This document shows positions 1-64,000 of a stretch of 64,000 nucleotides of DNA, piece after piece. Below the pieces are notes generated by a model. The model made no database searches. It saw only the letters and a program-made list of their open reading frames with translations, and was not told where the DNA came from. Within the stretch, counting starts at the first letter, position 1; each line of letters begins with the position of its first letter. The position numbers were made by a program, and so were the translations under genes. Location: NCBI RefSeq assembly GCF_001424945.1, contig NZ_LMCW01000001.1, positions 466,025 through 530,024 of the forward strand. Direction: 5' to 3'. The stretch comes from Rhizobium sp. Root1203 (GTDB taxonomy: Bacteria; Pseudomonadota; Alphaproteobacteria; Rhizobiales; Rhizobiaceae).

Positions 1-320
1 CGAAGCCGGAAGAATTGAGCACCCCGGAACAGTATTTTCCGATGGTCTCGATGCTCTTCAAGCAGCAGGAAACCTGGGCTGCAGCCGAGGATGGCCGCGC
101 AGCACTGCTTCAGATGTCCAAACTTGCTGGATTTACTGAGGATAGCTTCACGAAGTGCTTGACGAACCAGAAGCTGCTGGATGAAGTGAACGCGACGCGG
201 GAACGGGGCTCCAAGGAGTTCGGCGTCAACGCCACGCCGACTTTCCTCATCAATGGAAAGCGCTATTCTGGAGACATGTCGGTTGACACCCTGTCGGCCC
301 TTATCGACAGCCTGCTCTAG
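1..320 (+). CDS. DsbA-family thioredoxin (C-terminal part, runs in from the left edge)
   Basis: The 5' end lies outside the window; the frame is open from base 3 to the stop at 318-320. The visible ~100 residues are the second half of a DsbA/thioredoxin-fold oxidoreductase: a helical insert followed by the cis-proline loop (VNATPTFLINGK) and the last strand and helix (YSGDMSVDTLSALIDSL). The CxxC active site would lie upstream and cannot be seen. Such proteins oxidise or isomerise periplasmic disulfides. In rhizobia a gene of this kind commonly precedes smc, as here. A strong terminator separates the two, so they are probably not one transcript. Confidence 0.85.
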   Translation, partial: KPEELSTPEQYFPMVSMLFKQQETWAAAEDGRAALLQMSKLAGFTEDSFTKCLTNQKLLDEVNATRERGSKEFGVNATPTFLINGKRYSGDMSVDTLSALIDSLL

Positions 321-340
321 TTTGAACCGTTCCGGAATGA

Positions 341-373
341 CGGGCGGCGGCGGAAGCCGCGCGCCCGTTTTTT
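341..373 (+). terminator. Rho-independent terminator after the thioredoxin gene
   Basis: A GC-rich hairpin (outer arms cgggcg/cgcccg, inner arms cggc/gccg) is followed directly by a run of six T. It lies 20 bases after the thioredoxin stop and just upstream of smc. It overlaps the TTG codon at 372 that could extend smc, which argues for the ATG at 399 as the true smc start. Confidence 0.75.
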
Positions 374-398
374 GTTTCCGGCCGCATGGGGCGGCCGC

Positions 399-3300
399 AT
401 GAAGTTCAACAAGCTTCGCGTCGTCGGCTTCAAATCCTTCGTTGAGCCTACCGAATTCATCATCGAGCGCGGATTGACCGGCGTCGTCGGACCGAACGGC
501 TGCGGCAAGTCGAACCTTGTCGAAGCGTTGCGCTGGGTGATGGGGGAGAACTCCTACAAGAACATGCGTGCCTCGGGCATGGACGACGTGATCTTCTCGG
601 GGTCCGGAAACCGCCCGGCGCGCAACACCGCCGAAGTCGCGCTCTACCTCGATAACTCCGAGCGCACCGCACCCGCCGCCTTCAACGACAGCGACGAGAT
701 CCAGGTGACCCGGCGCATCGAGCGCGAACAGGGGTCGATCTATCGCATCAACGGCAAGGAAAGCCGCGCCAAGGACGTCCAGCTGCTCTTTGCGGATGCC
801 TCGACAGGCGCCCGCTCGCCGTCGATGGTGGGGCAGGGACGCATCGGCGAGCTGATCTCGGCAAAGCCGCAGGCGCGTCGCCAGCTGCTCGAAGAGGCGG
901 CCGGCATTTCCGGCCTGCATTCGCGGCGCCACGAGGCCGAGTTGCGGCTGCGCGCCGCCGAAGGCAATCTCGAGCGTCTCGACGATGTCACCTCGCAGCT
1001 CGAAAGCCAGATCGAGAGCCTGAAGCGTCAGGCCCGGCAGGCGAGCCGCTTCAAGTCCCTTTCGGCCGATATCCGCGCCCGCGAGGCCATGCTGCTTCAC
1101 ATTCGATGGGTGCAGGCCAAGGAGGCGGAAGCCGAGGCGGATAGCGCCCTCAATCAGGCGACGGTCGTCGTTGCCGAGAAGGCGCAGGCGCAGATGGAAG
1201 CGGCGAAGGCCCAGGGCATCGCCAGCCTCAAGCTGCCGGAACTGCGCGAGGGCGAGGCACGCGCCGCCGCGGCCCTGCAGCGGCTGCAGATCGCCAAGAC
1301 GCAGCTGGAGGAGGATGCCAACCGCATCCTGAGACGCCGCGACGAGCTCACGCGCCGCCTGGCGCAGCTGGCGGAAGATATCGGCCGCGAGGAACGGCTG
1401 GTCGCCGACAATGCCGCAATCCTTTCACGCCTCGATGCCGAGGAGGCCGATATTGCCGAAGTCCTGGCCGATTCCGGCCGCTATGCGGAGGAAACCCGGG
1501 AGGCCTTCGAGGAGGCGGCTGCGAAGCTTGCCGACAGCGAGCGCATTTTCACCGCTGTGACGGCCGAGCGAGCGGAAGCGTCCGCCGGCCGCAATCAGCT
1601 CGAACGCGCCATTCGCGATCTCTCCGACCGCAGAATGCGGCTCGAGCGCCAGATGGACGAGGCGAACCGCGAGCTTTCGGCGATCGGCGAGAAAATAGCC
1701 ACCCTGCCTGATCCGGATGAGAAGCGGGCCGTGGTCGAAGCGGGCGAGATTGCCGTGGCGGAGGCGGAAGCTGCGATCCAGGCCGTCGAACAGGCGCTCG
1801 CGGCGGCCCGGCAGGCCGAGGCGATGTCCCGCGCGCCGGTGGATCAGGCTCGTTCCAAGCTCAACGCGCTCGAAACCGAGGCCCGCACCATCTCCCGCAT
1901 GCTCGCCGCCGGCGCTGCCGCGGGCGAGTTCTCTCCGGTCGCGGACGAACTGCGCGTCGATCGAGGCTTCGAAACCGCCCTTGGTGCTGCCTTGGGAGAC
2001 GATCTGGAATCCCCGCTCGACCCGAATGCTCCGGCACATTGGTCCGTGAACGGCGACGGAGCGGCGGATCCCGCCCTGCCGGCCGGTGCCACGCCGCTCC
2101 TGGAGCATGTGCGAGCCCCCGCAGCCCTGACGCGGCGGCTGAAGCAGATCGGTCTGGTGTCGGATGCCGATGCGCCGACGCTTGTGCAGCACTTGAAGCC
2201 TGGCCAGAGGCTGGTGACCAGAAATGGCGCGGTCTACCGCTGGGACGGTCACGTCACCGGTGCGGATGCGCCGAGTGCGGCGGCACTCCGGCTGGCCCAG
2301 AAGAACCGCCTTTCGGAACTCGAAAGCGAAGCGGCGCTCGCCCGCGATGTTCTTGTCGAGGCCGAAGAACAGCTCGCCGTGGCCGCCGAGGCGATCGGCG
2401 TCGAGGAGCGTCGCCTTGCCGATGCGCGCGATGCTGTCAGGCTTTCGGGGCGGCATCTGGCCGATGCCCGCGATGCGCTCACCGCTGCCGAGCGGGCCTC
2501 CGGCGATCTGATCCGCCGCCGCGACGTCATTGCCGAGGCGGTCAGCCAGCTGCAGTCCCAGCTGGAGGACGTTGCCGTTCAGGAAGAGAATGCCCGCATC
2601 GAGCTCGACGACGCGCCTGACCTGACGGCGATCGACGAGCGGCTGCGGCTGCAGCAGGCGAATGTCGCGACCGATCGCGGTGCGCTCGCAGAGGCCCGGG
2701 CGCGCCACGAAAGCCTGAACCGCGAGAACGATGCCCGCCAGCGTCGCCTTGTCGCCATCGGGCAGGAGCGGGGCACGTGGCGCCAGCGTGCGGCCGGCGC
2801 CGAAGATCACATCGCCACCCTGCGCGCCCGCGAGGAAGAGGCGCGCGACGAGGCCGTCGAGCTGGAGATGGCCCCTGATGAATTCGACGACAAGCGCCGG
2901 GGGCTCCTGAACGAGCTGCAGAAGGCGGACGAAGCCCGTCGCCATGCGGCCGATGTGCTTGCAGAGGCCGAGCTTCTTCAACGCGACGCCGACCACAAGG
3001 CGGCGATCGCCCTGTCGGAACTTGCCGAAAGCCGCGAACGCCGGGGCCGCGCTGAAGAACGGCTGGTGTCCGCCCGCGAGAAGCGGCAGGAAGGCGAGGC
3101 ACGGATCCGCGAGGCGCTGAACGTGGCGCCGCACGAAGCCTTGCGCCTTGCCGGCCTGCAGCCCATGCAGGCGATGCCTGATCTGCGCGAGGTCGAGCGC
3201 GAGCTCGAACGGCTGAAAATGGAGCGCGAGCGCCTTGGCGCCGTCAACCTGCGCGCCGAAGAGGAGCAGAAGGAACTTAGCGAGAAGCTCGAGGCCCTGA

Positions 3301-3860
3301 TCAAGGAGCGAGACGACGTGATCGACGCCATCCGCAAGCTGCGCGGCGCCATCCAGAGCCTCAATCGCGAAGGCCGCGAGCGCCTCATCGCCGCCTTTGA
3401 CGTCGTCAACGGTCAGTTCCAGCGCCTCTTTACCCACCTTTTCGGCGGCGGCACGGCGGAGCTGCAGCTGATCGAATCCGACGATCCGCTGGAAGCGGGC
3501 CTCGAAATCCTGGCAAGGCCGCCCGGAAAGAAGCCGCAGACCATGACGCTGCTTTCGGGCGGCGAGCAGGCCCTGACGGCGATGGCGCTGATCTTCGCCG
3601 TATTCCTGACCAATCCGGCGCCGATCTGCGTGCTGGACGAAGTGGATGCGCCGCTCGACGACCACAATGTCGAGCGCTACTGCAACCTGATGGACGAAAT
3701 GGCCGCCTCGACGGAAACGCGCTTCGTCATCATCACGCACAATCCCATCACCATGGCCCGAATGAACAGGCTTTTCGGTGTCACGATGGCCGAGCAGGGC
3801 GTATCGCAGCTCGTATCCGTAGACCTGCAGACCGCCGAGCAGCTGCGTGAAATCGCCTGA
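399..3860 (+). CDS. smc: Chromosome segregation ATPase SMC
   Basis: This 1153-residue protein is the core subunit of the bacterial SMC-ScpAB condensin, which compacts and segregates the chromosome. The N-terminal ATPase half has Walker A GPNGCGKSN at residues 31-39. Long coiled-coil arms rich in Glu, Arg and Ala flank a hinge region at roughly residues 510-620. The C-terminal half has the signature LLSGGEQ near residue 1050 and Walker B ICVLDEVDAPLDD near 1076. Length fits the family. The frame is open from a TTG at 372, but that codon sits in the upstream terminator; MKFNKLRVVGFKSF at 399 is the family's typical start. Confidence 0.97.
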   Translation: MKFNKLRVVGFKSFVEPTEFIIERGLTGVVGPNGCGKSNLVEALRWVMGENSYKNMRASGMDDVIFSGSGNRPARNTAEVALYLDNSERTAPAAFNDSDEIQVTRRIEREQGSIYRINGKESRAKDVQLLFADASTGARSPSMVGQGRIGELISAKPQARRQLLEEAAGISGLHSRRHEAELRLRAAEGNLERLDDVTSQLESQIESLKRQARQASRFKSLSADIRAREAMLLHIRWVQAKEAEAEADSALNQATVVVAEKAQAQMEAAKAQGIASLKLPELREGEARAAAALQRLQIAKTQLEEDANRILRRRDELTRRLAQLAEDIGREERLVADNAAILSRLDAEEADIAEVLADSGRYAEETREAFEEAAAKLADSERIFTAVTAERAEASAGRNQLERAIRDLSDRRMRLERQMDEANRELSAIGEKIATLPDPDEKRAVVEAGEIAVAEAEAAIQAVEQALAAARQAEAMSRAPVDQARSKLNALETEARTISRMLAAGAAAGEFSPVADELRVDRGFETALGAALGDDLESPLDPNAPAHWSVNGDGAADPALPAGATPLLEHVRAPAALTRRLKQIGLVSDADAPTLVQHLKPGQRLVTRNGAVYRWDGHVTGADAPSAAALRLAQKNRLSELESEAALARDVLVEAEEQLAVAAEAIGVEERRLADARDAVRLSGRHLADARDALTAAERASGDLIRRRDVIAEAVSQLQSQLEDVAVQEENARIELDDAPDLTAIDERLRLQQANVATDRGALAEARARHESLNRENDARQRRLVAIGQERGTWRQRAAGAEDHIATLRAREEEARDEAVELEMAPDEFDDKRRGLLNELQKADEARRHAADVLAEAELLQRDADHKAAIALSELAESRERRGRAEERLVSAREKRQEGEARIREALNVAPHEALRLAGLQPMQAMPDLREVERELERLKMERERLGAVNLRAEEEQKELSEKLEALIKERDDVIDAIRKLRGAIQSLNREGRERLIAAFDVVNGQFQRLFTHLFGGGTAELQLIESDDPLEAGLEILARPPGKKPQTMTLLSGGEQALTAMALIFAVFLTNPAPICVLDEVDAPLDDHNVERYCNLMDEMAASTETRFVIITHNPITMARMNRLFGVTMAEQGVSQLVSVDLQTAEQLREIA

Positions 3861-3892
3861 CGGAATAAAACCCCAAAAAAAGTCGGCTCTCG

Positions 3893-3908
3893 CGGGCGGT
3901 TTCGCCCG
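3893..3908 (+). terminator. Hairpin downstream of smc
   Basis: Inverted repeat cgggcg-gttt-cgcccg lies 33 bases after the smc stop. No T-run follows, so this is a weak intrinsic terminator at best and could be only an RNA 3'-end stabiliser. The rest of 3861-4250 holds the two hairpins listed next and no credible gene. Confidence 0.4.
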
Positions 3909-4050
3909 ATAGGGTGATGTTTTCCTGCCGATCTTGTATTAGAAGATTGATAGGTGCGGCTGCGAGGCCGCTCTGTCGGTTTGCGTCGCGTTTGCCGTGC
4001 GCACGTGTCGAGGCTTGCTGCCTCCTTTTCGTGCCGGCATGCTGAACCCC

Positions 4051-4115
4051 CCGTCCGGTTTTCCTGGCCGGACGGAAATAAGGCTTTGCGGGACTTTGTT
4101 GCGGTCCCGCAAAGC
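4051..4115. promoter_or_regulatory. Two perfect tandem hairpins in the ppdK leader region
   Basis: The first inverted repeat is ccgtccgg (4051-4058) with ccggacgg (4068-4075). The second has 12-bp perfect arms, gctttgcgggac (4083-4094) with gtcccgcaaagc (4104-4115), and is followed by tttattct. They lie 136-200 bases upstream of the ppdK ATG, in a 390-base gap without a gene. The second could be a terminator for transcripts from smc, or an attenuator or protein-binding RNA stem in the ppdK 5' leader. Only the symmetry is seen; the role is inferred. Confidence 0.5.
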
Positions 4116-4250
4116 TTTATTCTCTTTCACACAATCAAAATCGTTCCGCCGGCGACGGATATTGTGCGTTGCAACATTTTGGCCGCATTTGTCGATTTTC
4201 TTTTCAAGTCCAACGGATTAAGTTGATCCCGATTTGGATTTGGGGGGAAT

Positions 4251-6920
4251 ATGACCAAGTGGGTCTATACATTCGGCAACGGGACGGCCGAAGGTCGCGC
4301 GCTTGACCGAGAGTTTTTGGGCGGCAAGGGTGCGAACCTCGCCGAAATGTGCAGCCTCGGTCTTCCCGTACCCCCCGGCCTGACGATCGTCGCGGACGCA
4401 TGTGCTGCCTACTACGACGGCGGACGCAGGATCGGCGAACAGCTGAAAGCACAGGTGCTTGCCGGTATCGGAGGCATCGAAGCCATCACCGGGCGCCGCT
4501 TCGGCGCGGGTCAAAGGCCGCTCCTGCTGTCTGTGCGTTCCGGTGCGCGCGTGTCGATGCCCGGCATGATGGATACCGTGCTCAATCTCGGCCTCAATGA
4601 CCAGACGGTGCAGGCGCTCGGCCACGATGCCGGCGATGCGCGTTTCGCCTGGGACAGCTACCGGCGTTTCATCCAGATGTATGCCGATGTCGTCATGGGC
4701 ATCGACAACGATGTCTTCGAGGAAATCCTCGAGGACGAGAAGGGTCGGCTCGGCTACGAATACGATACGGAATTGACGGCCAGCGAATGGCAGCACGTCG
4801 TGTCGCTGTACAAGACCGTGATCGAGGAAGAGCTGGGCGAGGAATTTCCCCAGGATCCGCAAGTCCAGCTCTGGGGCGCTGTGGGAGCCGTCTTCGCAAG
4901 CTGGATGAGCGCCCGGGCCATCACCTACCGGCATCTCCACAACATCCCCGAGGGCTGGGGCACGGCCGTCAATATTCAGGCCATGGTGTTCGGCAATCTC
5001 GGCAATGCATCTGCCACGGGCGTCGCGTTCACGCGCAACCCCTCGACGGGCGAGAGGTCGCTCTACGGAGAGTTCCTGGTCAATGCGCAGGGCGAGGACG
5101 TCGTCGCGGGCATACGCACGCCGCAGAGCATCACCGAGGAGGGACGCATCGGCTCCGGCTCCGACCGGCCTTCGATGGAAAAGCTGATGCCTGACGCCTT
5201 CAAGGAATTCTCGCTGATCTGCAACAGGCTCGAAGCGCACTACCGCGACATGCAGGACATCGAGTTCACCATCGAACGCGGGACGCTCTGGATGCTGCAG
5301 ACGCGCTCCGGCAAGCGCTCGACACGCGCGGCGATGAAGATCGCCGTCGACATGGTGGACGAGAAGCTGATCACCGAGGAGGAAGCGGTGCTGCGCATCG
5401 AGCCATCCTCGCTCGATCAGTTGCTGCATCCGACGATCGACCCGCGGGTCCCGCGCGAAGTGATCGGCACCGGCCTGCCGGCATCGCCGGGAGCGGCGAC
5501 CGGGGAGATCGTCTTCACGGCCGAGGAGGCTGTCGTAGCCGAGGAGGAGGGGCGCAAGGTCATCCTCCTGCGCGTCGAGACCAGCCCGGAGGATATTCAC
5601 GGCATGCATGCCGCCGAAGGCATTTTGACGACGCGTGGCGGCATGACGAGCCATGCTGCCGTCGTCGCCCGCGGCATGGGCATTCCCTGCGTGGTCGGTG
5701 CCGGCACCATGCGGATCGACCCGCGCAACGAGCGCCTGATCGGATTGGGGGTCACACTCAAAAAAGGCGACGTCATCACCATCGACGGATCGGCCGGCCA
5801 GGTTCTGAAGGGCGAGGTTCAGATGGTCCAGCCCGAGCTTTCCGGCGATTTCGGACGCATCATGCAATGGGCCGACCGCGTCCGCCGCATGACGGTGCGC
5901 ACCAATGCGGATACGCCGGCCGATGCCCGCGCGGCGCGCTCGTTCGGTGCCGAAGGCATTGGCCTCTGCCGTACCGAGCACATGTTCTTCGAAGGCGAGC
6001 GCATTCATGTCATGCGCGAAATGATCCTTGCCGAGGACGAGAAGGGTCGTCGAACCGCGCTCGACAAGCTGCTGCCGATCCAGCGGCTCGATTTCACCGG
6101 ACTTTTCAATGTGATGCACGGATTGCCGGTTACGATCCGCCTGCTGGATCCTCCGCTCCACGAATTCCTGCCGAAGAGCGACGAGGAAATCTCCGATGTT
6201 GCAGCGGCGATGGGCATGGAGGCGGCGGCACTGCGCCAGCGCGTCGACGCCCTCCATGAATTCAACCCGATGCTTGGCCATCGCGGTTGCCGTCTCGCCA
6301 TCTCCTATCCCGAGATCGTCGAGATGCAGGCACGCGCCATTTTCGAGGCGGCGGTGGCTGCGGCCCATGAGACCGGCGCTGCCGTGGTTCCGGAAATCAT
6401 GGTACCGCTGGTCGGTCTTCGATCGGAACTCGACTACGTCAAGGAACGAATCGATGCCGTTGCCAAGGATGTCATGGCGGAAGCCGGCATGCGGATCGAC
6501 TATCTGGTCGGGACCATGATCGAGCTGCCGCGCGCGGCACTGCGGGCCCACGTCATCGCGGAAGTCGCGGAATTCTTCTCCTTCGGCACCAACGACCTGA
6601 CGCAGACGACCTTCGGCATATCGCGTGACGATGCGTCAGCCTTCATCCCGACCTATCAGCGCAAGGGCATCATCGAGCACGATCCGTTCATATCGCTGGA
6701 TTTCGATGGCGTCGGAGAATTGATCCGCATCGCCACCGAGCGCGGTAGGCGGACTCGCAACGATATGAAACTCGGAATTTGCGGCGAACATGGCGGCGAT
6801 CCCGCGTCCATTCACTTCTGCGAGGAGATCGGCCTCGACTACGTGTCCTGTTCGCCGTTCCGCGTGCCGATTGCAAGGCTTGCGGCGGCTCAGGCCGTCA
6901 TCCGCGCTGCTCAGCGATAG
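4251..6920 (+). CDS. ppdK: Pyruvate, phosphate dikinase
   Basis: An 889-residue cytosolic enzyme that interconverts pyruvate, ATP and Pi with phosphoenolpyruvate, AMP and PPi. The N-terminal ATP-grasp domain begins FGNGTAEGR...LGGKGANLAEM. The central swivelling domain has the phospho-accepting histidine in GGMTSHAAV (about residue 468). The C-terminal PEP/pyruvate-binding barrel carries FGTNDLTQ and the catalytic cysteine of LGICGEHGG (about residue 844). Length is normal for the family. It starts at ATG after gggggaat. In rhizobia PpdK works in gluconeogenesis from C4 acids. It overlaps the convergent lipoprotein gene by 10 bases. Confidence 0.97.
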   Translation: MTKWVYTFGNGTAEGRALDREFLGGKGANLAEMCSLGLPVPPGLTIVADACAAYYDGGRRIGEQLKAQVLAGIGGIEAITGRRFGAGQRPLLLSVRSGARVSMPGMMDTVLNLGLNDQTVQALGHDAGDARFAWDSYRRFIQMYADVVMGIDNDVFEEILEDEKGRLGYEYDTELTASEWQHVVSLYKTVIEEELGEEFPQDPQVQLWGAVGAVFASWMSARAITYRHLHNIPEGWGTAVNIQAMVFGNLGNASATGVAFTRNPSTGERSLYGEFLVNAQGEDVVAGIRTPQSITEEGRIGSGSDRPSMEKLMPDAFKEFSLICNRLEAHYRDMQDIEFTIERGTLWMLQTRSGKRSTRAAMKIAVDMVDEKLITEEEAVLRIEPSSLDQLLHPTIDPRVPREVIGTGLPASPGAATGEIVFTAEEAVVAEEEGRKVILLRVETSPEDIHGMHAAEGILTTRGGMTSHAAVVARGMGIPCVVGAGTMRIDPRNERLIGLGVTLKKGDVITIDGSAGQVLKGEVQMVQPELSGDFGRIMQWADRVRRMTVRTNADTPADARAARSFGAEGIGLCRTEHMFFEGERIHVMREMILAEDEKGRRTALDKLLPIQRLDFTGLFNVMHGLPVTIRLLDPPLHEFLPKSDEEISDVAAAMGMEAAALRQRVDALHEFNPMLGHRGCRLAISYPEIVEMQARAIFEAAVAAAHETGAAVVPEIMVPLVGLRSELDYVKERIDAVAKDVMAEAGMRIDYLVGTMIELPRAALRAHVIAEVAEFFSFGTNDLTQTTFGISRDDASAFIPTYQRKGIIEHDPFISLDFDGVGELIRIATERGRRTRNDMKLGICGEHGGDPASIHFCEEIGLDYVSCSPFRVPIARLAAAQAVIRAAQR

Positions 6921-7204
6921 CGGCGGTAGTAAGGGCGACCGTAGTAGGGACCGCCGTAATAGGGTCCACCAAGACTGTAGGACATGTCCATCATGACCAT
7001 GTCGCTGTCGTAGCGCGCCCGTGCCTGTCGTTCGAGGTCGATGCGCTGCAGGCAGGTGGCGAATGCGTCCGTGCCGCGCTTGAAGCCATAGCTCATGCAT
7101 TGCGTGTTGTCGGCGGCACGGCGCTCTTCTGGAGACATGGTCTGACACGCGGACAGCCCGACGGCTGTTGCGGCGAGGACGAACGTTAGGGCGAGGGTGC
7201 GCAT
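6911..7204 (-). CDS. Small lipoprotein with a Tyr/Gly/Pro-rich tail
   Basis: A 97-residue predicted lipoprotein. MRTLALTFVLAATAVGLSAC is a signal peptide ending in lipobox LSAC, so the mature protein begins at Cys20. A short segment with two cysteines follows (QCMSYGF...FATCLQ), then a tail of repeated GGPYYG-type units. The family is common in rhizobia but I cannot name a function. The start at 7204 is preferred to the ATG at 7210 because gaaga lies seven bases upstream. Its last codons overlap the 3' end of ppdK on the other strand. Confidence 0.75.
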   Translation of the reverse strand: MRTLALTFVLAATAVGLSACQTMSPEERRAADNTQCMSYGFKRGTDAFATCLQRIDLERQARARYDSDMVMMDMSYSLGGPYYGGPYYGRPYYRRYR

Positions 7205-7295
7205 CGACATATCTTCAAGCAGCATATTCAAGTCATTGACCTTGTTCATCCCAGCAAAGGCCATTCGGACTCGTCCGTCAATCGGAAATACCGCC

Positions 7296-7493
7296 TCACG
7301 CCGCACCGGCCGGATCGCCGATCGGCAGAAGCGCCGGGTCGAGCGTCGGGTCCTCCGGGTTCTTGCTGTCGCCCGGATCCTGCGCCGGCGTCAGCGGCGG
7401 TTTCTCCTGCACCCGGTCGGGAATCCCCGGCGTCGGTGTCGGCCCCCGCGGCGTGTCGGCGCTCGGGATGGGCATGGGTTCTCTGTTCGGCAT
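7296..7493 (-). CDS. Small proline-rich protein of unknown function
   Basis: A 65-residue, Pro- and Asp-rich, probably disordered protein with no signal peptide or membrane segment. The ATG at 7493 follows aaggagg at ideal spacing, which is the main evidence that it is a gene. Composition (PIPSADTPRGPTPTPGIPD) and start recall short conserved hypothetical proteins of Rhizobiales. No function can be assigned. The frame stays open upstream to 7526 but without a better ribosome site. Confidence 0.6.
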   Translation of the reverse strand: MPNREPMPIPSADTPRGPTPTPGIPDRVQEKPPLTPAQDPGDSKNPEDPTLDPALLPIGDPAGAA

Positions 7494-7598
7494 GACGGCC
7501 TCCTTCATGAAGAAACGATACGTCATGGCTTTGGTTCCGGCTTTCGCCCGGCGCCATTCGCCTATAAGAAGGCTGCTTCTGAGTGATGGAAGGCAGGC

Positions 7599-7844
7599 AT
7601 GGCACTACGTGATCGATTTTCGAAGAAACTGACCTGCCCGCAATGCGGCAACAGCGGTTTTGCCGAAGCGTCGGAAATCGACGATCCGAAGCGCAAGCAT
7701 CCGGGTTTTACCGTCGATCATCTGCCGCGCGGTTTCTTTATCCAGCGTCCCTCGAACCACCAGGAGACGTGCATGATCAAATGCGAGTGCGGACGCAAGT
7801 TTGCCTTCCGAAGCGTGGCGGAAGCGGCCAGCGGCCGGGATTGA
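7599..7844 (+). CDS. Small zinc-ribbon-like protein
   Basis: An 81-residue soluble protein with two metal-binding knuckles, CPQC near residue 13 and C-x-C in CECGRK near residue 63. This fits a zinc ribbon with a charged insert between the knuckles. It could bind nucleic acid or a protein partner, but nothing more specific can be said. The start follows ggaaggcaggc. Its stop lies 4 bases from the convergent gene at 7848. Confidence 0.7.
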   Translation: MALRDRFSKKLTCPQCGNSGFAEASEIDDPKRKHPGFTVDHLPRGFFIQRPSNHQETCMIKCECGRKFAFRSVAEAASGRD

Positions 7845-7847
7845 GGA

Positions 7848-8234
7848 TCAGAACCTCTCGAGCACCTTGATGAAGGCGTCGGCAAATCGCACGAGATGCG
7901 TAGTCTCGGGAGCCGGCGTTTCCATGCGGATGTCGGTGCCGTTGTGGTCGAGAACCGCAAGAACGATCCGCATATCCGAGGCGGCCGACGGGACACGCAG
8001 CACGGCAATGCGCTTGCAGTCCTCCATCAGGCCTTCGGCCGGGAGGTCGAAGAGCAACTCGCCGCCGGCGCGCGCGGCCGCTTCTCGGACGGCATCGCAG
8101 AAATCGGCATCGCCGTCGTAGCTGTCGAGCGACAGCTCCAGTTCCAGAAGCTCTGCCGGCAGAAGCGGGTCCTTGCCGTCGGTTCCGCTAAACGCCGGCG
8201 CCTGGGTCTCCACTGCAAGCTCGGATGCAATCAT
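7848..8234 (-). CDS. Hypothetical acidic protein
   Basis: A 128-residue soluble protein rich in Glu, Asp, Leu and Ala (LLPAELLELELSLDSYDGDADF), with no signal peptide and no motif I recognise. The ATG at 8234 follows aggaga at good spacing, so this start is preferred to the further upstream 8315. The sequence is coherent and compact (RIVLAVLDHNGTDIR and VRFADAFIKVLERF look like a strand and a terminal helix). Function is unknown. Confidence 0.65.
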   Translation of the reverse strand: MIASELAVETQAPAFSGTDGKDPLLPAELLELELSLDSYDGDADFCDAVREAAARAGGELLFDLPAEGLMEDCKRIAVLRVPSAASDMRIVLAVLDHNGTDIRMETPAPETTHLVRFADAFIKVLERF

Positions 8235-8261
8235 TGCACTTCTCCTGTTCGCGCCTGTGCG

Positions 8262-8378
8262 ATGAACATGCTGCATTACGGTCGTTTTATGCAATATCAG
8301 AAATTGCTCACGCACGCCATCGCGGTCTTCCTTGGGGCCACAATTGCCTTCTTCGTGGCCGCCTTCGTCGTGGATTGA
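8262..8378 (+). CDS. Possible tiny single-pass membrane protein
   Basis: A 38-codon frame (or 29 codons from the ATG at 8289) ends in a clear hydrophobic segment, LLTHAIAVFLGATIAFFVAAFVV. Short membrane peptides of this kind are common and usually missed. There is no strong ribosome site and no homologue I recall, so it is listed as possible only. It lies between divergent genes at 8234 and 8493. Confidence 0.3.
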   Translation: MNMLHYGRFMQYQKLLTHAIAVFLGATIAFFVAAFVVD

Positions 8379-8492
8379 GCGCTCCGGTTCGAGACAACAG
8401 TTTCAATTTAGGCGAATCTTGCACTAAACAAGTCCTTGGGCGATTTGCGTGTTCATGCGGGACGCGCCGCTTGCGAGTAACCGGTAAGTTTG

Positions 8493-9398
8493 ATGGCAAT
8501 CCGTTTCGACCGCCCTGTTTCCAATGCCGCCCGCTTTTCGCGGCGCTTTGCAGCGTTTGCGCTGGTGCTTTGCCTTGCAGCTCTGGTCGGCCATCGTTTC
8601 GGCGGGCTTGCCACGCCCTATCTCGTGCTGATCCTCCTTGTCTCCGCAGGCTTCGCGGCGTTGGCCGCCTTCCTGGCGTTCGCCGGGTTTCGAAGCCTTT
8701 GGCTGACAGGTGCCGAGGGTGGACATGACGCCTTGAAGGGACTGGTTTTCGCCGCCTTGCCGCTGGCCATCGGAGCCCTTGCGGCAGAACGCTATTTCGC
8801 CATGCCGGCCATCTACGACGTCTCGACCGACGTCGTTTCCGCGCCGGAATGGTTGAAGCCGCCGAATGCCGATCAGATCTGGCTGAAGCGCGAGGCCGTG
8901 ACCGCGGACGATCGCGAGAAACAGCTGGAAACCTATCCGGAGCTGACCGGCCGTCGCTACGACGGTGCGATCGACCGCGTGCTCGACGCGGTGAAGAAGG
9001 TTGCCAAGCTGAATGGTATCAGGATCACCCGTGCCGAGGGCGACAGCGTGCCGTCGCGCGATCTGGAGGACAAGCCCGCCAGGGCCGGCGCGGAAGACGG
9101 CGCCGTCGCCGATGCTCCGGAGGCCGTCCCCGTTCCGATCCCGAGGCCCTACGAGGATGACGTGGCCCAGCTCATCCGCCGCGCCAATGGCGTGACACTG
9201 CAGGGCGAGACGCGGACGCTCGTTCTCGGCCTGCGCTTCGATGTCGTCATCCGGCTGCGCGAGGAGGCCGAAACCACCTTTGTCGACGTGCGCGTCGCCT
9301 CCCGCTACGGCCCCGCCGATCTCGGCTTCAGCGCCGATATCGCCGACGATTATCTGAAGGCGCTCGACTCCGAACTGCTCGGCATCGCCGGCAGCTAG
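8493..9398 (+). CDS. DUF1499 membrane protein
   Basis: A 301-residue inner-membrane protein. The first ~95 residues hold three hydrophobic segments. The C-terminal ~170 residues form a soluble domain matching DUF1499: LETYPELTGRRYDGAIDRVLDAV, then a Pro/Ala-rich linker, then RTLVLGLRFDVVIRLREE and VDVRVASRYGPADLG. Function of the family is unknown. The ATG at 8493 is used; a TTG overlaps it at 8490. The stop overlaps the convergent gene by 4 bases. Confidence 0.8.
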   Translation: MAIRFDRPVSNAARFSRRFAAFALVLCLAALVGHRFGGLATPYLVLILLVSAGFAALAAFLAFAGFRSLWLTGAEGGHDALKGLVFAALPLAIGALAAERYFAMPAIYDVSTDVVSAPEWLKPPNADQIWLKREAVTADDREKQLETYPELTGRRYDGAIDRVLDAVKKVAKLNGIRITRAEGDSVPSRDLEDKPARAGAEDGAVADAPEAVPVPIPRPYEDDVAQLIRRANGVTLQGETRTLVLGLRFDVVIRLREEAETTFVDVRVASRYGPADLGFSADIADDYLKALDSELLGIAGS

Positions 9399-11101
9399 CG
9401 GGCCAGGCCCGGACCATCGTGGACGAGCCAGCCTCTGTAGCGTACGATCAGCCCGATCAGCGGCGCCTTGACCTCGACGTCGAAGTGGAAGCGCCCGTCG
9501 CGCTCCTCCTCGTGGACATTGCCGCCGGGGGCGAGCGATCGTGGCAGGGGCATGCCGAAAAGGCGCCATCCGCGCACAACGAGCGTGAGCCGCCCGCCTT
9601 CGGGCACCAGCGCCATGAGGATGCGAAACGGCCCGAAATCCTCCGCGAGGAGATGTGCGTCCCGCCCGTGTCCCGCGCATTGCCTGCTGCGGAATGTCCT
9701 GCCGCCAAACGTCCGCGTCCAGGTCTCGATACCCTCCGCCACGGAAAATCGGACCGTGACATCGGCTTGCCTTGCGGCTTTCGGAAAGCCGACCATGGCT
9801 GCAGCCAGTCTGGCAAGAAGGCCATGGCCGCGCTCGATGTCGGCGCGTCCTGAAGCAACGCTCTCGCCCGTGACGTCGTGCATGGCCGCCACCGCCGGCG
9901 GCAGCGCCTCCCAGGCATCGCCGAGCAGCCGGCGATAGAGCGAAAGGGGGAGGGTGCGGTCGCTCGCGTCCCGAATCCCGCTCGCAATCGCAAACCGTTT
10001 GAAGCCGGCCTCGAAATCCGCAAGTGTCAGTTCGCCCGCAGCCGCCCGCGCACCGGGCGCCGGCCGGCTTCCCGCATCGCATTTGCGGATCAGGGCGTCG
10101 ACCCCGAGAACCGGAATGAACGGGCCGTCATCCCGCTCGGCGGTTAGATGCCACGCATGTTCCGTCGCTTGCCCATGTCGGCCGGCGCCGCGCACGCGAA
10201 CGAACATGCCGCCGCGATGCTCGCCGACCGCGAGCGCCCGGCTTGCGGCATGGACGGTTCGCGCAAACGGCTGCAGCGAAGACAGCAGCCCCGCACGAAC
10301 CAGCCATGCCGCCCAACGCAGAAGATGCTGCAGCAGGGCAGGCTCTGCTCCGGCGCCCGTGAAGATCGAGACGAGGTGCGGCTGCCTTGCGGGCAAAAGC
10401 GCAAGATCCGGCGTGTCCACCAGGAGAAAAGAGCGGCTTCGCAGCGGCACGGCGCCGGGCGGTGCAATCACCATGCGCATGCGGTCGATCAGGCCAAGGC
10501 CCGTCACCGCGCGGCCGTTCTTGACGACGGGAACGGACTTGCCGGCATAGCTCGTGATGGCCCGGATCACATTGAGGCCGATGCCGGCATGCGGCGAGGG
10601 CGCGATGCCGGCAGAGATGTCGTCGATGCGCGTAAAATGCGGGGCCATCTCCTCGAACGCGGCAAACGACAGCGCCGGAAAGCTGCTGAGCCCGGCGAGA
10701 ACGAAGACGCCGCTCGCTTTCGCCGGCGCATCGAATGCCGCAATGCCCGCAACGAAACTGCGGCTGTCTGCGATGTCGGCATAGTCGATCCCAAGCGCAA
10801 TGCACGCGCGCACCAGCCCGTAAGGATCCCCGTCCTCGACCTGAAACGGACCTGAGGTGTCGATCACCAGATCAGGGGCGCAACGCTGCAGTTGCGCACG
10901 CGTGTCGCCGGACCTGTCGAAGCGGATGGGCTCGATCGCCGCCTTCGCCGCCGAAAGGCTGTCTGCGAAGGCTCTGGCCTTGTCGAGGGAGCGGCCGGCG
11001 ACGAGCAGGCTCAACTCTGGCTGATCCGCCAGCAGGCGACACAGCCGGCAGCCGAACGTGCCGTAGCCACCGACAATCAGGATGCGCAGTCGCTCCTTCA
11101 T
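9395..11101 (-). CDS. Saccharopine dehydrogenase-like oxidoreductase with DUF4166 domain
   Basis: A 568-residue two-domain protein. The N-terminal Rossmann domain opens with ILIVGGYGTFG (GxxGxxG NAD(P)-binding loop) and continues as a saccharopine-dehydrogenase-like fold (VIDTSGPFQ). From about residue 380 to the end it matches DUF4166, a beta-rich domain (RFSVAEGIETWTRTFGG...FDVEVKAPLIGLIVRYRGWL). The substrate is unknown. Its ATG overlaps the stop of the preceding DCC gene (ATGA), so it is the last gene of the operon that runs from 12468 or 12804. Confidence 0.85.
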   Translation of the reverse strand: MKERLRILIVGGYGTFGCRLCRLLADQPELSLLVAGRSLDKARAFADSLSAAKAAIEPIRFDRSGDTRAQLQRCAPDLVIDTSGPFQVEDGDPYGLVRACIALGIDYADIADSRSFVAGIAAFDAPAKASGVFVLAGLSSFPALSFAAFEEMAPHFTRIDDISAGIAPSPHAGIGLNVIRAITSYAGKSVPVVKNGRAVTGLGLIDRMRMVIAPPGAVPLRSRSFLLVDTPDLALLPARQPHLVSIFTGAGAEPALLQHLLRWAAWLVRAGLLSSLQPFARTVHAASRALAVGEHRGGMFVRVRGAGRHGQATEHAWHLTAERDDGPFIPVLGVDALIRKCDAGSRPAPGARAAAGELTLADFEAGFKRFAIASGIRDASDRTLPLSLYRRLLGDAWEALPPAVAAMHDVTGESVASGRADIERGHGLLARLAAAMVGFPKAARQADVTVRFSVAEGIETWTRTFGGRTFRSRQCAGHGRDAHLLAEDFGPFRILMALVPEGGRLTLVVRGWRLFGMPLPRSLAPGGNVHEEERDGRFHFDVEVKAPLIGLIVRYRGWLVHDGPGLAR

Positions 11102-11546
11102 CCGAGAAAGCGGCTCCGCTGCTCCGGCGTCGGCACGAAGCAGGTCGCCCGCCGTCCGGCAATGCGCAGGCGGTTACGCGCCACGAATTCGTAGAGCCGG
11201 TCGGCGATGCCGCGCGGCAGCAGTTGAAAGACCCGGACGGCCGACCAGGGTGCGCCAAGCCCGGCGATCATCCGGATGGACCCCTGCGACTTGAAGAAAG
11301 CCCGCCCGTTCTCGATCAGAATGTTGCTCTCGTAGTCGCGTCCGTCCGCCCATAGTGCCGATAGAGAGCTTCGCCGAGCGGCGATTGGGCGGCGAGAAAG
11401 CGATACCGCTCCGCCTTGTCGTGGTTCAGCGCGAACTGGACCCAGGCCGAACAGAACACGCATTCGCCGTCGAAGACGATCAGCGCCTTGTCGTCTGCAA
11501 ATTCCGGAACGGCGGTATCCCGGCGATAGCTGTAGCAGTCATGCAT
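11098..11546 (-). pseudogene. DCC-family (DUF393) thiol-disulfide oxidoreductase, frameshifted
   Basis: Two adjacent frames together make one DCC-family protein. The first part holds LIVFDGECVFCSAWVQFAL with the C-x2-C-type active site and reaches LYRHYG. The second resumes ADGRDYESNILIENGRAFF and ends at TPEQRSRFLG. The break is at a run of three G (minus strand, 11349-11351); a fourth G would join the frames exactly. Either it is a recent inactivating deletion or a sequence error. The intact gene would start at ATG 11546, 4 bases after the hydrolase stop, and end overlapping the next ATG, as expected for a coupled operon. Confidence 0.8.
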
Positions 11547-11550
11547 CACG

Positions 11551-12468
11551 TCACCCATGTTGCGTTGGCCGATACGAACCGAGGAGTGCTGGCGGACCGT
11601 CGGTCTCGATCTCGCCGCGTTCGAGCAGATCCTCGATATGGGCGAGCACCGACAGTGCTGCGGCGCCATGCAGGCGTGGATCGGTATCGCGGTAGATCGC
11701 CTGCACCATCTTGGGAATGGAGACGTCGCCCGCCCGGATGCGCCCGAGCACGGCGCGCTCGCGCATGCGCCGGTGCGTCTTCAGCGCCCGCATGAACGAC
11801 ACCGGCCGCCGGACCGGTCCGCCGTGACCTGGGAGCAGCAGACGGTCGCGCCGCGCGATCAGCCTGTCGAGGGAGGTCATGTAGTCTGCCATGGACCCAT
11901 CCGGCGGTGCCACGATCGAGGTTGCCCAGCCCATCACGTGATCGGCCGAAAACAGGACGCCCGTACCCTCGAGCGCAAAGGCCAGATGGTTGGCGGTGTG
12001 ACCGGGCGTCGCCACGGCGGTCATTTGCCACCCGTCGCCCTCGATCGTCTGGCCATCGCCGATTGCGATGTCAGGGCGGAATGCCGTATCGGAGCTTTCC
12101 GCGAACGGATTGATCTCGCCGAAGTGCAGCGGCCGGGCGGCGCGGTGCGGTCCTTCGGCGACCACGGGCGCACCGGTCACCTCCTGCAGGCGCCTTGAAA
12201 GCGGCGAGTGGTCGCGATGCGTGTGGCTGACGAGGATATGCGTGACCTCGCGCCCTCTGAGGGCGGCGATCAGCGCCTGGAAGTGCGCCTCGTCCTCGGG
12301 CCCAGGATCGATGACCGCCACCGAGGCATCCCCGACGATGTAGCTGTTGGTGCCATGGAAGGTAAAGGCGCTCGGATTGTTGACCGTGATGCGCTGCACC
12401 TGGGGGGCGACCGGCACCGGCTGTCCATAGGCCGGATCGAAGTCACGATTGAATTGCGGGTTGGCCAT
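11551..12468 (-). CDS. Metallo-beta-lactamase-fold hydrolase
   Basis: A 305-residue cytosolic protein of the MBL fold. The dinuclear metal site is visible as SHTHRDHS (residues ~82-89), TPGHT with a third ligand, the aspartate in LFSADHVMGW and the histidine in LLPGHGGP. The C-terminal helical part (RIRAGDVSIPKMVQAIYRD) is of the LACTB2/winged-helix type. The likely substrate is a thioester or phosphoester, unidentified. It lies 39 bases after the cupin and 4 bases before the DCC gene, in one operon. Confidence 0.85.
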   Translation of the reverse strand: MANPQFNRDFDPAYGQPVPVAPQVQRITVNNPSAFTFHGTNSYIVGDASVAVIDPGPEDEAHFQALIAALRGREVTHILVSHTHRDHSPLSRRLQEVTGAPVVAEGPHRAARPLHFGEINPFAESSDTAFRPDIAIGDGQTIEGDGWQMTAVATPGHTANHLAFALEGTGVLFSADHVMGWATSIVAPPDGSMADYMTSLDRLIARRDRLLLPGHGGPVRRPVSFMRALKTHRRMRERAVLGRIRAGDVSIPKMVQAIYRDTDPRLHGAAALSVLAHIEDLLERGEIETDGPPALLGSYRPTQHG

Positions 12469-12507
12469 GTCGTTCTGCGCTGAATGCCGTTGTGTCGCTG
12501 ATCCCGG

Positions 12508-12804
12508 TTACTTGTACTCGATCTCGATGAAGGACATCGGCTGGTCGCCGGCGTTGACCACATTGTGCTCGATGCCGGCATCGCGCCGGTAGGCGGCACC
12601 CATGGCGATATCGACCCGGCGGCTGCCGTCCTTCTCCTCGAGGAGGAATTTGCAATCCGTCATCGGCACGACGACATAGCCCATCCCGTGCGTGTGCACG
12701 CCGGTATCCGCGCCCGGCTCGAAATCCCAGCGCGTGATCCGTACCACGGCGTCGTCGACGAGGAGGGTTGCAAGGGCAGGCGGGCGGGCACGGTACTGGC
12801 TCAT
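12508..12804 (-). CDS. Small cupin protein
   Basis: A 98-residue single-domain cupin: WDFEPGADTGVHTHGMGYVVV is motif 1 with its HxH ligands, and AYRRDAGIEHNVVNAG is motif 2 with its histidine. Proteins of this size bind a metal and a small ligand; the substrate is unknown. The ATG at 12804 is used because ggag sits five bases upstream; ATG 12807 is directly adjacent. It is the first gene of the operon leading to the MBL hydrolase. Confidence 0.8.
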   Translation of the reverse strand: MSQYRARPPALATLLVDDAVVRITRWDFEPGADTGVHTHGMGYVVVPMTDCKFLLEEKDGSRRVDIAMGAAYRRDAGIEHNVVNAGDQPMSFIEIEYK

Positions 12805-12965
12805 CATCACTCCGGCAGGCTTCGGTCTCGTCGCTCCAGACCTAGCACGGCGCCTGCAGATGCGCACAGAAATATGCTCCGGCCGAAACTTAATGATTGT
12901 GAGCGCCAGCGACCTTTGCTAATCAGGCGTCGATTTGGCAAGCGGTCTCCGCTTCCAAGCGCTGA

Positions 12966-13040
12966 TGGGGCGTCGCCAAGCGGTAAGGCACCGGTTTTTG
13001 GTACCGGCATTCCCAGGTTCGAATCCTGGCGCCCCAGCCA
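12966..13040 (+). tRNA. tRNA-Gln (anticodon TTG)
   Basis: Full cloverleaf: acceptor arm tggggcg/cgccccа pairs as 12966-12972 with 13030-13036, the anticodon stem ccggt/accgg encloses loop ttttggt (anticodon TTG), the T arm contains ggttcgaatcc, the discriminator is G and CCA is encoded at 13038-13040. Confidence 0.97.
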
Positions 13041-13608
13041 CCGCTTATTTATTATTAATTTTCAACGAGTTATCGAATCCGAAACACCTTCCGGGTGCAT
13101 AGTATCGGTTCACCCGATTTACGTCGTCCAGCCATCTCGCGAACATGAGAAATGCGCACCCGCTTGCATGACCGGGGGCCATGAATGCCAAGCGCATTCT
13201 CCCTTAGTAATTTGTAACGCTACATTAGTGACTTGTAACTTTACCTTGTCGGAACTGACCACTAGTTGAATGTGCCGTCCGCACATCCGGATAGCCGGGG
13301 CTCGCTGATAAAAATCGTCAAGAAGAGGCAGGCGAGCCCTGTCAAAAAACGATGGTGACTTTGCCGCTACGGCCGGCACATACCCACCACCTATCGGCTG
13401 GAGGCCGGCCGGCTTCTAAACTTATGCACGCTGAGCTTGACGCGACGGACGGGCGGCGAATTTCGCGGATCGCGGAAGGGCACCAACCCTGCACCCAACC
13501 TCACCAAATTTGGTTCGTGCCGGGCTTGGCGTTTTGCTTCGTAGCCGTTGACAAAACCAGCCCGCAAAATAAGCCTCGGATTGCTCAATTCTGAGCAGGG
13601 GGCAAACC
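13041..13608. other. AT-richer gap without a credible gene
   Basis: 568 bases between tRNA-Gln and the secreted protein. Short frames on both strands show no ribosome site, family resemblance or codon bias. It contains the direct-repeat pair listed separately, and probably the promoter of the gene at 13609. The lower GC than the surroundings suggests remnant or acquired DNA. Confidence 0.5.
13204..13239. promoter_or_regulatory. Direct-repeat operator-like site
   Basis: Two 15-bp near-identical copies, ttagtaatttgtaac (13204-13218) and ttagtgacttgtaac (13225-13239), differ at two positions and are spaced exactly 21 bases apart, about two helical turns. This is the usual arrangement for a transcription factor binding the same face of DNA. 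No gene starts close downstream on either strand, so the controlled promoter is unclear. Confidence 0.45.
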
Positions 13609-13944
13609 ATGAAACTGAAACTGATGTCCGTCGCGGTAGCGGCGGCCTTGCTGGCATCTGCCGGCGCATCCCATGCGGAAGATCTCGTTTTCTCGCTGAA
13701 GAACGGCACCAATTCGGTGTTGACGAATTTCTACACCTCGCCGGTCGGCGTCAACGAGTGGGAAGACGATGTCTTCGGCAAGCAGGTTCTTAATCCGGGC
13801 GAGAGCATGGATATCACCATTGCCGACGGTCGCGACGTCTGCAAGTACGACATGCGCTTCGAATTCGAGGAAGAGTCTGACCTCGACACGACGACCGACA
13901 CGCAGAACCTCTGCGAAATGGGCTCCTATACCATCCACGAATAG
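13609..13944 (+). CDS. Small secreted protein of unknown function
   Basis: A 111-residue protein with a Sec signal peptide (MKLKLMSVAVAAALLASAG, cleavage after ASHA). The mature ~88 residues are acidic and beta-rich (LVFSLKNGTNSVLTNFYTSPVG) with two cysteines (DVCKYDM and QNLCEMG) that may form a disulfide. It is predicted periplasmic. It resembles a group of short secreted hypothetical proteins in alphaproteobacteria. The start follows cagggggcaaacc and an intrinsic terminator follows the stop. Confidence 0.75.
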   Translation: MKLKLMSVAVAAALLASAGASHAEDLVFSLKNGTNSVLTNFYTSPVGVNEWEDDVFGKQVLNPGESMDITIADGRDVCKYDMRFEFEEESDLDTTTDTQNLCEMGSYTIHE

Positions 13945-14004
13945 GCGGGGCGGCACCGGTCCGGAGAGGGGTCTCGGGACCGGATACCGATCGGCTCGAA
14001 TGCA

Positions 14005-14029
14005 AAAGGCGGCCCGCAAGGCCGCCTTT
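14005..14029. terminator. Bidirectional intrinsic terminator
   Basis: A perfect 10-bp stem aaaggcggcc/ggccgccttt with a 5-base loop, A-rich on one side and T-rich on the other. It sits between two converging genes (stops at 13944 and 14053) and can serve both. Confidence 0.8.
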
Positions 14030-14052
14030 CCTGTTTCCCGATCCGGCTGCCT

Positions 14053-14466
14053 TTACTGCGCCTTGTCGGCCGGCGCCAGGAATTCGGCGCAGTAGGACGG
14101 GCCGTTTGCGCCTGGTACGTCGCCCGAAACGCGGATGGTGCGGATCGTGTAGTCCGAATTCGTGGTGATCTCGGCCTGGCAGCGCAGGTAGAGCTTGCGC
14201 GCCGGCGAGATCTGCTTGCCGCGCTTGCCGTCGGCGCCTTCCGCGTACTTTGCCGGAACCGTCACGGTCTTGTAGCCGCCCTTCCAGGTGTAGACGTTGC
14301 CGGAACCGTTGTCGGCATCGGTCAGCGGCGGGCCGAAGGCGGCAAAGAACTTGCCGGCCGACTGGCCGACCCAGCGGCTGGAGATCGGATCTGCTGCGGT
14401 CGGAATGGTCGTGCAGCCGGCCAGCGCAATGGCGAGCCCGGCCGCGGCAAAAGTGCGGAGTTTCAT
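14053..14466 (-). CDS. Lipoprotein of unknown function
   Basis: A 137-residue predicted lipoprotein. MKLRTFAAAGLAIALAGC is the signal peptide with lipobox LAGC, so lipidation would be at Cys18. The mature part has SSRWVGQSAGKFFAAFGPP, a GGYKTVTVPAKY strand pair, and two further cysteines (YLRCQAEI, SYCAEF) probably forming a disulfide. Rhizobial genomes carry several similar outer-membrane or periplasmic lipoproteins, with no known role. ATG 14466 is chosen because aggga lies at proper spacing. Confidence 0.75.
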   Translation of the reverse strand: MKLRTFAAAGLAIALAGCTTIPTAADPISSRWVGQSAGKFFAAFGPPLTDADNGSGNVYTWKGGYKTVTVPAKYAEGADGKRGKQISPARKLYLRCQAEITTNSDYTIRTIRVSGDVPGANGPSYCAEFLAPADKAQ

Positions 14467-14733
14467 CATATCGTCCCTGAATTGTCGCGCATTCGATGGC
14501 GGGGAATCGCTGCCTGGCAACGGTTCCGCGTGTCCCGTCGAGCCCTTTAGCCCGGAACTCGGCAAAAGAAAATCGGCTCGCCTTCGCAATTGCAAAATTT
14601 GCCTGAGGTGTGGCTTTTTGCTCCATTCCGGCAACCGATATCGCCAATCCGCCAGGCCGCAAAAATGCGCCGGCTTTTGAATTTTGGAGCTTGCGCAACG
14701 GGATGGGCCGGTCTATAGAGGCGCCGCTGGTCA

Positions 14734-14810
14734 CGGAGTGTAGCGCAGTCTGGTAGCGCACCACGTTCGGGACGTGGGGGTCGAGTGTTCGAATCACTCC
14801 ACTCCGACCA
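14734..14810 (+). tRNA. tRNA-Pro (anticodon CGG)
   Basis: Cloverleaf: acceptor cggagtg (14734-14740) with cactccg (14800-14806), anticodon arm acgt-tcggg-acgt presenting CGG, T loop gttcgaatc, discriminator A, and encoded CCA at 14808-14810. It marks the left border of the 15-31 kb metabolic island. Confidence 0.97.
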
Positions 14811-14814
14811 GCCG

Positions 14815-14837
14815 AAAGCCCTGCATTGCAGGGCTTT
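14815..14837 (+). terminator. Terminator of tRNA-Pro
   Basis: Stem aaagccctgc/gcagggcttt with a 3-base loop, followed by ttc and tttatg. It begins 5 bases after the tRNA 3' end. From here to 15300 there is no convincing gene; the only signal seen is the ribosome site aaggag before 15301. Confidence 0.75.
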
Positions 14838-15300
14838 TTCGTTTATGCGGATGCACACGCGGAAACGCCACCGACAGGTTGAGGATTTTTCAAGCCGTCG
14901 TCGATGGAGCGGATCCCGCAATGTGCTGAGGGGGACGTCGCCAGCGACTTGGTACCCCCCATTCCCCGCAGCGCGCGGCTCACGGGGCCATCATCAGAAT
15001 TCTGCCCTGGCTGGCTTCCTGAGAGATTCGAGATCGACGCCGCGCTTGCAGCCGACTACGCTTGAAGGACGCGGCCCGCGCTCGGAAACGGAATGTCGAA
15101 CGAGGCGGATTGGTTCGACGAGGAGTGTCACGCAAACGATACCGTTGGCCATTATCGTGAAGCACCTGTTGTGTGACGCCGTGAAATAAGCTTTTCTGAT
15201 GCGAACATCGGGCGCTCTTGCCGCCGATCGGATGACCACACCGACGAAGCGCGTTCGGCACTGCCTAAGGATGACTCCGTTATTCACAGAAGGAGTGGAC

Positions 15301-17559
15301 ATGATGTCCGATCTGGCCAGCATTACGAACACAATGATGTTTACCAACCCGCTCACCGCCTACTGGACCGATGCGTGGCAACGCTCGGTGCTGTACCTGG
15401 ATGTCATGAGACGGCGCGGCGCACAGTATGCGGAGCAGTCCGCGCGTAGCGCGCCGCATGTGCTGGACTATGCCGCGGAACTTGTCTGTGATGGTCGTAG
15501 CCTTGAGAAGCCCGTCAACTACGTGCTGGCGCATATCATCCCGCCGTCGGGCGTCGTCATCGACGAGACCAAACGTCCGTTTGTCGTCGTTGACCCACGC
15601 GCTGGCCATGGACCCGGAATAGGCGGGTTCAAGGCCGACAGTGAGATCGGCGTGGCGATGAAGGCGGGGCATGCATGCTATTTCATCGGGTTCCTGCCGG
15701 AGCCCGTGCCGGGCCAGACGATCGAAGATATCGTTCACGCGGAAGCAAAGTTCCTGGAGACGGTCATCGCGCGCCATCCGGGAGCAGACGGAAAGCCGTG
15801 CGTCATAGGCAATTGCCAGGCGGGCTGGGCCGTCATGATGCTTGCGGCACTGCGACCGGAGCTGTTCGGCCCGATCATCATCGCGGGCACGCCGCTTTCC
15901 TACTGGGCGGGCGTAGAAGGCCAATATCCGATGCGCTACTCCGGCGGTCTTCTTGGCGGGAGTTGGCTGACGGCCCTGACAGGGGACCTCGGCGCCGGCA
16001 AGTTCGATGGCGCATGGCTGGTACAGAACTTCGAGAACCAGAACCCCGCCAACACGCTGTGGAGCAAGCAGTACAACCTCTACTCCAGGATCGACACGGA
16101 AGCCGAGCGCTATCTCGGTTTCGAGCGCTGGTGGGGCGGGCATGTCACGCTGAACGCGGAAGAAATGCAGTTCATCGTCGATGAGCTGTTTGTCGGCAAC
16201 AAGCTTGCCGCAGGCGAGATGCGCACCTCCGACGGCACTGCCGTCGACCTGCGCAACATACGGTCGCCGATCCTTGTCTTCTGCTCAAAGGGTGACAACA
16301 TCACGCCGCCTCAGCAGGCATTGGACTGGATCCTCGATCTCTACGACAGCGTTGACGAGATACGCTCAGTTGGTCAGACCATCGTCTATACCGTTCACGA
16401 GAAGATCGGTCACCTCGGAATCTTCGTTTCCGCCGGCGTCGCCCGCAAGGAACACGACGAATTCGCGTCAAATATCGATCTGATCGATGTCCTGCCTCCC
16501 GGACTTTACGAGGCGGTTCTCGAGCCCGTAGGCGAAGCCGTCGACCATCCGGAACTGGTCACGGGCCAATGGATCATGCGCTGCGAAGCGCGTACGCTTG
16601 ATGATATCCGCGCCCTTGGCGGCAACGATATCGAGGACGAACGCCGTTTTGCCGCTGCCGCGCGGCTCTCGGAAATCAATCTTGCGAACTACCGCGTCCT
16701 CGCCCAGCCGGCGGTCAAGGCGGCCGTCACGCCGCAGGTCGCCGAGATGGCGCGGCATCTCCACCCATTGCGGCTGAGCTATGAAATGTTCGGTCCGCGC
16801 AATCCGATGTTGGCATGGGTCGAAAGCGCCGCGGAATACGTCCGCGAGAATCGTCGTCCTGTGGCGGCCGACAACGTCTTTCTCTCCGCCCAGGAAATGC
16901 TGTCGGAACAAATCGTGGATGGGCTCGAAGGCTGGCGGATTATGTCGGAGCGCCTCGCCGAGGAGACGTTTCGCGCGGTGTACGGCGCGGCTCCCCTGCA
17001 GGCGGCCCTTGGAATCGATCCGGATTCCAGCCGTCCGCCGCGAAAGGCGCCCAAGAGTCTGTTGAGTGGCGCACTCCTGAAAACCCGCGTTGCCGCCTTG
17101 AAAGAGAAGATCACGAAGGGTGGTCAATTGGAGGGCCTTGCGCGATCGCTACTCTATGTCGGCATGGCGCGGGGCAATGCTGATGAGCGCGGCTTCGAGG
17201 CGATTCGAAAAATAAGGCGCGACCAGCCCGCGGCCAATCGGTTGACGCTCGCGGAGTTCAAGGCATTGGTGCGCGATCAATATTTCATGTTGCTGATCGA
17301 TGAGGCTGCCGCTCTTGCGGCAATTCCGGCACTCCTGCCGACAGATATCGACGAGCGCCGGAAGGCATTCGATGTTCTGCGCGATCTGTTGGAGTCGTCT
17401 GGAACATTGGCAGGTGCTGCGGCCGAGCGGCTCGACCACGTGGCTGGCCTCTTTAGGCTCGACACGCCTGATCCTGGTGGCGACCCCGTCGCCAGACCCA
17501 TCGGCAAGACCGCTCGCTCACCAACGCGTCCTGATCGAAGAGAGGGGCTACCCCATTGA
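15301..17559 (+). CDS. DUF3141 protein with a PHA-synthase-like alpha/beta-hydrolase core
   Basis: A 752-residue cytosolic protein matching DUF3141. The catalytic pattern is that of PhaC polyhydroxyalkanoate synthases: the nucleophile elbow is GNCQAGW with Cys172 in place of serine, the aspartate is in FCSKGDNITPP, and the histidine is in EKIGHLGIFV. The C-terminal ~300 residues are helical and have no counterpart I recognise. A role in hydroxyacyl-CoA polymerisation or acyl transfer is inferred, not shown. ATG 15301 follows aaggag. The stop overlaps the next start by 4 bases, so it heads a pta-ackA-fabI operon. Confidence 0.8.
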   Translation: MMSDLASITNTMMFTNPLTAYWTDAWQRSVLYLDVMRRRGAQYAEQSARSAPHVLDYAAELVCDGRSLEKPVNYVLAHIIPPSGVVIDETKRPFVVVDPRAGHGPGIGGFKADSEIGVAMKAGHACYFIGFLPEPVPGQTIEDIVHAEAKFLETVIARHPGADGKPCVIGNCQAGWAVMMLAALRPELFGPIIIAGTPLSYWAGVEGQYPMRYSGGLLGGSWLTALTGDLGAGKFDGAWLVQNFENQNPANTLWSKQYNLYSRIDTEAERYLGFERWWGGHVTLNAEEMQFIVDELFVGNKLAAGEMRTSDGTAVDLRNIRSPILVFCSKGDNITPPQQALDWILDLYDSVDEIRSVGQTIVYTVHEKIGHLGIFVSAGVARKEHDEFASNIDLIDVLPPGLYEAVLEPVGEAVDHPELVTGQWIMRCEARTLDDIRALGGNDIEDERRFAAAARLSEINLANYRVLAQPAVKAAVTPQVAEMARHLHPLRLSYEMFGPRNPMLAWVESAAEYVRENRRPVAADNVFLSAQEMLSEQIVDGLEGWRIMSERLAEETFRAVYGAAPLQAALGIDPDSSRPPRKAPKSLLSGALLKTRVAALKEKITKGGQLEGLARSLLYVGMARGNADERGFEAIRKIRRDQPAANRLTLAEFKALVRDQYFMLLIDEAAALAAIPALLPTDIDERRKAFDVLRDLLESSGTLAGAAAERLDHVAGLFRLDTPDPGGDPVARPIGKTARSPTRPDRREGLPH

Positions 17560-18512
17560 TTGATCTGACCACGACAACGCCCAATCCCTCCAAATACGAC
17601 CGCCTGATCGCCGCCGCACGGGAAGTGGCGCCGGCCGTGACGGTCGTGGCGCATCCCTGCGACGAGACCTCGCTGCAGGGGGCGCTTGACGCTGCCGAAA
17701 GCGGATTGATCGTTCCGGTTCTGGTCGGACCGTCGGCCAAGATCCGGGAAGTGGCTGCGGGCAAGGGGCTCGATCTGAAAGACCACGAGATCGTCGACGC
17801 TCCGCATAGTCACGGTGCCGCCGCCCAGGCGGTCGCCCTGATACGGGAGGGCAAGGGCGAACTCCTCATGAAGGGCAGCCTGCACACGGACGAACTGATG
17901 CGCGAGGTCACGGCGTCCGCCACCGGCTTGCGCACCGAACGCCGGATCAGCCACGTTTTCGTGATGGACGTGCCCGGCTACCCCGATACGCTCTTCATCA
18001 CAGATGCTGCCATCAACATCTTCCCGGACCTCGCTGTCAAACGCGACATCGTTCAGAATGCGATCGATCTCTGGACGACGATCGGGCTCGGTCAACCACG
18101 CGTGGCAATCGTCTCCGCCGTAGAGACGGTGACGACAAAGATACCTTCGACCATAGACGCTGCGGCGCTGTGCAAGATGGCCGATCGCGGACAGATCACC
18201 GGCGGGATACTCGACGGCCCGCTTGCTTTTGACAATGCTATAAGTCCGGAAGCGGCAAGCATTAAAGGGCTTACCTCGCCCGTCGCCGGCCGGGCACAGA
18301 TCATCGTCGTGCCGGATCTCGAGTCAGGAAACATGCTGGCCAAGAACCTGACCTTTCTCTCGCATGCCGATGCCGCAGGCATCGTGCTCGGCGCGCGCGT
18401 GCCGATCGTGCTGACGTCTCGGGCGGACACTGTGCGTAGCCGTCTCGCGTCGTGCGCTGTTGCAACGCTCTACGCGGCGGCGCGGCGGCGCGGCGCGCAA
18501 GTGGTGGCCTGA
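17556..18512 (+). CDS. Phosphate acetyl/butyryltransferase-family enzyme
   Basis: A 318-residue PTA_PTB-domain protein of the kind usually labelled bifunctional enoyl-CoA hydratase/phosphate acetyltransferase, here with the acyltransferase domain only. Family features include [18 protein letters not shown] near the N-terminus, [29 protein letters not shown] and [15 protein letters not shown]. It should exchange acetyl (or butyryl) groups between CoA and phosphate. The TTG start overlaps the upstream stop and ackA follows after 2 bases, indicating translational coupling in one operon. Confidence 0.85.
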
Positions 18513-18514
18513 AC

Positions 18515-19693
18515 ATGGACGCAATCCTTGTCGTCAACGCAGGGTCGTCGAGCCTCAAATTCCAGATCTTCGAGGTGACCGATGGCGGCCTCAGGCGGTG
18601 CATTCGCGGCCAGATCGACGGCATCGGGACGCAGCCGCGCCTCGTGGCAAGAGGGCCTGACGGTGAGGTTTTGGTTGACCGCCGCTATGCGCCCGAGGTG
18701 GTCGACCACCTGCCGGCGGCGATCGCCGAAACACGCGCCTGGCTGCAGACGCTTGAGGGTTTTACCCTCCGGGCTATCGGCCATCGCGTCGTCCACGGCG
18801 GTCCGGATTACGCAAGGCCGATCCTGATCGATCATGATATCCTGGACACGCTCGCCACCTTCCAGGAGCTTGCGCCACTGCACCAGCCAAACAATTTGGC
18901 TCCGATCCGGCTCGCCATGGAGATCGATCCCGACGTGCCGCAGGTCGCCTGCTTTGATACGGCTTTTCATCGAGGCCACGCCCCCCATACGGATTGTTAC
19001 GCCTTGCCGGCGACCTACTACGAACAGGGCGTGCGGCGATACGGGTTCCATGGCCTCTCCTACGAATATATTGCCGAGCGATTGGCCGACGTCGCGCCTG
19101 ACATTGCGGGCGGGCGCATCGTCGTTGCCCACCTCGGCAGCGGCGCTTCGATGTGCGCGATGAAAGAGGCGCGGAGCGTCGAGACGACGATGGGGTTTAC
19201 TGCGCTCGACGGCTTGCCGATGAGCACCCGGCCAGGGCAGATGGATCCCGGTGTCGTGCTGTACCTGATCGATCAGCAGGGCATGACCGTGGCTGAGGTC
19301 ACCGACCTTCTCTACAGAGCATCGGGCCTGAAGGGACTTTCCGGCATCTCCGGTGATATGCGTGACCTCCTTGCCAGCAAGGACCCGTGTGCCGCTTTCG
19401 CGATCGACCACTTCATTCATCGTTGTGCGCTCAGCGCCGGCATGCTTGCGGCGGCGCTCGGAGGTCTGGACGCCTTCGTGTTCACCGCCGGCGTCGGGGA
19501 GCACTCGGCTCCGATCCGCGCCCGCATCAGCGAACGGCTCGCCTGGCTCGGTGCCGAACTCGACCCCGCGGCAAACGAAGCGGGCGACACTCTCATATCC
19601 ACGCCAGCGAGCCGCGTTCGTCTTTACGTCCTGCCGACAGACGAGGAGCTGATGATTGCACGCCATACGCTTGCGCTCATCAATGCGTCCTGA
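18515..19693 (+). CDS. ackA: Acetate/propionate kinase
   Basis: A 392-residue ASKHA-fold kinase. Phosphate loop [14 protein letters not shown] is at residues 4-17, IGHRVVHGG follows, the AckA signature [14 protein letters not shown] is near residue 170, HLGSGASM is a nucleotide loop, and FTAGVGEHS is the C-terminal loop. It makes ATP and acetate from acetyl phosphate. Directly after the Pta-family gene and opposite a phosphoketolase, it can harvest ATP from phosphoketolase-derived acetyl phosphate. The ATG is preferred to longer readings that overlap pta. Confidence 0.93.
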
Positions 19694-19718
19694 AGCCAAT
19701 CTCGAGGAGATGCAACCA

Positions 19719-20504
19719 ATGTCCGCTCCGGTCATCAACGCACAGCTTCTCAGGGGTCGAAAGGGGCTGATCGTTGGCATCGCCAATGATCGCTCCATCG
19801 CCTGGGGCTGTGCACGGGCTTTCCACGCCTTCGGCGCTGAACTTGCGGTTACTTATCTCAACGACAAAGCCAGGCCCTTCGTGGAACCGCTCGCCGGTGA
19901 GGTAGAAGCATCGATCTTCATGCCGCTGGACGTCTCTGTTCCCGGTCAGCTCGAAGCGGTCTTCGACCGTATCGCCAGCACCTGGGGTGAGCTCGATTTC
20001 GTTGTCCACTCGATAGCCTTCTCACCCAAGGACACGCTCGGCGGCCGTGTCGTCGATGTGCCTCGTGAGGGTTTTCTGACGACAATGGATATCTCCTGCT
20101 GGTCATTTATCCGCATGGCTCATCTGGCCGAGCCGCTGATGAAGAACGGCGGCACGCTGTTCACGATGACTTATTACGGATCGCAGATGGTCGTCGAAAA
20201 CTACAACGTCATGGGTGTGGCGAAGGCGGCGCTGGAATGCGCCGTGCGCTATCTGGCAGCCGAACTCGGGCCAAAGGGGATCAGGGTGCACGCCATCTCG
20301 CCCGGCGCGCTGGCCACGCGTGCGGCCTCGGGGATTCCCGAGTTCGACGAGCTGCTGGAAAAGACCAAGTCGAAGTCGCCGGCCCGGGAGCTCATCGACA
20401 TCGACGACGTCGGTGTCGCCACGGCCTTTCTCGCGCACGATGCCGCCCGCCTGATTACCGGACAGGTGCTCTATGTGGATGGCGGATATCATATCGTCGA
20501 CTGA
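19719..20504 (+). CDS. fabI: Enoyl-[acyl-carrier-protein] reductase (FabI type)
   Basis: A 261-residue SDR enzyme that reduces enoyl-ACP with NAD(P)H. GLIVGIANDRSIAWGCA is the FabI nucleotide loop. VVHSIAFSPK and MTYYGSQMVVENYNVMGVAK follow, with the catalytic Tyr-x6-Lys spacing intact (YNVMGVAK). The end, ITGQVLYVDGGYHI, is typical. The start follows gaggaga. It is last in the DUF3141-pta-ackA operon and is likely a secondary FabI, since the housekeeping copy is normally elsewhere. In this context it may reduce enoyl groups for acyl-CoA or storage metabolism (inference). Confidence 0.92.
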   Translation: MSAPVINAQLLRGRKGLIVGIANDRSIAWGCARAFHAFGAELAVTYLNDKARPFVEPLAGEVEASIFMPLDVSVPGQLEAVFDRIASTWGELDFVVHSIAFSPKDTLGGRVVDVPREGFLTTMDISCWSFIRMAHLAEPLMKNGGTLFTMTYYGSQMVVENYNVMGVAKAALECAVRYLAAELGPKGIRVHAISPGALATRAASGIPEFDELLEKTKSKSPARELIDIDDVGVATAFLAHDAARLITGQVLYVDGGYHIVD

Positions 20505-20547
20505 ACATCCGGCGAAAGTCGCGGTGCGATAGCACCGGTAACGCCTT

Positions 20548-21867
20548 CTAGAGCCAGCCGCCGGAAAATCCCGCGCGCCGCAACCCGGTTACAACGGGTT
20601 TGGATTGACGCATTATGTTCCAGAGCAAGCCCGTCCGATAGTTTTCGATCATCAGCACAACCGGTCCTTGGTCGATGCCGAAATGATAGGGGCTCACCCA
20701 CCAGCCCGTAGAACTATTCTCGACGGGATATGTCTGGTTGAATGACGGTTTGAAACCGTAAAGCCGCGTCATGCCGAGGTTCATCCGCGCAAAGTGGCGA
20801 ATGGTTGGCACGACGATTTCCGGCGCAAACGGCAGCGAGGCCACGACGACCCATGGCGCTACAGTTCCATCGTCGGGTCCGAAAGGCGCACCCCTGGCAA
20901 TGTAGTCGAAGAACTCGCGATCGACTCCCTCCAGCTTCCGCTTGCCCCAACCAGGCCCGTCGCACGCAGTGAACCCCCAGCAATGCTCGCCATATCCGGC
21001 AAAGTTCATCGGGTTGCGGATTGCATATTCCTGCTGGACATATGTCGCATGCCGGCTGTTTTGGAAATAGTCGCTGTCGTGCTCGCGCATGAATGCGTCC
21101 CTGATGCCTCGAAAGTCGATCCACATGTGCGAGAGCTGATGCGTAAAGAGCGGCCCCGAATACAGAAGTTCGCGGCCGTAGATATTTCTCCACTCGTAGC
21201 GCTCAGTGTAGGCGTCATAGGATTCCGGGGGCAATGGATGAGTCGGGGATCCGAGGCCAAGGATGTATAGGAGCAGGCCTTCATCGTAGCCACGCCACCG
21301 ATAGGGGATGAAGCCGCTCTCCGGATGCCAGCCATGCGTTAGGGTGGCACCGCCGTTGCGAGCCCAATTCCAATCTGCTCGTTCGTACAGCGCCATCGCA
21401 AGCTGACGGATTTCCACCTCATCGGCCTTGTCGCCATCAAAGTACGCGGCGACGGTCAAGGCACCCACGAACAAGAAGGCCGAGTCAATCGTTGACAGTT
21501 CGCACTGCCACGCGCGCCGCCCGGTTTCGATGTCAAGAAAATGGTAGAAAAAGCCTTTGTACCCCGATGAATCGGTCTCCGGCCCCTGCGGGCAGGCCAT
21601 GAGATATCTCAATCTGCTGCGGGTGATCTTTGCGGCAAACTCGCGGATAAGAATGCCGCGCTCTACAACAACCGGGATAGTCGCCAGCGCCATTCCAATC
21701 GCTGCGATGCTTGCGGGGGTATTGGGTTCTGTCTTGTCGCGAACCAGTCCGTTGTCCGGATTTGTGCAGTGGAGATAGTACAACAGGGTGGTGAATTGCA
21801 ATCGACTGAGGTCCTGCTCGGTCGGCAGGCGGTCGAAATCCGCGTCCGTTGAGAGCGTTTCGGCCAT
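20548..21867 (-). CDS. Glucoamylase-like (PF10091/GH144-type) glycosidase
   Basis: A 439-residue soluble alpha/alpha-barrel protein of the 'putative glucoamylase' family that includes GH144 endo-beta-1,2-glucanases and a domain of cyclic beta-1,2-glucan synthase. Features: LQFTTLLYYL at the start, SSGYKGFFYHFLDIETGRR, ELSTIDSAFLFVGAL, WRGYDEGLLLYILGLGSP, and CWGFTACDGPGW. No signal peptide, so it is likely cytosolic. It starts 5 bases after the GH94-type gene. A role in cutting beta-1,2-glucan is inferred from family and neighbour. Confidence 0.8.
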   Translation of the reverse strand: MAETLSTDADFDRLPTEQDLSRLQFTTLLYYLHCTNPDNGLVRDKTEPNTPASIAAIGMALATIPVVVERGILIREFAAKITRSRLRYLMACPQGPETDSSGYKGFFYHFLDIETGRRAWQCELSTIDSAFLFVGALTVAAYFDGDKADEVEIRQLAMALYERADWNWARNGGATLTHGWHPESGFIPYRWRGYDEGLLLYILGLGSPTHPLPPESYDAYTERYEWRNIYGRELLYSGPLFTHQLSHMWIDFRGIRDAFMREHDSDYFQNSRHATYVQQEYAIRNPMNFAGYGEHCWGFTACDGPGWGKRKLEGVDREFFDYIARGAPFGPDDGTVAPWVVVASLPFAPEIVVPTIRHFARMNLGMTRLYGFKPSFNQTYPVENSSTGWWVSPYHFGIDQGPVVLMIENYRTGLLWNIMRQSKPVVTGLRRAGFSGGWL

Positions 21868-21872
21868 GTCCG

Positions 21873-24800
21873 CTAACCAATTCCGACGTGTACATCATGC
21901 AGGCGTCCGTCTTCCACAAGCGGGACGCTTGCGTTCGGGACAGGTTCCCCGTCCAGCGTGACGGAGTACACGCCTCGGCCGATGCCTTTTGAATTGTCAA
22001 AACGGATGCGGTAGGTCGCCGATCCATGTCGGTAGGTAATCTCATAGGCGGGCCAGCCTGTCGGAACGCACGGCGCGAACCGCAGAAATGCGCCTTGCCG
22101 GTGAAAGCCAAGGATTGCCTCGAGCGCTACGCGATAAAACCAACTGGCCGACCCGGTGTACCATGCCCACCCACCGCGACCCGTGTGTGGCGCCGCGCCA
22201 TAGACATCCGCGCAGACCACGTAGGGTTCCACCTTGTAGCGCTCGATTTGGTCTTTCGTTGCGCCATGGCAAATTGGATTGATAAGGTTCCAGAGCTTTA
22301 AGGCGAGATCGCCATCGCCCTGCAGGGCCGTTGCCCAGACGACCCAGGTCGCGGCGTGGGTGTATTGGCCGCCGTTTTCCCGGATGCCAGGGACGTAGCC
22401 TTTGATGTAGCCGGGTTGCAGCACGCCTTTGTCGAAAGGTGGGTCGAAGAGTTTGATCATCTTGTCCGCCGGGAGTACGAGCCGCTCGTGAACCGCACGC
22501 ATCGCCTGCGCCGCACGTTTCGCATCCGCCTCGCCGGAAATGACAGCCCAGGCTTGGGGGAGGGCGTCGATCTGGCACTCGTCGTTCAGGGATGACCCGA
22601 GCGGTGTGCCGTCGTCGAAATATGCCCGGCGATACCAGCCGCCGTCCCAGGCGTTGGCTTCGATAGCCTTGCGCAGCGCCTCGACCCGATCGCGGCACCA
22701 GGCGGTTCTGTTTTGATCTCCACGCGACGATGAAATCTCGGCAAATGATTTCAGGACCGTGAGGAAAAACCAGCCGTTCCAGACGCTCTCGCCCTTGCCT
22801 TCGGCGCCGACCTTGTTCATGCCGTCGTTCCAGTCACCGGTCCCCATGAGGGGAAGGCCGTGGCGGCCCAATCGATAGCCATGCTCCAGCGCACGGACGC
22901 AGTGTTCGTAGACGGAGCCGAACTGTTCGCTGGTCGCCGGTTGGTTGAAGTCTTCTTCCTGGCCGTCTTTCAGCACCGGTGACGTGATGAAGGGAACCAT
23001 TTCATCAAGCAGTTGGACGTCGCCGGTCGTCGACACGTAGTGGTGGACGACCAGAGGCAGGAAATAGAGGTCATCGGTGATGCGGGTACGCACGCCGATG
23101 CCCGATGGAGGATGCCACCAGTGCTGGACGTCTCCCTCCTCAAATTGCCGTGCTGCCGATCGCAGGATATGAGAGCGGGTCTCGCTCGGCCTGCTGTAGA
23201 CCAGAGCCATCACGTCCTGGAGCTGATCCCTGAATCCGTAAGCGCCTCCGGACTGATAATTGGACGTGCGCGCCCAGACACGGCACGCCAAGACCTGGTA
23301 CAACAACCAGCGATTCATCATCAAGTCCAAGCCGGGATCGGGCGTGCTCACCTGGATCGAGTTTAGAATATCATCCCATTGGCGCGAGACAGCCGACAGG
23401 CTTGAGACTGCACGCTCAGGGTCGGCGTGTTCGTGGACCAGCCTGTGGACTTCACCGAGGTCGATGGCTTCTCCCAGAACAAAGACGACTTCCCGGCTTT
23501 CGCCGGGCGACAGGGAAATGTCCACCATCAGCGCCGCGCAGGGATCCAGCATTGGGCCGAACCGTTCGGCGAGATCGGTTCGCAGCATCGCCGCAGGCTG
23601 ACATACGGAACCATAGTTGCCGAGAAACTCAGTACGATCGGATGTTGCCGAACGCGGCGGCTCACTGGCGGCTGCGAAAGCCAGTTTCCCGGCAAAGTCT
23701 CCGCCCCAGGGGTTTCTGGCCACGATAGCGCCCGACCGCGTATCCCGCGAGCAGACAATCCGCGTCGCCGCGTCTTCGCGGTGTGTCCCAAGGACCCACT
23801 CAGCGAAATAGGTTGCGGTGACGTGCCGAGCTCGAACATCATCGTTCGTAAGTCTGAGACGAATGATCTTGACCGGATCGTTGAGCGGAACGGAGATCGT
23901 GAGCTCTTGATTGAGATGACGGCTGTGACCGATATAACGGCTGTAGCCTTGGCCGTGACGAACGGTCACCGCCGCACCAGGGCCGATAGGTAGCGGTGTC
24001 GGCGTCCAGATGTCACCGGTTTCTTCATCTCGCAAATAGAGGACCTCGCCAGGCATGTCCGCAATTGGATCGTTGGACCATGGCGTCAGGCGGTTCATCT
24101 GACTGTTCTGCGACCAGGTGTAACCAAGACCAGCTTCTGTCGTCAGGCAGCCAAATTCGGGATTCGCGATCACATTGGTCCATGGCGCAGGCGGCAGGGC
24201 AGGGGCGCGTGGTTTGGCGGCGTCGACGAGCACGACGTATTCACGTCCATCGGATGTGAACCCGCCCAACTCGTTCCAGTATAGCAATTTCTCGGCCGGT
24301 TCAGGAGGCGGGGCTGCGGGTTGCTTGTTCGGCCGAGCGGTCAGGGTCGACGGAAGAGGTGGCAGTGTCGGAAAGGGTCGTTTGAGTTGCTCGCCAAGGT
24401 CACCACCACTTCCCAGCAGGACGACGCGCGCGGCGGCAACGATGGTCGCCAGATGGTCGCCTTCCGTAGAAAGGACGAAAATCCCTCCAGGTTTGCTGAT
24501 CATTTCGCCGTATGGGCCGGATCGCAGCTTTCCGGTCAGCCGCCTGACGCTCGCCGCACCGCCCTCCTCAAGCAGGACCAGGTCAAATCTCAAGCCCCTC
24601 CGCCGAGCGAAATCGTAGCCCGTCGTAACCTGGCGAACGAGGGTGTGATCCCGATCTCCATTCGTGCGGACCAGGGCGATCGGAAGGTCGCCGGAAATCC
24701 CTTGAGCCCAGAGAGCGGCTCGATCCAATCGCTCTGTCGGGAGAGCGGTTGCCTGTCGCATGGCCGGGTTCGCAAACAAGACGCTCCCAGCCAATCGATT

Positions 24801-25781
24801 GAACAACGACACCTCGTCAGGCTTCAGGCCAAGCGTCCGAAGCTCGGTTTCATATCGCTCGGATGCCGCGAGGAACGCCCGCTCGGCAGCATCGATATTC
24901 GCGTATCTCCGAGCGATGCCGTCCACCGTTGACTGATCATCTGCGGCTCCCGTGACGAAGGCGAGGCGTGCCTCACCGCCGGGGGACAATCGAACAACCC
25001 TTCGCAAACAGAAAACCGGGTCGAGAACGGGGCCAGTCGTCCCGGAAAGCGGTGCGCCTTCGTCGAAGATCGCGGGACTGGCCGTTGTTCGGCCCCGGCC
25101 AAGAAATCTCAGCCGATCAGTTTCATACTGTAACTCCTGGGGCTGCGGTAGGTCGGATGAGGAAACGTGGACTGCCCACGTGGCTTTTTCCCCGGACGCG
25201 CGAGGCCTGCGGCGCGCAAACAAGGCGCCTGTTGCCTCGTCGAACCGGGTTTCGACAAACAGCTTGGCGAAGGCCGGATGCGCCATGTCCGCACGACGAT
25301 TGTTGAGGCAGACCTCGGCATAGCTTGTCAATTCGAGGATACGCTCGCCGGTGCCATGGTTCGTGACGCTGAGCATGCGCACTTCTGCGTCCACATCCGT
25401 TGCGACGCAGATTTTCCAGAGGATCTCGATATCGCCGGCATGACAGCGGAACTCGGCTCTGTCTCCAAAAAAGGCGTGTTGGTAGACGTGTCCCGGTCGG
25501 GGCCGCGGCTGCCTTCCTATGGACCAGAGGTCGTTGCCCGATAGATCCCGGACATAACAAAACTGGCCCCAGCAATCGCGCGTCCTGTCCTCACGCCACC
25601 GCGTAACGTCCAGGTCTTGCCAGGTTGCGTACCCGGTGCCGGCGGCCGTGGCCAGGACGCTGTACCGATCGTTGGAAAGCAAGGCGATGGCGGAGCCGGG
25701 GTGAACCGGCTCACCGACGCTGTTTTGCCATACGGTCTTGGACGCACTCGTTGCCACTGGAACCTCCGTTCGACGGGACAT
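21873..25781 (-). CDS. GH94-type glycoside phosphorylase, NdvB C-terminal-like
   Basis: A 1302-residue soluble protein built of two successive GH94 N-terminal-type beta-sandwich segments (roughly 10-300 and 500-800, the first marked by YSVLATAAGTGYATW and the second by LTTEAGLGYTWSQNSQMNRL), a linker, and the catalytic barrel. The barrel has YGFRDQLQDVMAL and the general-acid motif GTGDWNDGMN near residue 980, and closes with HTGRGGWAWYTGSASW. This is the phosphorylase half of cyclic beta-1,2-glucan synthase (NdvB/Cgs) without the GT84 membrane part. Expected chemistry is glucan plus Pi to glucose-1-phosphate. It starts 6 bases after xfp. Confidence 0.85.
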   Translation of the reverse strand: MSRRTEVPVATSASKTVWQNSVGEPVHPGSAIALLSNDRYSVLATAAGTGYATWQDLDVTRWREDRTRDCWGQFCYVRDLSGNDLWSIGRQPRPRPGHVYQHAFFGDRAEFRCHAGDIEILWKICVATDVDAEVRMLSVTNHGTGERILELTSYAEVCLNNRRADMAHPAFAKLFVETRFDEATGALFARRRPRASGEKATWAVHVSSSDLPQPQELQYETDRLRFLGRGRTTASPAIFDEGAPLSGTTGPVLDPVFCLRRVVRLSPGGEARLAFVTGAADDQSTVDGIARRYANIDAAERAFLAASERYETELRTLGLKPDEVSLFNRLAGSVLFANPAMRQATALPTERLDRAALWAQGISGDLPIALVRTNGDRDHTLVRQVTTGYDFARRRGLRFDLVLLEEGGAASVRRLTGKLRSGPYGEMISKPGGIFVLSTEGDHLATIVAAARVVLLGSGGDLGEQLKRPFPTLPPLPSTLTARPNKQPAAPPPEPAEKLLYWNELGGFTSDGREYVVLVDAAKPRAPALPPAPWTNVIANPEFGCLTTEAGLGYTWSQNSQMNRLTPWSNDPIADMPGEVLYLRDEETGDIWTPTPLPIGPGAAVTVRHGQGYSRYIGHSRHLNQELTISVPLNDPVKIIRLRLTNDDVRARHVTATYFAEWVLGTHREDAATRIVCSRDTRSGAIVARNPWGGDFAGKLAFAAASEPPRSATSDRTEFLGNYGSVCQPAAMLRTDLAERFGPMLDPCAALMVDISLSPGESREVVFVLGEAIDLGEVHRLVHEHADPERAVSSLSAVSRQWDDILNSIQVSTPDPGLDLMMNRWLLYQVLACRVWARTSNYQSGGAYGFRDQLQDVMALVYSRPSETRSHILRSAARQFEEGDVQHWWHPPSGIGVRTRITDDLYFLPLVVHHYVSTTGDVQLLDEMVPFITSPVLKDGQEEDFNQPATSEQFGSVYEHCVRALEHGYRLGRHGLPLMGTGDWNDGMNKVGAEGKGESVWNGWFFLTVLKSFAEISSSRGDQNRTAWCRDRVEALRKAIEANAWDGGWYRRAYFDDGTPLGSSLNDECQIDALPQAWAVISGEADAKRAAQAMRAVHERLVLPADKMIKLFDPPFDKGVLQPGYIKGYVPGIRENGGQYTHAATWVVWATALQGDGDLALKLWNLINPICHGATKDQIERYKVEPYVVCADVYGAAPHTGRGGWAWYTGSASWFYRVALEAILGFHRQGAFLRFAPCVPTGWPAYEITYRHGSATYRIRFDNSKGIGRGVYSVTLDGEPVPNASVPLVEDGRLHDVHVGIG

Positions 25782-25787
25782 TGGTGC

Positions 25788-28253
25788 TCAAGCATTGTCT
25801 CCTTCAGTCGAGGTTTTTTGACGCGCTCCTGGCTGGCCTTTCGAGCCCCATTTCCAGCCACTGATCGCGGGCATGTCGTCTCCGTGCTTCTCGATGTATT
25901 GCCGATGTTCGACCAGCTTTTCGTGAATTGCCTGTTTGAGATAGCCCGCGCGCGCACCCAACTGGGGCAGCCGATCGATCGCATCCTCGACCAGATGGAA
26001 CCGATCCATTTCATTGAGGACAACCATATCGAACGGCGTCGTCGTCGTTCCCTCTTCCTTATAGCCTCGGACGTGCAGATTGCCGTGATTGGTACGGCGG
26101 TAGGTGAGCCGGTGAATGAGCCACGGATAGCCGTGGAACGCGAAGATGATCGGCTTGTCCCTGGTGAAGAGGGCATCGAAGTCGCGATCCGACAGACCGT
26201 GCGGATGCTCGGTCGGCGGCTGAAGCTTCATCAGGTTCACCACGTTGACAAGGCGGACCTTAAGTTCTGGCAGGTGCTCTCGGATCAGCTCGATTGCCGC
26301 GAGCGTCTCGAGCGTTGGAACGTCACCGCAACATGCCATGACCACGTCGGGCTCGCTCCCCTTGTCGTTGCTGGCCCACTCCCAGATGCCAATGCCTTGG
26401 CTGCAATGCTTGATGGCCTGATCCATCGTCAGCCACTGCGGTGCAGGCTGCTTGCCGGCGACGACGACGTTGACGTAATTGCGGCTGCGCAGGCAGTGAT
26501 CGGTGACTGACAGAAGCGTATTGGCATCCGGCGGCAGATAGATCCGGACAACATCTGCCTTCTTGTTGGCGACGTGGTCCAGGAAGCCAGGGTCCTGATG
26601 GCTGAACCCGTTGTGGTCCTGCCGCCAGACGTGGGAACTCAGGAAATAATTAAGCGAGGCGATCGGACGCCGCCATGGAATGTGGTTGCACACTTTCAGC
26701 CATTTGGCGTGCTGGTTGAACATCGAGTCGATGATATGGATGAAGGCTTCATAGCAGGAAAAGAAGCCATGCCGGCCGGTCAACAGGTAACCTTCGAGCC
26801 ATCCCTGGCATTGATGTTCGCTGAGAACCTCCATCACTCGTCCGTCCGGTGAAAGATGGTCGTCTTCCGGATAGATCTCGGCCATGTAGCAGCGGTCGGT
26901 GACTTCCAGCACGTCCTGCCACCGGTTGGAGTTGTTCTCATCGGGGCTGAACAGGCGAAAGTTCTTGTTCTCCATATTCATCTTCATGACATCACGGAGA
27001 AACTTGCCCATCACCCTCGCCGACTCGGTGACGGTTTGCCCGGGGCCTGGTACCGATACTGCGTAGTCCTGGAAGTCGGGCATCTTCAGGTCGCGCAACA
27101 GCAAGCCGCCGTTGGCATGCGGGCTGTCGCTCATCCGGCGATGCCCAACAGGCGCCAGTGCGGCGAGCTTTGGCTTGAACTGGCCGGCGTCGTCAAACAG
27201 TTCCTGTGGGCGGTAGCTCTTCATCCACTCCTGGAGAATACGAATGTGATCCGGCTTGTCCATGTCGCCCATCGGCACCTGGTGCGCCCGCCAGTAGTCC
27301 TCGCATTTTTTCCCGTCAATCTCGGGCGGGCAGGTCCAGCCTTTAGGCGTGCGGAAGACGATCATCGGCCACATCGGACGTTTCACGTTGCCTTTGGTGC
27401 GGGCATCCGCCCAGATTCTCTTGATGTCCGCCACCGCGGTATCGAGCGTGCCGGCCAATTGCTGGTGCACGCTGGCCGGGTCACTACCCTCGACGAAATA
27501 CGGCGTGTAGCCCATGCCTTCAAACAATTTTCGCAGCTCTTCGCGCGGAATGCGGGCAAGGAAGCATGGATTGGCGATCTTGTAGCCGTTCAGGTGCAGG
27601 ATCGGCAGCACGCAGCCGTCGCGAGCGGGATTTAGGAACTTGTTGCTGTGCCACCCCGTTGCCAGCGGGCCTGTTTCTGCTTCTCCATCTCCGACTACGC
27701 ATGCGACGATCAGATCTGGGTTGTCGAACGCCGCACCGTAGGCATGGCTGAGAGCGTAGCCCAGTTCGCCGCCCTCGTGCATGCTGCCAGGCGTTTCCGG
27801 GGCCACGTGGCTGGGAATGCCGCCGGGGAAGCTGAACTGTTTGAACAGCCTCTTCATGCCTTCGGTGTCCTGGCCTACGTTGGGATAAACCTCGCTGTAG
27901 GTGCCTTCGAGATAGGCATGCGCGACCAGCGCCGGCCCACCATGTCCCGGTCCTATCACATAGATCATTTCGAGATCATCGCGTTTGATAACGCGATTGA
28001 GGTGCACGTAGAGCATGTTCAAGCCGGGTGTCGTGCCCCAATGACCCAGCAGCCTTGGCTTTATGTGCTCGCGCTTCAGCGGTTCTTTCAGCAGTGGGTT
28101 GTCGAGAAGATAGATCTGACCGACGGACAGATAGTTCGATGCACGCCAATAGGCGTCCAACGACTGCAGTTCCTCCGCCGAAAGGGGGCCGCCCGATGCC
28201 TTGTTCCCGCTGATGGCGACCTTCGCATCTCCTGCCGTGTTAAGCGAAACCAT
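25788..28253 (-). CDS. xfp: Phosphoketolase
   Basis: An 821-residue thiamine-diphosphate enzyme that splits xylulose-5-phosphate (and often fructose-6-phosphate) with Pi into acetyl phosphate and a triose or tetrose phosphate. Family features: [40 protein letters not shown], the ThDP motif [11 protein letters not shown], and [13 protein letters not shown]. Length is typical. The ATG follows aggagg. It leads the operon xfp-GH94-GH144; acetyl phosphate would feed AckA and the Pta-like enzyme encoded opposite. A CBS gene lies 110 bases upstream on the same strand. Confidence 0.95.
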
Positions 28254-28363
28254 GGGTGCCTCCTCCTATGAGCCCAGATTGCTACGGTAAGATCTTCCAA
28301 GGTGAGAATCGTCGTATTTTCAACTGCTTTGCGTCGGCGCAACCACTGATATCGTCCGACCCT

Positions 28364-29032
28364 TTATGCAGAAACCGCGGGGAAGTGCTCAACCACACCT
28401 CTGACGCCGCGGACACTCTCGGCGGCTACGCGCGCAGCCTTCTTGCACTCTGCGGTGTCAACGTTTCCCCAGAGGTGGGCTACCCCGTCGGAGACGGTTA
28501 CAGTCATGCCTTTTCCGGCAAGACCCGTATTTTCGCTGAGGCGGATCGCAATGCTGCGACGGATCGCCTCGTCACCCGGTGCGGTTGCATCCTGGCTTGC
28601 CGCGATAATCGCCTCCAAAAGGTTCGCGCGACTAATGATACCGACGAGTTTCCCCTCTCTGACCACAGGAATGCGTTTAATGCGATGTTCCTGCATCAAC
28701 CTGGAGACCTGTCCGAGAGATGCGTCCTCGTCCACGACCACGGGCTCGCGGCTCATGACGTCGGCCACCCTCCACGCGTTGCTCTTGACATACGAACTGG
28801 CTTTCTCGTCGGCAGTGGGGAGGGGTGTTCCGAGTTCGGCAATGGCTCCCTGGCCCAACTCCGATCTCCGCAGCAGGTCACCCTCGCTGATGATTCCGAC
28901 GAGGTCACCTGCATCGTCGATCACCGGGACGCCGCTTATGTGATTGGTGAGCATGATCTCGGCGGCCCGCCTGACACTGTTGTCCGGTGATACCCCGACA
29001 ACCTGCGTGGTCATCATGTCTTTGACGAGCAT
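28364..29032 (-). CDS. CBS-pair protein with a C-terminal BON domain
   Basis: A 222-residue soluble protein. The first ~145 residues form two CBS motifs (VKDMMTTQVVGVSPDNSV...GVPVIDDAGDLVGIISEGDLL and VADVMSREPVVVDEDAS...RIPVVREGKLVGIISRANLL), which sense adenine nucleotides in many proteins. The last ~60 residues are a BON domain (ITVSDGVAHLWGNVDTAECK-like fold, ending VRGVRGVVEHF). ATG 29032 follows gggaagg and begins directly at the CBS domain. Next to phosphoketolase, it could report energy charge; this is inference. Confidence 0.88.
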   Translation of the reverse strand: MLVKDMMTTQVVGVSPDNSVRRAAEIMLTNHISGVPVIDDAGDLVGIISEGDLLRRSELGQGAIAELGTPLPTADEKASSYVKSNAWRVADVMSREPVVVDEDASLGQVSRLMQEHRIKRIPVVREGKLVGIISRANLLEAIIAASQDATAPGDEAIRRSIAIRLSENTGLAGKGMTVTVSDGVAHLWGNVDTAECKKAARVAAESVRGVRGVVEHFPAVSA

Positions 29033-29142
29033 CGCTGCACGACCTTCCCTTTGAGGGCACCGAGCCATTATCAAACTACACCTGTTGCGGGCGTTCGACA
29101 ACCGTTTCACCGGTGTTCCGGTGGCATTGACGTGGCAGCGCC

Positions 29143-30831
29143 TCAAGCCGGGCTGCCCATCCACTGCCATCCGCCATCCTTGCCGATTTCCAGGACGGCA
29201 TCGTGGCAATCGCTTAGGGCGTCCGTTTCCGCGCTCATGATGCAGGTAATAGAATTCTCGGTAAGGATTTGCAGAATACTGTGAAGCTGGTCGCGACCCA
29301 GTGTCATGTCGATGCGGTCCAAGAAGGCGAACCTGGGCATCGCGACAAGAATACTGGCGAGCGACAGAAGTTGCTGCTCCTGCAGTGAAAGCAACATTTC
29401 CCAGTCTTTCTCTACATCTAGCCCCGCGTGATCGAGGAGATACTCAAGATTGAGGTTGCGCAGGCACCGTACGATGCGTTCCTCCGGGACGTCGTCCGCG
29501 CGTGCATTGCGGACAAGAGCCTGTCGTAGTGTGCCTGTCGGCATATAAGGGCGCTGAGGAAGGAAAAGTATGTCGTCGGGGGCTGGGCGGATGATGCGTC
29601 CGGTGGAGCCTTTGAACGAAATGCCGGCAGTTGCTTTGAACAGCGCTGTTCGAGCGCCTTGAGCGGGCCCGGTGATCAAGACGCGCGCTCCGACGGGGAT
29701 CGAAAGCGACAAGTCTCTTACGAGGGGGGCTCCATTCGGCGATGACAACAGAGTCAACCGCTCGTAGGCCAGACACCCTGTTTTCTCGATAAACTCGATT
29801 CCCGATTCCGCGGGTGTTTGCACCTGTTCGATAGCCTCCATCAGGGAGCTAAGCCGCGCGACGACCGCAGCGAACGTCGAGATGGACTTAAACTGGGTTA
29901 TGATAAGGGAAAAAGCCCCCACGAGCATTGCGAAAGCCGCGCCGGATTGGGTTATCACCCCGAACTCGATGTCCCCTCTGATGTAGGCAGGCGCAATGAT
30001 CAAGGCGGGAATGATTTGGATGAGCCAGTTATAGCCGGTGGTGAAGAATCCCACGTTGCGATTGATCGCGGTGACTTCGCGAAAATTGGTGACCACCTCG
30101 TCAAGCCGCTGCAGCAGACGAAAACTCTGCTGCCCTTCGCAGCGCGCCAGCATAATGGATTCGGCGTTTTCTCGAACTTGAATTAGGCTGGCGCGGAAGC
30201 TGGCCTCCTTGTCGAGCTGGTCATAGTTCAGTTTGATCAATGGTCGCCCAAGCGTGATCGTCAAGTACGACCCGCCAGCCGCATACAGCACGGCGACGAC
30301 AAACAGCAGGGGGCTTATTGACCAAAGCACACCGGAAAACGCTATGATCGTGAGGCTGCTGCTAAGCGCCATAAGGATGAACGACAGGGTCGTCACTGTG
30401 AAGGCGCGCATGTCCTCGGCGATACGCTGGTCGGGGTGTGTGAGCTGCCCGGAGACATCCAGTTGATAGTAGGTTCCGTCGGCCAGGTAGGAATTGACGG
30501 CCCGCCGGGTGAGGAAATCTCGCCAGAGCAGTGCAAGGCGCTCTTCGACAAATCGGGAGACGACCGAAACGACGGTGAAGGCCGCAAACACCGCAATGTA
30601 AAATGTTGCCTGCCGGATGAATTCGGCGGTTTGGCGATCGGCGATCGCGCTCATGAAGTTGCGGCCCACGTAGCTGTTTACGACGTTCAGACCATTGAGG
30701 GCGAACAAAAGCGCCACCAATCCGCCAAACATCACCCTGGCTTTCCTGCCGACGCCGGAGGTCAGGAAGACCGTGAGCGCTCGCACGAAGCGAACGGCCG
30801 TTGTTTTGAAGGGAATCTGTTGTTTCTCCAT
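29143..30831 (-). CDS. ABC half-transporter (YddA/SbmA-like) with a degenerate ATPase domain
   Basis: A 562-residue fusion. Residues ~15-330 form six membrane helices of the ABC_membrane_2 type shared by YddA and peroxisomal ABCD proteins and related to SbmA/BacA. The C-terminal ~200 residues keep the ABC fold (DILFLPQRPYMPTGTLRQAL Q-loop region). However, Walker A reads GPAQGARTA (Lys to Arg), the signature reads LSLQEQQ (Gly to Gln), Walker B is FAFLDR (catalytic Glu to Arg), and the H-loop histidine is absent (IMSAET). ATP hydrolysis is therefore doubtful. The start is uncertain: ATG 30831 has gggaaag upstream, while 30849 and 30876 are alternatives. Confidence 0.85.
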   Translation of the reverse strand: MEKQQIPFKTTAVRFVRALTVFLTSGVGRKARVMFGGLVALLFALNGLNVVNSYVGRNFMSAIADRQTAEFIRQATFYIAVFAAFTVVSVVSRFVEERLALLWRDFLTRRAVNSYLADGTYYQLDVSGQLTHPDQRIAEDMRAFTVTTLSFILMALSSSLTIIAFSGVLWSISPLLFVVAVLYAAGGSYLTITLGRPLIKLNYDQLDKEASFRASLIQVRENAESIMLARCEGQQSFRLLQRLDEVVTNFREVTAINRNVGFFTTGYNWLIQIIPALIIAPAYIRGDIEFGVITQSGAAFAMLVGAFSLIITQFKSISTFAAVVARLSSLMEAIEQVQTPAESGIEFIEKTGCLAYERLTLLSSPNGAPLVRDLSLSIPVGARVLITGPAQGARTALFKATAGISFKGSTGRIIRPAPDDILFLPQRPYMPTGTLRQALVRNARADDVPEERIVRCLRNLNLEYLLDHAGLDVEKDWEMLLSLQEQQLLSLASILVAMPRFAFLDRIDMTLGRDQLHSILQILTENSITCIMSAETDALSDCHDAVLEIGKDGGWQWMGSPA

Positions 30832-31201
30832 GGCAGTATTCTTTCCCATGGGTGAATGCGCAAATTTAAAGCACAACCGCGCCTAGAACACCACTCCGCC
30901 ATGTTGGACGTAAACTGAAGTCAAGAAATGGATCGGAAGTTCAATCTCAGTGCATGCTCGGCCTGACCGCTACCGCAGGAGTCGAAGCTGGCGGTCAAAC
31001 GCGGTTTCCTCCACGTGCTCTCCAGAGATCAGGTTCGACATATCCTGCCCCATGCCGCCCAGATCGGCACAGCCGCATCTCAATCAATACTGCATAAGTT
31101 GCTACCGAAACGAGGTAAATCATACTGCATTGTGAGGTATGCGGATGTTTCGCCCGTCGTGTTAGCCTGTTTTTCAAGAAAAACGCTAGGGCAGGGACGA
31201 T
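30832..31201. promoter_or_regulatory. Divergent intergenic region at the right edge of the island
   Basis: About 370 bases between divergent genes, presumably with both promoters. A 9-bp repeat, atactgcat, occurs at 31087-31095 and 31122-31130, 35 bases apart. No gene, RNA or clear FNR/FixK box was seen. This is the likely right border of the island, but no convincing copy of the tRNA-Pro 3' end is present. Confidence 0.35.
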
Positions 31202-31435
31202 ATGTCAAAGTATATCCTGGTTCAGGACGACGACAGGTGGGCGATCGTCGATGAGGCTACGCAGGCACCCGCAAGGATCGATGGCGTGTGGCTTGCACAG
31301 ATGCAGCATGACGAGGCGCGGCAGATGATCAAGATCCTGCGGGGCATCGAGGTCATCCGCGGCGCGTCGACGCGCACGGCCGTGTCGGCGAAGCGACTTG
31401 GAAGGCTGGCGCTCCATGGCGCCGGTATCGAATAG
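31202..31435 (+). CDS. Small hypothetical protein
   Basis: A 77-residue soluble protein (YILVQDDDRWAIVDEATQAP at the start, then KILRGIEVIRG). It has no motif I recognise, no signal peptide and no membrane segment. Support comes from the ATG with agggacgat upstream and a protein-like composition. Function unknown. Confidence 0.5.
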   Translation: MSKYILVQDDDRWAIVDEATQAPARIDGVWLAQMQHDEARQMIKILRGIEVIRGASTRTAVSAKRLGRLALHGAGIE

Positions 31436-31545
31436 CGCGCGCACATGGGGCAGGCGAGGCTGGTGCCTCGGAAAGCGGACGCTTTCCGTTTTTTCAATCC
31501 CGAGTATAGTTGCGGCATCGGTGATCTCGCTGCAGGGAGAGAGAC

Positions 31546-31854
31546 ATGCAAGCCAGGGCAAAAGGCGTGATCCTAGCGGCCGCTTTTTTGATGCCGTCGG
31601 CAGTCTTTGCGGCCGAGGCGCTGAAGGTCGACGGCCGCGCCCACACGTGCAGCGAGCTCGCGCAGATCATCCGCCAGAACAAATCGGTTTTCGTCCGGGT
31701 GGGCATCGGCGGCCGCAGTTTCCGCTATCCGCCGGCCAAATGTAAGCTGGGCGAGAAGCGCGACACCACCAACTTTCGGGATGCGGCCGGCAAGCAGTGC
31801 GTCCTCGACTACGCCTGCGTCTACGATTCGCAGTCCTTCTATAATTTCCGCTAG
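31546..31854 (+). CDS. Small secreted cysteine-containing protein
   Basis: A 102-residue protein with a Sec signal peptide (VILAAAFLMPSAVFA, cleavage after Ala23). The mature ~80 residues contain four cysteines (HTCSEL, PAKCKLG, KQCVLDYACVY), likely two periplasmic disulfides, and end in QSFYNFR. The start follows agggagagac. I know of no function; short Cys-rich exported proteins of this sort are frequent in rhizobia. Confidence 0.75.
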   Translation: MQARAKGVILAAAFLMPSAVFAAEALKVDGRAHTCSELAQIIRQNKSVFVRVGIGGRSFRYPPAKCKLGEKRDTTNFRDAAGKQCVLDYACVYDSQSFYNFR

Positions 31855-31959
31855 TCCACCCGCTCCGATCGGAGAAGGCCTCTTGCCAATCTAGATGTTG
31901 CCTGCGGCATATCCGGCGCTTAAAGCTGGTGGCAATCCCGTGTCATGAAAAGTGGACCG

Positions 31960-32778
31960 ATGAGCAGCAACTTCTATTCCAGCCTGGGTGGCCTGCCGCC
32001 GCAGACCGAGCTTTTGTCCAGCAAGGCAGTCTTCACGACCGCCTATGCCGTTATCCCCCGCACCGTCATGACGGATATCGTCACCAGCGTGCTCCCGCAC
32101 TGGTCGGGAACCCGCGCCTGGGTGCTGTCGCGTCCGCTCACCGGCTTTTCGGAGACGTTTTCGCAATATGTGATGGAAGTGCAGCCGGGCGGCGGCAGCG
32201 ACCGGCCGGAGCCGGAAAAGCGCGCCGAGGGCGTGCTCTTCGTGGTCGAAGGCGAGATGACGGTCGAATTCGAAGGCACCGCGCATGCACTGCGATCCGG
32301 CTCGTTCGCCTATTTGCCGGCAGGCTCAGCCTGGCGCCTCTGGAACAGGAGTTCCGCCCCGGTGAAATTCCACTGGGTGCGCAAGGCATTTCAGGAAGTC
32401 GAAGGGCTGGAGCCGCCGCCGGCGATCTTCACGCACGAGGACAACCATCCGGTTTCGGCGATGCCCGATACCGACGGCCGCTGGGCAACGACCCGCTTCA
32501 TCGATCCGGCCGACGTGCGCTACGACATGCACGTCAACATCGTCACGCTGGAAACCGGCGCCGTCATCCCCTTCATGGAAACCCACGTCATGGAGCACGG
32601 CCTCTACGTGCTCGAGGGAAAGGCGGTCTATCGCCTGAACACGGACTGGGTCGAGGTCGAAGCCGGCGACTTCATGTGGCTGCGCGCCTTCTGCCCGCAG
32701 GCCTGCTACGCCGGCGGCCCCGGCCGCTTCCGCTACCTCCTCTACAAGGACGTCAACCGCCACGTGGGATTGTGGTAG
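31960..32778 (+). CDS. (S)-ureidoglycine aminohydrolase (bicupin)
   Basis: A 272-residue bicupin of the AllE/YlbA/UGHY family that releases ammonia from (S)-ureidoglycine to give ureidoglycolate in purine (allantoin) breakdown. The N-terminal cupin has EGVLFVVEGEMTVEFEG. The C-terminal, metal-binding cupin has METHVMEHGLYVLEGKAVYRL with the Glu and His ligands, and ends RYLLYKDVNRHV, typical of the family. ATG 31960 is preferred to 31945 on alignment to family starts. Other ureide genes are not in the window. Confidence 0.85.
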   Translation: MSSNFYSSLGGLPPQTELLSSKAVFTTAYAVIPRTVMTDIVTSVLPHWSGTRAWVLSRPLTGFSETFSQYVMEVQPGGGSDRPEPEKRAEGVLFVVEGEMTVEFEGTAHALRSGSFAYLPAGSAWRLWNRSSAPVKFHWVRKAFQEVEGLEPPPAIFTHEDNHPVSAMPDTDGRWATTRFIDPADVRYDMHVNIVTLETGAVIPFMETHVMEHGLYVLEGKAVYRLNTDWVEVEAGDFMWLRAFCPQACYAGGPGRFRYLLYKDVNRHVGLW

Positions 32779-32845
32779 GGGGCGACAGACGGCCAGAGCC
32801 ATCAGGCAACCGGGCGTTTTGCCGCGACGGCCGGCGAGAACGACG

Positions 32846-33211
32846 ATGAACCTGATCGCACATGTCGAAATACCGACAAGGGATATCGAGAGGGCCATGC
32901 GCTTCTACAGCGAGGTCTTTGGCGTGTCCTTCGGAGAGACGGTCGAGATCCATGGCAGCAGGATGGCGTTCTTCCCGTTCAAAGAGGGAAACGACGGGGC
33001 GAGCGGCGCGCTGGCGCAAGGAGAGGTCTATGTGCCGACCTTGGATGGCGCGGTCGTCTATTTCAGTGTTGCCAACATCGACGACGCGATATCCAAGGCT
33101 ATTGCATTGGGAAGCGATATCCTGTTTCCCAAGACATCCGTTGACGGACACCTGTTTGTTGCGGAGATTGCCGACAGCGAAGGAAACCGCATCGCGCTTA
33201 TGACGACCTGA
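32846..33211 (+). CDS. VOC (glyoxalase/bleomycin-resistance) family protein
   Basis: A 121-residue single VOC module: HVEIPTRDIERAMRFYSEVFG opens the first beta-alpha-beta-beta-beta unit, and VYFSVANIDDAISKAIALGSDILFPKT with EIADSEGNRIALM closes the second. The histidine and glutamates at the usual metal positions are present. Substrate unknown; such proteins act as dioxygenases, isomerases or binding proteins. It follows the ureidoglycine gene by 67 bases, possibly as one transcript. Confidence 0.85.
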   Translation: MNLIAHVEIPTRDIERAMRFYSEVFGVSFGETVEIHGSRMAFFPFKEGNDGASGALAQGEVYVPTLDGAVVYFSVANIDDAISKAIALGSDILFPKTSVDGHLFVAEIADSEGNRIALMTT

Positions 33212-33378
33212 TCTGAGTGCAAGATGCTGTCGCGGGATTGCCGGAAGCGGCTGTTGTTGCGATTGCGCAAAGCCAGACGGGGCGTGGTCGGTCCCAATTC
33301 GGAATTTGCCGGAATACAAAATTTCGCTTGAGCCGAACCCTGCGTCATACCGTAATGAAGATTCCGAAGGAGTTTTCG

Positions 33379-34467
33379 ATGGACGGACGCGCCAGAGACG
33401 AAGTGCTGTTGACCCCACTTGAATGCGCCAGCCGCATTGGCCTCACCATTCGTGCTCTTAGACTCTATGAACAGCAGGGGCTGATCTCACCCCGCCGCAC
33501 GGCCAAGCAATGGCGGCTTCACGGTCGAGACGAAATTGCTCGATTGAACGAGATATTGGCTCTCAAGTCTCTGGGCCTCAGCCTGCGGGAAATTTCGAAG
33601 CTTTTGCGCGGTCATTCCACTGATTTGGAGCAGACGCTCGCCTTGCAGCGTGAGGCCCTGGCCGACACCAAAAGTCGGGCGGAGCGAGGATTGCGTGTGA
33701 TTGAAGCACTGCGGGCAAAAATACGGAACGGAGCGGTCGCTTCAATTGACGACCTCATGAGATTGGCGAAGGAGACCAAAATGACGGACCCGGCAAAGGA
33801 TACCGTAGCTTGGCGGCGCTACGAACAGATGCGCCCGCGAACCGAAGTTGCTATTAATAAAGCTCTCTACGACGACTATGTCGGAGCCTACGAGTTTGTG
33901 AATGGGCCACTCGCGGTCGTATCGCAGCGGGATGGGCAGCTGCTGTATCGAATTATCGGTCAATCGGACTTGGAGATTTATCCGGAGAGCGAGACTGAAT
34001 TCTTCATGAAGATCTTACCTGTGCAGCTAACCTTCATCCGGGATGAAGACGGAGCGGTCAGGAGCCTGATACATCATCAGAACGGTTCGGAAAGCCGTGT
34101 GGTCAGAACGGACTTTGATTATGTGCGCGCGAGCGAACAGGAATTGCACCGGCGCATAAAGGAAAAGACGCCACAGGCGGAAAGCGAAGCCGCCTTGCTG
34201 CGTGTGCTTGGTGAACTTGTTCGGAGGCAGCCAAATCTGGATAGAATGTCGGAGGGGCTGTCGGTGCTGGTCGAGGAGCAGAAAGACTTCGTTCAAGCTG
34301 AGCTGGAAAAAGCCGGTGCTTTGACAAGTCTTTCGTTCAAAGGCGTTTCCCAAGAGGGACACGATATTTACGAAGCAGAGTTCGAGCGCACCACAATGGA
34401 GTGGGGGCTGTTTTTGACGCCGAGGGGAAACATCGAGGCTCTATATTTTCGGTCGGTGCTGGTTTGA
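33379..34467 (+). CDS. MerR-family regulator with a C-terminal DUF3471-like domain
   Basis: A 362-residue protein. Residues ~8-80 are a MerR winged helix (ASRIGLTIRALRLYEQQGLI, then LGLSLREISKLL) followed by a dimerisation coiled coil. From ~150 a beta-barrel region resembles DUF3471 (YEFVNGPLAVVSQRDGQLLY...SDLEIYPESETEFFMKIL...IHHQNGSESRVVR), usually found beside beta-lactamase-like domains, and may be the effector domain. The ATG follows aaggag. GC is lower than in neighbouring core genes, hinting at acquisition. The regulated target is not evident. Confidence 0.85.
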   Translation: MDGRARDEVLLTPLECASRIGLTIRALRLYEQQGLISPRRTAKQWRLHGRDEIARLNEILALKSLGLSLREISKLLRGHSTDLEQTLALQREALADTKSRAERGLRVIEALRAKIRNGAVASIDDLMRLAKETKMTDPAKDTVAWRRYEQMRPRTEVAINKALYDDYVGAYEFVNGPLAVVSQRDGQLLYRIIGQSDLEIYPESETEFFMKILPVQLTFIRDEDGAVRSLIHHQNGSESRVVRTDFDYVRASEQELHRRIKEKTPQAESEAALLRVLGELVRRQPNLDRMSEGLSVLVEEQKDFVQAELEKAGALTSLSFKGVSQEGHDIYEAEFERTTMEWGLFLTPRGNIEALYFRSVLV

Positions 34468-34511
34468 AGCTGCAACCTTGACCGCGAATGTCGCAGCGGC
34501 TCCAACGAAGA

Positions 34512-34533
34512 ACCGGGGCCTCTCAGCCCCGGT
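34512..34533. terminator. Hairpin between converging merR-type gene and cysN
   Basis: Inverted repeat accggggc/gccccggt with a 6-base loop, midway between two converging stop codons (34467 and 34550). It lacks a long T-run on either side, so termination strength is uncertain. Confidence 0.5.
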
Positions 34534-34549
34534 CATCGTTTCCCGACAC

Positions 34550-36046
34550 TCAGATGTCGCTTGCGGCGTCCGACCAGAGGTCGGCGGCCTGGGCGGCGGT
34601 CATGCGCCGGACTTCGGCTTCGTGGCGGCGGTTGGCGAAGAGTTCGCTTGCCATGATCTGGTCGGCGAGGTCGGCCGGCAGGGACAGGATCACGCGTGCG
34701 TCGCCGCCGTGGATGCCGCCGAGTTCCGAGCGCTTGCCGGTGATCATGCCGCCGGCCACCGTGTTGTTGGTGTCCGGGTCGATCAGGATGAACGAGCCCG
34801 AGGAGCGGTTCTGCTCGTAGGGATCGAAGATCGCGGCCTCGTCGAAGGAGAGATGCACCTTGCCGATGGCATTCATGTAGAGCGTCTCGGCCGACGTCCA
34901 TGTTCCGCTCTTCAGCTGCAGCTGGGCGACCGGCTGCACCTGCACGCGCTGGCGGCGGCTGCCGCTCTTCAGCCAGTAGCGTTTGCCGGCCTCGATGCCT
35001 TCGGGCTGCAGCGCCACGAGCTGGGCGTCGAACGAGAGGCCGACCTGCGGCTGCGCGTCGATCGACACGATCATGTCGCCGCGCGCGACGTCCACCTGGC
35101 GGTCGAGGACGAGCGTGATCGCATCGCCGGCAACGGCCGCGTTGCGCACGAGATCGAAGGTGACGATCTTCGAGACGTTGGCCACCATGCCGGACGGCAG
35201 GATCATGACGCTGTCGCCGGGCTTCACCGAGCCGCCGGCAACTGTGCCCTGATAGCCGCGGAAGCTCTCGCCCGGACGCGAGACGCGCTGGACGGAGAGG
35301 CGGAAGCCGACGGTCTGCGATGACCGCACGGTGGCAAGCTCAAGCGTCTCGACCAGCGTCGGGCCGGAATACCACGGCATCGCCGCTTCGCCGGAATAGA
35401 CGACGTTTTCGCCCTTCAGCGCCGACATCGGGATCGCGGTGATCTGCTTGACGCCGAGAGACAGCGCGAACTCGCGGAACTCGTGCGTGATCCTCTCGAA
35501 GCCGGCACGGTCGTAGTTCGTCAGGTCGATCTTGTTGATCGCCAGCACGAACTGCTTGATGCCGAGCAGCGAGGCGATCGTCGCATGACGGCGCGTCTGT
35601 TCGAGAATGCCGGCGCGTGCGTCCACGAGCAGGATCGCGAGATCCGCGGTCGATGCGCCCGTTGCCATGTTGCGCGTATACTGTTCGTGGCCCGGTGTGT
35701 CGGCGACGATGAACGAGCGCTTGTCGGTCGAAAAATAGCGATAGGCGACATCGATGGTGATGCCCTGTTCGCGCTCGGCCTGCAGGCCGTCGAGCAGCAG
35801 CGCGAAGTCGGGCAGGCCGAGATCGTTCTGCTTGCCGGTGGAATCGCGCTGCAGCGTCGCGGCCTGATCTTCCTTCACCGCCTTGGTATCCCAGAGCAGG
35901 CGTCCGATCAGCGTGGACTTCCCGTCATCGACGCTGCCGCAGGTGATGAGCCGGAGCGGTCGCGTGTCGCGCACGGCCTTGAGAGGCTCGGCAGCGGGCA
36001 AGGGGACGACGGTTGCGGCCGAGGCTGCTGTTTGAGCTGCAGTCAT
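34550..36046 (-). CDS. cysN: Sulfate adenylyltransferase subunit 1 (GTPase)
   Basis: A 498-residue EF-Tu-like GTPase that drives ATP sulfurylase (CysDN) to make APS from sulfate. G1 loop GSVDDGKSTLIG is near residue 35, G3 is DTPGHEQY, and G4 is NKIDL. Beta-barrel domains follow. Length suggests CysN alone without a fused APS kinase. ATG 36046 starts one base after the cysD stop, so it is translationally coupled. Last gene of cysH-cysD-cysN. Confidence 0.95.
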   Translation of the reverse strand: MTAAQTAASAATVVPLPAAEPLKAVRDTRPLRLITCGSVDDGKSTLIGRLLWDTKAVKEDQAATLQRDSTGKQNDLGLPDFALLLDGLQAEREQGITIDVAYRYFSTDKRSFIVADTPGHEQYTRNMATGASTADLAILLVDARAGILEQTRRHATIASLLGIKQFVLAINKIDLTNYDRAGFERITHEFREFALSLGVKQITAIPMSALKGENVVYSGEAAMPWYSGPTLVETLELATVRSSQTVGFRLSVQRVSRPGESFRGYQGTVAGGSVKPGDSVMILPSGMVANVSKIVTFDLVRNAAVAGDAITLVLDRQVDVARGDMIVSIDAQPQVGLSFDAQLVALQPEGIEAGKRYWLKSGSRRQRVQVQPVAQLQLKSGTWTSAETLYMNAIGKVHLSFDEAAIFDPYEQNRSSGSFILIDPDTNNTVAGGMITGKRSELGGIHGGDARVILSLPADLADQIMASELFANRRHEAEVRRMTAAQAADLWSDAASDI

Positions 36047-36047
36047 C

Positions 36048-37001
36048 TCAGAAATATCCTTCACGCTTCTTTTTTTCCATGGAGCCGGATTGGTCGCGAT
36101 CGATCGCGCGGCCCTGGCGTTCGGAGACCGTTGCGATCTCGAGTTCGGCAATCACCTCTTCGAGAGTGGTTGCCTGGGAGGGAATGGCGCCGGTCAGCGG
36201 AAAGTCGCCGAGCGTGCGGAAACGGATCATGCCTTCCTGGCGAACTTCGCCCGGCAGCAGTTCCAGGCGCGGGTCTTCGGCAAGGATCATCATGCCGTCG
36301 CGCTCGACGTATGGCCGCTTCTTGGCATAGTAGAGCGGCACGAGCGGGATATCCTCGGCCTGGATGTAGCGCCAGATGTCGACCTCGGTCCAGTTCGACA
36401 GCGGGAAGGCGCGCACGCTTTCGCCCTTGCGGATCTGGCCGTTGTAGACGTTCCAGAGTTCCGGGCGCTGGTTGCGCGGATCCCAGCGATGGTCGGGCGT
36501 GCGGAAGGAATAGATGCGCTCCTTGGCGCGGCTTGCTTCCTCGTCGCGGCGTGCGCCGCCAAAGGCCGCGTCGAACTGGCCGGCGTCGAGCGCCTGGCGC
36601 AGCCCTTCCGTCTTCATGATATCGGTAAAGGTTGCCGAGCCATGGGTGAATGGCGTGACGCCCTCTGCCGCTCCGCGCGGATTGATGTGCTCGATCAGGT
36701 CGAGATCGTATTTCTTCGCGGTCTGGTCGCGAAACGCGATCATCTCGCGGAACTTCCAGCCGGTGTTGACGTGCAGCAGCGGGAAGGGGACGCGACCGGG
36801 GTAGAAGGCCTTGCGCGCCAGATGCAGCAGCACGGACGAATCCTTGCCGATCGAATAGAGCATCACGGGACGCTCGAACTCGGCGGCCACTTCGCGGAAG
36901 ATGTGGATGGATTCGTTTTCGAGGGCTTTCAGATGCGGGTCGAGCGGCGACTTGCTGCTCTGCGGATTGTTGAGTTCCGTATCCGGACGGCTATCGGGCA
37001 T
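36048..37001 (-). CDS. cysD: Sulfate adenylyltransferase subunit 2
   Basis: A 317-residue PP-loop ATPase, the catalytic adenylyl-transferring half of ATP sulfurylase. The PP-motif is [14 protein letters not shown] near residue 50, and [16 protein letters not shown] and [11 protein letters not shown] are family hallmarks. It ends in KKKREGYF. It pairs with CysN immediately downstream and lies 111 bases after cysH in the same direction. Confidence 0.96.
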
Positions 37002-37112
37002 TACTAACTCCAGACTTCGATCATTCGCGGGCGGGAGGCATCCGGAATGGAGTACAATTCAGACTTCGGGGAGCGCAGATGGTTGCCGCGCTCCGGTCCC
37101 GAGGTCGACGGG

Positions 37113-37856
37113 CTATTGTTGGACGGCAATCGCGGCGGCCTCTTCGGCAACATGCAGGCCGCATTCGCGCGTCTGGTCCTGCTCCCACCACCAGCGGCCG
37201 GCGCGCTCGGGCTCGCCGGGCTTGATGGCTCGCGTGCAGGGCTCGCAGCCGATCGAGGGGTAGCCGCGCGCATGCAGCGGGTTGATCGGGACGCCGTTGT
37301 CGGCGACATAGGCCTTGATGACGTCGATATCCCAGTCGGCCAGCGGGTTGACCTTGAGGAGATGCCGCTCGGCGTCGTACTCGGCAAAAGGCGTCTCGGC
37401 GCGGTTGGCGGACTGGCCGCGGCGAAGGCCGGTGATCCAGATCGTTGCTCCAGCGAGCGCGCGCGCAAGCGGCTTCAGCTTGCGCACGCCACAACAGGCA
37501 TGCCTGGCTTCGACGCTCTCGTAGAAGCCGTTCAGACCGTATTGGGCGGCATAGGCGTCGATATCGGCCTGCTCCGGCTCGTAGCGGCTGATATGGATGT
37601 CGTACTGCTTTTCGGTTTCGTCGAGCAGCGCGAGCGTTTCGGCAAAGAGCCTGCCGGTCTGCAGCGTCACGACGTCGATCGGCAGGCGGTGATTGCCGAT
37701 CTCCGCCGTAATCACCTGATCCTCGATGCCGAGCGACGTGGTGAAGACGACGCGCCCGCCAAGACCGGCCACGAACGACAGACGTTCGGCCAGGTCGAGG
37801 CTAGCAAGTTTCGCGTTCAGCGTTTCCGCCTCTTCGATTGTGTGGGCAACAGTCAT
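37113..37856 (-). CDS. cysH: Assimilatory (phospho)adenylyl-sulfate reductase
   Basis: A 247-residue PP-loop protein. TTSLGIEDQVIT is the substrate loop. Four cluster cysteines, in ACCGVRK and GCEPCTRA, mark the Fe4S4 APS-reductase type, and the C-terminal catalytic cysteine is in TRECGLHV. It reduces APS (or PAPS) to sulfite with thioredoxin. First gene of cysHDN. A 400-base upstream region with an Rrf2 regulator gene beyond it probably carries its control. Confidence 0.95.
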   Translation of the reverse strand: MTVAHTIEEAETLNAKLASLDLAERLSFVAGLGGRVVFTTSLGIEDQVITAEIGNHRLPIDVVTLQTGRLFAETLALLDETEKQYDIHISRYEPEQADIDAYAAQYGLNGFYESVEARHACCGVRKLKPLARALAGATIWITGLRRGQSANRAETPFAEYDAERHLLKVNPLADWDIDVIKAYVADNGVPINPLHARGYPSIGCEPCTRAIKPGEPERAGRWWWEQDQTRECGLHVAEEAAAIAVQQ

Positions 37857-38265
37857 GGGAGTCCTGTCCTAGATGCTGACCGGAGTATCGCAGGTCAGGA
37901 ATGGATCGGACAGAAAAAGGCATTTCGAATGCGGGCGTGAAAGGAGCAAATATCTCTCCCCTCGCACTGCAATGCAGAAAAGCAGCCGCGCGAACGATCG
38001 AAATCGCTCGCGAGCCCTAATGTCTATTGAATTAGTAGAGTTACACGTTGCCTGTCAATCGGAAATCTGAATTGATAGCGCCGGGGTCAAATTTTAGCGT
38101 AGATTCATATTCATGGGCCGAGGGCAAAAAACAAGGCCAAAAACCTTATGTCTCAGGGGTTTCGCTTCTTCGTTCAAATTCCGTTCATGCAGGAAGTGCG
38201 ATAGAGATACGGTGATAATTTCGGCGGGCTGAGAATCAGCCCCCATGTGTGTGTCGACAGGCAAA
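37857..38265. promoter_or_regulatory. Divergent control region between cysH and the Rrf2 gene
   Basis: 409 bases without a gene between divergent cysH and the Rrf2 regulator. It has an AT-rich core, ctattgaattagtagag at 38024-38040, with the loose dyad CTA..TAG, a candidate operator for an Fe-S or sulfur-sensing Rrf2 protein. The role is inferred from position and the A+T dip only. Confidence 0.45.
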
Positions 38266-38712
38266 ATGATTACCCAGAAAGCCAAATACGCGCTGAGAGC
38301 GCTGACCGTTCTGGCCGAGGCCGCTGACGGCGAACCTGTGATGATCTCCGACATTGCGGCGCAGCAGAAGATACCGAAGAAATTCCTGGAGCAGATTTTG
38401 CTCGACCTGAAACACCAGGGTATCGTCTCCAGCCGGCGCGGCAAGCAGGGCGGCTATCTGCTGTTGAAACCAGCCGATATGATCACCTTCGGCGAGGTGC
38501 TGCGCATCATCGACGGTCCGATCGCTCCGCTGCCCTGCCTGTCGATCACCGCCTATCGCAAATGCGATGACTGCGACGGCGAACAGAACTGCGAAATCCG
38601 CCACGTCTTCGCAAAAGTCGCGGATGCGACGCGCAAGGTGCTTTTCTCCACGACCATTGCCGACGCCATTGCGCCCGCCAAGATTGCGCAGGTCACACGC
38701 ATGCTGGCCTAG
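38266..38712 (+). CDS. Rrf2-family transcriptional regulator
   Basis: A 148-residue winged-helix regulator: MITQKAKYALRALTVLAEA opens the HTH, then ISDIAAQQKIPKKFLEQIL and GIVSSRRGKQGGYLL. The C-terminal half has the cysteine pattern C-x8-C-x2-C-x5-C (PCLSITAYRKC, DDC, QNC), suited to an Fe-S cluster, as in IscR/RirA-type proteins. Divergent from cysHDN, it is a likely regulator of sulfate assimilation. The ATG at 38266 fits the family start; ATG 38245 is upstream in frame. Confidence 0.88.
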   Translation: MITQKAKYALRALTVLAEAADGEPVMISDIAAQQKIPKKFLEQILLDLKHQGIVSSRRGKQGGYLLLKPADMITFGEVLRIIDGPIAPLPCLSITAYRKCDDCDGEQNCEIRHVFAKVADATRKVLFSTTIADAIAPAKIAQVTRMLA

Positions 38713-38863
38713 CGGGCGGTCCCGGTCTCTTCGCGGCGCTTTGCGTGGGCGAGGCCGACAATTGCGCGGCCTGCTAGGCGAGCGCAGCGAGGCGTTCGGT
38801 CTCTGGGGTGACAACAAGATTGACGGTCTGGCCTATCAGGACAGGATCCGGGGCGAGTGGTGA
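38713..38863 (+). pseudogene. Remnant of an antitoxin gene upstream of vapC
   Basis: In the frame that ends TGA at 38861-38863, the last ~35 codons read like an antitoxin tail (LLGERSEAFGLW, then [13 protein letters not shown]) and overlap the toxin start by 4 bases (GTGA), the usual antitoxin-toxin coupling. The DNA-binding N-terminal half is missing: the same frame runs back into the Rrf2 gene, which is intact in another frame. I infer a 5'-truncated vapB-like gene. Confidence 0.45.
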
Positions 38864-39258
38864 GGCCGCTGTTCGATACCAACATCCTGATCGACTACCT
38901 CAACGCGATTCCCGCCGCGGCCGAAGAGCTTGACCGCTACGAAAGCGCTGCGATCAGTATCATCACCTGGATGGAGGTGTTGGCGGGTGCCGCACCTGAC
39001 GTCGTCGATGCGACACGCCGTTTCCTCGCCGGCTTCCAGATCGTTCCGTTGCAAGCTGCTATCGCGGAAAAGGCGGTTCAGATCAGGCGGGCGCACCGAA
39101 TAAGATTACCCGACGCGATCATCTGGGCGACCGCTGCGACAAATTCGATGCTTCTTGTGACGAGGAACACGAAGGAATTTCCCGCCAGTTCGCCAGATGT
39201 GCGTATTCCCTGCGTTCTCGCAACCGTTACCGATCGCTCACCGCCCAGCGCGGGTTGA
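38860..39258 (+). CDS. PIN-domain ribonuclease toxin (VapC-like)
   Basis: A 132-residue PIN domain: [14 protein letters not shown] gives the first acidic residue, WMEVLAGA the second, [12 protein letters not shown] the third, and [10 protein letters not shown] the fourth. The VapC active site is therefore complete. Such toxins cleave tRNA or rRNA. It starts with GTG overlapping the antitoxin-like remnant, and the tail overlaps betA by 32 bases on the opposite strand. With no full antitoxin adjacent, it may be silent or inactive. Confidence 0.82.
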
Positions 39259-40876
39259 TCCACGGCTCCTGGTTGGAACGCGGCAGCGGCTGCTTGCCGA
39301 GGATGTGGTCGGCAGCCTTCTCGCCGGTCATGATCGATGGCCCGTTGAGGTTGCCGTAGGTGACGTGCGGGAAGATGGAGCTGTCGGCCACGCGCAATCC
39401 GTCGACGCCGATCACCCGGGTCTCGGGATCGACGACCGCCGTCGGATCGTCCTTGGCGCCCATCTTGCAGGTGCCGCAGGGGTGATAGGCGCTTTCCAGA
39501 TGCTCGCGCAGGAAGGCATCGATCTGGTCGTCCGTCTGCACGCCTTCGCCCGGCTGGATCTCCGGTCCGCGATAGTGATCGAATGCCTGCTGCCCGAAGA
39601 TCTCGCGGGTCAGCCGCACGCAGTGGCGGAACTTTTCCCAGTCCTCGGCATGGCTCATGTAGTTGAAGCGAATGACGGGATCGGCCTTCGGGTCCGGGGA
39701 CTGCAGCGTGACGTTGCCGCGCGACTTCGACAGGTTATAGCCGACATGCACCTGGAAGCCGTGGCTCTTGGCTGCCGCCTTGCCGTCGTAGCTGATCGCC
39801 ACCGGCAGGAAGTGGTACTGGATGTCGGGTTGCTTGACGCCGGGCGCCGAGCGCAGGAAGGCGCAGGCCTCGAACTGGTTGGACGTCCCGAGCCCCGACC
39901 GCGTCAGGAGCCACTGCGCGCCCGCCACGCCTTGCCAGAACCAGGGAAGCCAGGAATAAAGCGAGACAGGCTTGGTGCTTACCTGCTGGAAATAGAATTC
40001 CATGTGGTCCTGAAGGTTGGCGCCGACGCCCGGCCGGTCTGCCTTCACCTCGATGCCCATCTCCTTGAGGTGCCCGCCCGGGCCGATGCCCGACAGCATC
40101 AGCAGCTTCGGCGAATTGAACGAGGAGGCCGAAACGATCACCTCGCGGTTGGCCTTTACCACCTCCACCTTGCCGGCGCGCTCGATTTCGACGCCGGTCG
40201 CACGCCCGTTCTCGATCACCACCTTGCGGGCGAAGCCGTAGACCAGTTCGACATTGGCGCGCTTCAGCGCCGGCTTCAGGTAGGCGTTCGCGGCGGACCA
40301 GCGCCTGCCCTGGAAGATGGTCTGTTCCATCAGCCCGAAGCCTTCCTGCTTCGAGCCGTTATAGTCGTCCGTCGCCTCGAACCCGGCCTGCTTTCCGGCC
40401 TCGATGAAGGCGTGGAAGAGGGGGTTCGTCACGCCGCCGCGCTGCACGTGCAGCGGGCCGTCGGTGCCGCGCCAGCCCTCTTCGCCGCCATGGCTGTGCT
40501 CCATCCGCTTGAAATAGGGCAGCACGTCGGCATAGGCCCAGCCGTTGGCGCCGAGATCCTCCCAGCGATTGTAGTCTTCCGCATGGCCGCGCACGTACAC
40601 CATGCCGTTGATCGACGACGAGCCGCCGATCACCTTGCCGCGCGGCGCGGTGATGCGCCGGTTGTTGAGCGCAGGCTCGGGCTCCGAGAGGTAGCCCCAG
40701 TTATAGCGCTTCATGCTCATCGGCCAGGCAAGCGCTGCCGGCATCTGGATGAACGGCCCGAAATCGCTGCCGCCGGCCTCGATGACGATCACGCTGTTCC
40801 GGCCGTCTTCCGAGAGGCGGTATGCAAGTGCCGAGCCCGCCGAGCCGGAACCGATGATGACGAAATCTGCCTGCAT
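39227..40876 (-). CDS. betA: Choline dehydrogenase
   Basis: A 549-residue GMC flavoprotein that oxidises choline to betaine aldehyde (and on to glycine betaine). The FAD loop [15 protein letters not shown] is at the N-terminus, [14 protein letters not shown] is GMC signature 1, and the catalytic histidine is in [12 protein letters not shown]. The end, [19 protein letters not shown], is typical. Membrane-associated in osmoprotection and choline catabolism. The start at 40876 matches the family; an ATG at 40888 is also in frame. Third gene of betI-betB-betA. Confidence 0.96.
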
Positions 40877-40922
40877 GATGGATCCCATGGTTCTTGTTTT
40901 GGTACGGCTCGGCGCTCAACGT

Positions 40923-42386
40923 TCAATAAGGCGACTGCACCGGCCCCATGCCGACATAGACCGTCTTCAGCTCCGAATAGTGCTCCAGCGCGGCAAGCGA
41001 ATTCTCGCGGCCGAAGCCGGATTGCTTCGATCCGCCGAAGGGGATTTCGACCGGGCAGAGATTGTAGGTGTTGATCCAGAGCGTACCGGCTTCCAGCTGG
41101 TCGACGACGCGGTGGGCGCGGGTGATGTCGGAGGTGAAGACGCCTCCGGAAAGGCCGAATTCGGTAGCATTCGCCCGGCCGATCACGTCGGCCTCGTCGT
41201 CGAAATCGAGCACGCACATGACCGGGCCAAAGATCTCTTCGCGGGCGATCGTCATTCCGTCCGTCACGTCGGCAAAGACCGTCGGCTGCACATAGTAGCC
41301 TTCGCCGGAGACGTTGTTGGGAATGCCGCCGCCGGCGATCAGCGTCGCGCCTTCGGCCTTGCCCTTCTCGATATAGTCGAGGACCTTGCCGCGCTGCGCC
41401 CATGAGACCATCGGCCCGAGCTGCGTCGCCTCGTCCATCGGATCGCCGATGACGATTGCCTCGGTGCGTGCCTTCAGCCGCTTCAGGAATTCGCCCTTGA
41501 TCGTCCTCTGGACGAAGACGCGCGTACCGTTGGAGCAGACTTGCCCGGTCGAATAGAAATTCCCGAGCATGGCGCCGCCGATGGCGCTGTCGATGTCGGC
41601 ATCGTCGAAAACGATCAGCGGCGACTTGCCGCCGAGCTCCATGGTGACGTGTTTGAGGTTTCCGGCGGCCGCTGCCGCAACCTTGCGTCCGGTCGGCACC
41701 GAGCCGGTCAGCGAGACCTTCGCGACATCGGGGTGATTGACGAGCAGCGGGCCGGTGGTGCGGTCGCCCTGGATGACGTTGTAAAGGCCCTTCGGCAGGC
41801 CGGCCTCGTGGAGGATCTCGGCGATCTTCAGGGCCCCGAGCGGCGTGTTTTCCGAAGGCTTGAACACCATGGCATTGCCGGCGGCGAGGGCGGGCGCGCC
41901 CTTCCAGCAGGCGATCTGCTGAGGATAGTTCCACGCGCCGATGCCGACGCAGACGCCGAGCGGGACACGTTTGGTATAGGCGAAATCGCCGCCGAGCGGG
42001 ATGTAGGAGCCGTTGAGGCCGGCAGCGATGACGCCACCGAAGAACTCGAAGCTGTCGGCCCCCGAAGTCGGGTCGGCGACGATCGTTTCCTGGATCGGCT
42101 TGCCGGTGTCGAGCGTTTCCAGCTCGGAAAGCTCGCGGTTGCGCTCGCGCATGATGTCGGCGGCGCGCTTCAGGATGCGGCCACGCGCGGTCGGGCTCAT
42201 TGCCGCCCATTCCGGCTGCGCGCGCCTGGCGGCAGCGATCGCCTTTTCGACGATGGCAGGCGTTGCCGCATGCAGCCGGGCGATCACCTCTCCGGTGGCC
42301 GGATAGAGGCTTTCGATGACGCTGCCGCCGTCGTCTTCCACATATTCGCCGTCGATGAAGTGCGACGCCTTGGGTTGGGCTCTCAT
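40923..42386 (-). CDS. betB: Betaine-aldehyde dehydrogenase
   Basis: A 487-residue NAD(P)-dependent aldehyde dehydrogenase that converts betaine aldehyde to glycine betaine. The Rossmann part has [15 protein letters not shown], the catalytic glutamate is in MELGGKSPL, and the catalytic cysteine in [11 protein letters not shown]. It ends with the oligomerisation segment [14 protein letters not shown] 42386 is used because upstream codons lie in a palindromic repeat. 46 bases separate it from betA. Confidence 0.96.
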
Positions 42387-42420
42387 GTCAGTTGTCCTTG
42401 GATGGATTGAGGTGGTCGTC

Positions 42421-42541
42421 CCTTCTCCCCTCGGGGAGAAGGTGGCCCGCAGGGCCGGATGAGGGGGCGGCAATCTCGGCCTCGCGGTCGCTCACCCCGT
42501 CTCATCGGTCCTTCGGACATCGTCTCCCCGAGGGGAGAAGG
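42421..42541. repeat. RIME-like palindromic intergenic element
   Basis: The ends are palindromes: ccttctcccctcggggagaa at 42421-42440 and tctccccgaggggaga at 42523-42538. The interior has ggcccgcagggccggatgag, the motif also seen in the ligase-region element. It lies between betB and betI and supplies the last ~17 codons of betI. Confidence 0.75.
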
Positions 42542-43124
42542 CAGAGGCGTTCGCAAGCAGCGCATTCACATAATCCTCCGTCAACGCGATCGAGGCTTCT
42601 ATGCCGATTTGCGCCGATTTCAGACTTTGCCGGATATAGAGACCGTCGATCATCGCAGCCGCGCCCTCCGCGATGCGTTCTGCGGCATCGGGCGGGCAAA
42701 GCGCCTTCAGGTTGGCAAGCAGGTTCGAGCGCAGCCGCCGGGCATAGATGACGAGGAAGCGGCGCGTTTCTTCGGAGCGCTGCGCCTCGGCATAGAAGGC
42801 GAGCCAGGCGGCGATGGTTTCGGTCGCGAACTGGTCGGCGTGAAAACTGGCGCGGATGATCGCGGAGAGCTTTTGGCGTGGCGTCGCGGCCATCCGCAGC
42901 GCCGTCACGGCGTCGTCGCGCAACTGGCGTAGAAGCGAGCGCACGGTCTCGATCAGCAGCTGTTCCTTGCTGCCGAAATAATGATGCGCGAGCGCGGGCG
43001 AGACACCGGCCTGCCGTGCGATCTCGGACATGGTGACGCTGAGCGAGCCGTGATCCCCGATCACCCGCAGGGCTGCATCGACGAGCGCCTTGCGGCGCAC
43101 AGGCTCCATTCCGACTTTCGGCAT
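42492..43124 (-). CDS. betI: Choline-responsive repressor BetI (TetR family)
   Basis: A 210-residue TetR regulator of the betaine operon. PKVGMEPVRRKALVDAALRV, TMSEIARQAGVSPALAHHYF and GSKEQLL are canonical BetI N-terminal sequence; the C-terminal domain binds choline. The end, SAFSPRGDDVRRTDETG, is not BetI-like: it is translated palindromic repeat DNA, so the native C-terminus has been replaced or extended. A palindromic operator lies 33 bases upstream. betC (choline sulfatase), present in some Sinorhizobium operons, is absent. Confidence 0.95.
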   Translation of the reverse strand: MPKVGMEPVRRKALVDAALRVIGDHGSLSVTMSEIARQAGVSPALAHHYFGSKEQLLIETVRSLLRQLRDDAVTALRMAATPRQKLSAIIRASFHADQFATETIAAWLAFYAEAQRSEETRRFLVIYARRLRSNLLANLKALCPPDAAERIAEGAAAMIDGLYIRQSLKSAQIGIEASIALTEDYVNALLANASAFSPRGDDVRRTDETG

Positions 43125-43156
43125 CGTACAGCTCCGGCAAAGACCGCATTCTAATG

Positions 43157-43176
43157 TTGATTGAGTAATCAATCAA
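43157..43176. promoter_or_regulatory. Palindromic operator, probably for BetI
   Basis: Perfect inverted repeat ttgattga/tcaatcaa around a 4-base centre (gtaa), upstream of betI and in the region shared with the divergent hdeD-like gene. Size and AT-rich character fit a TetR-family operator and autorepression by BetI. Confidence 0.65.
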
Positions 43177-43263
43177 TAAAAAATCTTTCAGCATTCCGAA
43201 GACTTATCTCTTTGCATCCGCCGTTGTTGCGGCATATTCTTCTTACCAACCGGGAGGTGCATC

Positions 43264-43812
43264 ATGGCTGATATTTCCAATGGCATGTCTTTTTCGTCCC
43301 TTCGGTCGAAATGGGTCTGGTTTGCAATCCTTGGCGCTTTGCTGATCGCCTGCGGCGTCATCGCAGCCGGCAACGTGATCATGGCGACGGTCGTTTCGGT
43401 CTACTATGTCGGCGTGCTGATGCTCGTCGGTGGCATCGTCTATCTCATCCACGCCTTCCAGGTGCGCGGGTGGGATCAGCTGCTGTTCTGGGCTCTGAGC
43501 GGCGTTCTCTACGTGCTCGCCGGGGTCTTTGCCTTCTTGAACCCCATTCTCGCCTCGGCGGCGCTCACCCTGTTTCTCTCGATCGCGCTGCTGATCGCCG
43601 GCGTTTTCCGCGTCTGGGTCGGCTGGCGCATGCGGCCGCTGAAGGGCTGGGGCTGGGTTGTCGCAAGCGGCGTCATCACGGCGCTGGCGGGCTTCGTCAT
43701 CGTCCTCGGCTGGCCCGTCAACAGTCTTTGGATCCTTGGTCTTTTCCTCGCCTGCGACCTTATGATCCAGGGCTGGTCGATGCTCGCCTTCGCCTTCGCG
43801 ATCCGTCGGTAG
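43264..43812 (+). CDS. HdeD-like membrane protein (DUF308)
   Basis: A 182-residue inner-membrane protein with about six hydrophobic segments arranged as repeated DUF308 units (AILGALLIACGVIAAGNV, GVLMLVGGIVYLIHAF, SGVLYVLAGVFAFLNP, ALLIAGVFRVWVGWRMRP). HdeD-family proteins are linked to acid or general stress, without a defined mechanism. The start follows gggagg with good spacing. It is divergent from betI across a 140-base region that holds the palindrome. Confidence 0.88.
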   Translation: MADISNGMSFSSLRSKWVWFAILGALLIACGVIAAGNVIMATVVSVYYVGVLMLVGGIVYLIHAFQVRGWDQLLFWALSGVLYVLAGVFAFLNPILASAALTLFLSIALLIAGVFRVWVGWRMRPLKGWGWVVASGVITALAGFVIVLGWPVNSLWILGLFLACDLMIQGWSMLAFAFAIRR

Positions 43813-44000
43813 TTGTGCCCGCAATCCACAGGCCGGTCATCACGGATTGTTTCTTTTTTGACAAGCTTGTGAGCAGGGGCTAAAATTCCTCGCATAAGGG
43901 CAGCCGCGGAAACGGCGGTAACCGGCGGCTTTTGCCTGAAATGCTCATCCGTCCCCCGACTGGGCAGATTTCTGTCCCGCGAGGTAAAGGGAGGAATGTC

Positions 44001-44234
44001 ATGCCCATGGTAACCGTTTCCATCTCCCCGTTGCAGGCGGCCGATATCCGCGCGGCGATCGACGATGGCAGCTATGTCTCAAGCAGCGAAGTCGTGCGCG
44101 AGGCCCTGCGCCTGTGGGACGCCGCCCGCAAGATCGACGGAACCGCCCGCGGTCGCGATTGCGACGCCGCCGACAGCAAATGCGTGGCCGAGATGTTCGC
44201 CGATCACGAGGCCGAACATCGGCGCTCTGCCTGA
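44001..44234 (+). CDS. ParD-like ribbon-helix-helix antitoxin, no toxin partner
   Basis: A 77-residue protein: MVTVSISPLQAADIRAAIDD is the ribbon and first helix, and YVSSSEVVREALRLWD the second helix of a ParD RHH domain. The C-terminal part is short (CVAEMFADHEAEHRRSA). The ATG follows ggagg. The next gene is a signalling protein 120 bases on, so no ParE/RelE toxin accompanies it. Either an orphan antitoxin or a regulator in its own right. Confidence 0.75.
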   Translation: MPMVTVSISPLQAADIRAAIDDGSYVSSSEVVREALRLWDAARKIDGTARGRDCDAADSKCVAEMFADHEAEHRRSA

Positions 44235-44352
44235 CCGAGGTCCATCGGCCGCCGATGCTGCTTTCATAAAACTTTCACATTGGGGAAAGTCTTCGTTGAC
44301 CCTTCTCCACCATCTTCCCTGCGCAAAACAATAAGTCACAGTGGAGATCGGC

Positions 44353-46158
44353 ATGTCTTTGGCAGCCACCGTCGAACCGGCGCTCGTCCGTCGCTACGCC
44401 AGCGATCAGATCGTAACGCTCGCCAAGCTCGTTATCGAAAACGCCTTTCAGCCCATTGTCGAGGCGGGGACGGGGGTTGCCTTCGGCTATGAATCGCTGA
44501 TGCGCGGCCAGGAGCGGCTCGGCTTCAATTCGCCGGTGGAAATTCTCGACGAGGCTCACAAGAACGACCAGCTGCTGCAGCTCGAGCAGATGGTGGCGAG
44601 CCGGGCGCTCGCAAAGTTCGCCGCGCTTCCGAATTTCGCCAATGCCACGCTGTTTCTCAATCTCGACGTCCGCCTCATCCCGCATGGAGAGCGGCTGGTG
44701 GAAAGCCTGCTGCAGCATCTGAAGCTTGCAAACATCCCGCCGTCCTCGATCTGCTTCGAGTTTTCCGAGCGCTTCGACAACACCAGCGTTCCCGAATTCG
44801 CTTCTCTGGTCTCGCTGCTGCGCAAGTGCGGTTTCAAGCTGGCGATCGACGATTTCGGCGTCGGCCATGGCGAGATGAAGCTGCTCTGCGATCATCCGGT
44901 GGATTACCTCAAGATCGACCGCTTCTTCATCGCCGATATCGACAGCAACCCGCGCAAGCGTCATCTCCTGAAGAACATCGTTCATATCGCCCACGTGCTC
45001 GGCACACGCGTGATCGCCGAGGGGATCGAGACGGAGGCGGAATTCATCGCCTGCCGCGAATACGGTGTCGACCTCGTCCAGGGATGGTTCATCTCGCGCC
45101 CGACCACCCATCTGAGCGAACTGCAGCCTTCCTTCCCGCACCTGCAGGATCTCGGCAAGACCAAGCGCAACACCCAGTCTCTCGACGAAATCCTGATCCG
45201 CAAACAGATCGAGCGTCTGCCGACCGTCTACGAGAACGATGCGATCGACAGCGTCTTCGAACTTTTCCGCCGCAACCCGCACCAGGCCTATTTTCCGGTG
45301 CTGAACGCCAACGGCGAGCCGCGCGGCATTCTCCATGAGCGTCATCTCAAGGAATACATCTACCAGCCGTTCGGCCGCGACCTGCTCAAGAACAAGGTGT
45401 ATGAGCGCACCATTTCGCATTTCGTCGAGATGGCGCCCATCGTCGGTCTCGATTCCGACGCCGAACAGCTGATGGCGATCTTTGCAAACATGGAAGGGAG
45501 CAACTGCCTGCTCCTGACCGAAAACATGCGGTATGCCGGCGTCGTGTCCGCGGCTTCCCTCATCAAGGTCATGAACGAGAAGAAGCTGAAGACGGCGCAG
45601 GACCAGAACCCGTTGACCGGGCTGCCGGGCAACCACGCGATCCGCGACTTCATGCGCGAATCGAGCCGTGACGACGACGAGACCCGCCACTTCTGCTATT
45701 GCGATTTCGACAACTTCAAGCCGTTCAACGATGCCTACGGCTTTCACCTCGGCGATCATGCCATCTCGCTGTTTGCAGCTTTGATGCGGCGCTATTTCTT
45801 TGCCGAGCGCCACTTCCTCGGTCACGTCGGCGGCGACGACTTTTTCATTGGCGTCCGCGGCTGGACGAAGGAGGAGCTGACCGAAATCCTCGACCGGCTG
45901 ATCAGCGATTTCCATGACGACGTGCTTGATTTCTATTCCACTGCCGACCGCGCGGCAGGCCGCATTCGCGGCCATGACCGCGCCGGCGTCGACGCCTTCT
46001 TTCCGCTGATGCGCTGCTCGATCGGCGTGCTTGAGCTGCCGGAGGGGCTCGTCATCGACGATATCAACCGCGTCAGTGCCGCCATCGCCCACATCAAGGC
46101 GAAAGCGAAGGAGAGCGACGAGGGCCTCGTCTTCCACCTACTGGGCGAGGCGAATTGA
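44353..46158 (+). CDS. EAL - CBS pair - GGDEF cyclic-di-GMP protein
   Basis: A 601-residue cytosolic signalling protein. Residues ~25-260 form an EAL phosphodiesterase domain with GYESLMRG, CFEFSER, IDDFGVGHGEMKLL, LKIDRFF and AEGIETEAEF, which retains the metal and catalytic acids. Residues ~285-415 are a CBS pair. Residues ~420-590 are a GGDEF domain whose signature reads GGDDF (Glu to Asp) after DQNPLTGLPGN. The order EAL-CBS-GGDEF is the YkuI-like type. Net activity, synthesis or breakdown, cannot be judged. The start follows ggag. Confidence 0.9.
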   Translation: MSLAATVEPALVRRYASDQIVTLAKLVIENAFQPIVEAGTGVAFGYESLMRGQERLGFNSPVEILDEAHKNDQLLQLEQMVASRALAKFAALPNFANATLFLNLDVRLIPHGERLVESLLQHLKLANIPPSSICFEFSERFDNTSVPEFASLVSLLRKCGFKLAIDDFGVGHGEMKLLCDHPVDYLKIDRFFIADIDSNPRKRHLLKNIVHIAHVLGTRVIAEGIETEAEFIACREYGVDLVQGWFISRPTTHLSELQPSFPHLQDLGKTKRNTQSLDEILIRKQIERLPTVYENDAIDSVFELFRRNPHQAYFPVLNANGEPRGILHERHLKEYIYQPFGRDLLKNKVYERTISHFVEMAPIVGLDSDAEQLMAIFANMEGSNCLLLTENMRYAGVVSAASLIKVMNEKKLKTAQDQNPLTGLPGNHAIRDFMRESSRDDDETRHFCYCDFDNFKPFNDAYGFHLGDHAISLFAALMRRYFFAERHFLGHVGGDDFFIGVRGWTKEELTEILDRLISDFHDDVLDFYSTADRAAGRIRGHDRAGVDAFFPLMRCSIGVLELPEGLVIDDINRVSAAIAHIKAKAKESDEGLVFHLLGEAN

Positions 46159-46236
46159 CGCCTCTGCCGTTTCCGCCCTTCTCAAGCCCGAACCGCTGAA
46201 CTATTTCAGTTGCTTTCGGAATGAGGAGACCGGGTC

Positions 46237-47232
46237 ATGCCACTGCCTGTCCAAATGCGTTTCGTCGATCTGCCGAGCTTCGGCGCACCCGAGGCGATGA
46301 CGATCGCGACAGGGCCTCTGCCCGTTCCCGGCGAGGGCCAGCTTCTCGTCCGCACCGAGGCTGTCGGCGTCAACCGTCCTGACGTCGCACAGCGCCAGGG
46401 CAGCTATCCGCCGCCCAGGGACGCAAGTCCTGTCCTCGGCCTGGAGCTTGCCGGCGAAGTCGTCGCAATCGGATCCGGTGTGAGCGGCTACGCCCTCGGC
46501 GACAAGGTCTGCGGGCTTGCGAACGGCGGCGCCTATGCCGAATATTGCGTACTGCCGGCCGGCCAGGCTCTGCCTTTTCCGAAGGGATACGATGCGGTGA
46601 GGGCTGCGGCGCTCCCGGAAAACTATTTCACTGTCTGGGCGAACATGTTCCAGATGGCCGGCCTGACCGAGGGAGAGACCGTCCTGATCCACGGCGGCTC
46701 CAGCGGCATCGGCACGACGGCCATCCAGCTCGCGAAAGCTTTCGGCGCGCAAGTCTACACGACGGCGGGTTCCGCCGAAAAATGCGATGCCTGCGTGAAG
46801 CTCGGCGCCAAGCGCGCGATCAACTACAAGACCGAGGATTTTGCCGAGGTGATCAAGGCCGAGACCGGCCACGGCGTCGATATCATTCTCGACATGATCG
46901 GCGCCGCCTATCTGGACAAGAACCTTGCCTCGCTCGCCAGGGACGGCTGCCTGTCGATCATCGCCTTCCTCGGTGGAGCGGTGGCCGACAAGGTCAATCT
47001 GGCGCCGATCATGGTCAAGCGGCTGACGGTCACCGGTTCGACGCTGCGTCCGCGCACGGCCGAGGAAAAGCGCGCCATTCGCGACGATCTTCTCTCCCAG
47101 GTCTGGCCGCTGCTCGACGAGGGCAAGGTTGCCCCCGTCATCCACAAGACCTTCGCCTTCGAGGACGTGGTCGCCGCCCATCGCCTGATGGAAACCAGCA
47201 GCCACATCGGCAAGATCATGCTGCGTCTCTGA
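46237..47232 (+). CDS. NAD(P)H:quinone oxidoreductase (zeta-crystallin/PIG3-like MDR)
   Basis: A 331-residue zinc-free medium-chain reductase. The N-terminal GroES-like part has [19 protein letters not shown]. The Rossmann loop is [21 protein letters not shown], followed by [10 protein letters not shown] and NYKTEDF. No zinc-ligand cysteines are seen. It reduces quinones or enones with NADPH. Its last 17 bases overlap the convergent MFS gene. Confidence 0.9.
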
Positions 47233-48631
47233 GCGTCAGCGATACCGCGATCGCGATCAATCCCGGCAGCGCCATGAGGATATAGAGCCAATGCGCGGCC
47301 GAAACGGTGCCGGTGATGCCGCCGGGATCGACCAGGCCGGTGCTGTTGGTGATCACGCCCACCACGGAGGCGCCGAACGCGCTGCCGAGGGACTGCACCG
47401 TCGAGATCGCAGCCGATGCCTTGTCCTGCTCCGAATTGCCGACGAGGCGCAGGATCTTGGTCACCAGGTGCGCCCATCCGAGGCCGACGCCGAAGCCCAT
47501 CATGAACATGCCGACGACGGCAGGACCGAGCAGCGCAAGGTTGCCGGCCTGGTTGTCCCTGGCGAGGAAGACCGTCAGCGAGGCGACGGCGACGGTCTCG
47601 ATCACGCAGCCGATCACGATCGCCGCGCTGGCGCGCCTGCCGGACAGGGTTCCGCTGATGAAGGCCGCAATGGTCCAGCCCAGCGCAACCAGCGCCGTCA
47701 GGTAGCCTGAGATCAGGGGCGTCACGCCGTGCAGCACCTGCAGGAAATAGGCGATGTAGATGTCGCTCGTCAGGACCATGATCAGCACGAACATCGTCAG
47801 ATAGACGCGGGCGACCGGCTTGGTGAGCGTTACCGCACCGGATGGCAGCAGCCGGTTTTCGCTCCGCCGCTCGACCGCCAGCATCGCAGCGATTGCCGCG
47901 ACCGATGCCGCGACCAGCATGGCCTTGCTTTGCGCCTCCTCGAATGTGCCGGCAAGACTGACGAAGAGCACGGCTGAAAGCAGCAGCGCGATCTGCAGGA
48001 TCGGCGTCCTGCCGGCCGCCCGGTCGTCATCGGCACGCGGCAGCAACCGCGGTGCGAGCGCGGCCATCAGCAGGCAGAGCGGCACGAGCAGCATGAACGC
48101 ATGGCGCCAGGCACTGCCTTCGGTGAAGACGCCGCCGAGGCTCGGGCCGAGCAGCGTCGATATCCCCCAGATCGCCGCGTAAAGCGTCGATGCCTTGCGC
48201 CAGAGCGGTTCGGGATAGGCGAAGCGGATGAAGGCATAGGCGAGGCCCGAAAGCGCGCCCGCACCGAAGCCCTGGACGGCGCGACCGGCAATCACGACAG
48301 GCATGGCAGGGGCCACCGCGCAGACCAGGCTGCCCGCCGCAAAGACGACGGCGCCGGCAACGTAGACGGTCCTGAGGCCGGTGCCGCGGGGGCGCATCGC
48401 GACGAAGATCGAACCCAGCACGGCCGCCGCCACATAAAGCGTCGTCATCCAGGAAAACAGCTCGAGCCCGCCGATGTCCCGCACCATGGAGGGGGCGATC
48501 GTCGCGGTGATATAGGTCTCGACCGCGTACAGCGTGACCCCGCCCCCGAGCATCAGTGTCGCAGGCAGAAGGGGCGTCGAGAAAAGGTGAAAGACCGAGG
48601 GCTTCTCGGATAGCTGGTCGATGCTGGTCAT
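47216..48631 (-). CDS. MFS transporter (multidrug-efflux type)
   Basis: A 471-residue membrane protein with 12-14 hydrophobic segments. The N-terminus ([25 protein letters not shown]) is the D-(V)-type start of drug:proton antiporters, and [20 protein letters not shown] is the motif C-like region. Probably exports a small hydrophobic compound. It is divergent from the Fe-S-type regulator at 48737, which likely controls it. Confidence 0.88.
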
Positions 48632-48703
48632 TGCCTATGCCTTGGTCGCTTCCCTGGAAATTACGATTTTTAGAAGTTATAGATTGGAAAATTGCACGGG
48701 CAT

Positions 48704-48724
48704 GTTATTAAAGCAAGGAATAAC
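48704..48724. promoter_or_regulatory. Inverted repeat upstream of the regulator gene
   Basis: gttatt/aataac arms with a 9-base centre, 12 bases before the ATG at 48737 and within the divergent promoter gap (48632-48736) with the MFS gene. Candidate binding site of the regulator on both genes. Confidence 0.4.
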
Positions 48725-48736
48725 TTGGAAAAATAA

Positions 48737-49357
48737 ATGCGCCAATCCCCTGCAAACCGAATTCTGCTGGCAATCAAGACCGAGGGACCCCAACTCGCCT
48801 CCGACCTCGGCGCGGCGCTCGGGATCTCGTCGGAGGCTGCGCGCCAGCAATTGACGAAGATGGCCGAGGAGGGGCTTGTGGAGGCTGCCACCGAGGCGGC
48901 ATCCGGCAGAGGGCGGCCGCGCCAGCTCTGGCACTTGACGCCAACAGGCAATGGCCGGTTCCCGGACGGCCACGCCGAACTGACCGCAAATCTCCTGACG
49001 ACGCTGGTCGCGCAGCTGGGAAAGCCCGCGCTCGATGCCGTCATCGCTGCGCGCGAGGAGGAAACGCTCAGGCGCTATCGCAACCAGGTCACGGCGCCGG
49101 ACCTGCCTGCCCGCGTGCGCCAGCTGGCCGCCATCCGCACCGGTGAGGGCTATATGGCCGATTGCTGGGAAGAGGCCGACGGATCGCTGCTGCTGGTGGA
49201 AAACCATTGTCCGATCTGTGCCGCGGCGACCGCCTGCGCCGGCTTCTGCCGCTCCGAACTCGAGACGTTTCGCGCCGTCCTTGTCGCCAGGGTGGAGCGT
49301 GAGGAGCATATCCTGCTCGGCGCCCGCCGCTGCGCCTACCGCATTATCGCGGTCTAG
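48737..49357 (+). CDS. Winged-helix regulator with a cysteine cluster (SufR-like, COG2345)
   Basis: A 206-residue protein. The N-terminal HTH is LASDLGAALGISSEAARQQLTKMAEEGLV, with wing residues GRGRPRQLWHLT. The C-terminal domain has NHCPICAAATACAGFC, four closely spaced cysteines able to hold an Fe-S cluster, and a further Cys in GARRCAYRI. It resembles regulators around SufR, which sense Fe-S or redox state. Divergent from an MFS exporter and tail-overlapping the next MFS gene by 4 bases. Confidence 0.85.
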   Translation: MRQSPANRILLAIKTEGPQLASDLGAALGISSEAARQQLTKMAEEGLVEAATEAASGRGRPRQLWHLTPTGNGRFPDGHAELTANLLTTLVAQLGKPALDAVIAAREEETLRRYRNQVTAPDLPARVRQLAAIRTGEGYMADCWEEADGSLLLVENHCPICAAATACAGFCRSELETFRAVLVARVEREEHILLGARRCAYRIIAV

Positions 49358-50568
49358 GCCGGCAGCTGAACCTGTCGCCTGCCGCTTTCGAGAAAGAGCA
49401 GCAGCCCGACCGAGGCGAGACCGACAGCCGCGGCAAGCAGCGCGGTGCCGGAATAGTCGGTAAACGCCGTTCCGGCCGCGAAGATCGACGCGCTGACGCC
49501 GTTGCTGACGAACACGTTGACCGAGATCAGCGAGCTGCCGAGCCCGGGACGATCGGCAATCAGGTCCTGCAGGTAGGTAATGGGAATGCTGAGGATCGCA
49601 GCCGCACCACAGGCATTGATGAGCACGAGGGCATAGATCTGCCAGGGCGCCGTGGCAAAGCTCAGCAGCGCCAGATAGACGCAATAGATGAGCGTCCCGA
49701 CGGCAAGGATGTGAACGCTGCGGAAGCGCCGCTGCAAGGTTCCCCACATCATCATGAAGGGCATTTCCAGGAACGCCACGAGACCGGCCATGAAGCCGAC
49801 GTCGACCACGGTACCGCCGGCGGCATGCGTGATGATCAGTGGCGATACCACGCCGCTCAGCCGCTGCAATCCGAGCAGCAGCGACATGATCCCGATGCGC
49901 ATCAGCACGTGGGGCGAAAAGATCCTGCCGAGGGAAGAGAGGAAGCCGATCTGGTGGGAAAGCGGCCCTTCCTGTTTCGGTGCGCGCTTGGCGAGGAACA
50001 GATAGAGGCAGAAACAGGTGAGGCTTGCGAGCCCCGCAATGCCATAGGCCGGCGTCATCGATTGCGAGTTGATGAGGTAGAGGCCGATGAGGCCGGGTGC
50101 AAGCGCCCACGAACCCGAATAGAGCGCGCGCACCGTCGAGGTGATCGCGGCGGCACGTCCGCGATCCATCGTGTTTGTCGTGGCGCGAATGCTGGCGAAC
50201 AGGATCGAATAGGTCGAGTTGCTGACCGGGATCAGCACCAGCACGCCGAGCATGAACACGGCCGCGGTGCGGAACTCGTAGATCAGCCCGAAGCCGAGCA
50301 TGCCGCTGACCGACAGCGCCAGCACCAGGGGGCGGCGATCGCTAAGCCTGTCCGACCATATGCCCAGCGTCAGGCTGGTGGCGACGTTGACGAGCGCCGC
50401 ACTGAAGATCAGCGCCGAATAGGCGCCGTCCGACAAACCGATCTCGTTGATGCCGATGATCGACTGGTAGGGGATCGTCGAGGCGTAGGTGAAGGCGAGC
50501 GCAACCAGCGTCAGCGTCGGAACGCGGATGCGACGGTCGCGGAGAATGGAGGAGAAGGCAGATGGCAT
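49354..50568 (-). CDS. MFS transporter (sugar-efflux SET-like)
   Basis: A 404-residue, 12-segment MFS protein. It opens PTLTLVALAFTYASTIPYQSI, and the loop 2-3 motif is GIWSDRLSDRRPLV. Its layout recalls sugar efflux transporters (SetA/B), but substrate assignment is only by resemblance. Probably an exporter in the inner membrane. No regulator sits upstream; a decayed toxin-antitoxin pair lies 178 bases behind its start. Confidence 0.85.
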   Translation of the reverse strand: MPSAFSSILRDRRIRVPTLTLVALAFTYASTIPYQSIIGINEIGLSDGAYSALIFSAALVNVATSLTLGIWSDRLSDRRPLVLALSVSGMLGFGLIYEFRTAAVFMLGVLVLIPVSNSTYSILFASIRATTNTMDRGRAAAITSTVRALYSGSWALAPGLIGLYLINSQSMTPAYGIAGLASLTCFCLYLFLAKRAPKQEGPLSHQIGFLSSLGRIFSPHVLMRIGIMSLLLGLQRLSGVVSPLIITHAAGGTVVDVGFMAGLVAFLEMPFMMMWGTLQRRFRSVHILAVGTLIYCVYLALLSFATAPWQIYALVLINACGAAAILSIPITYLQDLIADRPGLGSSLISVNVFVSNGVSASIFAAGTAFTDYSGTALLAAAVGLASVGLLLFLESGRRQVQLPA

Positions 50569-50745
50569 GGCATGATTCCCGATGCCCCAGCTTTAGACCC
50601 GCAGGGCGCTTTCGAAAAACCAGAGTTTGTGATCTCTGCCGTCAATTCATGTGATGAATGGTCAGATGCCGTGATCGCTCGAGCGGCAGCTACGGCCGGA
50701 GTCGGCTGAAAGCCGGCTTGATGCGGGCGAATGGCCCCATGAGAT

Positions 50746-51085
50746 TCATCCCCCGGAAAGTCGAGGATCAGCGTCGGGGTTTTCGAAGTCGAAATCGTCG
50801 CCGAGCTGGATGCCCGGCGGCCGGTCACGTCCATGGCGAATGGCGAAAATTACGAGTTCGCCCTCCCTGACTTCGTTGTCGACTAGGTACGGACCCATCA
50901 CGAACCGCAATACGCCTGGGACCGGGATTCCCTCTGTACTGCGTCCCATGTCTGGGAAGCGTCTCAGCCAGTGCTTTAGTTGCTTGAGATCGTCGCTAAA
51001 TTGTTGAGCGGCACGAGGATTCCTGGATTTATCTGGCCTCCGATTTTACTGCATCTACGGCATCCGGGGAGAGCGTGATCCTCAA
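50746..51085 (-). pseudogene. RelE/ParE-type toxin gene, frameshifted
   Basis: The N-terminal frame from TTG 51085 (RITLSPDAVDAVKSEAR) hits a stop near 51027. The remainder continues in another frame (SRNPRAAQQFSDDLKQLKHW, RRFPDMGRS, LVIFAIRHGRDRPPG), a ParE/RelE plasmid-stabilisation toxin. A small deletion near 51026-51032 explains the break. The TTG overlaps the restored antitoxin stop, the usual coupling. Confidence 0.65.
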
Positions 51086-51341
51086 GCCGCCGCTCCCTTG
51101 ACGATCGCATCGACTTCATCGATCACGTCGTCAAAATCACGCCCTTGACCTTCGTCGACATCCCGCGTGCCTTGGCTATCTCGATTATTTCTCTGCCTTC
51201 CGCGGCCAGATATGATTTCAGAGCGCGGACGAAAACCCAGCTGCGGGTGCGATCGCAGGTTGCCGCAATCTCTTCGATTTCCGAGAGCACATCAAGCGGC
51301 AGGCGCATTGTGATTGGATCCGAAAGTTCCCGATCTGACAT
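51082..51341 (-). pseudogene. RHH (CopG/RelB-like) antitoxin gene, frameshifted
   Basis: ATG 51341 with ggaga upstream begins DPITMRLPLDVLSEIEEIAA and SWVFVRALKSYL, a ribbon-helix-helix antitoxin. After EIAKAR the frame runs to an early stop at 51123. The neighbouring frame continues naturally as DVDEGQGRDFDDVIDEVDAI to a TGA at 51082-51084 overlapping the toxin start. A single-base change near 51162-51167 causes the break. The DNA-binding half may still be made. Confidence 0.65.
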
Positions 51342-51567
51342 CGGTTTTCTCTCCATTTGTAATACAAGCATAAACCACGGTGCACTTGCGTCAAATTGCC
51401 ATCGACTGAACCAGGGATGCGCCGGAGTGGCCAGGCACTTTCACAGCGCTGGCTTTTTGAGAGGCGTTCTTCCGGATCTTCTGGTGCAATCCGCAAGCTG
51501 AAAGGCGGTTGCTTTATCAGGGCCATTCGCTATGCGTGAACCGTCCCAAACGATCAGGATTCCTGCC

Positions 51568-52575
51568 ATGGCCAACCCCGTCACCGTCGAAGTCACCCGT
51601 GGCTTGCTCGTCGAAAGCCGGCATCGCGGCGCAGTCGTCGCGGTGGATGGCGACGGCAAGGTCGTCTTTTCGCTCGGCGACATCGATGCCGGCGTCTTCC
51701 CTCGCTCGGCATGCAAGGCCATGCAGGCGCTGCCGCTGGTCGAAAGCGGCGCAGCGGACGCCTATGGCTTCGGCAACCGGGAACTGGCGCTTGCCTGCTC
51801 TTCCCACAATGGCGAGGATGAGCATGTGGCGCTTGCCTCGTCGATGCTCGCGCGTGCCGGCCGTGGCGTCGAAGCTCTGGAGTGTGGTGCGCACTGGTCA
51901 TCGAGCCAGAAGACGCTGATCCACCAGGCGCGAACCGTGGACAAGCCGACGGCGCTTCACAACAACTGCTCCGGCAAGCATGCCGGCTTCGTCTGCGCCT
52001 GTTGCCATCGGGACATCGATCCGAAGGGCTATGTCGGCTATGACCATCCCCTGCAGACGGAAATCCGTGGCACGATGGAAAGCCTGACGGGCGCCGTTCT
52101 GGGCAGGGACAATTGCGGCACGGACGGCTGCTCCATCCCCACCTACGCAGTCCGGCTGCGCGGCCTGGCGCATGGCTTTGCGAAAATGGCGACCGGCGCG
52201 GGCCTCGATCCGCTCCGCGCCAAGGCGTCGCGGCGGCTGTTCGATGCCTGCATGGCCGAACCCTTCTACGTCGCCGGAACCGGCCGCGCCTGCACGGCGC
52301 TGATGCAGGTTGCCCCCGGCCGCATCTTTGCCAAGACGGGTGCGGAGGGCGTCTTCTGCGCGGCCATCCCGGAACAGGGCATTGCCATCGCGGTAAAGTG
52401 CGACGACGGCCATTCGCGCGCCGCCGAAGCCATGGTTGCGGCAACGCTCAGCCGCTTCTTCGAGAAGGATACGGCGATTCGCTCGGCGCTGAGCGACATG
52501 GCCACCGTGAGGATGCACAATTGGAACGGTATCCATGTCGGCGACATTCGCGCCACGGCTGCGCTGATCGACTAG
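51568..52575 (+). CDS. L-asparaginase (Rhizobium etli / PF06089 type)
   Basis: A 335-residue cytosolic enzyme hydrolysing asparagine to aspartate, of the class unrelated to E. coli AnsA/B. The twin catalytic serine-lysine motif RSACKAMQ has Ser47 and Lys50; the zinc-site residues are Cys134 and Lys137 in NNCSGKHAG and Cys188 in CGTDGCSIP. These sit one residue off the published R. etli ReAV numbering. The start follows aggattcctgcc. In R. etli this class supports growth on asparagine. Confidence 0.92.
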   Translation: MANPVTVEVTRGLLVESRHRGAVVAVDGDGKVVFSLGDIDAGVFPRSACKAMQALPLVESGAADAYGFGNRELALACSSHNGEDEHVALASSMLARAGRGVEALECGAHWSSSQKTLIHQARTVDKPTALHNNCSGKHAGFVCACCHRDIDPKGYVGYDHPLQTEIRGTMESLTGAVLGRDNCGTDGCSIPTYAVRLRGLAHGFAKMATGAGLDPLRAKASRRLFDACMAEPFYVAGTGRACTALMQVAPGRIFAKTGAEGVFCAAIPEQGIAIAVKCDDGHSRAAEAMVAATLSRFFEKDTAIRSALSDMATVRMHNWNGIHVGDIRATAALID

Positions 52576-52715
52576 GCCGTTTCGGAACGGCACATCTTCG
52601 CCGCCAAAGACAGAAAAGCCTAATGTATACGAAACTACAGACCGCAAGAACGAGTGCGGTTTTCCAGCTTTGCGCTACCCTCGGCCAAGTACATCGAACG
52701 CCATGAGGGCAGGAT

Positions 52716-53465
52716 ATGTTTGCAGGCCGCTATCTGTGGTGGATGCTGATCGCAATGGCGATCTTTCTGTTCTTTGCGATCTGCTTCGATTACGTCACCT
52801 GGGCTGTCGTCGCGATGTCCGGATGCGCGCGGATTGCCGGCTCCTGCGGTCCGATAATCCTGACGATGACAGGAACCGTGAAACCTGCGGGCGTCTATCT
52901 GGCAGGCGGAATCATCCTCGCCGTCACCGTTGCACGCACCCGCTATATCGGGCTGGGCTGGGCCTGGGGCTTGTCGGCCTTCATCTGGTTCGTCGCCTCG
53001 GCGCCGTTCCCGCTTTTGCTGGCGAGCGGCTGGACTGGACAGCTGAAGGCGGAAACCGTGCTGGAGAGCCTCCCAGTCGCCTTCCTGTTTCTGGTGGCCT
53101 TCTGCGCCTATATCGGCTGGTCGTTCGAGGACGGCGGCGGCAAGCCGCTCGGCCCGTGGCGCCCGCTCCGTGCGGCCATCCAGGCTTGCGCCGCTTACGG
53201 GGCGCTGATCGCGGTGGCGCAGGCGCCGGCCTTTGCGGCGTTGCCGGGGCGGTTGTTGGGTCAACCGTCGCTATCGGCCTGGCTCGAGGCGCTGCAACCG
53301 AGGCTGCGCGATCTGCTGACCTTCGGCACGGACGGCAACGGGCTCGCCTATCTCGCCTGCGGCGTCTTCGCCTCGGGCCTGATGCTCAGCCTGGTGCCGC
53401 AGAATATCGTTCAACTGGGTGCCCGCTTCCTGGCACCGTTCATGCTGCGAGGATCGCGGCATTGA
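52716..53465 (+). CDS. Multi-pass membrane protein of unknown function
   Basis: A 249-residue inner-membrane protein with about six hydrophobic segments (WWMLIAMAIFLFFAICFDYV, YLAGGIILAVTVARTRYIG, LSAFIWFVASAPFPLLLAS, LPVAFLFLVAFCAYIGW and others). Three cysteines lie in the first extracytoplasmic loop (SGCARIAGSCGP). I recognise no family. The start follows gagggcaggat. It overlaps the convergent DeoR-type gene by 26 bases. Confidence 0.7.
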   Translation: MFAGRYLWWMLIAMAIFLFFAICFDYVTWAVVAMSGCARIAGSCGPIILTMTGTVKPAGVYLAGGIILAVTVARTRYIGLGWAWGLSAFIWFVASAPFPLLLASGWTGQLKAETVLESLPVAFLFLVAFCAYIGWSFEDGGGKPLGPWRPLRAAIQACAAYGALIAVAQAPAFAALPGRLLGQPSLSAWLEALQPRLRDLLTFGTDGNGLAYLACGVFASGLMLSLVPQNIVQLGARFLAPFMLRGSRH

Positions 53466-54195
53466 GTCCGCGATAGGGCTCCAGCAGCGCCTCCGCGGCC
53501 CCTTCGGGCACGATCAGTCCGGATACTTCGGCAATCGACAGCACGTGGCAGGACGATGCGCGATCCAGTTTCTCCTCTGTCATAGGCACGTAGGTCTCGG
53601 CCGAACAGCGGGCGATATGCCGTTTGATGGCTGCCTCTTCGAAGTCCCCGGTCGATAGGCCATGCACGGGATGTGCGGCGGTCACCCCGAGAAAGAAGAT
53701 GTCCGGGCGAAGCTGTGAAATGGCCGCCATCGCCGCCGCTCCGGTCACCACCATGGAATGCTTGTAGAGGCGTCCGCCGATCAGCACCACGTCAGCCGTC
53801 GGATGATGCTCGAGTTCTGCAGCAATCGTCGGGCTATGCGTCACGACGGTCATGTCGAAGCTCCGTGGCAGATGCCGGGCGATCTCCGCAGTCGTCGTCC
53901 CGCCGTCGAGAAAGATCATCTGGCCCGGCCTGACGAGGCTTGCGGCTTTCGCGCCCAGACGCTGCTTGGCTTCCAGCGATACATCCCTGCGTGTCGAAAA
54001 GTCAGCCAGCTCCGGCGAGATCGGCATGGCGCCGCCGTGTACCCGCTTCAGCAAGCCCTCCGCCGCCATCTCCCGAAGATCGCGCCGGATGGTGTCTTCG
54101 GACAGCGAAAAACCCTCGGCAACGCGCTTGGCAATCACCTGCCCGTCACGTCGGAGGATGTCGAGGATCAGCGATTTGCGTTGCGACGTCAGCAT
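53440..54195 (-). CDS. DeoR/GlpR-family transcriptional regulator
   Basis: A 251-residue regulator. The HTH is VAEGFSLSEDTIRRDLREMAAEGLLKRVHGGA; the sugar-phosphate sensing DeoRC domain has IFLDGGTTTAEIARHL, VVLIGGRLYKHSMVVTGA and DIFFLGVTAAH. It probably represses carbohydrate or nucleoside genes, released by a phosphosugar. Divergent from the DUF4406 gene 120 bases away, a likely target. The start ATG 54195 lacks a good ribosome site, but longer readings leave the family pattern. Confidence 0.9.
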   Translation of the reverse strand: MLTSQRKSLILDILRRDGQVIAKRVAEGFSLSEDTIRRDLREMAAEGLLKRVHGGAMPISPELADFSTRRDVSLEAKQRLGAKAASLVRPGQMIFLDGGTTTAEIARHLPRSFDMTVVTHSPTIAAELEHHPTADVVLIGGRLYKHSMVVTGAAAMAAISQLRPDIFFLGVTAAHPVHGLSTGDFEEAAIKRHIARCSAETYVPMTEEKLDRASSCHVLSIAEVSGLIVPEGAAEALLEPYRGLNAAILAA

Positions 54196-54314
54196 AAGCA
54201 CCCGCAAATATGAACGAACGTGCATGAGTATGCACGAAATGATTCGACATTCAACAAAACTCATGCATTTTCACGTAATCCCGAGCATGAAGCCGGGAGT
54301 AGCGGAGTTCGATC

Positions 54315-54680
54315 ATGTTGATTTTGATTGCCGGACCCTACCGGTCCGGGACGGGCGACGACCCGGCGAAGATGGCGGCAAACCTCAAGCGCCTCGAGGA
54401 GCCCTCGCACGCGTTGTTTCAAGCCGGCCATGTGCCGATGATCGGCGAGTGGGTCGCGTTGCCGATCTGGCATGCCGCCGGCGGAAAGTCGATCGGTGAC
54501 GAGCTCTACGAGCAGATATTCCATCCGGTCGCGGGGCGTCTGCTGCAGCTTTGCGAAGGCGTGCTGCGTCTCGAAGGGGCATCCAAAGGTGCGGACAACG
54601 ACGTGCGCATCGCCCGTGAACGCGGCATTCCCGTCTGGTACAGGCTGGAGGATGTCCCGGGCTGCGCCAAAGCCGCATGA
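54315..54680 (+). CDS. DUF4406-type nucleoside deoxyribosyltransferase-like protein
   Basis: A 121-residue Rossmann-like protein: MLILIAGPYRSG at the start, then EEPSHALFQAGHVPMIGEW, LLQLCEGVLRLEGASKGADND and ARERGIPVWYRLEDV. The layout is that of DUF4406/YpsA-like nucleoside 2-deoxyribosyltransferase relatives. Substrate unknown. Divergent from the DeoR-type regulator and followed by a hairpin terminator, so it is a single-gene unit. Confidence 0.75.
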   Translation: MLILIAGPYRSGTGDDPAKMAANLKRLEEPSHALFQAGHVPMIGEWVALPIWHAAGGKSIGDELYEQIFHPVAGRLLQLCEGVLRLEGASKGADNDVRIARERGIPVWYRLEDVPGCAKAA

Positions 54681-54699
54681 CAAGGGCCGCGTAGCGCCG

Positions 54700-54720
54700 G
54701 AGGCCGGCAAATCCGGCCTC
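54700..54720 (+). terminator. Intrinsic terminator
   Basis: gaggccgg/ccggcctc stem with a 5-base loop, followed by gatttccgtatttt, 20 bases after the DUF4406 stop and before the GST gene. Confidence 0.6.
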
Positions 54721-54781
54721 GATTTCCGTATTTTCGTCAGCGGGCCGGCACGTTATAAGGGTGCCGAAACGGGAGTCGATC

Positions 54782-55402
54782 ATGCTGACATTGTTCTTTT
54801 CGCCGGGCACCTGCTCGCTCGCAAGCCTCATCGCTCTGGAGGAATCCGGGCTTGCCTTCGAGGCGAAGAGGATTCGTTTCGCGGAAGCCGAGCAACACTC
54901 GCCGGACTACCTGAAGATCAATCCGAAGGGCCGCGTTCCGGCGCTCGCGACGGCGCGCGGCGTCGTCACCGAAACGCCCGCGATCCTGGCGTACATTGCA
55001 GCACTTGCCCCAGATGCAGGGCTTGCGCCGCTGGACGATCCCTTTGAATTCGCTCGGCTGCAGGCCTTCAACAGCTACCTCTGCTCGACCGTGCATGTGA
55101 ACCATGCGCATGGCCGGCGTGGCAGCCGCTGGGCCGACGATCCCGCCGCCCACGAGGCGATGAAAGCGAAGGTGCCGGAGACGATGACGGCCAGCTTCAT
55201 GCTGATCGAGGAGGAAATGCTGGCCGGGCCATGGGTCATGGGCGAACGTTTTTCCGTGGCAGATGCCTATCTTTTCGTGATGACCGGCTGGCTGCGCGGC
55301 GACGGTGTCGATCCCATGCGTTTTTCCAGGGCAACGGCCCACTATGCCCGTATGATGGAGCGCCCCGCCGTGCAGCGTGCGCTGGCGCGCGAGCAGGTCT
55401 GA
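54782..55402 (+). CDS. Glutathione S-transferase
   Basis: A 206-residue GST. The N-terminal thioredoxin fold is LTLFFSPGTCSLASLIALEE (the beta-class Cys in place of Tyr/Ser), with KINPKGRVPAL and the cis-proline. The C-terminal helical domain has MGERFSVADAYLFVMTGWL (N-capping box). It conjugates or reduces electrophiles with glutathione. The start follows gggag. Free-standing. Confidence 0.9.
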   Translation: MLTLFFSPGTCSLASLIALEESGLAFEAKRIRFAEAEQHSPDYLKINPKGRVPALATARGVVTETPAILAYIAALAPDAGLAPLDDPFEFARLQAFNSYLCSTVHVNHAHGRRGSRWADDPAAHEAMKAKVPETMTASFMLIEEEMLAGPWVMGERFSVADAYLFVMTGWLRGDGVDPMRFSRATAHYARMMERPAVQRALAREQV

Positions 55403-55442
55403 TCGACGAACGGGCAGCCTCGGCCGGCAGGCGCTTCGCTGC

Positions 55443-55796
55443 CTACCGCTTGAAGTCCGCCGCGAGTTTCTTCGGCGCGCGAAAAAGCCACGCGCCGATC
55501 AGCCGTTCCTTCAGCTCCGCATCCATAATCGCGTCGATGCGAACCGGCAGGTGCGGCCATCCCACGTAGTGATCGGTCTGGAAGTAGATGTCGGGCGCCA
55601 TCTCGATCAGCTGTTCCTTGTCGTCGATCGAAATCGAAAGCACGATCGTCTCGCAGGTCTTGACCGCGACGAAGGACTTGCCGCCGACCTTGAGAGCCGG
55701 GTTCCCGTAGGACGTGCCCTCATCGACGCCGGGCAGGCCGGCCTCGGCAACCAGCCGCCGCAGGCGGCCGTATACTGTCTCCACACTGTCCGCCAT
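55443..55796 (-). CDS. MmcQ/YjbR family protein
   Basis: A 117-residue protein of the MmcQ/YjbR (DUF419) double-wing fold: RLVAEAGLPGVDEGTSYGNPALKVGGKSF, then YVGWPHLPVRIDAIMDAELKERLIGAW. These are DNA-binding-like proteins with no assigned role. Gene bounded by the convergent GST and the divergent region beyond. Start ATG with a weak gaaacc upstream. Confidence 0.85.
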   Translation of the reverse strand: MADSVETVYGRLRRLVAEAGLPGVDEGTSYGNPALKVGGKSFVAVKTCETIVLSISIDDKEQLIEMAPDIYFQTDHYVGWPHLPVRIDAIMDAELKERLIGAWLFRAPKKLAADFKR

Positions 55797-55844
55797 GGTC
55801 CACCCCGATGGTTTCTCCTGGCGGAGCCTAGCAGATTTCGGCCG

Positions 55845-56033
55845 CTATGCGCATTCGCCAAGCGCTGGTTTCCCCGGCTGTGACTGCTGCTTCTGCGGGG
55901 CAAGGGGCAGGTCGGCCAATTCCGTCAGCGACATCCGTGCCAGATCCGGATGGTTCAGGGGATCCCGGCAGGGGTCGCTGTGGTAGGGTGGATCGATCGT
56001 CTCAAGGTTCAAGAAAAACTTCAGCAGTTGCAT
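55845..56033 (-). CDS. Short hypothetical protein
   Basis: A 62-residue soluble protein (MQLLKFFLNLETIDPPYHSD, then ARMSLTELADLPL). The motif pattern, with HPDLARMSxxELADLP, recalls a recurring family of small rhizobial proteins, which supports it being real. The ATG follows gaggcgtgct. Function unknown. Divergent from the LysR gene. Confidence 0.6.
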   Translation of the reverse strand: MQLLKFFLNLETIDPPYHSDPCRDPLNHPDLARMSLTELADLPLAPQKQQSQPGKPALGECA

Positions 56034-56178
56034 AGCACGCCTCGCTTTCCCAGGTTTCGCTTGCGTTGGTTCGAATTCGCAGTGTGTACTGGATGCTGCA
56101 CTTCATTGCGGGTGAGTATCCCGACTCCCCGGCAAGTTTTCAATTGAGAATAGCAGCAGGGGCGTATAGAAAATCTAT

Positions 56179-57075
56179 ATGAGAAACCTCAATTCGGTTC
56201 ATCTGAACGGTCTGCGCGCGATGGAGGCAGTGGGACGGCTGGGCTCCCTGCAGGCGGCTGCCGAAGAACTCGGCGTCTCGGTCGGCGCGGTCAGCCAGCA
56301 GGTCATCAAGGCTGAAGCGCAGCTTGACCTTGTCATTTTCGAGCGCACGCCCAAAGGGATGCTCGCAACGGAGCGGGGAGGACGGCTGCTCGCCATGCTG
56401 ACGGAGGGCTTCCGCCATCTGTCGCAGGCCGTGGCGTCGACGCAGCGCAGGGACGACAGCATCCTCACCATATCGGTGGCGCCGGTCTTTGCGGCGCGCT
56501 GGCTGGTCTACCGGCTCGATCGGTTTGCGGAACACCATCCCGGCATCAGTCTGCGCATGGATGCAACGACCAGGCTCGTCAACCCGGCCCTCTGCGATGT
56601 CGACATCGGCATTCGCGTCGGCAGCGGCGATTGGCCGGATGTGAAGGCAGAGTTGCTGCTGGGGCAGGAAGTTTTTCCGGTCTGCGCTCCGGCGATGGCC
56701 GCAAGGCTGAAAGAGCCCGCCGATATCCTGGCGCTGCCGGCCATCATCGACGACCGCGCGATGTTTGCCTGGGAGGTCTGGATGCGCGAGGCGGGGCTTT
56801 CAGGCGCCGCGCTTGAGACCCGCCACGTCTTCAACGACGCATCGCTTTGCCTCGATGCCGCGATTGCAGGGCAGGGGGTCATGCTGGCCTGGCAGACGCT
56901 CGCCGGCTACGCGCTGCAGCAGGGGCAGCTGGCGGCCCCGTTCGGGATCCGCGCGAAGACCGGCTTCGGCCACTACTTCGTAACGGCCGAAGGGGTGCGC
57001 GAACCCAAAAAAGTCAGGGATTTCAAGGCCTGGATCCGCGAGGAAATGGCTGAAACCCTGAAACTCTTTCCCTGA
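56179..57075 (+). CDS. LysR-family regulator (GcvA-like)
   Basis: A 298-residue LTTR. The HTH is GLRAMEAVGRLGSLQAAAEELGVSVGAVSQQV, typical of the GcvA branch. The C-terminal effector domain has ILTISVAPVFAARWLV, DVDIGIRVGSGDWPD and CLDAAIAGQGVMLAW. Effector and targets are unknown. It abuts, stop to stop, the convergent GST gene at 57076, and has no divergent partner beyond the 62-residue gene. Confidence 0.9.
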   Translation: MRNLNSVHLNGLRAMEAVGRLGSLQAAAEELGVSVGAVSQQVIKAEAQLDLVIFERTPKGMLATERGGRLLAMLTEGFRHLSQAVASTQRRDDSILTISVAPVFAARWLVYRLDRFAEHHPGISLRMDATTRLVNPALCDVDIGIRVGSGDWPDVKAELLLGQEVFPVCAPAMAARLKEPADILALPAIIDDRAMFAWEVWMREAGLSGAALETRHVFNDASLCLDAAIAGQGVMLAWQTLAGYALQQGQLAAPFGIRAKTGFGHYFVTAEGVREPKKVRDFKAWIREEMAETLKLFP

Positions 57076-57735
57076 TCAGGCAGGCTCCTGCGAGCGCGTC
57101 GCCTGCATGGCGATATAGGCCGGTCGGGACTGGCAGCGCTTGATCCAGGCGTCGACATTCGGATGGGCGTCGAACAGCGCCTGTTCCGACTGTACGTAGC
57201 GCAGCACTTCGGCAAGGTTCAGGTCGGCGGCGGTGAAGCGGTTGCCGACGAGGTAGTCGTTGTCGGCAAGATGCGCGTCCAGCACGGCGAACGGCGTCTT
57301 GAGCGACCGGCAGGCAACGGCGATGGTCGCCTTGCCTTCCTCGGTATTTTCCCTCTCGTAATCATAGGTGTAGACGACCTTGACGGTCTCCGGCTCGACT
57401 TCGGTTGCGGCCCAGATCGTCCACATCGTCAGCAAACCGTCCTCTTCGACGGTTTTTCCGGCAAGGGCACCACCCTGCTTGCGGGCAAGGTAGAGCGTGA
57501 TGGCCAGCGACTCGTGCATGACGAGATCGCCGTCCTTGATGCTCGGGATCAGCGACATCGGGTTGACCGCGACGAACGCCGGCGAGAGCGTGTTGATCGG
57601 CGCATCGGGCGACAGCGGATTGTCCACGCGCCTCGCCTGCAGCACAGGCACCGACTCGAACTCCAGCCCCAGTTCATTTGCCATCCAGTAGACGCGCGAT
57701 GCACGCGAACGGTAGACGCCGTAGATTGTCAGCAT
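57076..57735 (-). CDS. Glutathione S-transferase
   Basis: A 219-residue [23 protein letters not shown] with a catalytic Ser or Arg region, [21 protein letters not shown] (cis-Pro and the ESxA glutathione loop), and [16 protein letters not shown]. Cytosolic detoxification or reduction of electrophiles. Ends one base from the LysR stop. The 128 bases upstream hold no other gene. Confidence 0.9.
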
Positions 57736-57863
57736 TTCAGATCCCCTTGCTTGAAGTCAGGCAAACCTAGAGGCAGCGGTGCCGATGCGGAAGCATCCGG
57801 CGGTTATGAATCAATGAAAGCTTTTGATGCCACGACGGCGCGTGCACACGGGAAGCCCGGCTC

Positions 57864-59240
57864 TCAGGAGATCCGGTTGCGTTCGACGGTCAGCTGCGGA
57901 TACCGGGCTTGTCCGGCGGTCGCAAGTTCGCCGGAAACCTTCTTGTCCCATTCGAAGCCGATGACGGCGCCTTGCGTGGTCTCCTGAAAGATGTTGTCGG
58001 TGATGACAACAGTGCCGGCACCGTCGGCAACCGAAACCGCGCAACCGATGGGCGCCTTGCGGATGACGTTGCCGGTGACCACCAGATTGCGCAGATAAGG
58101 TCCCCAGCCGAGCTGCATGCCCCAGCGCGGAGCGCCCTCGACGATGTTGCCGGAGATGAGCGTGTCGGCCTCCGCCGCAATCCCGACGCCGAAGCCGAGT
58201 TCGTGCGGGTAGGGTCCCTTGAGGGTGAGGTTGCGGACCACGTTGCCGGTGACGCTCGCCAGCCTGCCGCCCTGGTCGAAATTGGCGATCGAAATGCCGT
58301 TTGCGGCGCCGTCGATCATGTTTCCGGAGACCACCGCCCCCTCGAATTCGAACTCGACGTACACGGCCGTCTCGCCCGACCGGTGGCATTGATTGTCGCT
58401 TATCTGGATGTTGGAAGCGGAATTGGCGCGGATGGCGGTAAACGCGCAGTCGGAAACATGGTTGCCCGTCACCATCACGTTGTCGGCGCGGAATATGTTG
58501 ATGCCGTTGCCGTTCTGTCCCGTTCCGCCGTCGTTCGCCCGGATGCGGTAGACGCGGTTGCCGCTGACGATGCTGTTGTCGGCGGCTTTCTTCCAGCGGT
58601 GGACCAGAATGCCGCCGTTGCCGCAGTCGAAGACCTCGTTGCCGGCAATCGAAAGGCCGGCGGACTCGACCGCGTAGAGGCCGGACTGCCCGGCGCCCGA
58701 TATGCGGCTCCGTTCGATCCGCCCGCCGCAGCGCTCGAGCTGCAGCCCATGTTTCCGGCTGCCCCCGATCTCGCAATTGTCGATCAGCACCTCGTCCACG
58801 CCCGTAAACTGCAGAAGCGCCCCGGCATAGTCGCCGAGCCAGCGGTTCTGCCCGTCGATGACGATGTTGGAAAGCTCGATCCGCCTGACGTTTTCGGCCG
58901 AGAAAAGGTGTCCGTCCCCGGTATAGACGATCCGCGATGCGCCCGGGACGCCTGTTATGCGCGTATTGTCCGGCAGGCTGAGATTTGAGACCTTGTAGGT
59001 GCCGGGCGGCAGGAACACGGGCACGTTGTTCCGCGATGCGTCGTCGATCATGCGCTGCAGGCTGCCGCTCTTCCGGTCGCCCCCGTCGGGAACCGCTTTG
59101 TACCGGACGGCATCGATCGAACCGCGCAGCTCGGGCTGTCGTGTCGACCCCAAAGCACGCGGCGCCGACAGAGCCGCCGTCGCGACGGCTGCGAGCCGAA
59201 GAAATTCACGCCGCGACGGTATCGTTAAGGACCTGTTCAT
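57864..59240 (-). CDS. Tat-exported repetitive beta-helix protein (TIGR03808 type)
   Basis: A 458-residue protein. The N-terminus carries a twin-arginine signal (PSRREFLRLAAVATAALSA). The mature protein is a right-handed parallel beta-helix built of repeats of the form 'I-x-x-N-x-V' (VTGNVVRNL, ISGNIVEGA, VTGNVIRKA, ITDNIFQET). It fits the TIGR03808 'TAT-translocated repetitive protein'. Similar proteins bind or cleave polysaccharides, but no catalytic set is evident. ATG 59240 fits the signal; the frame continues upstream to 59306. Confidence 0.85.
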   Translation of the reverse strand: MNRSLTIPSRREFLRLAAVATAALSAPRALGSTRQPELRGSIDAVRYKAVPDGGDRKSGSLQRMIDDASRNNVPVFLPPGTYKVSNLSLPDNTRITGVPGASRIVYTGDGHLFSAENVRRIELSNIVIDGQNRWLGDYAGALLQFTGVDEVLIDNCEIGGSRKHGLQLERCGGRIERSRISGAGQSGLYAVESAGLSIAGNEVFDCGNGGILVHRWKKAADNSIVSGNRVYRIRANDGGTGQNGNGINIFRADNVMVTGNHVSDCAFTAIRANSASNIQISDNQCHRSGETAVYVEFEFEGAVVSGNMIDGAANGISIANFDQGGRLASVTGNVVRNLTLKGPYPHELGFGVGIAAEADTLISGNIVEGAPRWGMQLGWGPYLRNLVVTGNVIRKAPIGCAVSVADGAGTVVITDNIFQETTQGAVIGFEWDKKVSGELATAGQARYPQLTVERNRIS

Positions 59241-59372
59241 TGCATCGGACAAGCAGGAAACGTGCCGGAAATTCTGTATCGTTCCGGAACACGTTGAGCG
59301 GCCCACCGGATAAACTGCGTCGTGTCGCCCGGGCCTCTGGCCCTTCCGTCATTTCCCGCTATCTTCCCGCCC

Positions 59373-60383
59373 ATGAGACCTGACGCATTGCTCTATCCCG
59401 CGCCCGAAGGCCTTTATTGCCCGGAAGGGGCATTCTATGTCGATCCGGTGCGGCCGGTGGAGCGCGCGCTGATTACCCACGGCCATTCGGATCATGCGCG
59501 CTCGGGTCACCGCCATGTGCTGGCAACGCGCCAGACGCTCGACATCATGCGCATTCGATATGGCGACGGGTTCTGCGAAAGCGAGCAGGCGGCAGCCTTC
59601 GGAGAGGAGCTGATGGTCAACGGCGTGAAGGTCAGCTTTCATCCCGCCGGTCACGTGCTCGGCTCCGCACAGATCGCCATCGAAAAGAGCGGCACGCGCA
59701 TCGTCGTGTCCGGAGACTACAAACGCCGTCCCGATCCGACCTGTGACGCCTATGTGCCGGTGGCCTGCGATGTCTTCATCACGGAGGCGACCTTCGGCCT
59801 GCCGGTGTTCCATCATCCCGACCCCGCCGGTGAAATGGCGAAGCTCTACGCCTCGCTGCGCCAGTTCCCCGAGCGCACCCATCTGATCGGTGCCTATGCG
59901 CTCGGCAAGGCGCAGAGGGTCATCCGCCTGCTGCGCGATACCGGCTATGATGAGCCGATCTACATCCACGGGGCCATGGACAGGCTCTGCGACTATTATG
60001 TGGGGCAGGGGATCGAGCTTGGCGAGCTGCGGCCGGCAACCATAGAAACCACGGACAAGGCCGTTTTCAAGGGCGCAATCGTCGTCGGCCCGTCCTCGGC
60101 CTTCGCCGATCGCTGGGCGCGGCGCTTCAACGAACCGCTGCCCGCCTTCGCCTCCGGCTGGATGATGGTACGCCAGCGCGCCAGGCAGCAGGGCGTCGAG
60201 CTGCCGCTGGTCATTTCCGACCATTGCGACTGGCCGGAGCTGACCGAGACCATCTCCGAGCTGCACCCCGGCGAGGTCTGGGTCACCCACGGCCGCGAGG
60301 AGGCGCTGGTTCGCTGGTGCGAACTGCAGGGCATCAAGGCAAGGCCCCTCCATCTCGTCGGCTACGAGGACGAGGGGGATTGA
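59373..60383 (+). CDS. Ligase-associated DNA exonuclease (MBL/beta-CASP)
   Basis: A 336-residue metallo-beta-lactamase/beta-CASP nuclease of the type encoded with ATP-dependent DNA ligases in bacterial repair clusters. Metal site HGHSDHA is near residue 35; HPAGHVLGSAQI, VSGDYKRRPDPTCD, FITEATFGLP and WVTHGREEAL follow. It probably trims DNA ends for the ligase downstream. ATG 59373 begins MRPDALLYPAPEG, the family start. Confidence 0.9.
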   Translation: MRPDALLYPAPEGLYCPEGAFYVDPVRPVERALITHGHSDHARSGHRHVLATRQTLDIMRIRYGDGFCESEQAAAFGEELMVNGVKVSFHPAGHVLGSAQIAIEKSGTRIVVSGDYKRRPDPTCDAYVPVACDVFITEATFGLPVFHHPDPAGEMAKLYASLRQFPERTHLIGAYALGKAQRVIRLLRDTGYDEPIYIHGAMDRLCDYYVGQGIELGELRPATIETTDKAVFKGAIVVGPSSAFADRWARRFNEPLPAFASGWMMVRQRARQQGVELPLVISDHCDWPELTETISELHPGEVWVTHGREEALVRWCELQGIKARPLHLVGYEDEGD

Positions 60384-60409
60384 GGCCGATGTGCTGGATT
60401 GTTTGCGAA

Positions 60410-60606
60410 GTCTCCCCACAAAACCCTCCCCACAAGGGGGAGGGGCTAAATCGCGGCGGCCCCTTGTTCCCGTCCGGCCGCGATTTTTGGCGCGATGTTG
60501 TGGATGGAATTGCAAGGGCGCGGCATCGAAGCCCCTCCCCCTTGGGGTTGGGGAGGGGTCTTCGCTCCCCCTTCTCCCCGCCGGAGAGAAGGGAAGGAGG
60601 CGCCTC
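60410..60606. repeat. Palindromic repeat cluster before the ligase fragment
   Basis: Contains ccctccccacaagggggagg (a near-perfect dyad at ~60420) and cccctcccccttggggttgg with its mirror, then ccttctccccgccggagaga ahead of ggaagg. A mosaic intergenic element of the kind frequent in rhizobia. It supplies the sequence immediately 5' of the duplicated ligase start. Confidence 0.6.
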
Positions 60607-60786
60607 ATGAAAGCCATCGCCGACCTGCTCGATCGCCTGGTGCTCACCCCCAGCCGCAACGGCAAGCTGAAGCTGCTCGCCGATTACTTCGGCGACAGCC
60701 CGGATCCCGACCGCGACCACGGCGACCTTACCGAGACGATCGCACTGGTCTGGAACAACCGGGAGGATATCGAGCGCGCCCCTTGC
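60607..60786 (+). pseudogene. Truncated duplicate of the ligase 5' end
   Basis: The first ~36 codons (MKAIADLLDRLVLTPSRNGK...LLADYF) are nearly identical to the start of the full ligase at 60954. The copy then skips ~40 codons and rejoins at GDLTETIALVWNN and EDIERAP before running into palindromic repeat. It has its own ribosome site (ggaaggagg). The frame stays open through the repeat and ends TGA at 60955-60957, overlapping the true ligase ATG, so it could translate as a 116-residue chimera. Confidence 0.8.
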
Positions 60787-60950
60787 TCCCCCTTCTCCCC
60801 GTCGGGGAGCCCGATAGGGCGGAAGAGGGGGGTGAGACGCGGAGGCGTCGAGCAACGGCCGCACCCGCAACGCCGGCGTCCTGCCCCGACGCCCCCTCAT
60901 CCGACCCTTCGGGCCATCTTCTCCCCGTCGGGGAGAGGGGAAGGAGGCTC
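60787..60950. repeat. RIME-like palindromic element between ligase fragment and ligase
   Basis: Left end ccttctccccgtcggggag (60791-60809), right end cttctccccgtcggggagag (60918 onward). The interior, read on the minus strand, carries ggcccgaagggtcggatgag, matching the element in the bet operon. The ligase ribosome site (aaggagg) lies just outside its right end. Confidence 0.75.
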
Positions 60951-60953
60951 TGA

Positions 60954-62579
60954 ATGAAAGCGTTCGCCGACCTCCTCGATCGCCTCGTGCTCACCCCCAG
61001 CCGCAACGGCAAGCTGAAGCTGCTCGCCGATTATTTCCGCGACACGCCCGACCCCGACCGCGGCTATGGGCTCGCCGCCATAGCCGGCACGCTGGAGGTC
61101 AGGAACGTCAAGCCGGCGATGTTGCGCGAACTCGTGCTGGAACGCATGGACGAGGTGCTGTTTCGCTATTCCTACGACTATGTCGGCGACCTTGCCGAGA
61201 CGATCGCGCTGGTCTGGGACAATGAAAGGGATATCGAGCGGTCGGCGCTTGCCCAGCCGCGGCTTGGCGACGTCGTTGTGCGGATGAATTCGCTGGGGCG
61301 CACGGAGGTGCGCAGCTTCGTCCGCGATTTGCTCGACCACCTCGACGCCTCGGGTCGCTTCGCCTTCATCAAGCTCGCGACCGGTGCGCTGCGCATCGGC
61401 GTTTCGGCGCGCCTCGCCAAGCAGGCGCTTGCCGACATGGGCAGCAAGGACGTGACCGAGATCGAAACGCTCTGGCATGGCCTGCAGCCGCCCTACGAGA
61501 GCCTGTTTGCGTGGCTGGAGGACCGGGGCGGAAAGCCGGTGCTGGCGACGCCGGCGATATTTCACTCCGTCATGTTGGCCAATCCGGTGGGCGAAGGCGA
61601 CTTCGACGGCCTGGACCCGGCCGACTACGCCGCCGAGTGGAAATGGGACGGTATCCGCGTGCAGCTGTCGCGCTCTGGCGAGACCCGAAAGCTCTATTCC
61701 CGCTCCGGCGACGACATCTCGGCTTCCTTTCCCGATATCGTCGACGCCATCAGCTTCAACGGCGTGCTGGACGGCGAACTGCTGGTTGGAGGCACCGCGC
61801 GCTCCAATAGCCCGACGCGCACCTTCTCCGACCTGCAGCAGCGCCTCAATCGCAAGACGGTGACCCCCAGGATGCTCGAGGAATATCCGGCCTTCATCCG
61901 CGCCTACGACCTGCTCTTCGACGGGGAGGAGGACATCCGCGCGCGCTCCTATGGCGATCGCCGCGACCGCCTTTCCGATATCGTCGAGCTGGCGCCGCAC
62001 GAGCGTTTCGACCTCTCGCCGCTGGTGGACTTCACCTCGTGGGAGGAGCTAGACCGGTTGCGTTCGGCCCCGCCCGATCCCGTCATCGAAGGCGTCATGA
62101 TCAAGCGACGCGACAGCATCTACCAGGCGGGCCGGCTGAAGGGGCCGTGGTTCAAGTGGAAGCGCAATCCGTTCAATGTCGATGCGGTGCTGATGTATGC
62201 CCAGCGCGGCCATGGCAAGCGCTCCAGCTACTATTCGGATTTCACCTTCGGCGTGTGGACGGAAACTCCCGATGGGGAACAGCTCGTGCCGGTCGGCAAG
62301 GCCTATTTCGGCTTCACCGACGCCGAGCTGGAGGTTCTCGACAAATTTGTCCGCAACAACACCACCGAGCGCTTCGGCCCGGTGCGTGCCGTCAGGGCCG
62401 ACAAGGAGTTCGGTTTCGTCGTCGAGGTCGCCTTCGAAGGCATAAACCGGTCGAATCGTCACAAATCGGGCGTCGCCATGCGCTTTCCCCGAATCGCCCG
62501 ATTGCGGCCCGAAAAGCCGTCCTACGAGGCCGATCGTCTCCAGACCCTCGTCGCGATGATCGACGCCAAGGCGGAATGA
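60954..62579 (+). CDS. ATP-dependent DNA ligase, repair type
   Basis: A 541-residue ligase of the type termed cisplatin-damage-response ligase. The N-terminal helical domain is followed by the nucleotidyltransferase core, with the adenylated lysine in EWKWDGIRVQL (Lys230). DGELL, GVMIKRRDS and GPWFKWKRNPF are further ligase motifs, and an OB fold ends it. It seals breaks after end processing by the exonuclease upstream. Its own start overlaps the stop of the duplicated fragment. Confidence 0.93.
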   Translation: MKAFADLLDRLVLTPSRNGKLKLLADYFRDTPDPDRGYGLAAIAGTLEVRNVKPAMLRELVLERMDEVLFRYSYDYVGDLAETIALVWDNERDIERSALAQPRLGDVVVRMNSLGRTEVRSFVRDLLDHLDASGRFAFIKLATGALRIGVSARLAKQALADMGSKDVTEIETLWHGLQPPYESLFAWLEDRGGKPVLATPAIFHSVMLANPVGEGDFDGLDPADYAAEWKWDGIRVQLSRSGETRKLYSRSGDDISASFPDIVDAISFNGVLDGELLVGGTARSNSPTRTFSDLQQRLNRKTVTPRMLEEYPAFIRAYDLLFDGEEDIRARSYGDRRDRLSDIVELAPHERFDLSPLVDFTSWEELDRLRSAPPDPVIEGVMIKRRDSIYQAGRLKGPWFKWKRNPFNVDAVLMYAQRGHGKRSSYYSDFTFGVWTETPDGEQLVPVGKAYFGFTDAELEVLDKFVRNNTTERFGPVRAVRADKEFGFVVEVAFEGINRSNRHKSGVAMRFPRIARLRPEKPSYEADRLQTLVAMIDAKAE

Positions 62580-62619
62580 CCGCATTTTCTGGCGCAAAAT
62601 GACGCAGCCGCCGGTGCCT

Positions 62620-62636
62620 CAACACAATGTGTGTTG
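62620..62636. promoter_or_regulatory. Palindrome upstream of the secreted hydrolase
   Basis: caacaca/tgtgttg arms with a 3-base centre, 68 bases before the ATG at 62705. May be an operator; no known consensus matched. Confidence 0.35.
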
Positions 62637-62704
62637 GCGAAGATGCGGGTCCGGTGCACTTTTCCAAAGTGCCGGCGAAATTGCCGGCAATACGGAAGAG
62701 TGCA

Positions 62705-63628
62705 ATGACGACAGACAAGTACGATACCTTCCTGCGCCAGCGTCGCCTGCTTCTCGCGGGCATGGCCGGCGCCCTCATTCTTCCGCGCGTGGCAAACGCC
62801 TTCGATGTTCCCGCCGAGCCGCGACTGATTAGCCGCGACTACGCAAAGGTTCGCAATCGCTTCCGCACCAGGCTGCTGCAGAAGGGGCCGGCCCCCGACA
62901 AGTACGAACCGCTCGATGCGCCGTCCGGTGCGGACAAGATCTTCTACCGTTCGGGCTATGGCGGCGAACTGGAGCTGGTCGCCTGGGTGTCGAAATACAA
63001 GCGCGAACGCAAGCCGCAACCGGCGGTGCTCTTCCTGCACGGCGGCAACGCGATGGGCGTGGGCCACTGGAACCTGATGGGTCCCTATGTCGATGCGGGC
63101 TGTATCGTGATGATGCCGTCGCTGCGCGGCGAAAACGGCCAGATGGGAAACTTCTCCGGCTTCTATGACGAGGTGGACGACGTCCTTGCCGCCGCGGAAC
63201 GACTTGCCCATCTTCCGGGCGTCGATTCGAGCCGGCTCTTCATCGCCGGCCACAGCATCGGCGGAACGCTGGCCATGCTTGCCGCGATGAGCAGCCACAA
63301 ATTCCGGGCGGCGGCACCGATTTCGGGCAATCCCGATGCCTTCCGCTTCTTCAACCGCTATCCCCAGGACATTCGCTTCGACGACCAGAACAAGCACGAG
63401 TTCGAGGTGCGCAGCGCGCTCTGCTATGCGCAGAGCTTCAAATGCCCCGTCCGGGTGGTCCACGGAACCGACGAGGCGCACTTCAACGACCGCGCCGGCC
63501 TGCTCGCCAGCCGCGCCCGCTCCGCCGGAGTGCGCATCGAGACGGATACGGTCACCGGCAACCATACCTCGGCTCTGCCCGACGAGATCAAGCAAAGCAT
63601 CCGGTTCTTTCACGGCGTGACGGCGTAG
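62705..63628 (+). CDS. Exported alpha/beta hydrolase (dienelactone-hydrolase-like)
   Basis: A 307-residue protein. The N-terminus RQRRLLLAGMAGALILPRVANA is an export signal with paired arginines, possibly Tat. The core is an alpha/beta hydrolase: VLFLHGGNAMG (oxyanion region), nucleophile GHSIGGT with serine, an acid in VHGTDEAHF and histidine in TGNHTSAL. Predicted to act on an ester in the periplasm; the substrate is unknown. The start follows ggaagag. The stop is inside a tandem repeat. Confidence 0.85.
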   Translation: MTTDKYDTFLRQRRLLLAGMAGALILPRVANAFDVPAEPRLISRDYAKVRNRFRTRLLQKGPAPDKYEPLDAPSGADKIFYRSGYGGELELVAWVSKYKRERKPQPAVLFLHGGNAMGVGHWNLMGPYVDAGCIVMMPSLRGENGQMGNFSGFYDEVDDVLAAAERLAHLPGVDSSRLFIAGHSIGGTLAMLAAMSSHKFRAAAPISGNPDAFRFFNRYPQDIRFDDQNKHEFEVRSALCYAQSFKCPVRVVHGTDEAHFNDRAGLLASRARSAGVRIETDTVTGNHTSALPDEIKQSIRFFHGVTA

Positions 63629-63676
63629 CCGCCACGGGGTGCCGGCGTAGCCGCCACGGGGTGCCGGCGTAGCCGC
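63621..63676. repeat. 22-bp tandem repeat at the hydrolase 3' end
   Basis: The unit cggcgtagccgccacggggt plus gc occurs at 63621-63642 and 63643-63664, with a partial third copy to about 63676. The hydrolase stop codon TAG (63626-63628) falls in the first unit. Simple slippage origin likely. Confidence 0.7.
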
Positions 63677-63770
63677 TGCCCAAAGGAGCGATGTCACCAG
63701 CTTCGCGCCAGCCGCATCTGCCATCTTTGCCGCAATTATACGTGTCGCTGTCATCGATGAGGGTGGTTTT

Positions 63771-64000
63771 ATGAATGGTCTCAGCCGGCTGTCGTCCATT
63801 GCCGGGCTTGCTGTTGCGGCTCTGTCGCTGAGCGGTTGCAACATCCTTGTTCCGGATACCGGCGCAACCGACCCCGCCCGGTTCGCACAGGAGACGTCGC
63901 CGGTGTTCTATAATCCGCCGGGCGTCGATCCCATGCGCGTCAGGGCCTTGCAGGATGCGCCGGTGCCGCAGAGGCGCGAGATCGAGCCGCCGACGCTGTA
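63771..64000 (+). CDS. Lipoprotein (N-terminal part, cut by the window edge)
   Basis: ATG 63771 with gagggtgg upstream opens MNGLSRLSSIAGLAVAALS, then LSGC, a clear lipobox, so lipidation at about residue 23. The following visible ~53 residues (NILVPDTGATDP, FYNPPGVDPMRVRALQDAPV) are Pro-rich. The gene continues past base 64000. No domain can be recognised from this part. Confidence 0.7.
   Translation, partial: MNGLSRLSSIAGLAVAALSLSGCNILVPDTGATDPARFAQETSPVFYNPPGVDPMRVRALQDAPVPQRREIEPPTL

Follow-up and report, generated by a model that had tools for sequence, protein, structure and literature searches.

A clade of ABC_membrane_2 half-transporters with degenerate ATP motifs in Rhizobium and beyond, and a tentative link to beta-1,2-glucans

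In the window analyzed here (the whole stretch of 64,000 nucleotides from Rhizobium sp. Root1203), we found a half-transporter gene, pseudo-ABC, whose relatives form, by sequence, a monophyletic branch of the ABC_membrane_2 family (YddA/BclA/ABCD-like) that has kept the predicted fold of the nucleotide-binding domain (NBD) and the docking segments and has lost the ATP motifs. We give about an even chance to pseudo-ABC being a transporter that works without ATP, has a structural pseudo-NBD, and may carry beta-1,2-glucans; the independence from ATP, the transport, and the cargo are what we infer.

The window protein and its motifs

The open reading frame runs from an ATG at 30831 to a stop at 29143-29145 on the minus strand and encodes 562 aa without an internal stop, in keeping with an earlier note on this DNA that had described the frame as preserved. 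Pfam placed the protein in ABC_membrane_2 (PF06472) at 128.7 bits, well above the cut-off of 24.4, with a weaker match to SbmA_BacA (PF05992) at 53.8 bits and no match to ABC_tran (PF00005) up to E 1. The features of the gene are as follows.

29143..30831, minus strand: pseudo-ABC half-transporter, 562 aa, transmembrane domain (TMD) plus dead NBD (ORF, Pfam, structure model)
29827..30831, minus strand: TMD, residues 1-335, ABC_membrane_2 (PF06472 over residues 23-281; model helices)
30406..30450, minus strand: first coupling-helix segment, about residues 128-142 (boundaries approximate), kept as in canonical ABC proteins and largely gapped in SbmA/BacA
30145..30177, minus strand: second coupling-helix segment, about residues 219-229 (boundaries approximate), kept, gapped in SbmA/BacA
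29155..29799, minus strand: pseudo-NBD, residues 345-559, predicted NBD fold without a PF00005 match
29644..29670, minus strand: degenerate Walker A GPAQGARTA, residues 388-396 (sequence)
29554..29556, minus strand: Q-loop Gln426, retained (Gln in 35 of 49 clade rows)
29371..29391, minus strand: degenerate signature LSLQEQQ, residues 481-487 (sequence)
29314..29331, minus strand: degenerate Walker B FAFLDR, residues 501-506, Asp505 kept and the catalytic Glu replaced by Arg506
29224..29241, minus strand: degenerate H-loop IMSAET, residues 531-536, His replaced by Glu535

Aligned with 23 canonical relatives, a set put together with their motifs already known, so that “23 of 23” is partly a matter of choice, the window protein has Arg for the Walker A Lys at 394, Gln for the signature Gly at 484, Arg for the catalytic Glu at 506, and Glu for the H-loop His at 535, leaving none of these four ATPase motif residues. 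The four motif strings read in the earlier note all lie at the positions listed above. Its statement that every key catalytic residue had been lost is borne out for the four substitutions and is otherwise a slight overstatement, since Walker B Asp505, Q-loop Gln426, and signature Ser482 and Glu485 are still present. Judged from these replacements, it is likely that pseudo-ABC cannot hydrolyze ATP, and it probably cannot bind it.

The NBD fold, which the earlier note had called preserved, is complete in the predicted structure (mean pLDDT 76.4, pTM 0.69), where its 10-residue blocks score between 70 and 92. The TMD is less certain in the model, with 10-residue blocks under pLDDT 60 at residues 1-10, 141-160, 261-270, and 291-320. 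The best structural matches of the model were ABCD1 (Z 26.0, rmsd 7.0, 413 aligned) and Rv1819c (Foldseek E 6e-21), and the NBD alone matched PDB entries at Z ~21. Promoter and terminator scans of 28000-31600 gave scores at or below the shuffled mean. A low-oxygen link through a FixK/FNR box (TTGAY-N4-RTCAA) was considered and rejected: the window holds two one-mismatch sites where 3.6 are expected, both more than 18 kb from the pseudo-ABC gene.

Spread of the clade and selection on the pseudo-NBD

We searched 61 genomes (its own, 36 of the same genus, and 24 of the same order) and found orthologues of 56-76% identity in 13 same-genus genomes besides its own, all 13 lacking the same four residues. 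A family sample of 199 genomes held pseudo-ABC in five at E <= 1e-60 (56-100% identity), namely its own, two of the same genus, and two of other genera; the sixth match was a 30% relative. A wider scan of 84,980 species, with one genome per species and two peptide patterns, returned 57 loci, a lower bound from a scan that cannot be taken as complete. The farther loci (44-56% identity) came from Thiocapsa and from MAGs named Methylococcaceae, Gammaproteobacteria, Deltaproteobacteria, Binatia, Methylocapsa, and Luteolibacter, and the dead state is common to Rhizobium, Phyllobacterium, Mesorhizobium, Ensifer, Thiocapsa, and several MAG lineages. Two records carry titles that fit poorly with their sequences. 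L084, titled Mycobacterium sp. KBS0706, groups with alpha-proteobacteria by its gene, has a phosphoketolase fragment 97% identical to that of Inquilinus L091, and is probably mislabelled. L076, titled a Klebsiella pneumoniae MAG, is nearest to the gamma MAG L082 and was probably mis-binned.

Among the 50 loci whose C-terminal part was inspected, one has canonical motifs (L086 from Rhizonema, 39% identity), and L079 is readable only to the Q-loop. The earlier note had left room for a single mutated copy among canonical close orthologues. None of the close orthologues found is canonical, and the nearest canonical relatives found, from cyanobacteria and Cupriavidus (L086, L157, and L156), are 34-39% identical; on this comparison, the motif loss is a property of the clade and not of one mutated copy.

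The extent of the loss was counted over 49 full-length rows, for which seven partial or broken loci (L065, L075, L087, L089, L090, L091, and L092) had been left out before the motif table and two partial ones (L079 and L083) before the counts. The catalytic Glu occurs in none of the rows (Arg 29, Lys 15, Asn 2, His 2, Gln 1; Arg or Lys in 44), and neither does the H-loop His (Glu 23, Asp 5, others 21; Glu or Asp in 28). The Walker A Lys is gone in 47 and present in two (L067 and L071), while the signature Gly remains in six, with Arg in its place in 30. A Walker B acid is found in all 49 (Asp 20, Glu 29), and the Q-loop position holds Gln in 35 and Glu in 13. At least one acid lies in the P-loop of 42 of the 49 pseudo rows vs 3 of the 23 canonical ones, and we saw no sign that it depends on the signature Arg (26 of 30 rows with Arg, 6 of 6 with Gly). 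L083, a partial row from Methylocapsa, has kept both the Walker A Lys and the signature Gly. This distribution suggests an order of loss, with the catalytic Glu and H-loop His gone everywhere and the Walker A Lys and signature Gly surviving in a few rows. Given L067, L071, L083, and the six rows with Gly, some members of the clade may retain residual nucleotide binding.

Selection was assessed in 11 genomes that hold pseudo-ABC, a canonical relative, and a second dead paralogue (55 pairs for each gene). The median ratio of NBD to TMD dN was 2.55 for the pseudo clade, 0.96 for the canonical relative, and 2.94 for the second dead paralogue. For pseudo-ABC, omega had a median of 0.231 (maximum 0.367) in the NBD and 0.096 in the TMD, the latter vs 0.103 in the canonical relatives. 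In many pseudo pairs dS approaches saturation (median 1.8), which makes the dN ratio the safer number. Because omega in the NBD stays at these values and that in the TMD is lower, the constraint on the pseudo-NBD is, as read from substitution rates, relaxed but real, in the form of purifying selection. The earlier note had proposed such a dN/dS measurement and had held that this was not simple decay; with the motif loss clade-wide and a median NBD omega of 0.23, the domain appears to be kept by selection and that view stands. Over 20 diverse rows, the least conserved of the named NBD segments were the A-loop, Walker A, D-loop, and H-loop (0.47-0.50), and those better kept were the helix after Walker A (0.86), the signature (0.76), the post-Q stretch (0.74), and the Q-loop (0.68).

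Neighboring genes and co-occurrence

The genes beside pseudo-ABC are listed below, with counts of homologues over the 34 rhizobial-type loci in which the full gene is present (L084 included); the flanks of some of these loci are cut, which makes the counts lower bounds.

28364..29101, minus strand: CBS-BON protein with two CBS stretches (homologue in 17 of 34)
25788..28253, minus strand: phosphoketolase, XFP (homologue of at least 70% in 31 of 34)
21873..25781, minus strand: GH94 protein of 1302 aa (5 of 34)
20548..21867, minus strand: PF10091 protein, GH144-like, 439 aa (25 of 34)
19713..20504, plus strand: enoyl-ACP reductase-like protein
18515..19693, plus strand: acetate kinase
17556..18512, plus strand: phosphate acetyl/butyryltransferase
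15199..17559, plus strand: DUF3141 protein

The closest PDB match of the PF10091 protein is XcSGL, a GH144 beta-1,2-glucanase (E 1e-112), and its Glu196 aligns with the catalytic position Glu239 of that enzyme. The GH94 protein resembles the C-terminal half of NdvB without the glycosyltransferase part, and among the 61 genomes searched only two others have an orthologue (72-81%). Because gene order and strand vary among the rhizobial-type loci, the link between pseudo-ABC and its neighbors is not just one inherited block. Two of the 34 loci (L057 and L093) have none of XFP, PF10091, and GH94, and the 7-kb flanks of these two and of Thiocapsa L068 held none of these enzymes; of three L068 neighbors scanned, one is ATP-synthase-like and two had no Pfam match.

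Of the 16 other loci, four of which have fewer than 700 bases on the right side, 10 carry a large F5/8-type protein, whole or in part, and six an SOGP-like phosphorylase. Pfam confirmed SOGP domains in L074 and L085, and the F5/8 protein gave a weak GH15-type match in two of the three scanned and none in the third. This F5/8 family is about 1010-1050 aa long (L070:9120-12242, L071, L076, L077, L082, and L085) and often lies beside SOGP-like phosphorylases; the L070 member combines an F5/8-C (CBM32-like) domain with a weak GH15-type match, and most of the family's length has no Pfam match. By hydropathy and with mechanically chosen start codons, 11 of 12 neighbor enzymes had no signal-like stretch, the twelfth frame being over-extended, and for this reason their substrate is probably cytosolic.

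Co-occurrence was also followed beyond the loci themselves. An XFP orthologue (at least 84% identity) and pseudo-ABC were present in the same 14 of 37 genus genomes (Fisher p 1.6e-10, kinship ignored), in one of them (G025) on different contigs, and a PF10091 orthologue (at least 78%) occurred in the same 14 genomes and two more. Among the 199 family genomes, the XFP orthologue (at least 84%) was found in 14 and the PF10091 orthologue (at least 80%) in 13, and each set takes in all five genomes with pseudo-ABC. Across the two samples, pseudo-ABC never occurred without the module; outside the genus, the module often occurred without pseudo-ABC. In another family of the order, L023 (G040:C10:125731-127260) encodes a PF06472 transporter in which Walker A and B are intact and the signature and H-loop are altered, and it adjoins a PF10091 gene at 127478-128692 (36% to that of the window). 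The pairing of transporter and glucanase may recur outside the pseudo clade at this locus.

Descent, alternative readings, and possible mode of action

The TMD tree was built from 72 rows after removal of near-duplicates, by a quick search, and it has long branches (YddA, L148, L144, L156, and others) whose joins may be false. All 29 pseudo rows fell on one branch (SH-aLRT 100), which joins canonical cyanobacterial proteins at 98 and then a canonical Cupriavidus protein. SbmA/BacA forms a separate long branch, and the free tree also separates the pseudo clade from the dead paralogue of Rhizobium. That second PF06472 paralogue, common in the genus (G000:C23:193540-195165, or L150; L016, L018, L021, L024, and L173-L183), has a dead Walker A of the GDHNVNRKL type with no P-loop in 11 of 11 genomes, a signature of the LDxDEQ type, no H-loop His, and its Walker B acids kept. 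It nests among L022, L023, L036, and L153, which we take to be ExsE-like and which have kept Walker A and B and lost the signature Gly and H-loop His. Its erosion is apparently separate from that of the pseudo clade.

The earlier note had proposed that the protein is an evolutionary intermediate between ABC transporters and the proton-driven SbmA/BacA peptide transporters, and here the results contradict it. According to PMC13316013 (a 2026 paper on SbmA), SbmA derived from a YddA-like ancestor; the authors speculate that the NBD was split off from a YddA-like TMD and cite a TMD-only YddA without an NBD in R. tibeticum. The PF05992 match might also seem to favor an intermediate, but that model gives the canonical L086 61 bits, so the match does not discriminate. 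The same paper describes six ladder glutamates in SbmA and a lack of both NBD and coupling helices in SLiPTs. Of the ladder (E193, E203, E269, E276, E287, and E378), the window protein has Glu at 193 and 276, two positions where it is also common in canonical ABC relatives; the pseudo rows have Leu or Ile at 203, mostly Asn at 269 (few Asp, Ser, or Gln), Arg or Lys at 287 (one Gln), and Thr, Asn, or Ser at 378. Both coupling-helix segments align without the gaps of SbmA and the NBD fold is predicted, which departs from the SLiPT description. A forced clade of pseudo rows and SbmA/BacA was 51 log units worse (p-AU 0.0015, on the same quick tree with long branches). Because the branches are separate, the joint clade is rejected, the ladder is mostly absent, and the coupling segments are kept, the conversion of the pseudo clade was most likely independent of SbmA, and an intermediate is very improbable. 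It is improbable, too, that pseudo-ABC is the degenerate half of a heterodimer with an ATP-hydrolyzing partner. Many type IV (type I) exporters have degenerate sites (PMC7756269), but those described still bind ATP and have an active second site, whereas here Walker A itself is lost; the same review notes that ABCD is the only human subfamily without any degenerate-site member. The window genome (97.8% complete) yielded three PF06472-type proteins (pseudo-ABC, the paralogue with a dead Walker A, and BacA without an NBD), so that no intact same-family partner was found in it. The Pfam-scanned neighbors include no exporter half, their ABC-type matches being ABC-F-like (L057) and an importer-type permease (L072).

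Other readings accept the loss and assign the protein a different role. SUR and CFTR are non-transporters built on an ABC frame, and a membrane sensor, scaffold, or channel of that kind would fit an NBD without its motifs beneath a well-conserved TMD. However, the TMD is constrained much as in the canonical relatives, and the named neighbors are mostly metabolic enzymes, even if the CBS protein could be regulatory; we hold this reading unlikely. The replacements are not random (Glu to Arg or Lys, Gly to Arg, and the P-loop acids, at the counts given above), a pattern that would suit a changed site that still bound a nucleotide or another ligand such as a sugar phosphate or acetyl phosphate. 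Between relatives the P-loop itself varies, which speaks against its being a conserved ligand site and makes this reading rather unlikely. To a decaying pseudogene we give next to no weight. Broken copies, which indicate that the gene can be lost, exist in R. tibeticum (L092, about 7001-7540, with stops and a frame change) and Inquilinus limosus (L091, about 7001-8500, with a frame change after about 156 residues), with assembly error possible, and six more loci are truncated at the end of a contig or locus or close to it. But only these two of 57 loci are broken, and the NBD omega does not exceed 0.367 in 55 pairs.

For pseudo-ABC as an ATP-independent transporter, it is moderately probable that two copies would form a homodimer whose TMDs alternate access or provide a gated path, with the docked pseudo-NBDs serving as a structural clamp and the substrate gradient or an ion as the driving force (a carrier or facilitator). 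We identified no ion-coupling residue in pseudo-ABC. LmrA without its NBD reportedly works as a proton symporter, which would be a precedent. More tentatively, pseudo-ABC could carry a beta-1,2-glucan or oligosaccharides derived from it between the periplasm and the cytosol, where the GH144-type glucanase, the GH94-type phosphorylase, and the phosphoketolase would process them. We consider doubtful the wider picture of a multi-phylum ATP-independent family in which an ABC exporter became a secondary or facilitative carrier of beta-1,2-glucan and the NBDs an ion-paired clamp, where acidic residues of the P-loop and H-loop would face Arg or Lys at the signature and catalytic positions in place of Mg-ATP.

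Set against known systems, the clade shares with YddA/BclA and the ABCD-type proteins (Rv1819c, ABCD1, and ABCD4) an ABC_membrane_2 TMD fused to an NBD, the same predicted fold, and the coupling segments; the canonical rows have the ATP motifs and pseudo-ABC does not. Cgt, a cyclic beta-glucan exporter, and the Lin1841-type Sop importer are ATP-driven members of other families than pseudo-ABC. They are described as ABC transporters, and beta-1,2-glucans may be a cargo class in common with pseudo-ABC (PMC11842490, PMC12369401). BclA is reported to require ATP hydrolysis (PMC12003926). SbmA/BacA has a homologous TMD and is likewise expected to work without ATP, but it differs in having no NBD, no coupling helices, and the full glutamate ladder (PMC13316013). 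Exporters with one degenerate site have likewise lost motif residues where a nucleotide binds; in them the other site is active and the degenerate one binds ATP (PMC7756269), whereas pseudo-ABC has lost Walker A and no intact PF06472 partner was found for it.

The pseudo clade remains a variant of a known family. By titles and the beginnings of abstracts among the matches listed, it was not the subject of any open-access (PMC) article we found; members may appear without a name of their own in the trees published in PMC12003926 and PMC13316013. Degeneration of one site is already known, and what we did not find in the literature searched is a whole clade with four ATP motif residues eroded in a probable homodimer. 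As a candidate transporter for beta-1,2-glucans, suggested by its gene neighborhood, pseudo-ABC bears on compounds tied to symbiosis and osmotic adaptation (PMC11842490), and the annotation of the R. binae protein as a peptide transporter may mislead. The step from a primary pump to a secondary transporter is a standing question. The clade offers a natural series whose motor went dead where it sits and was not shed, and with its canonical sister group and the partly eroded L067 and L083 the order of loss can be studied. If the wider picture of an ion-paired clamp and a glucan cargo is true, the clade would have taken a second way, beside that of SbmA/BacA, of turning primary into secondary transport, with the dead motor still attached.
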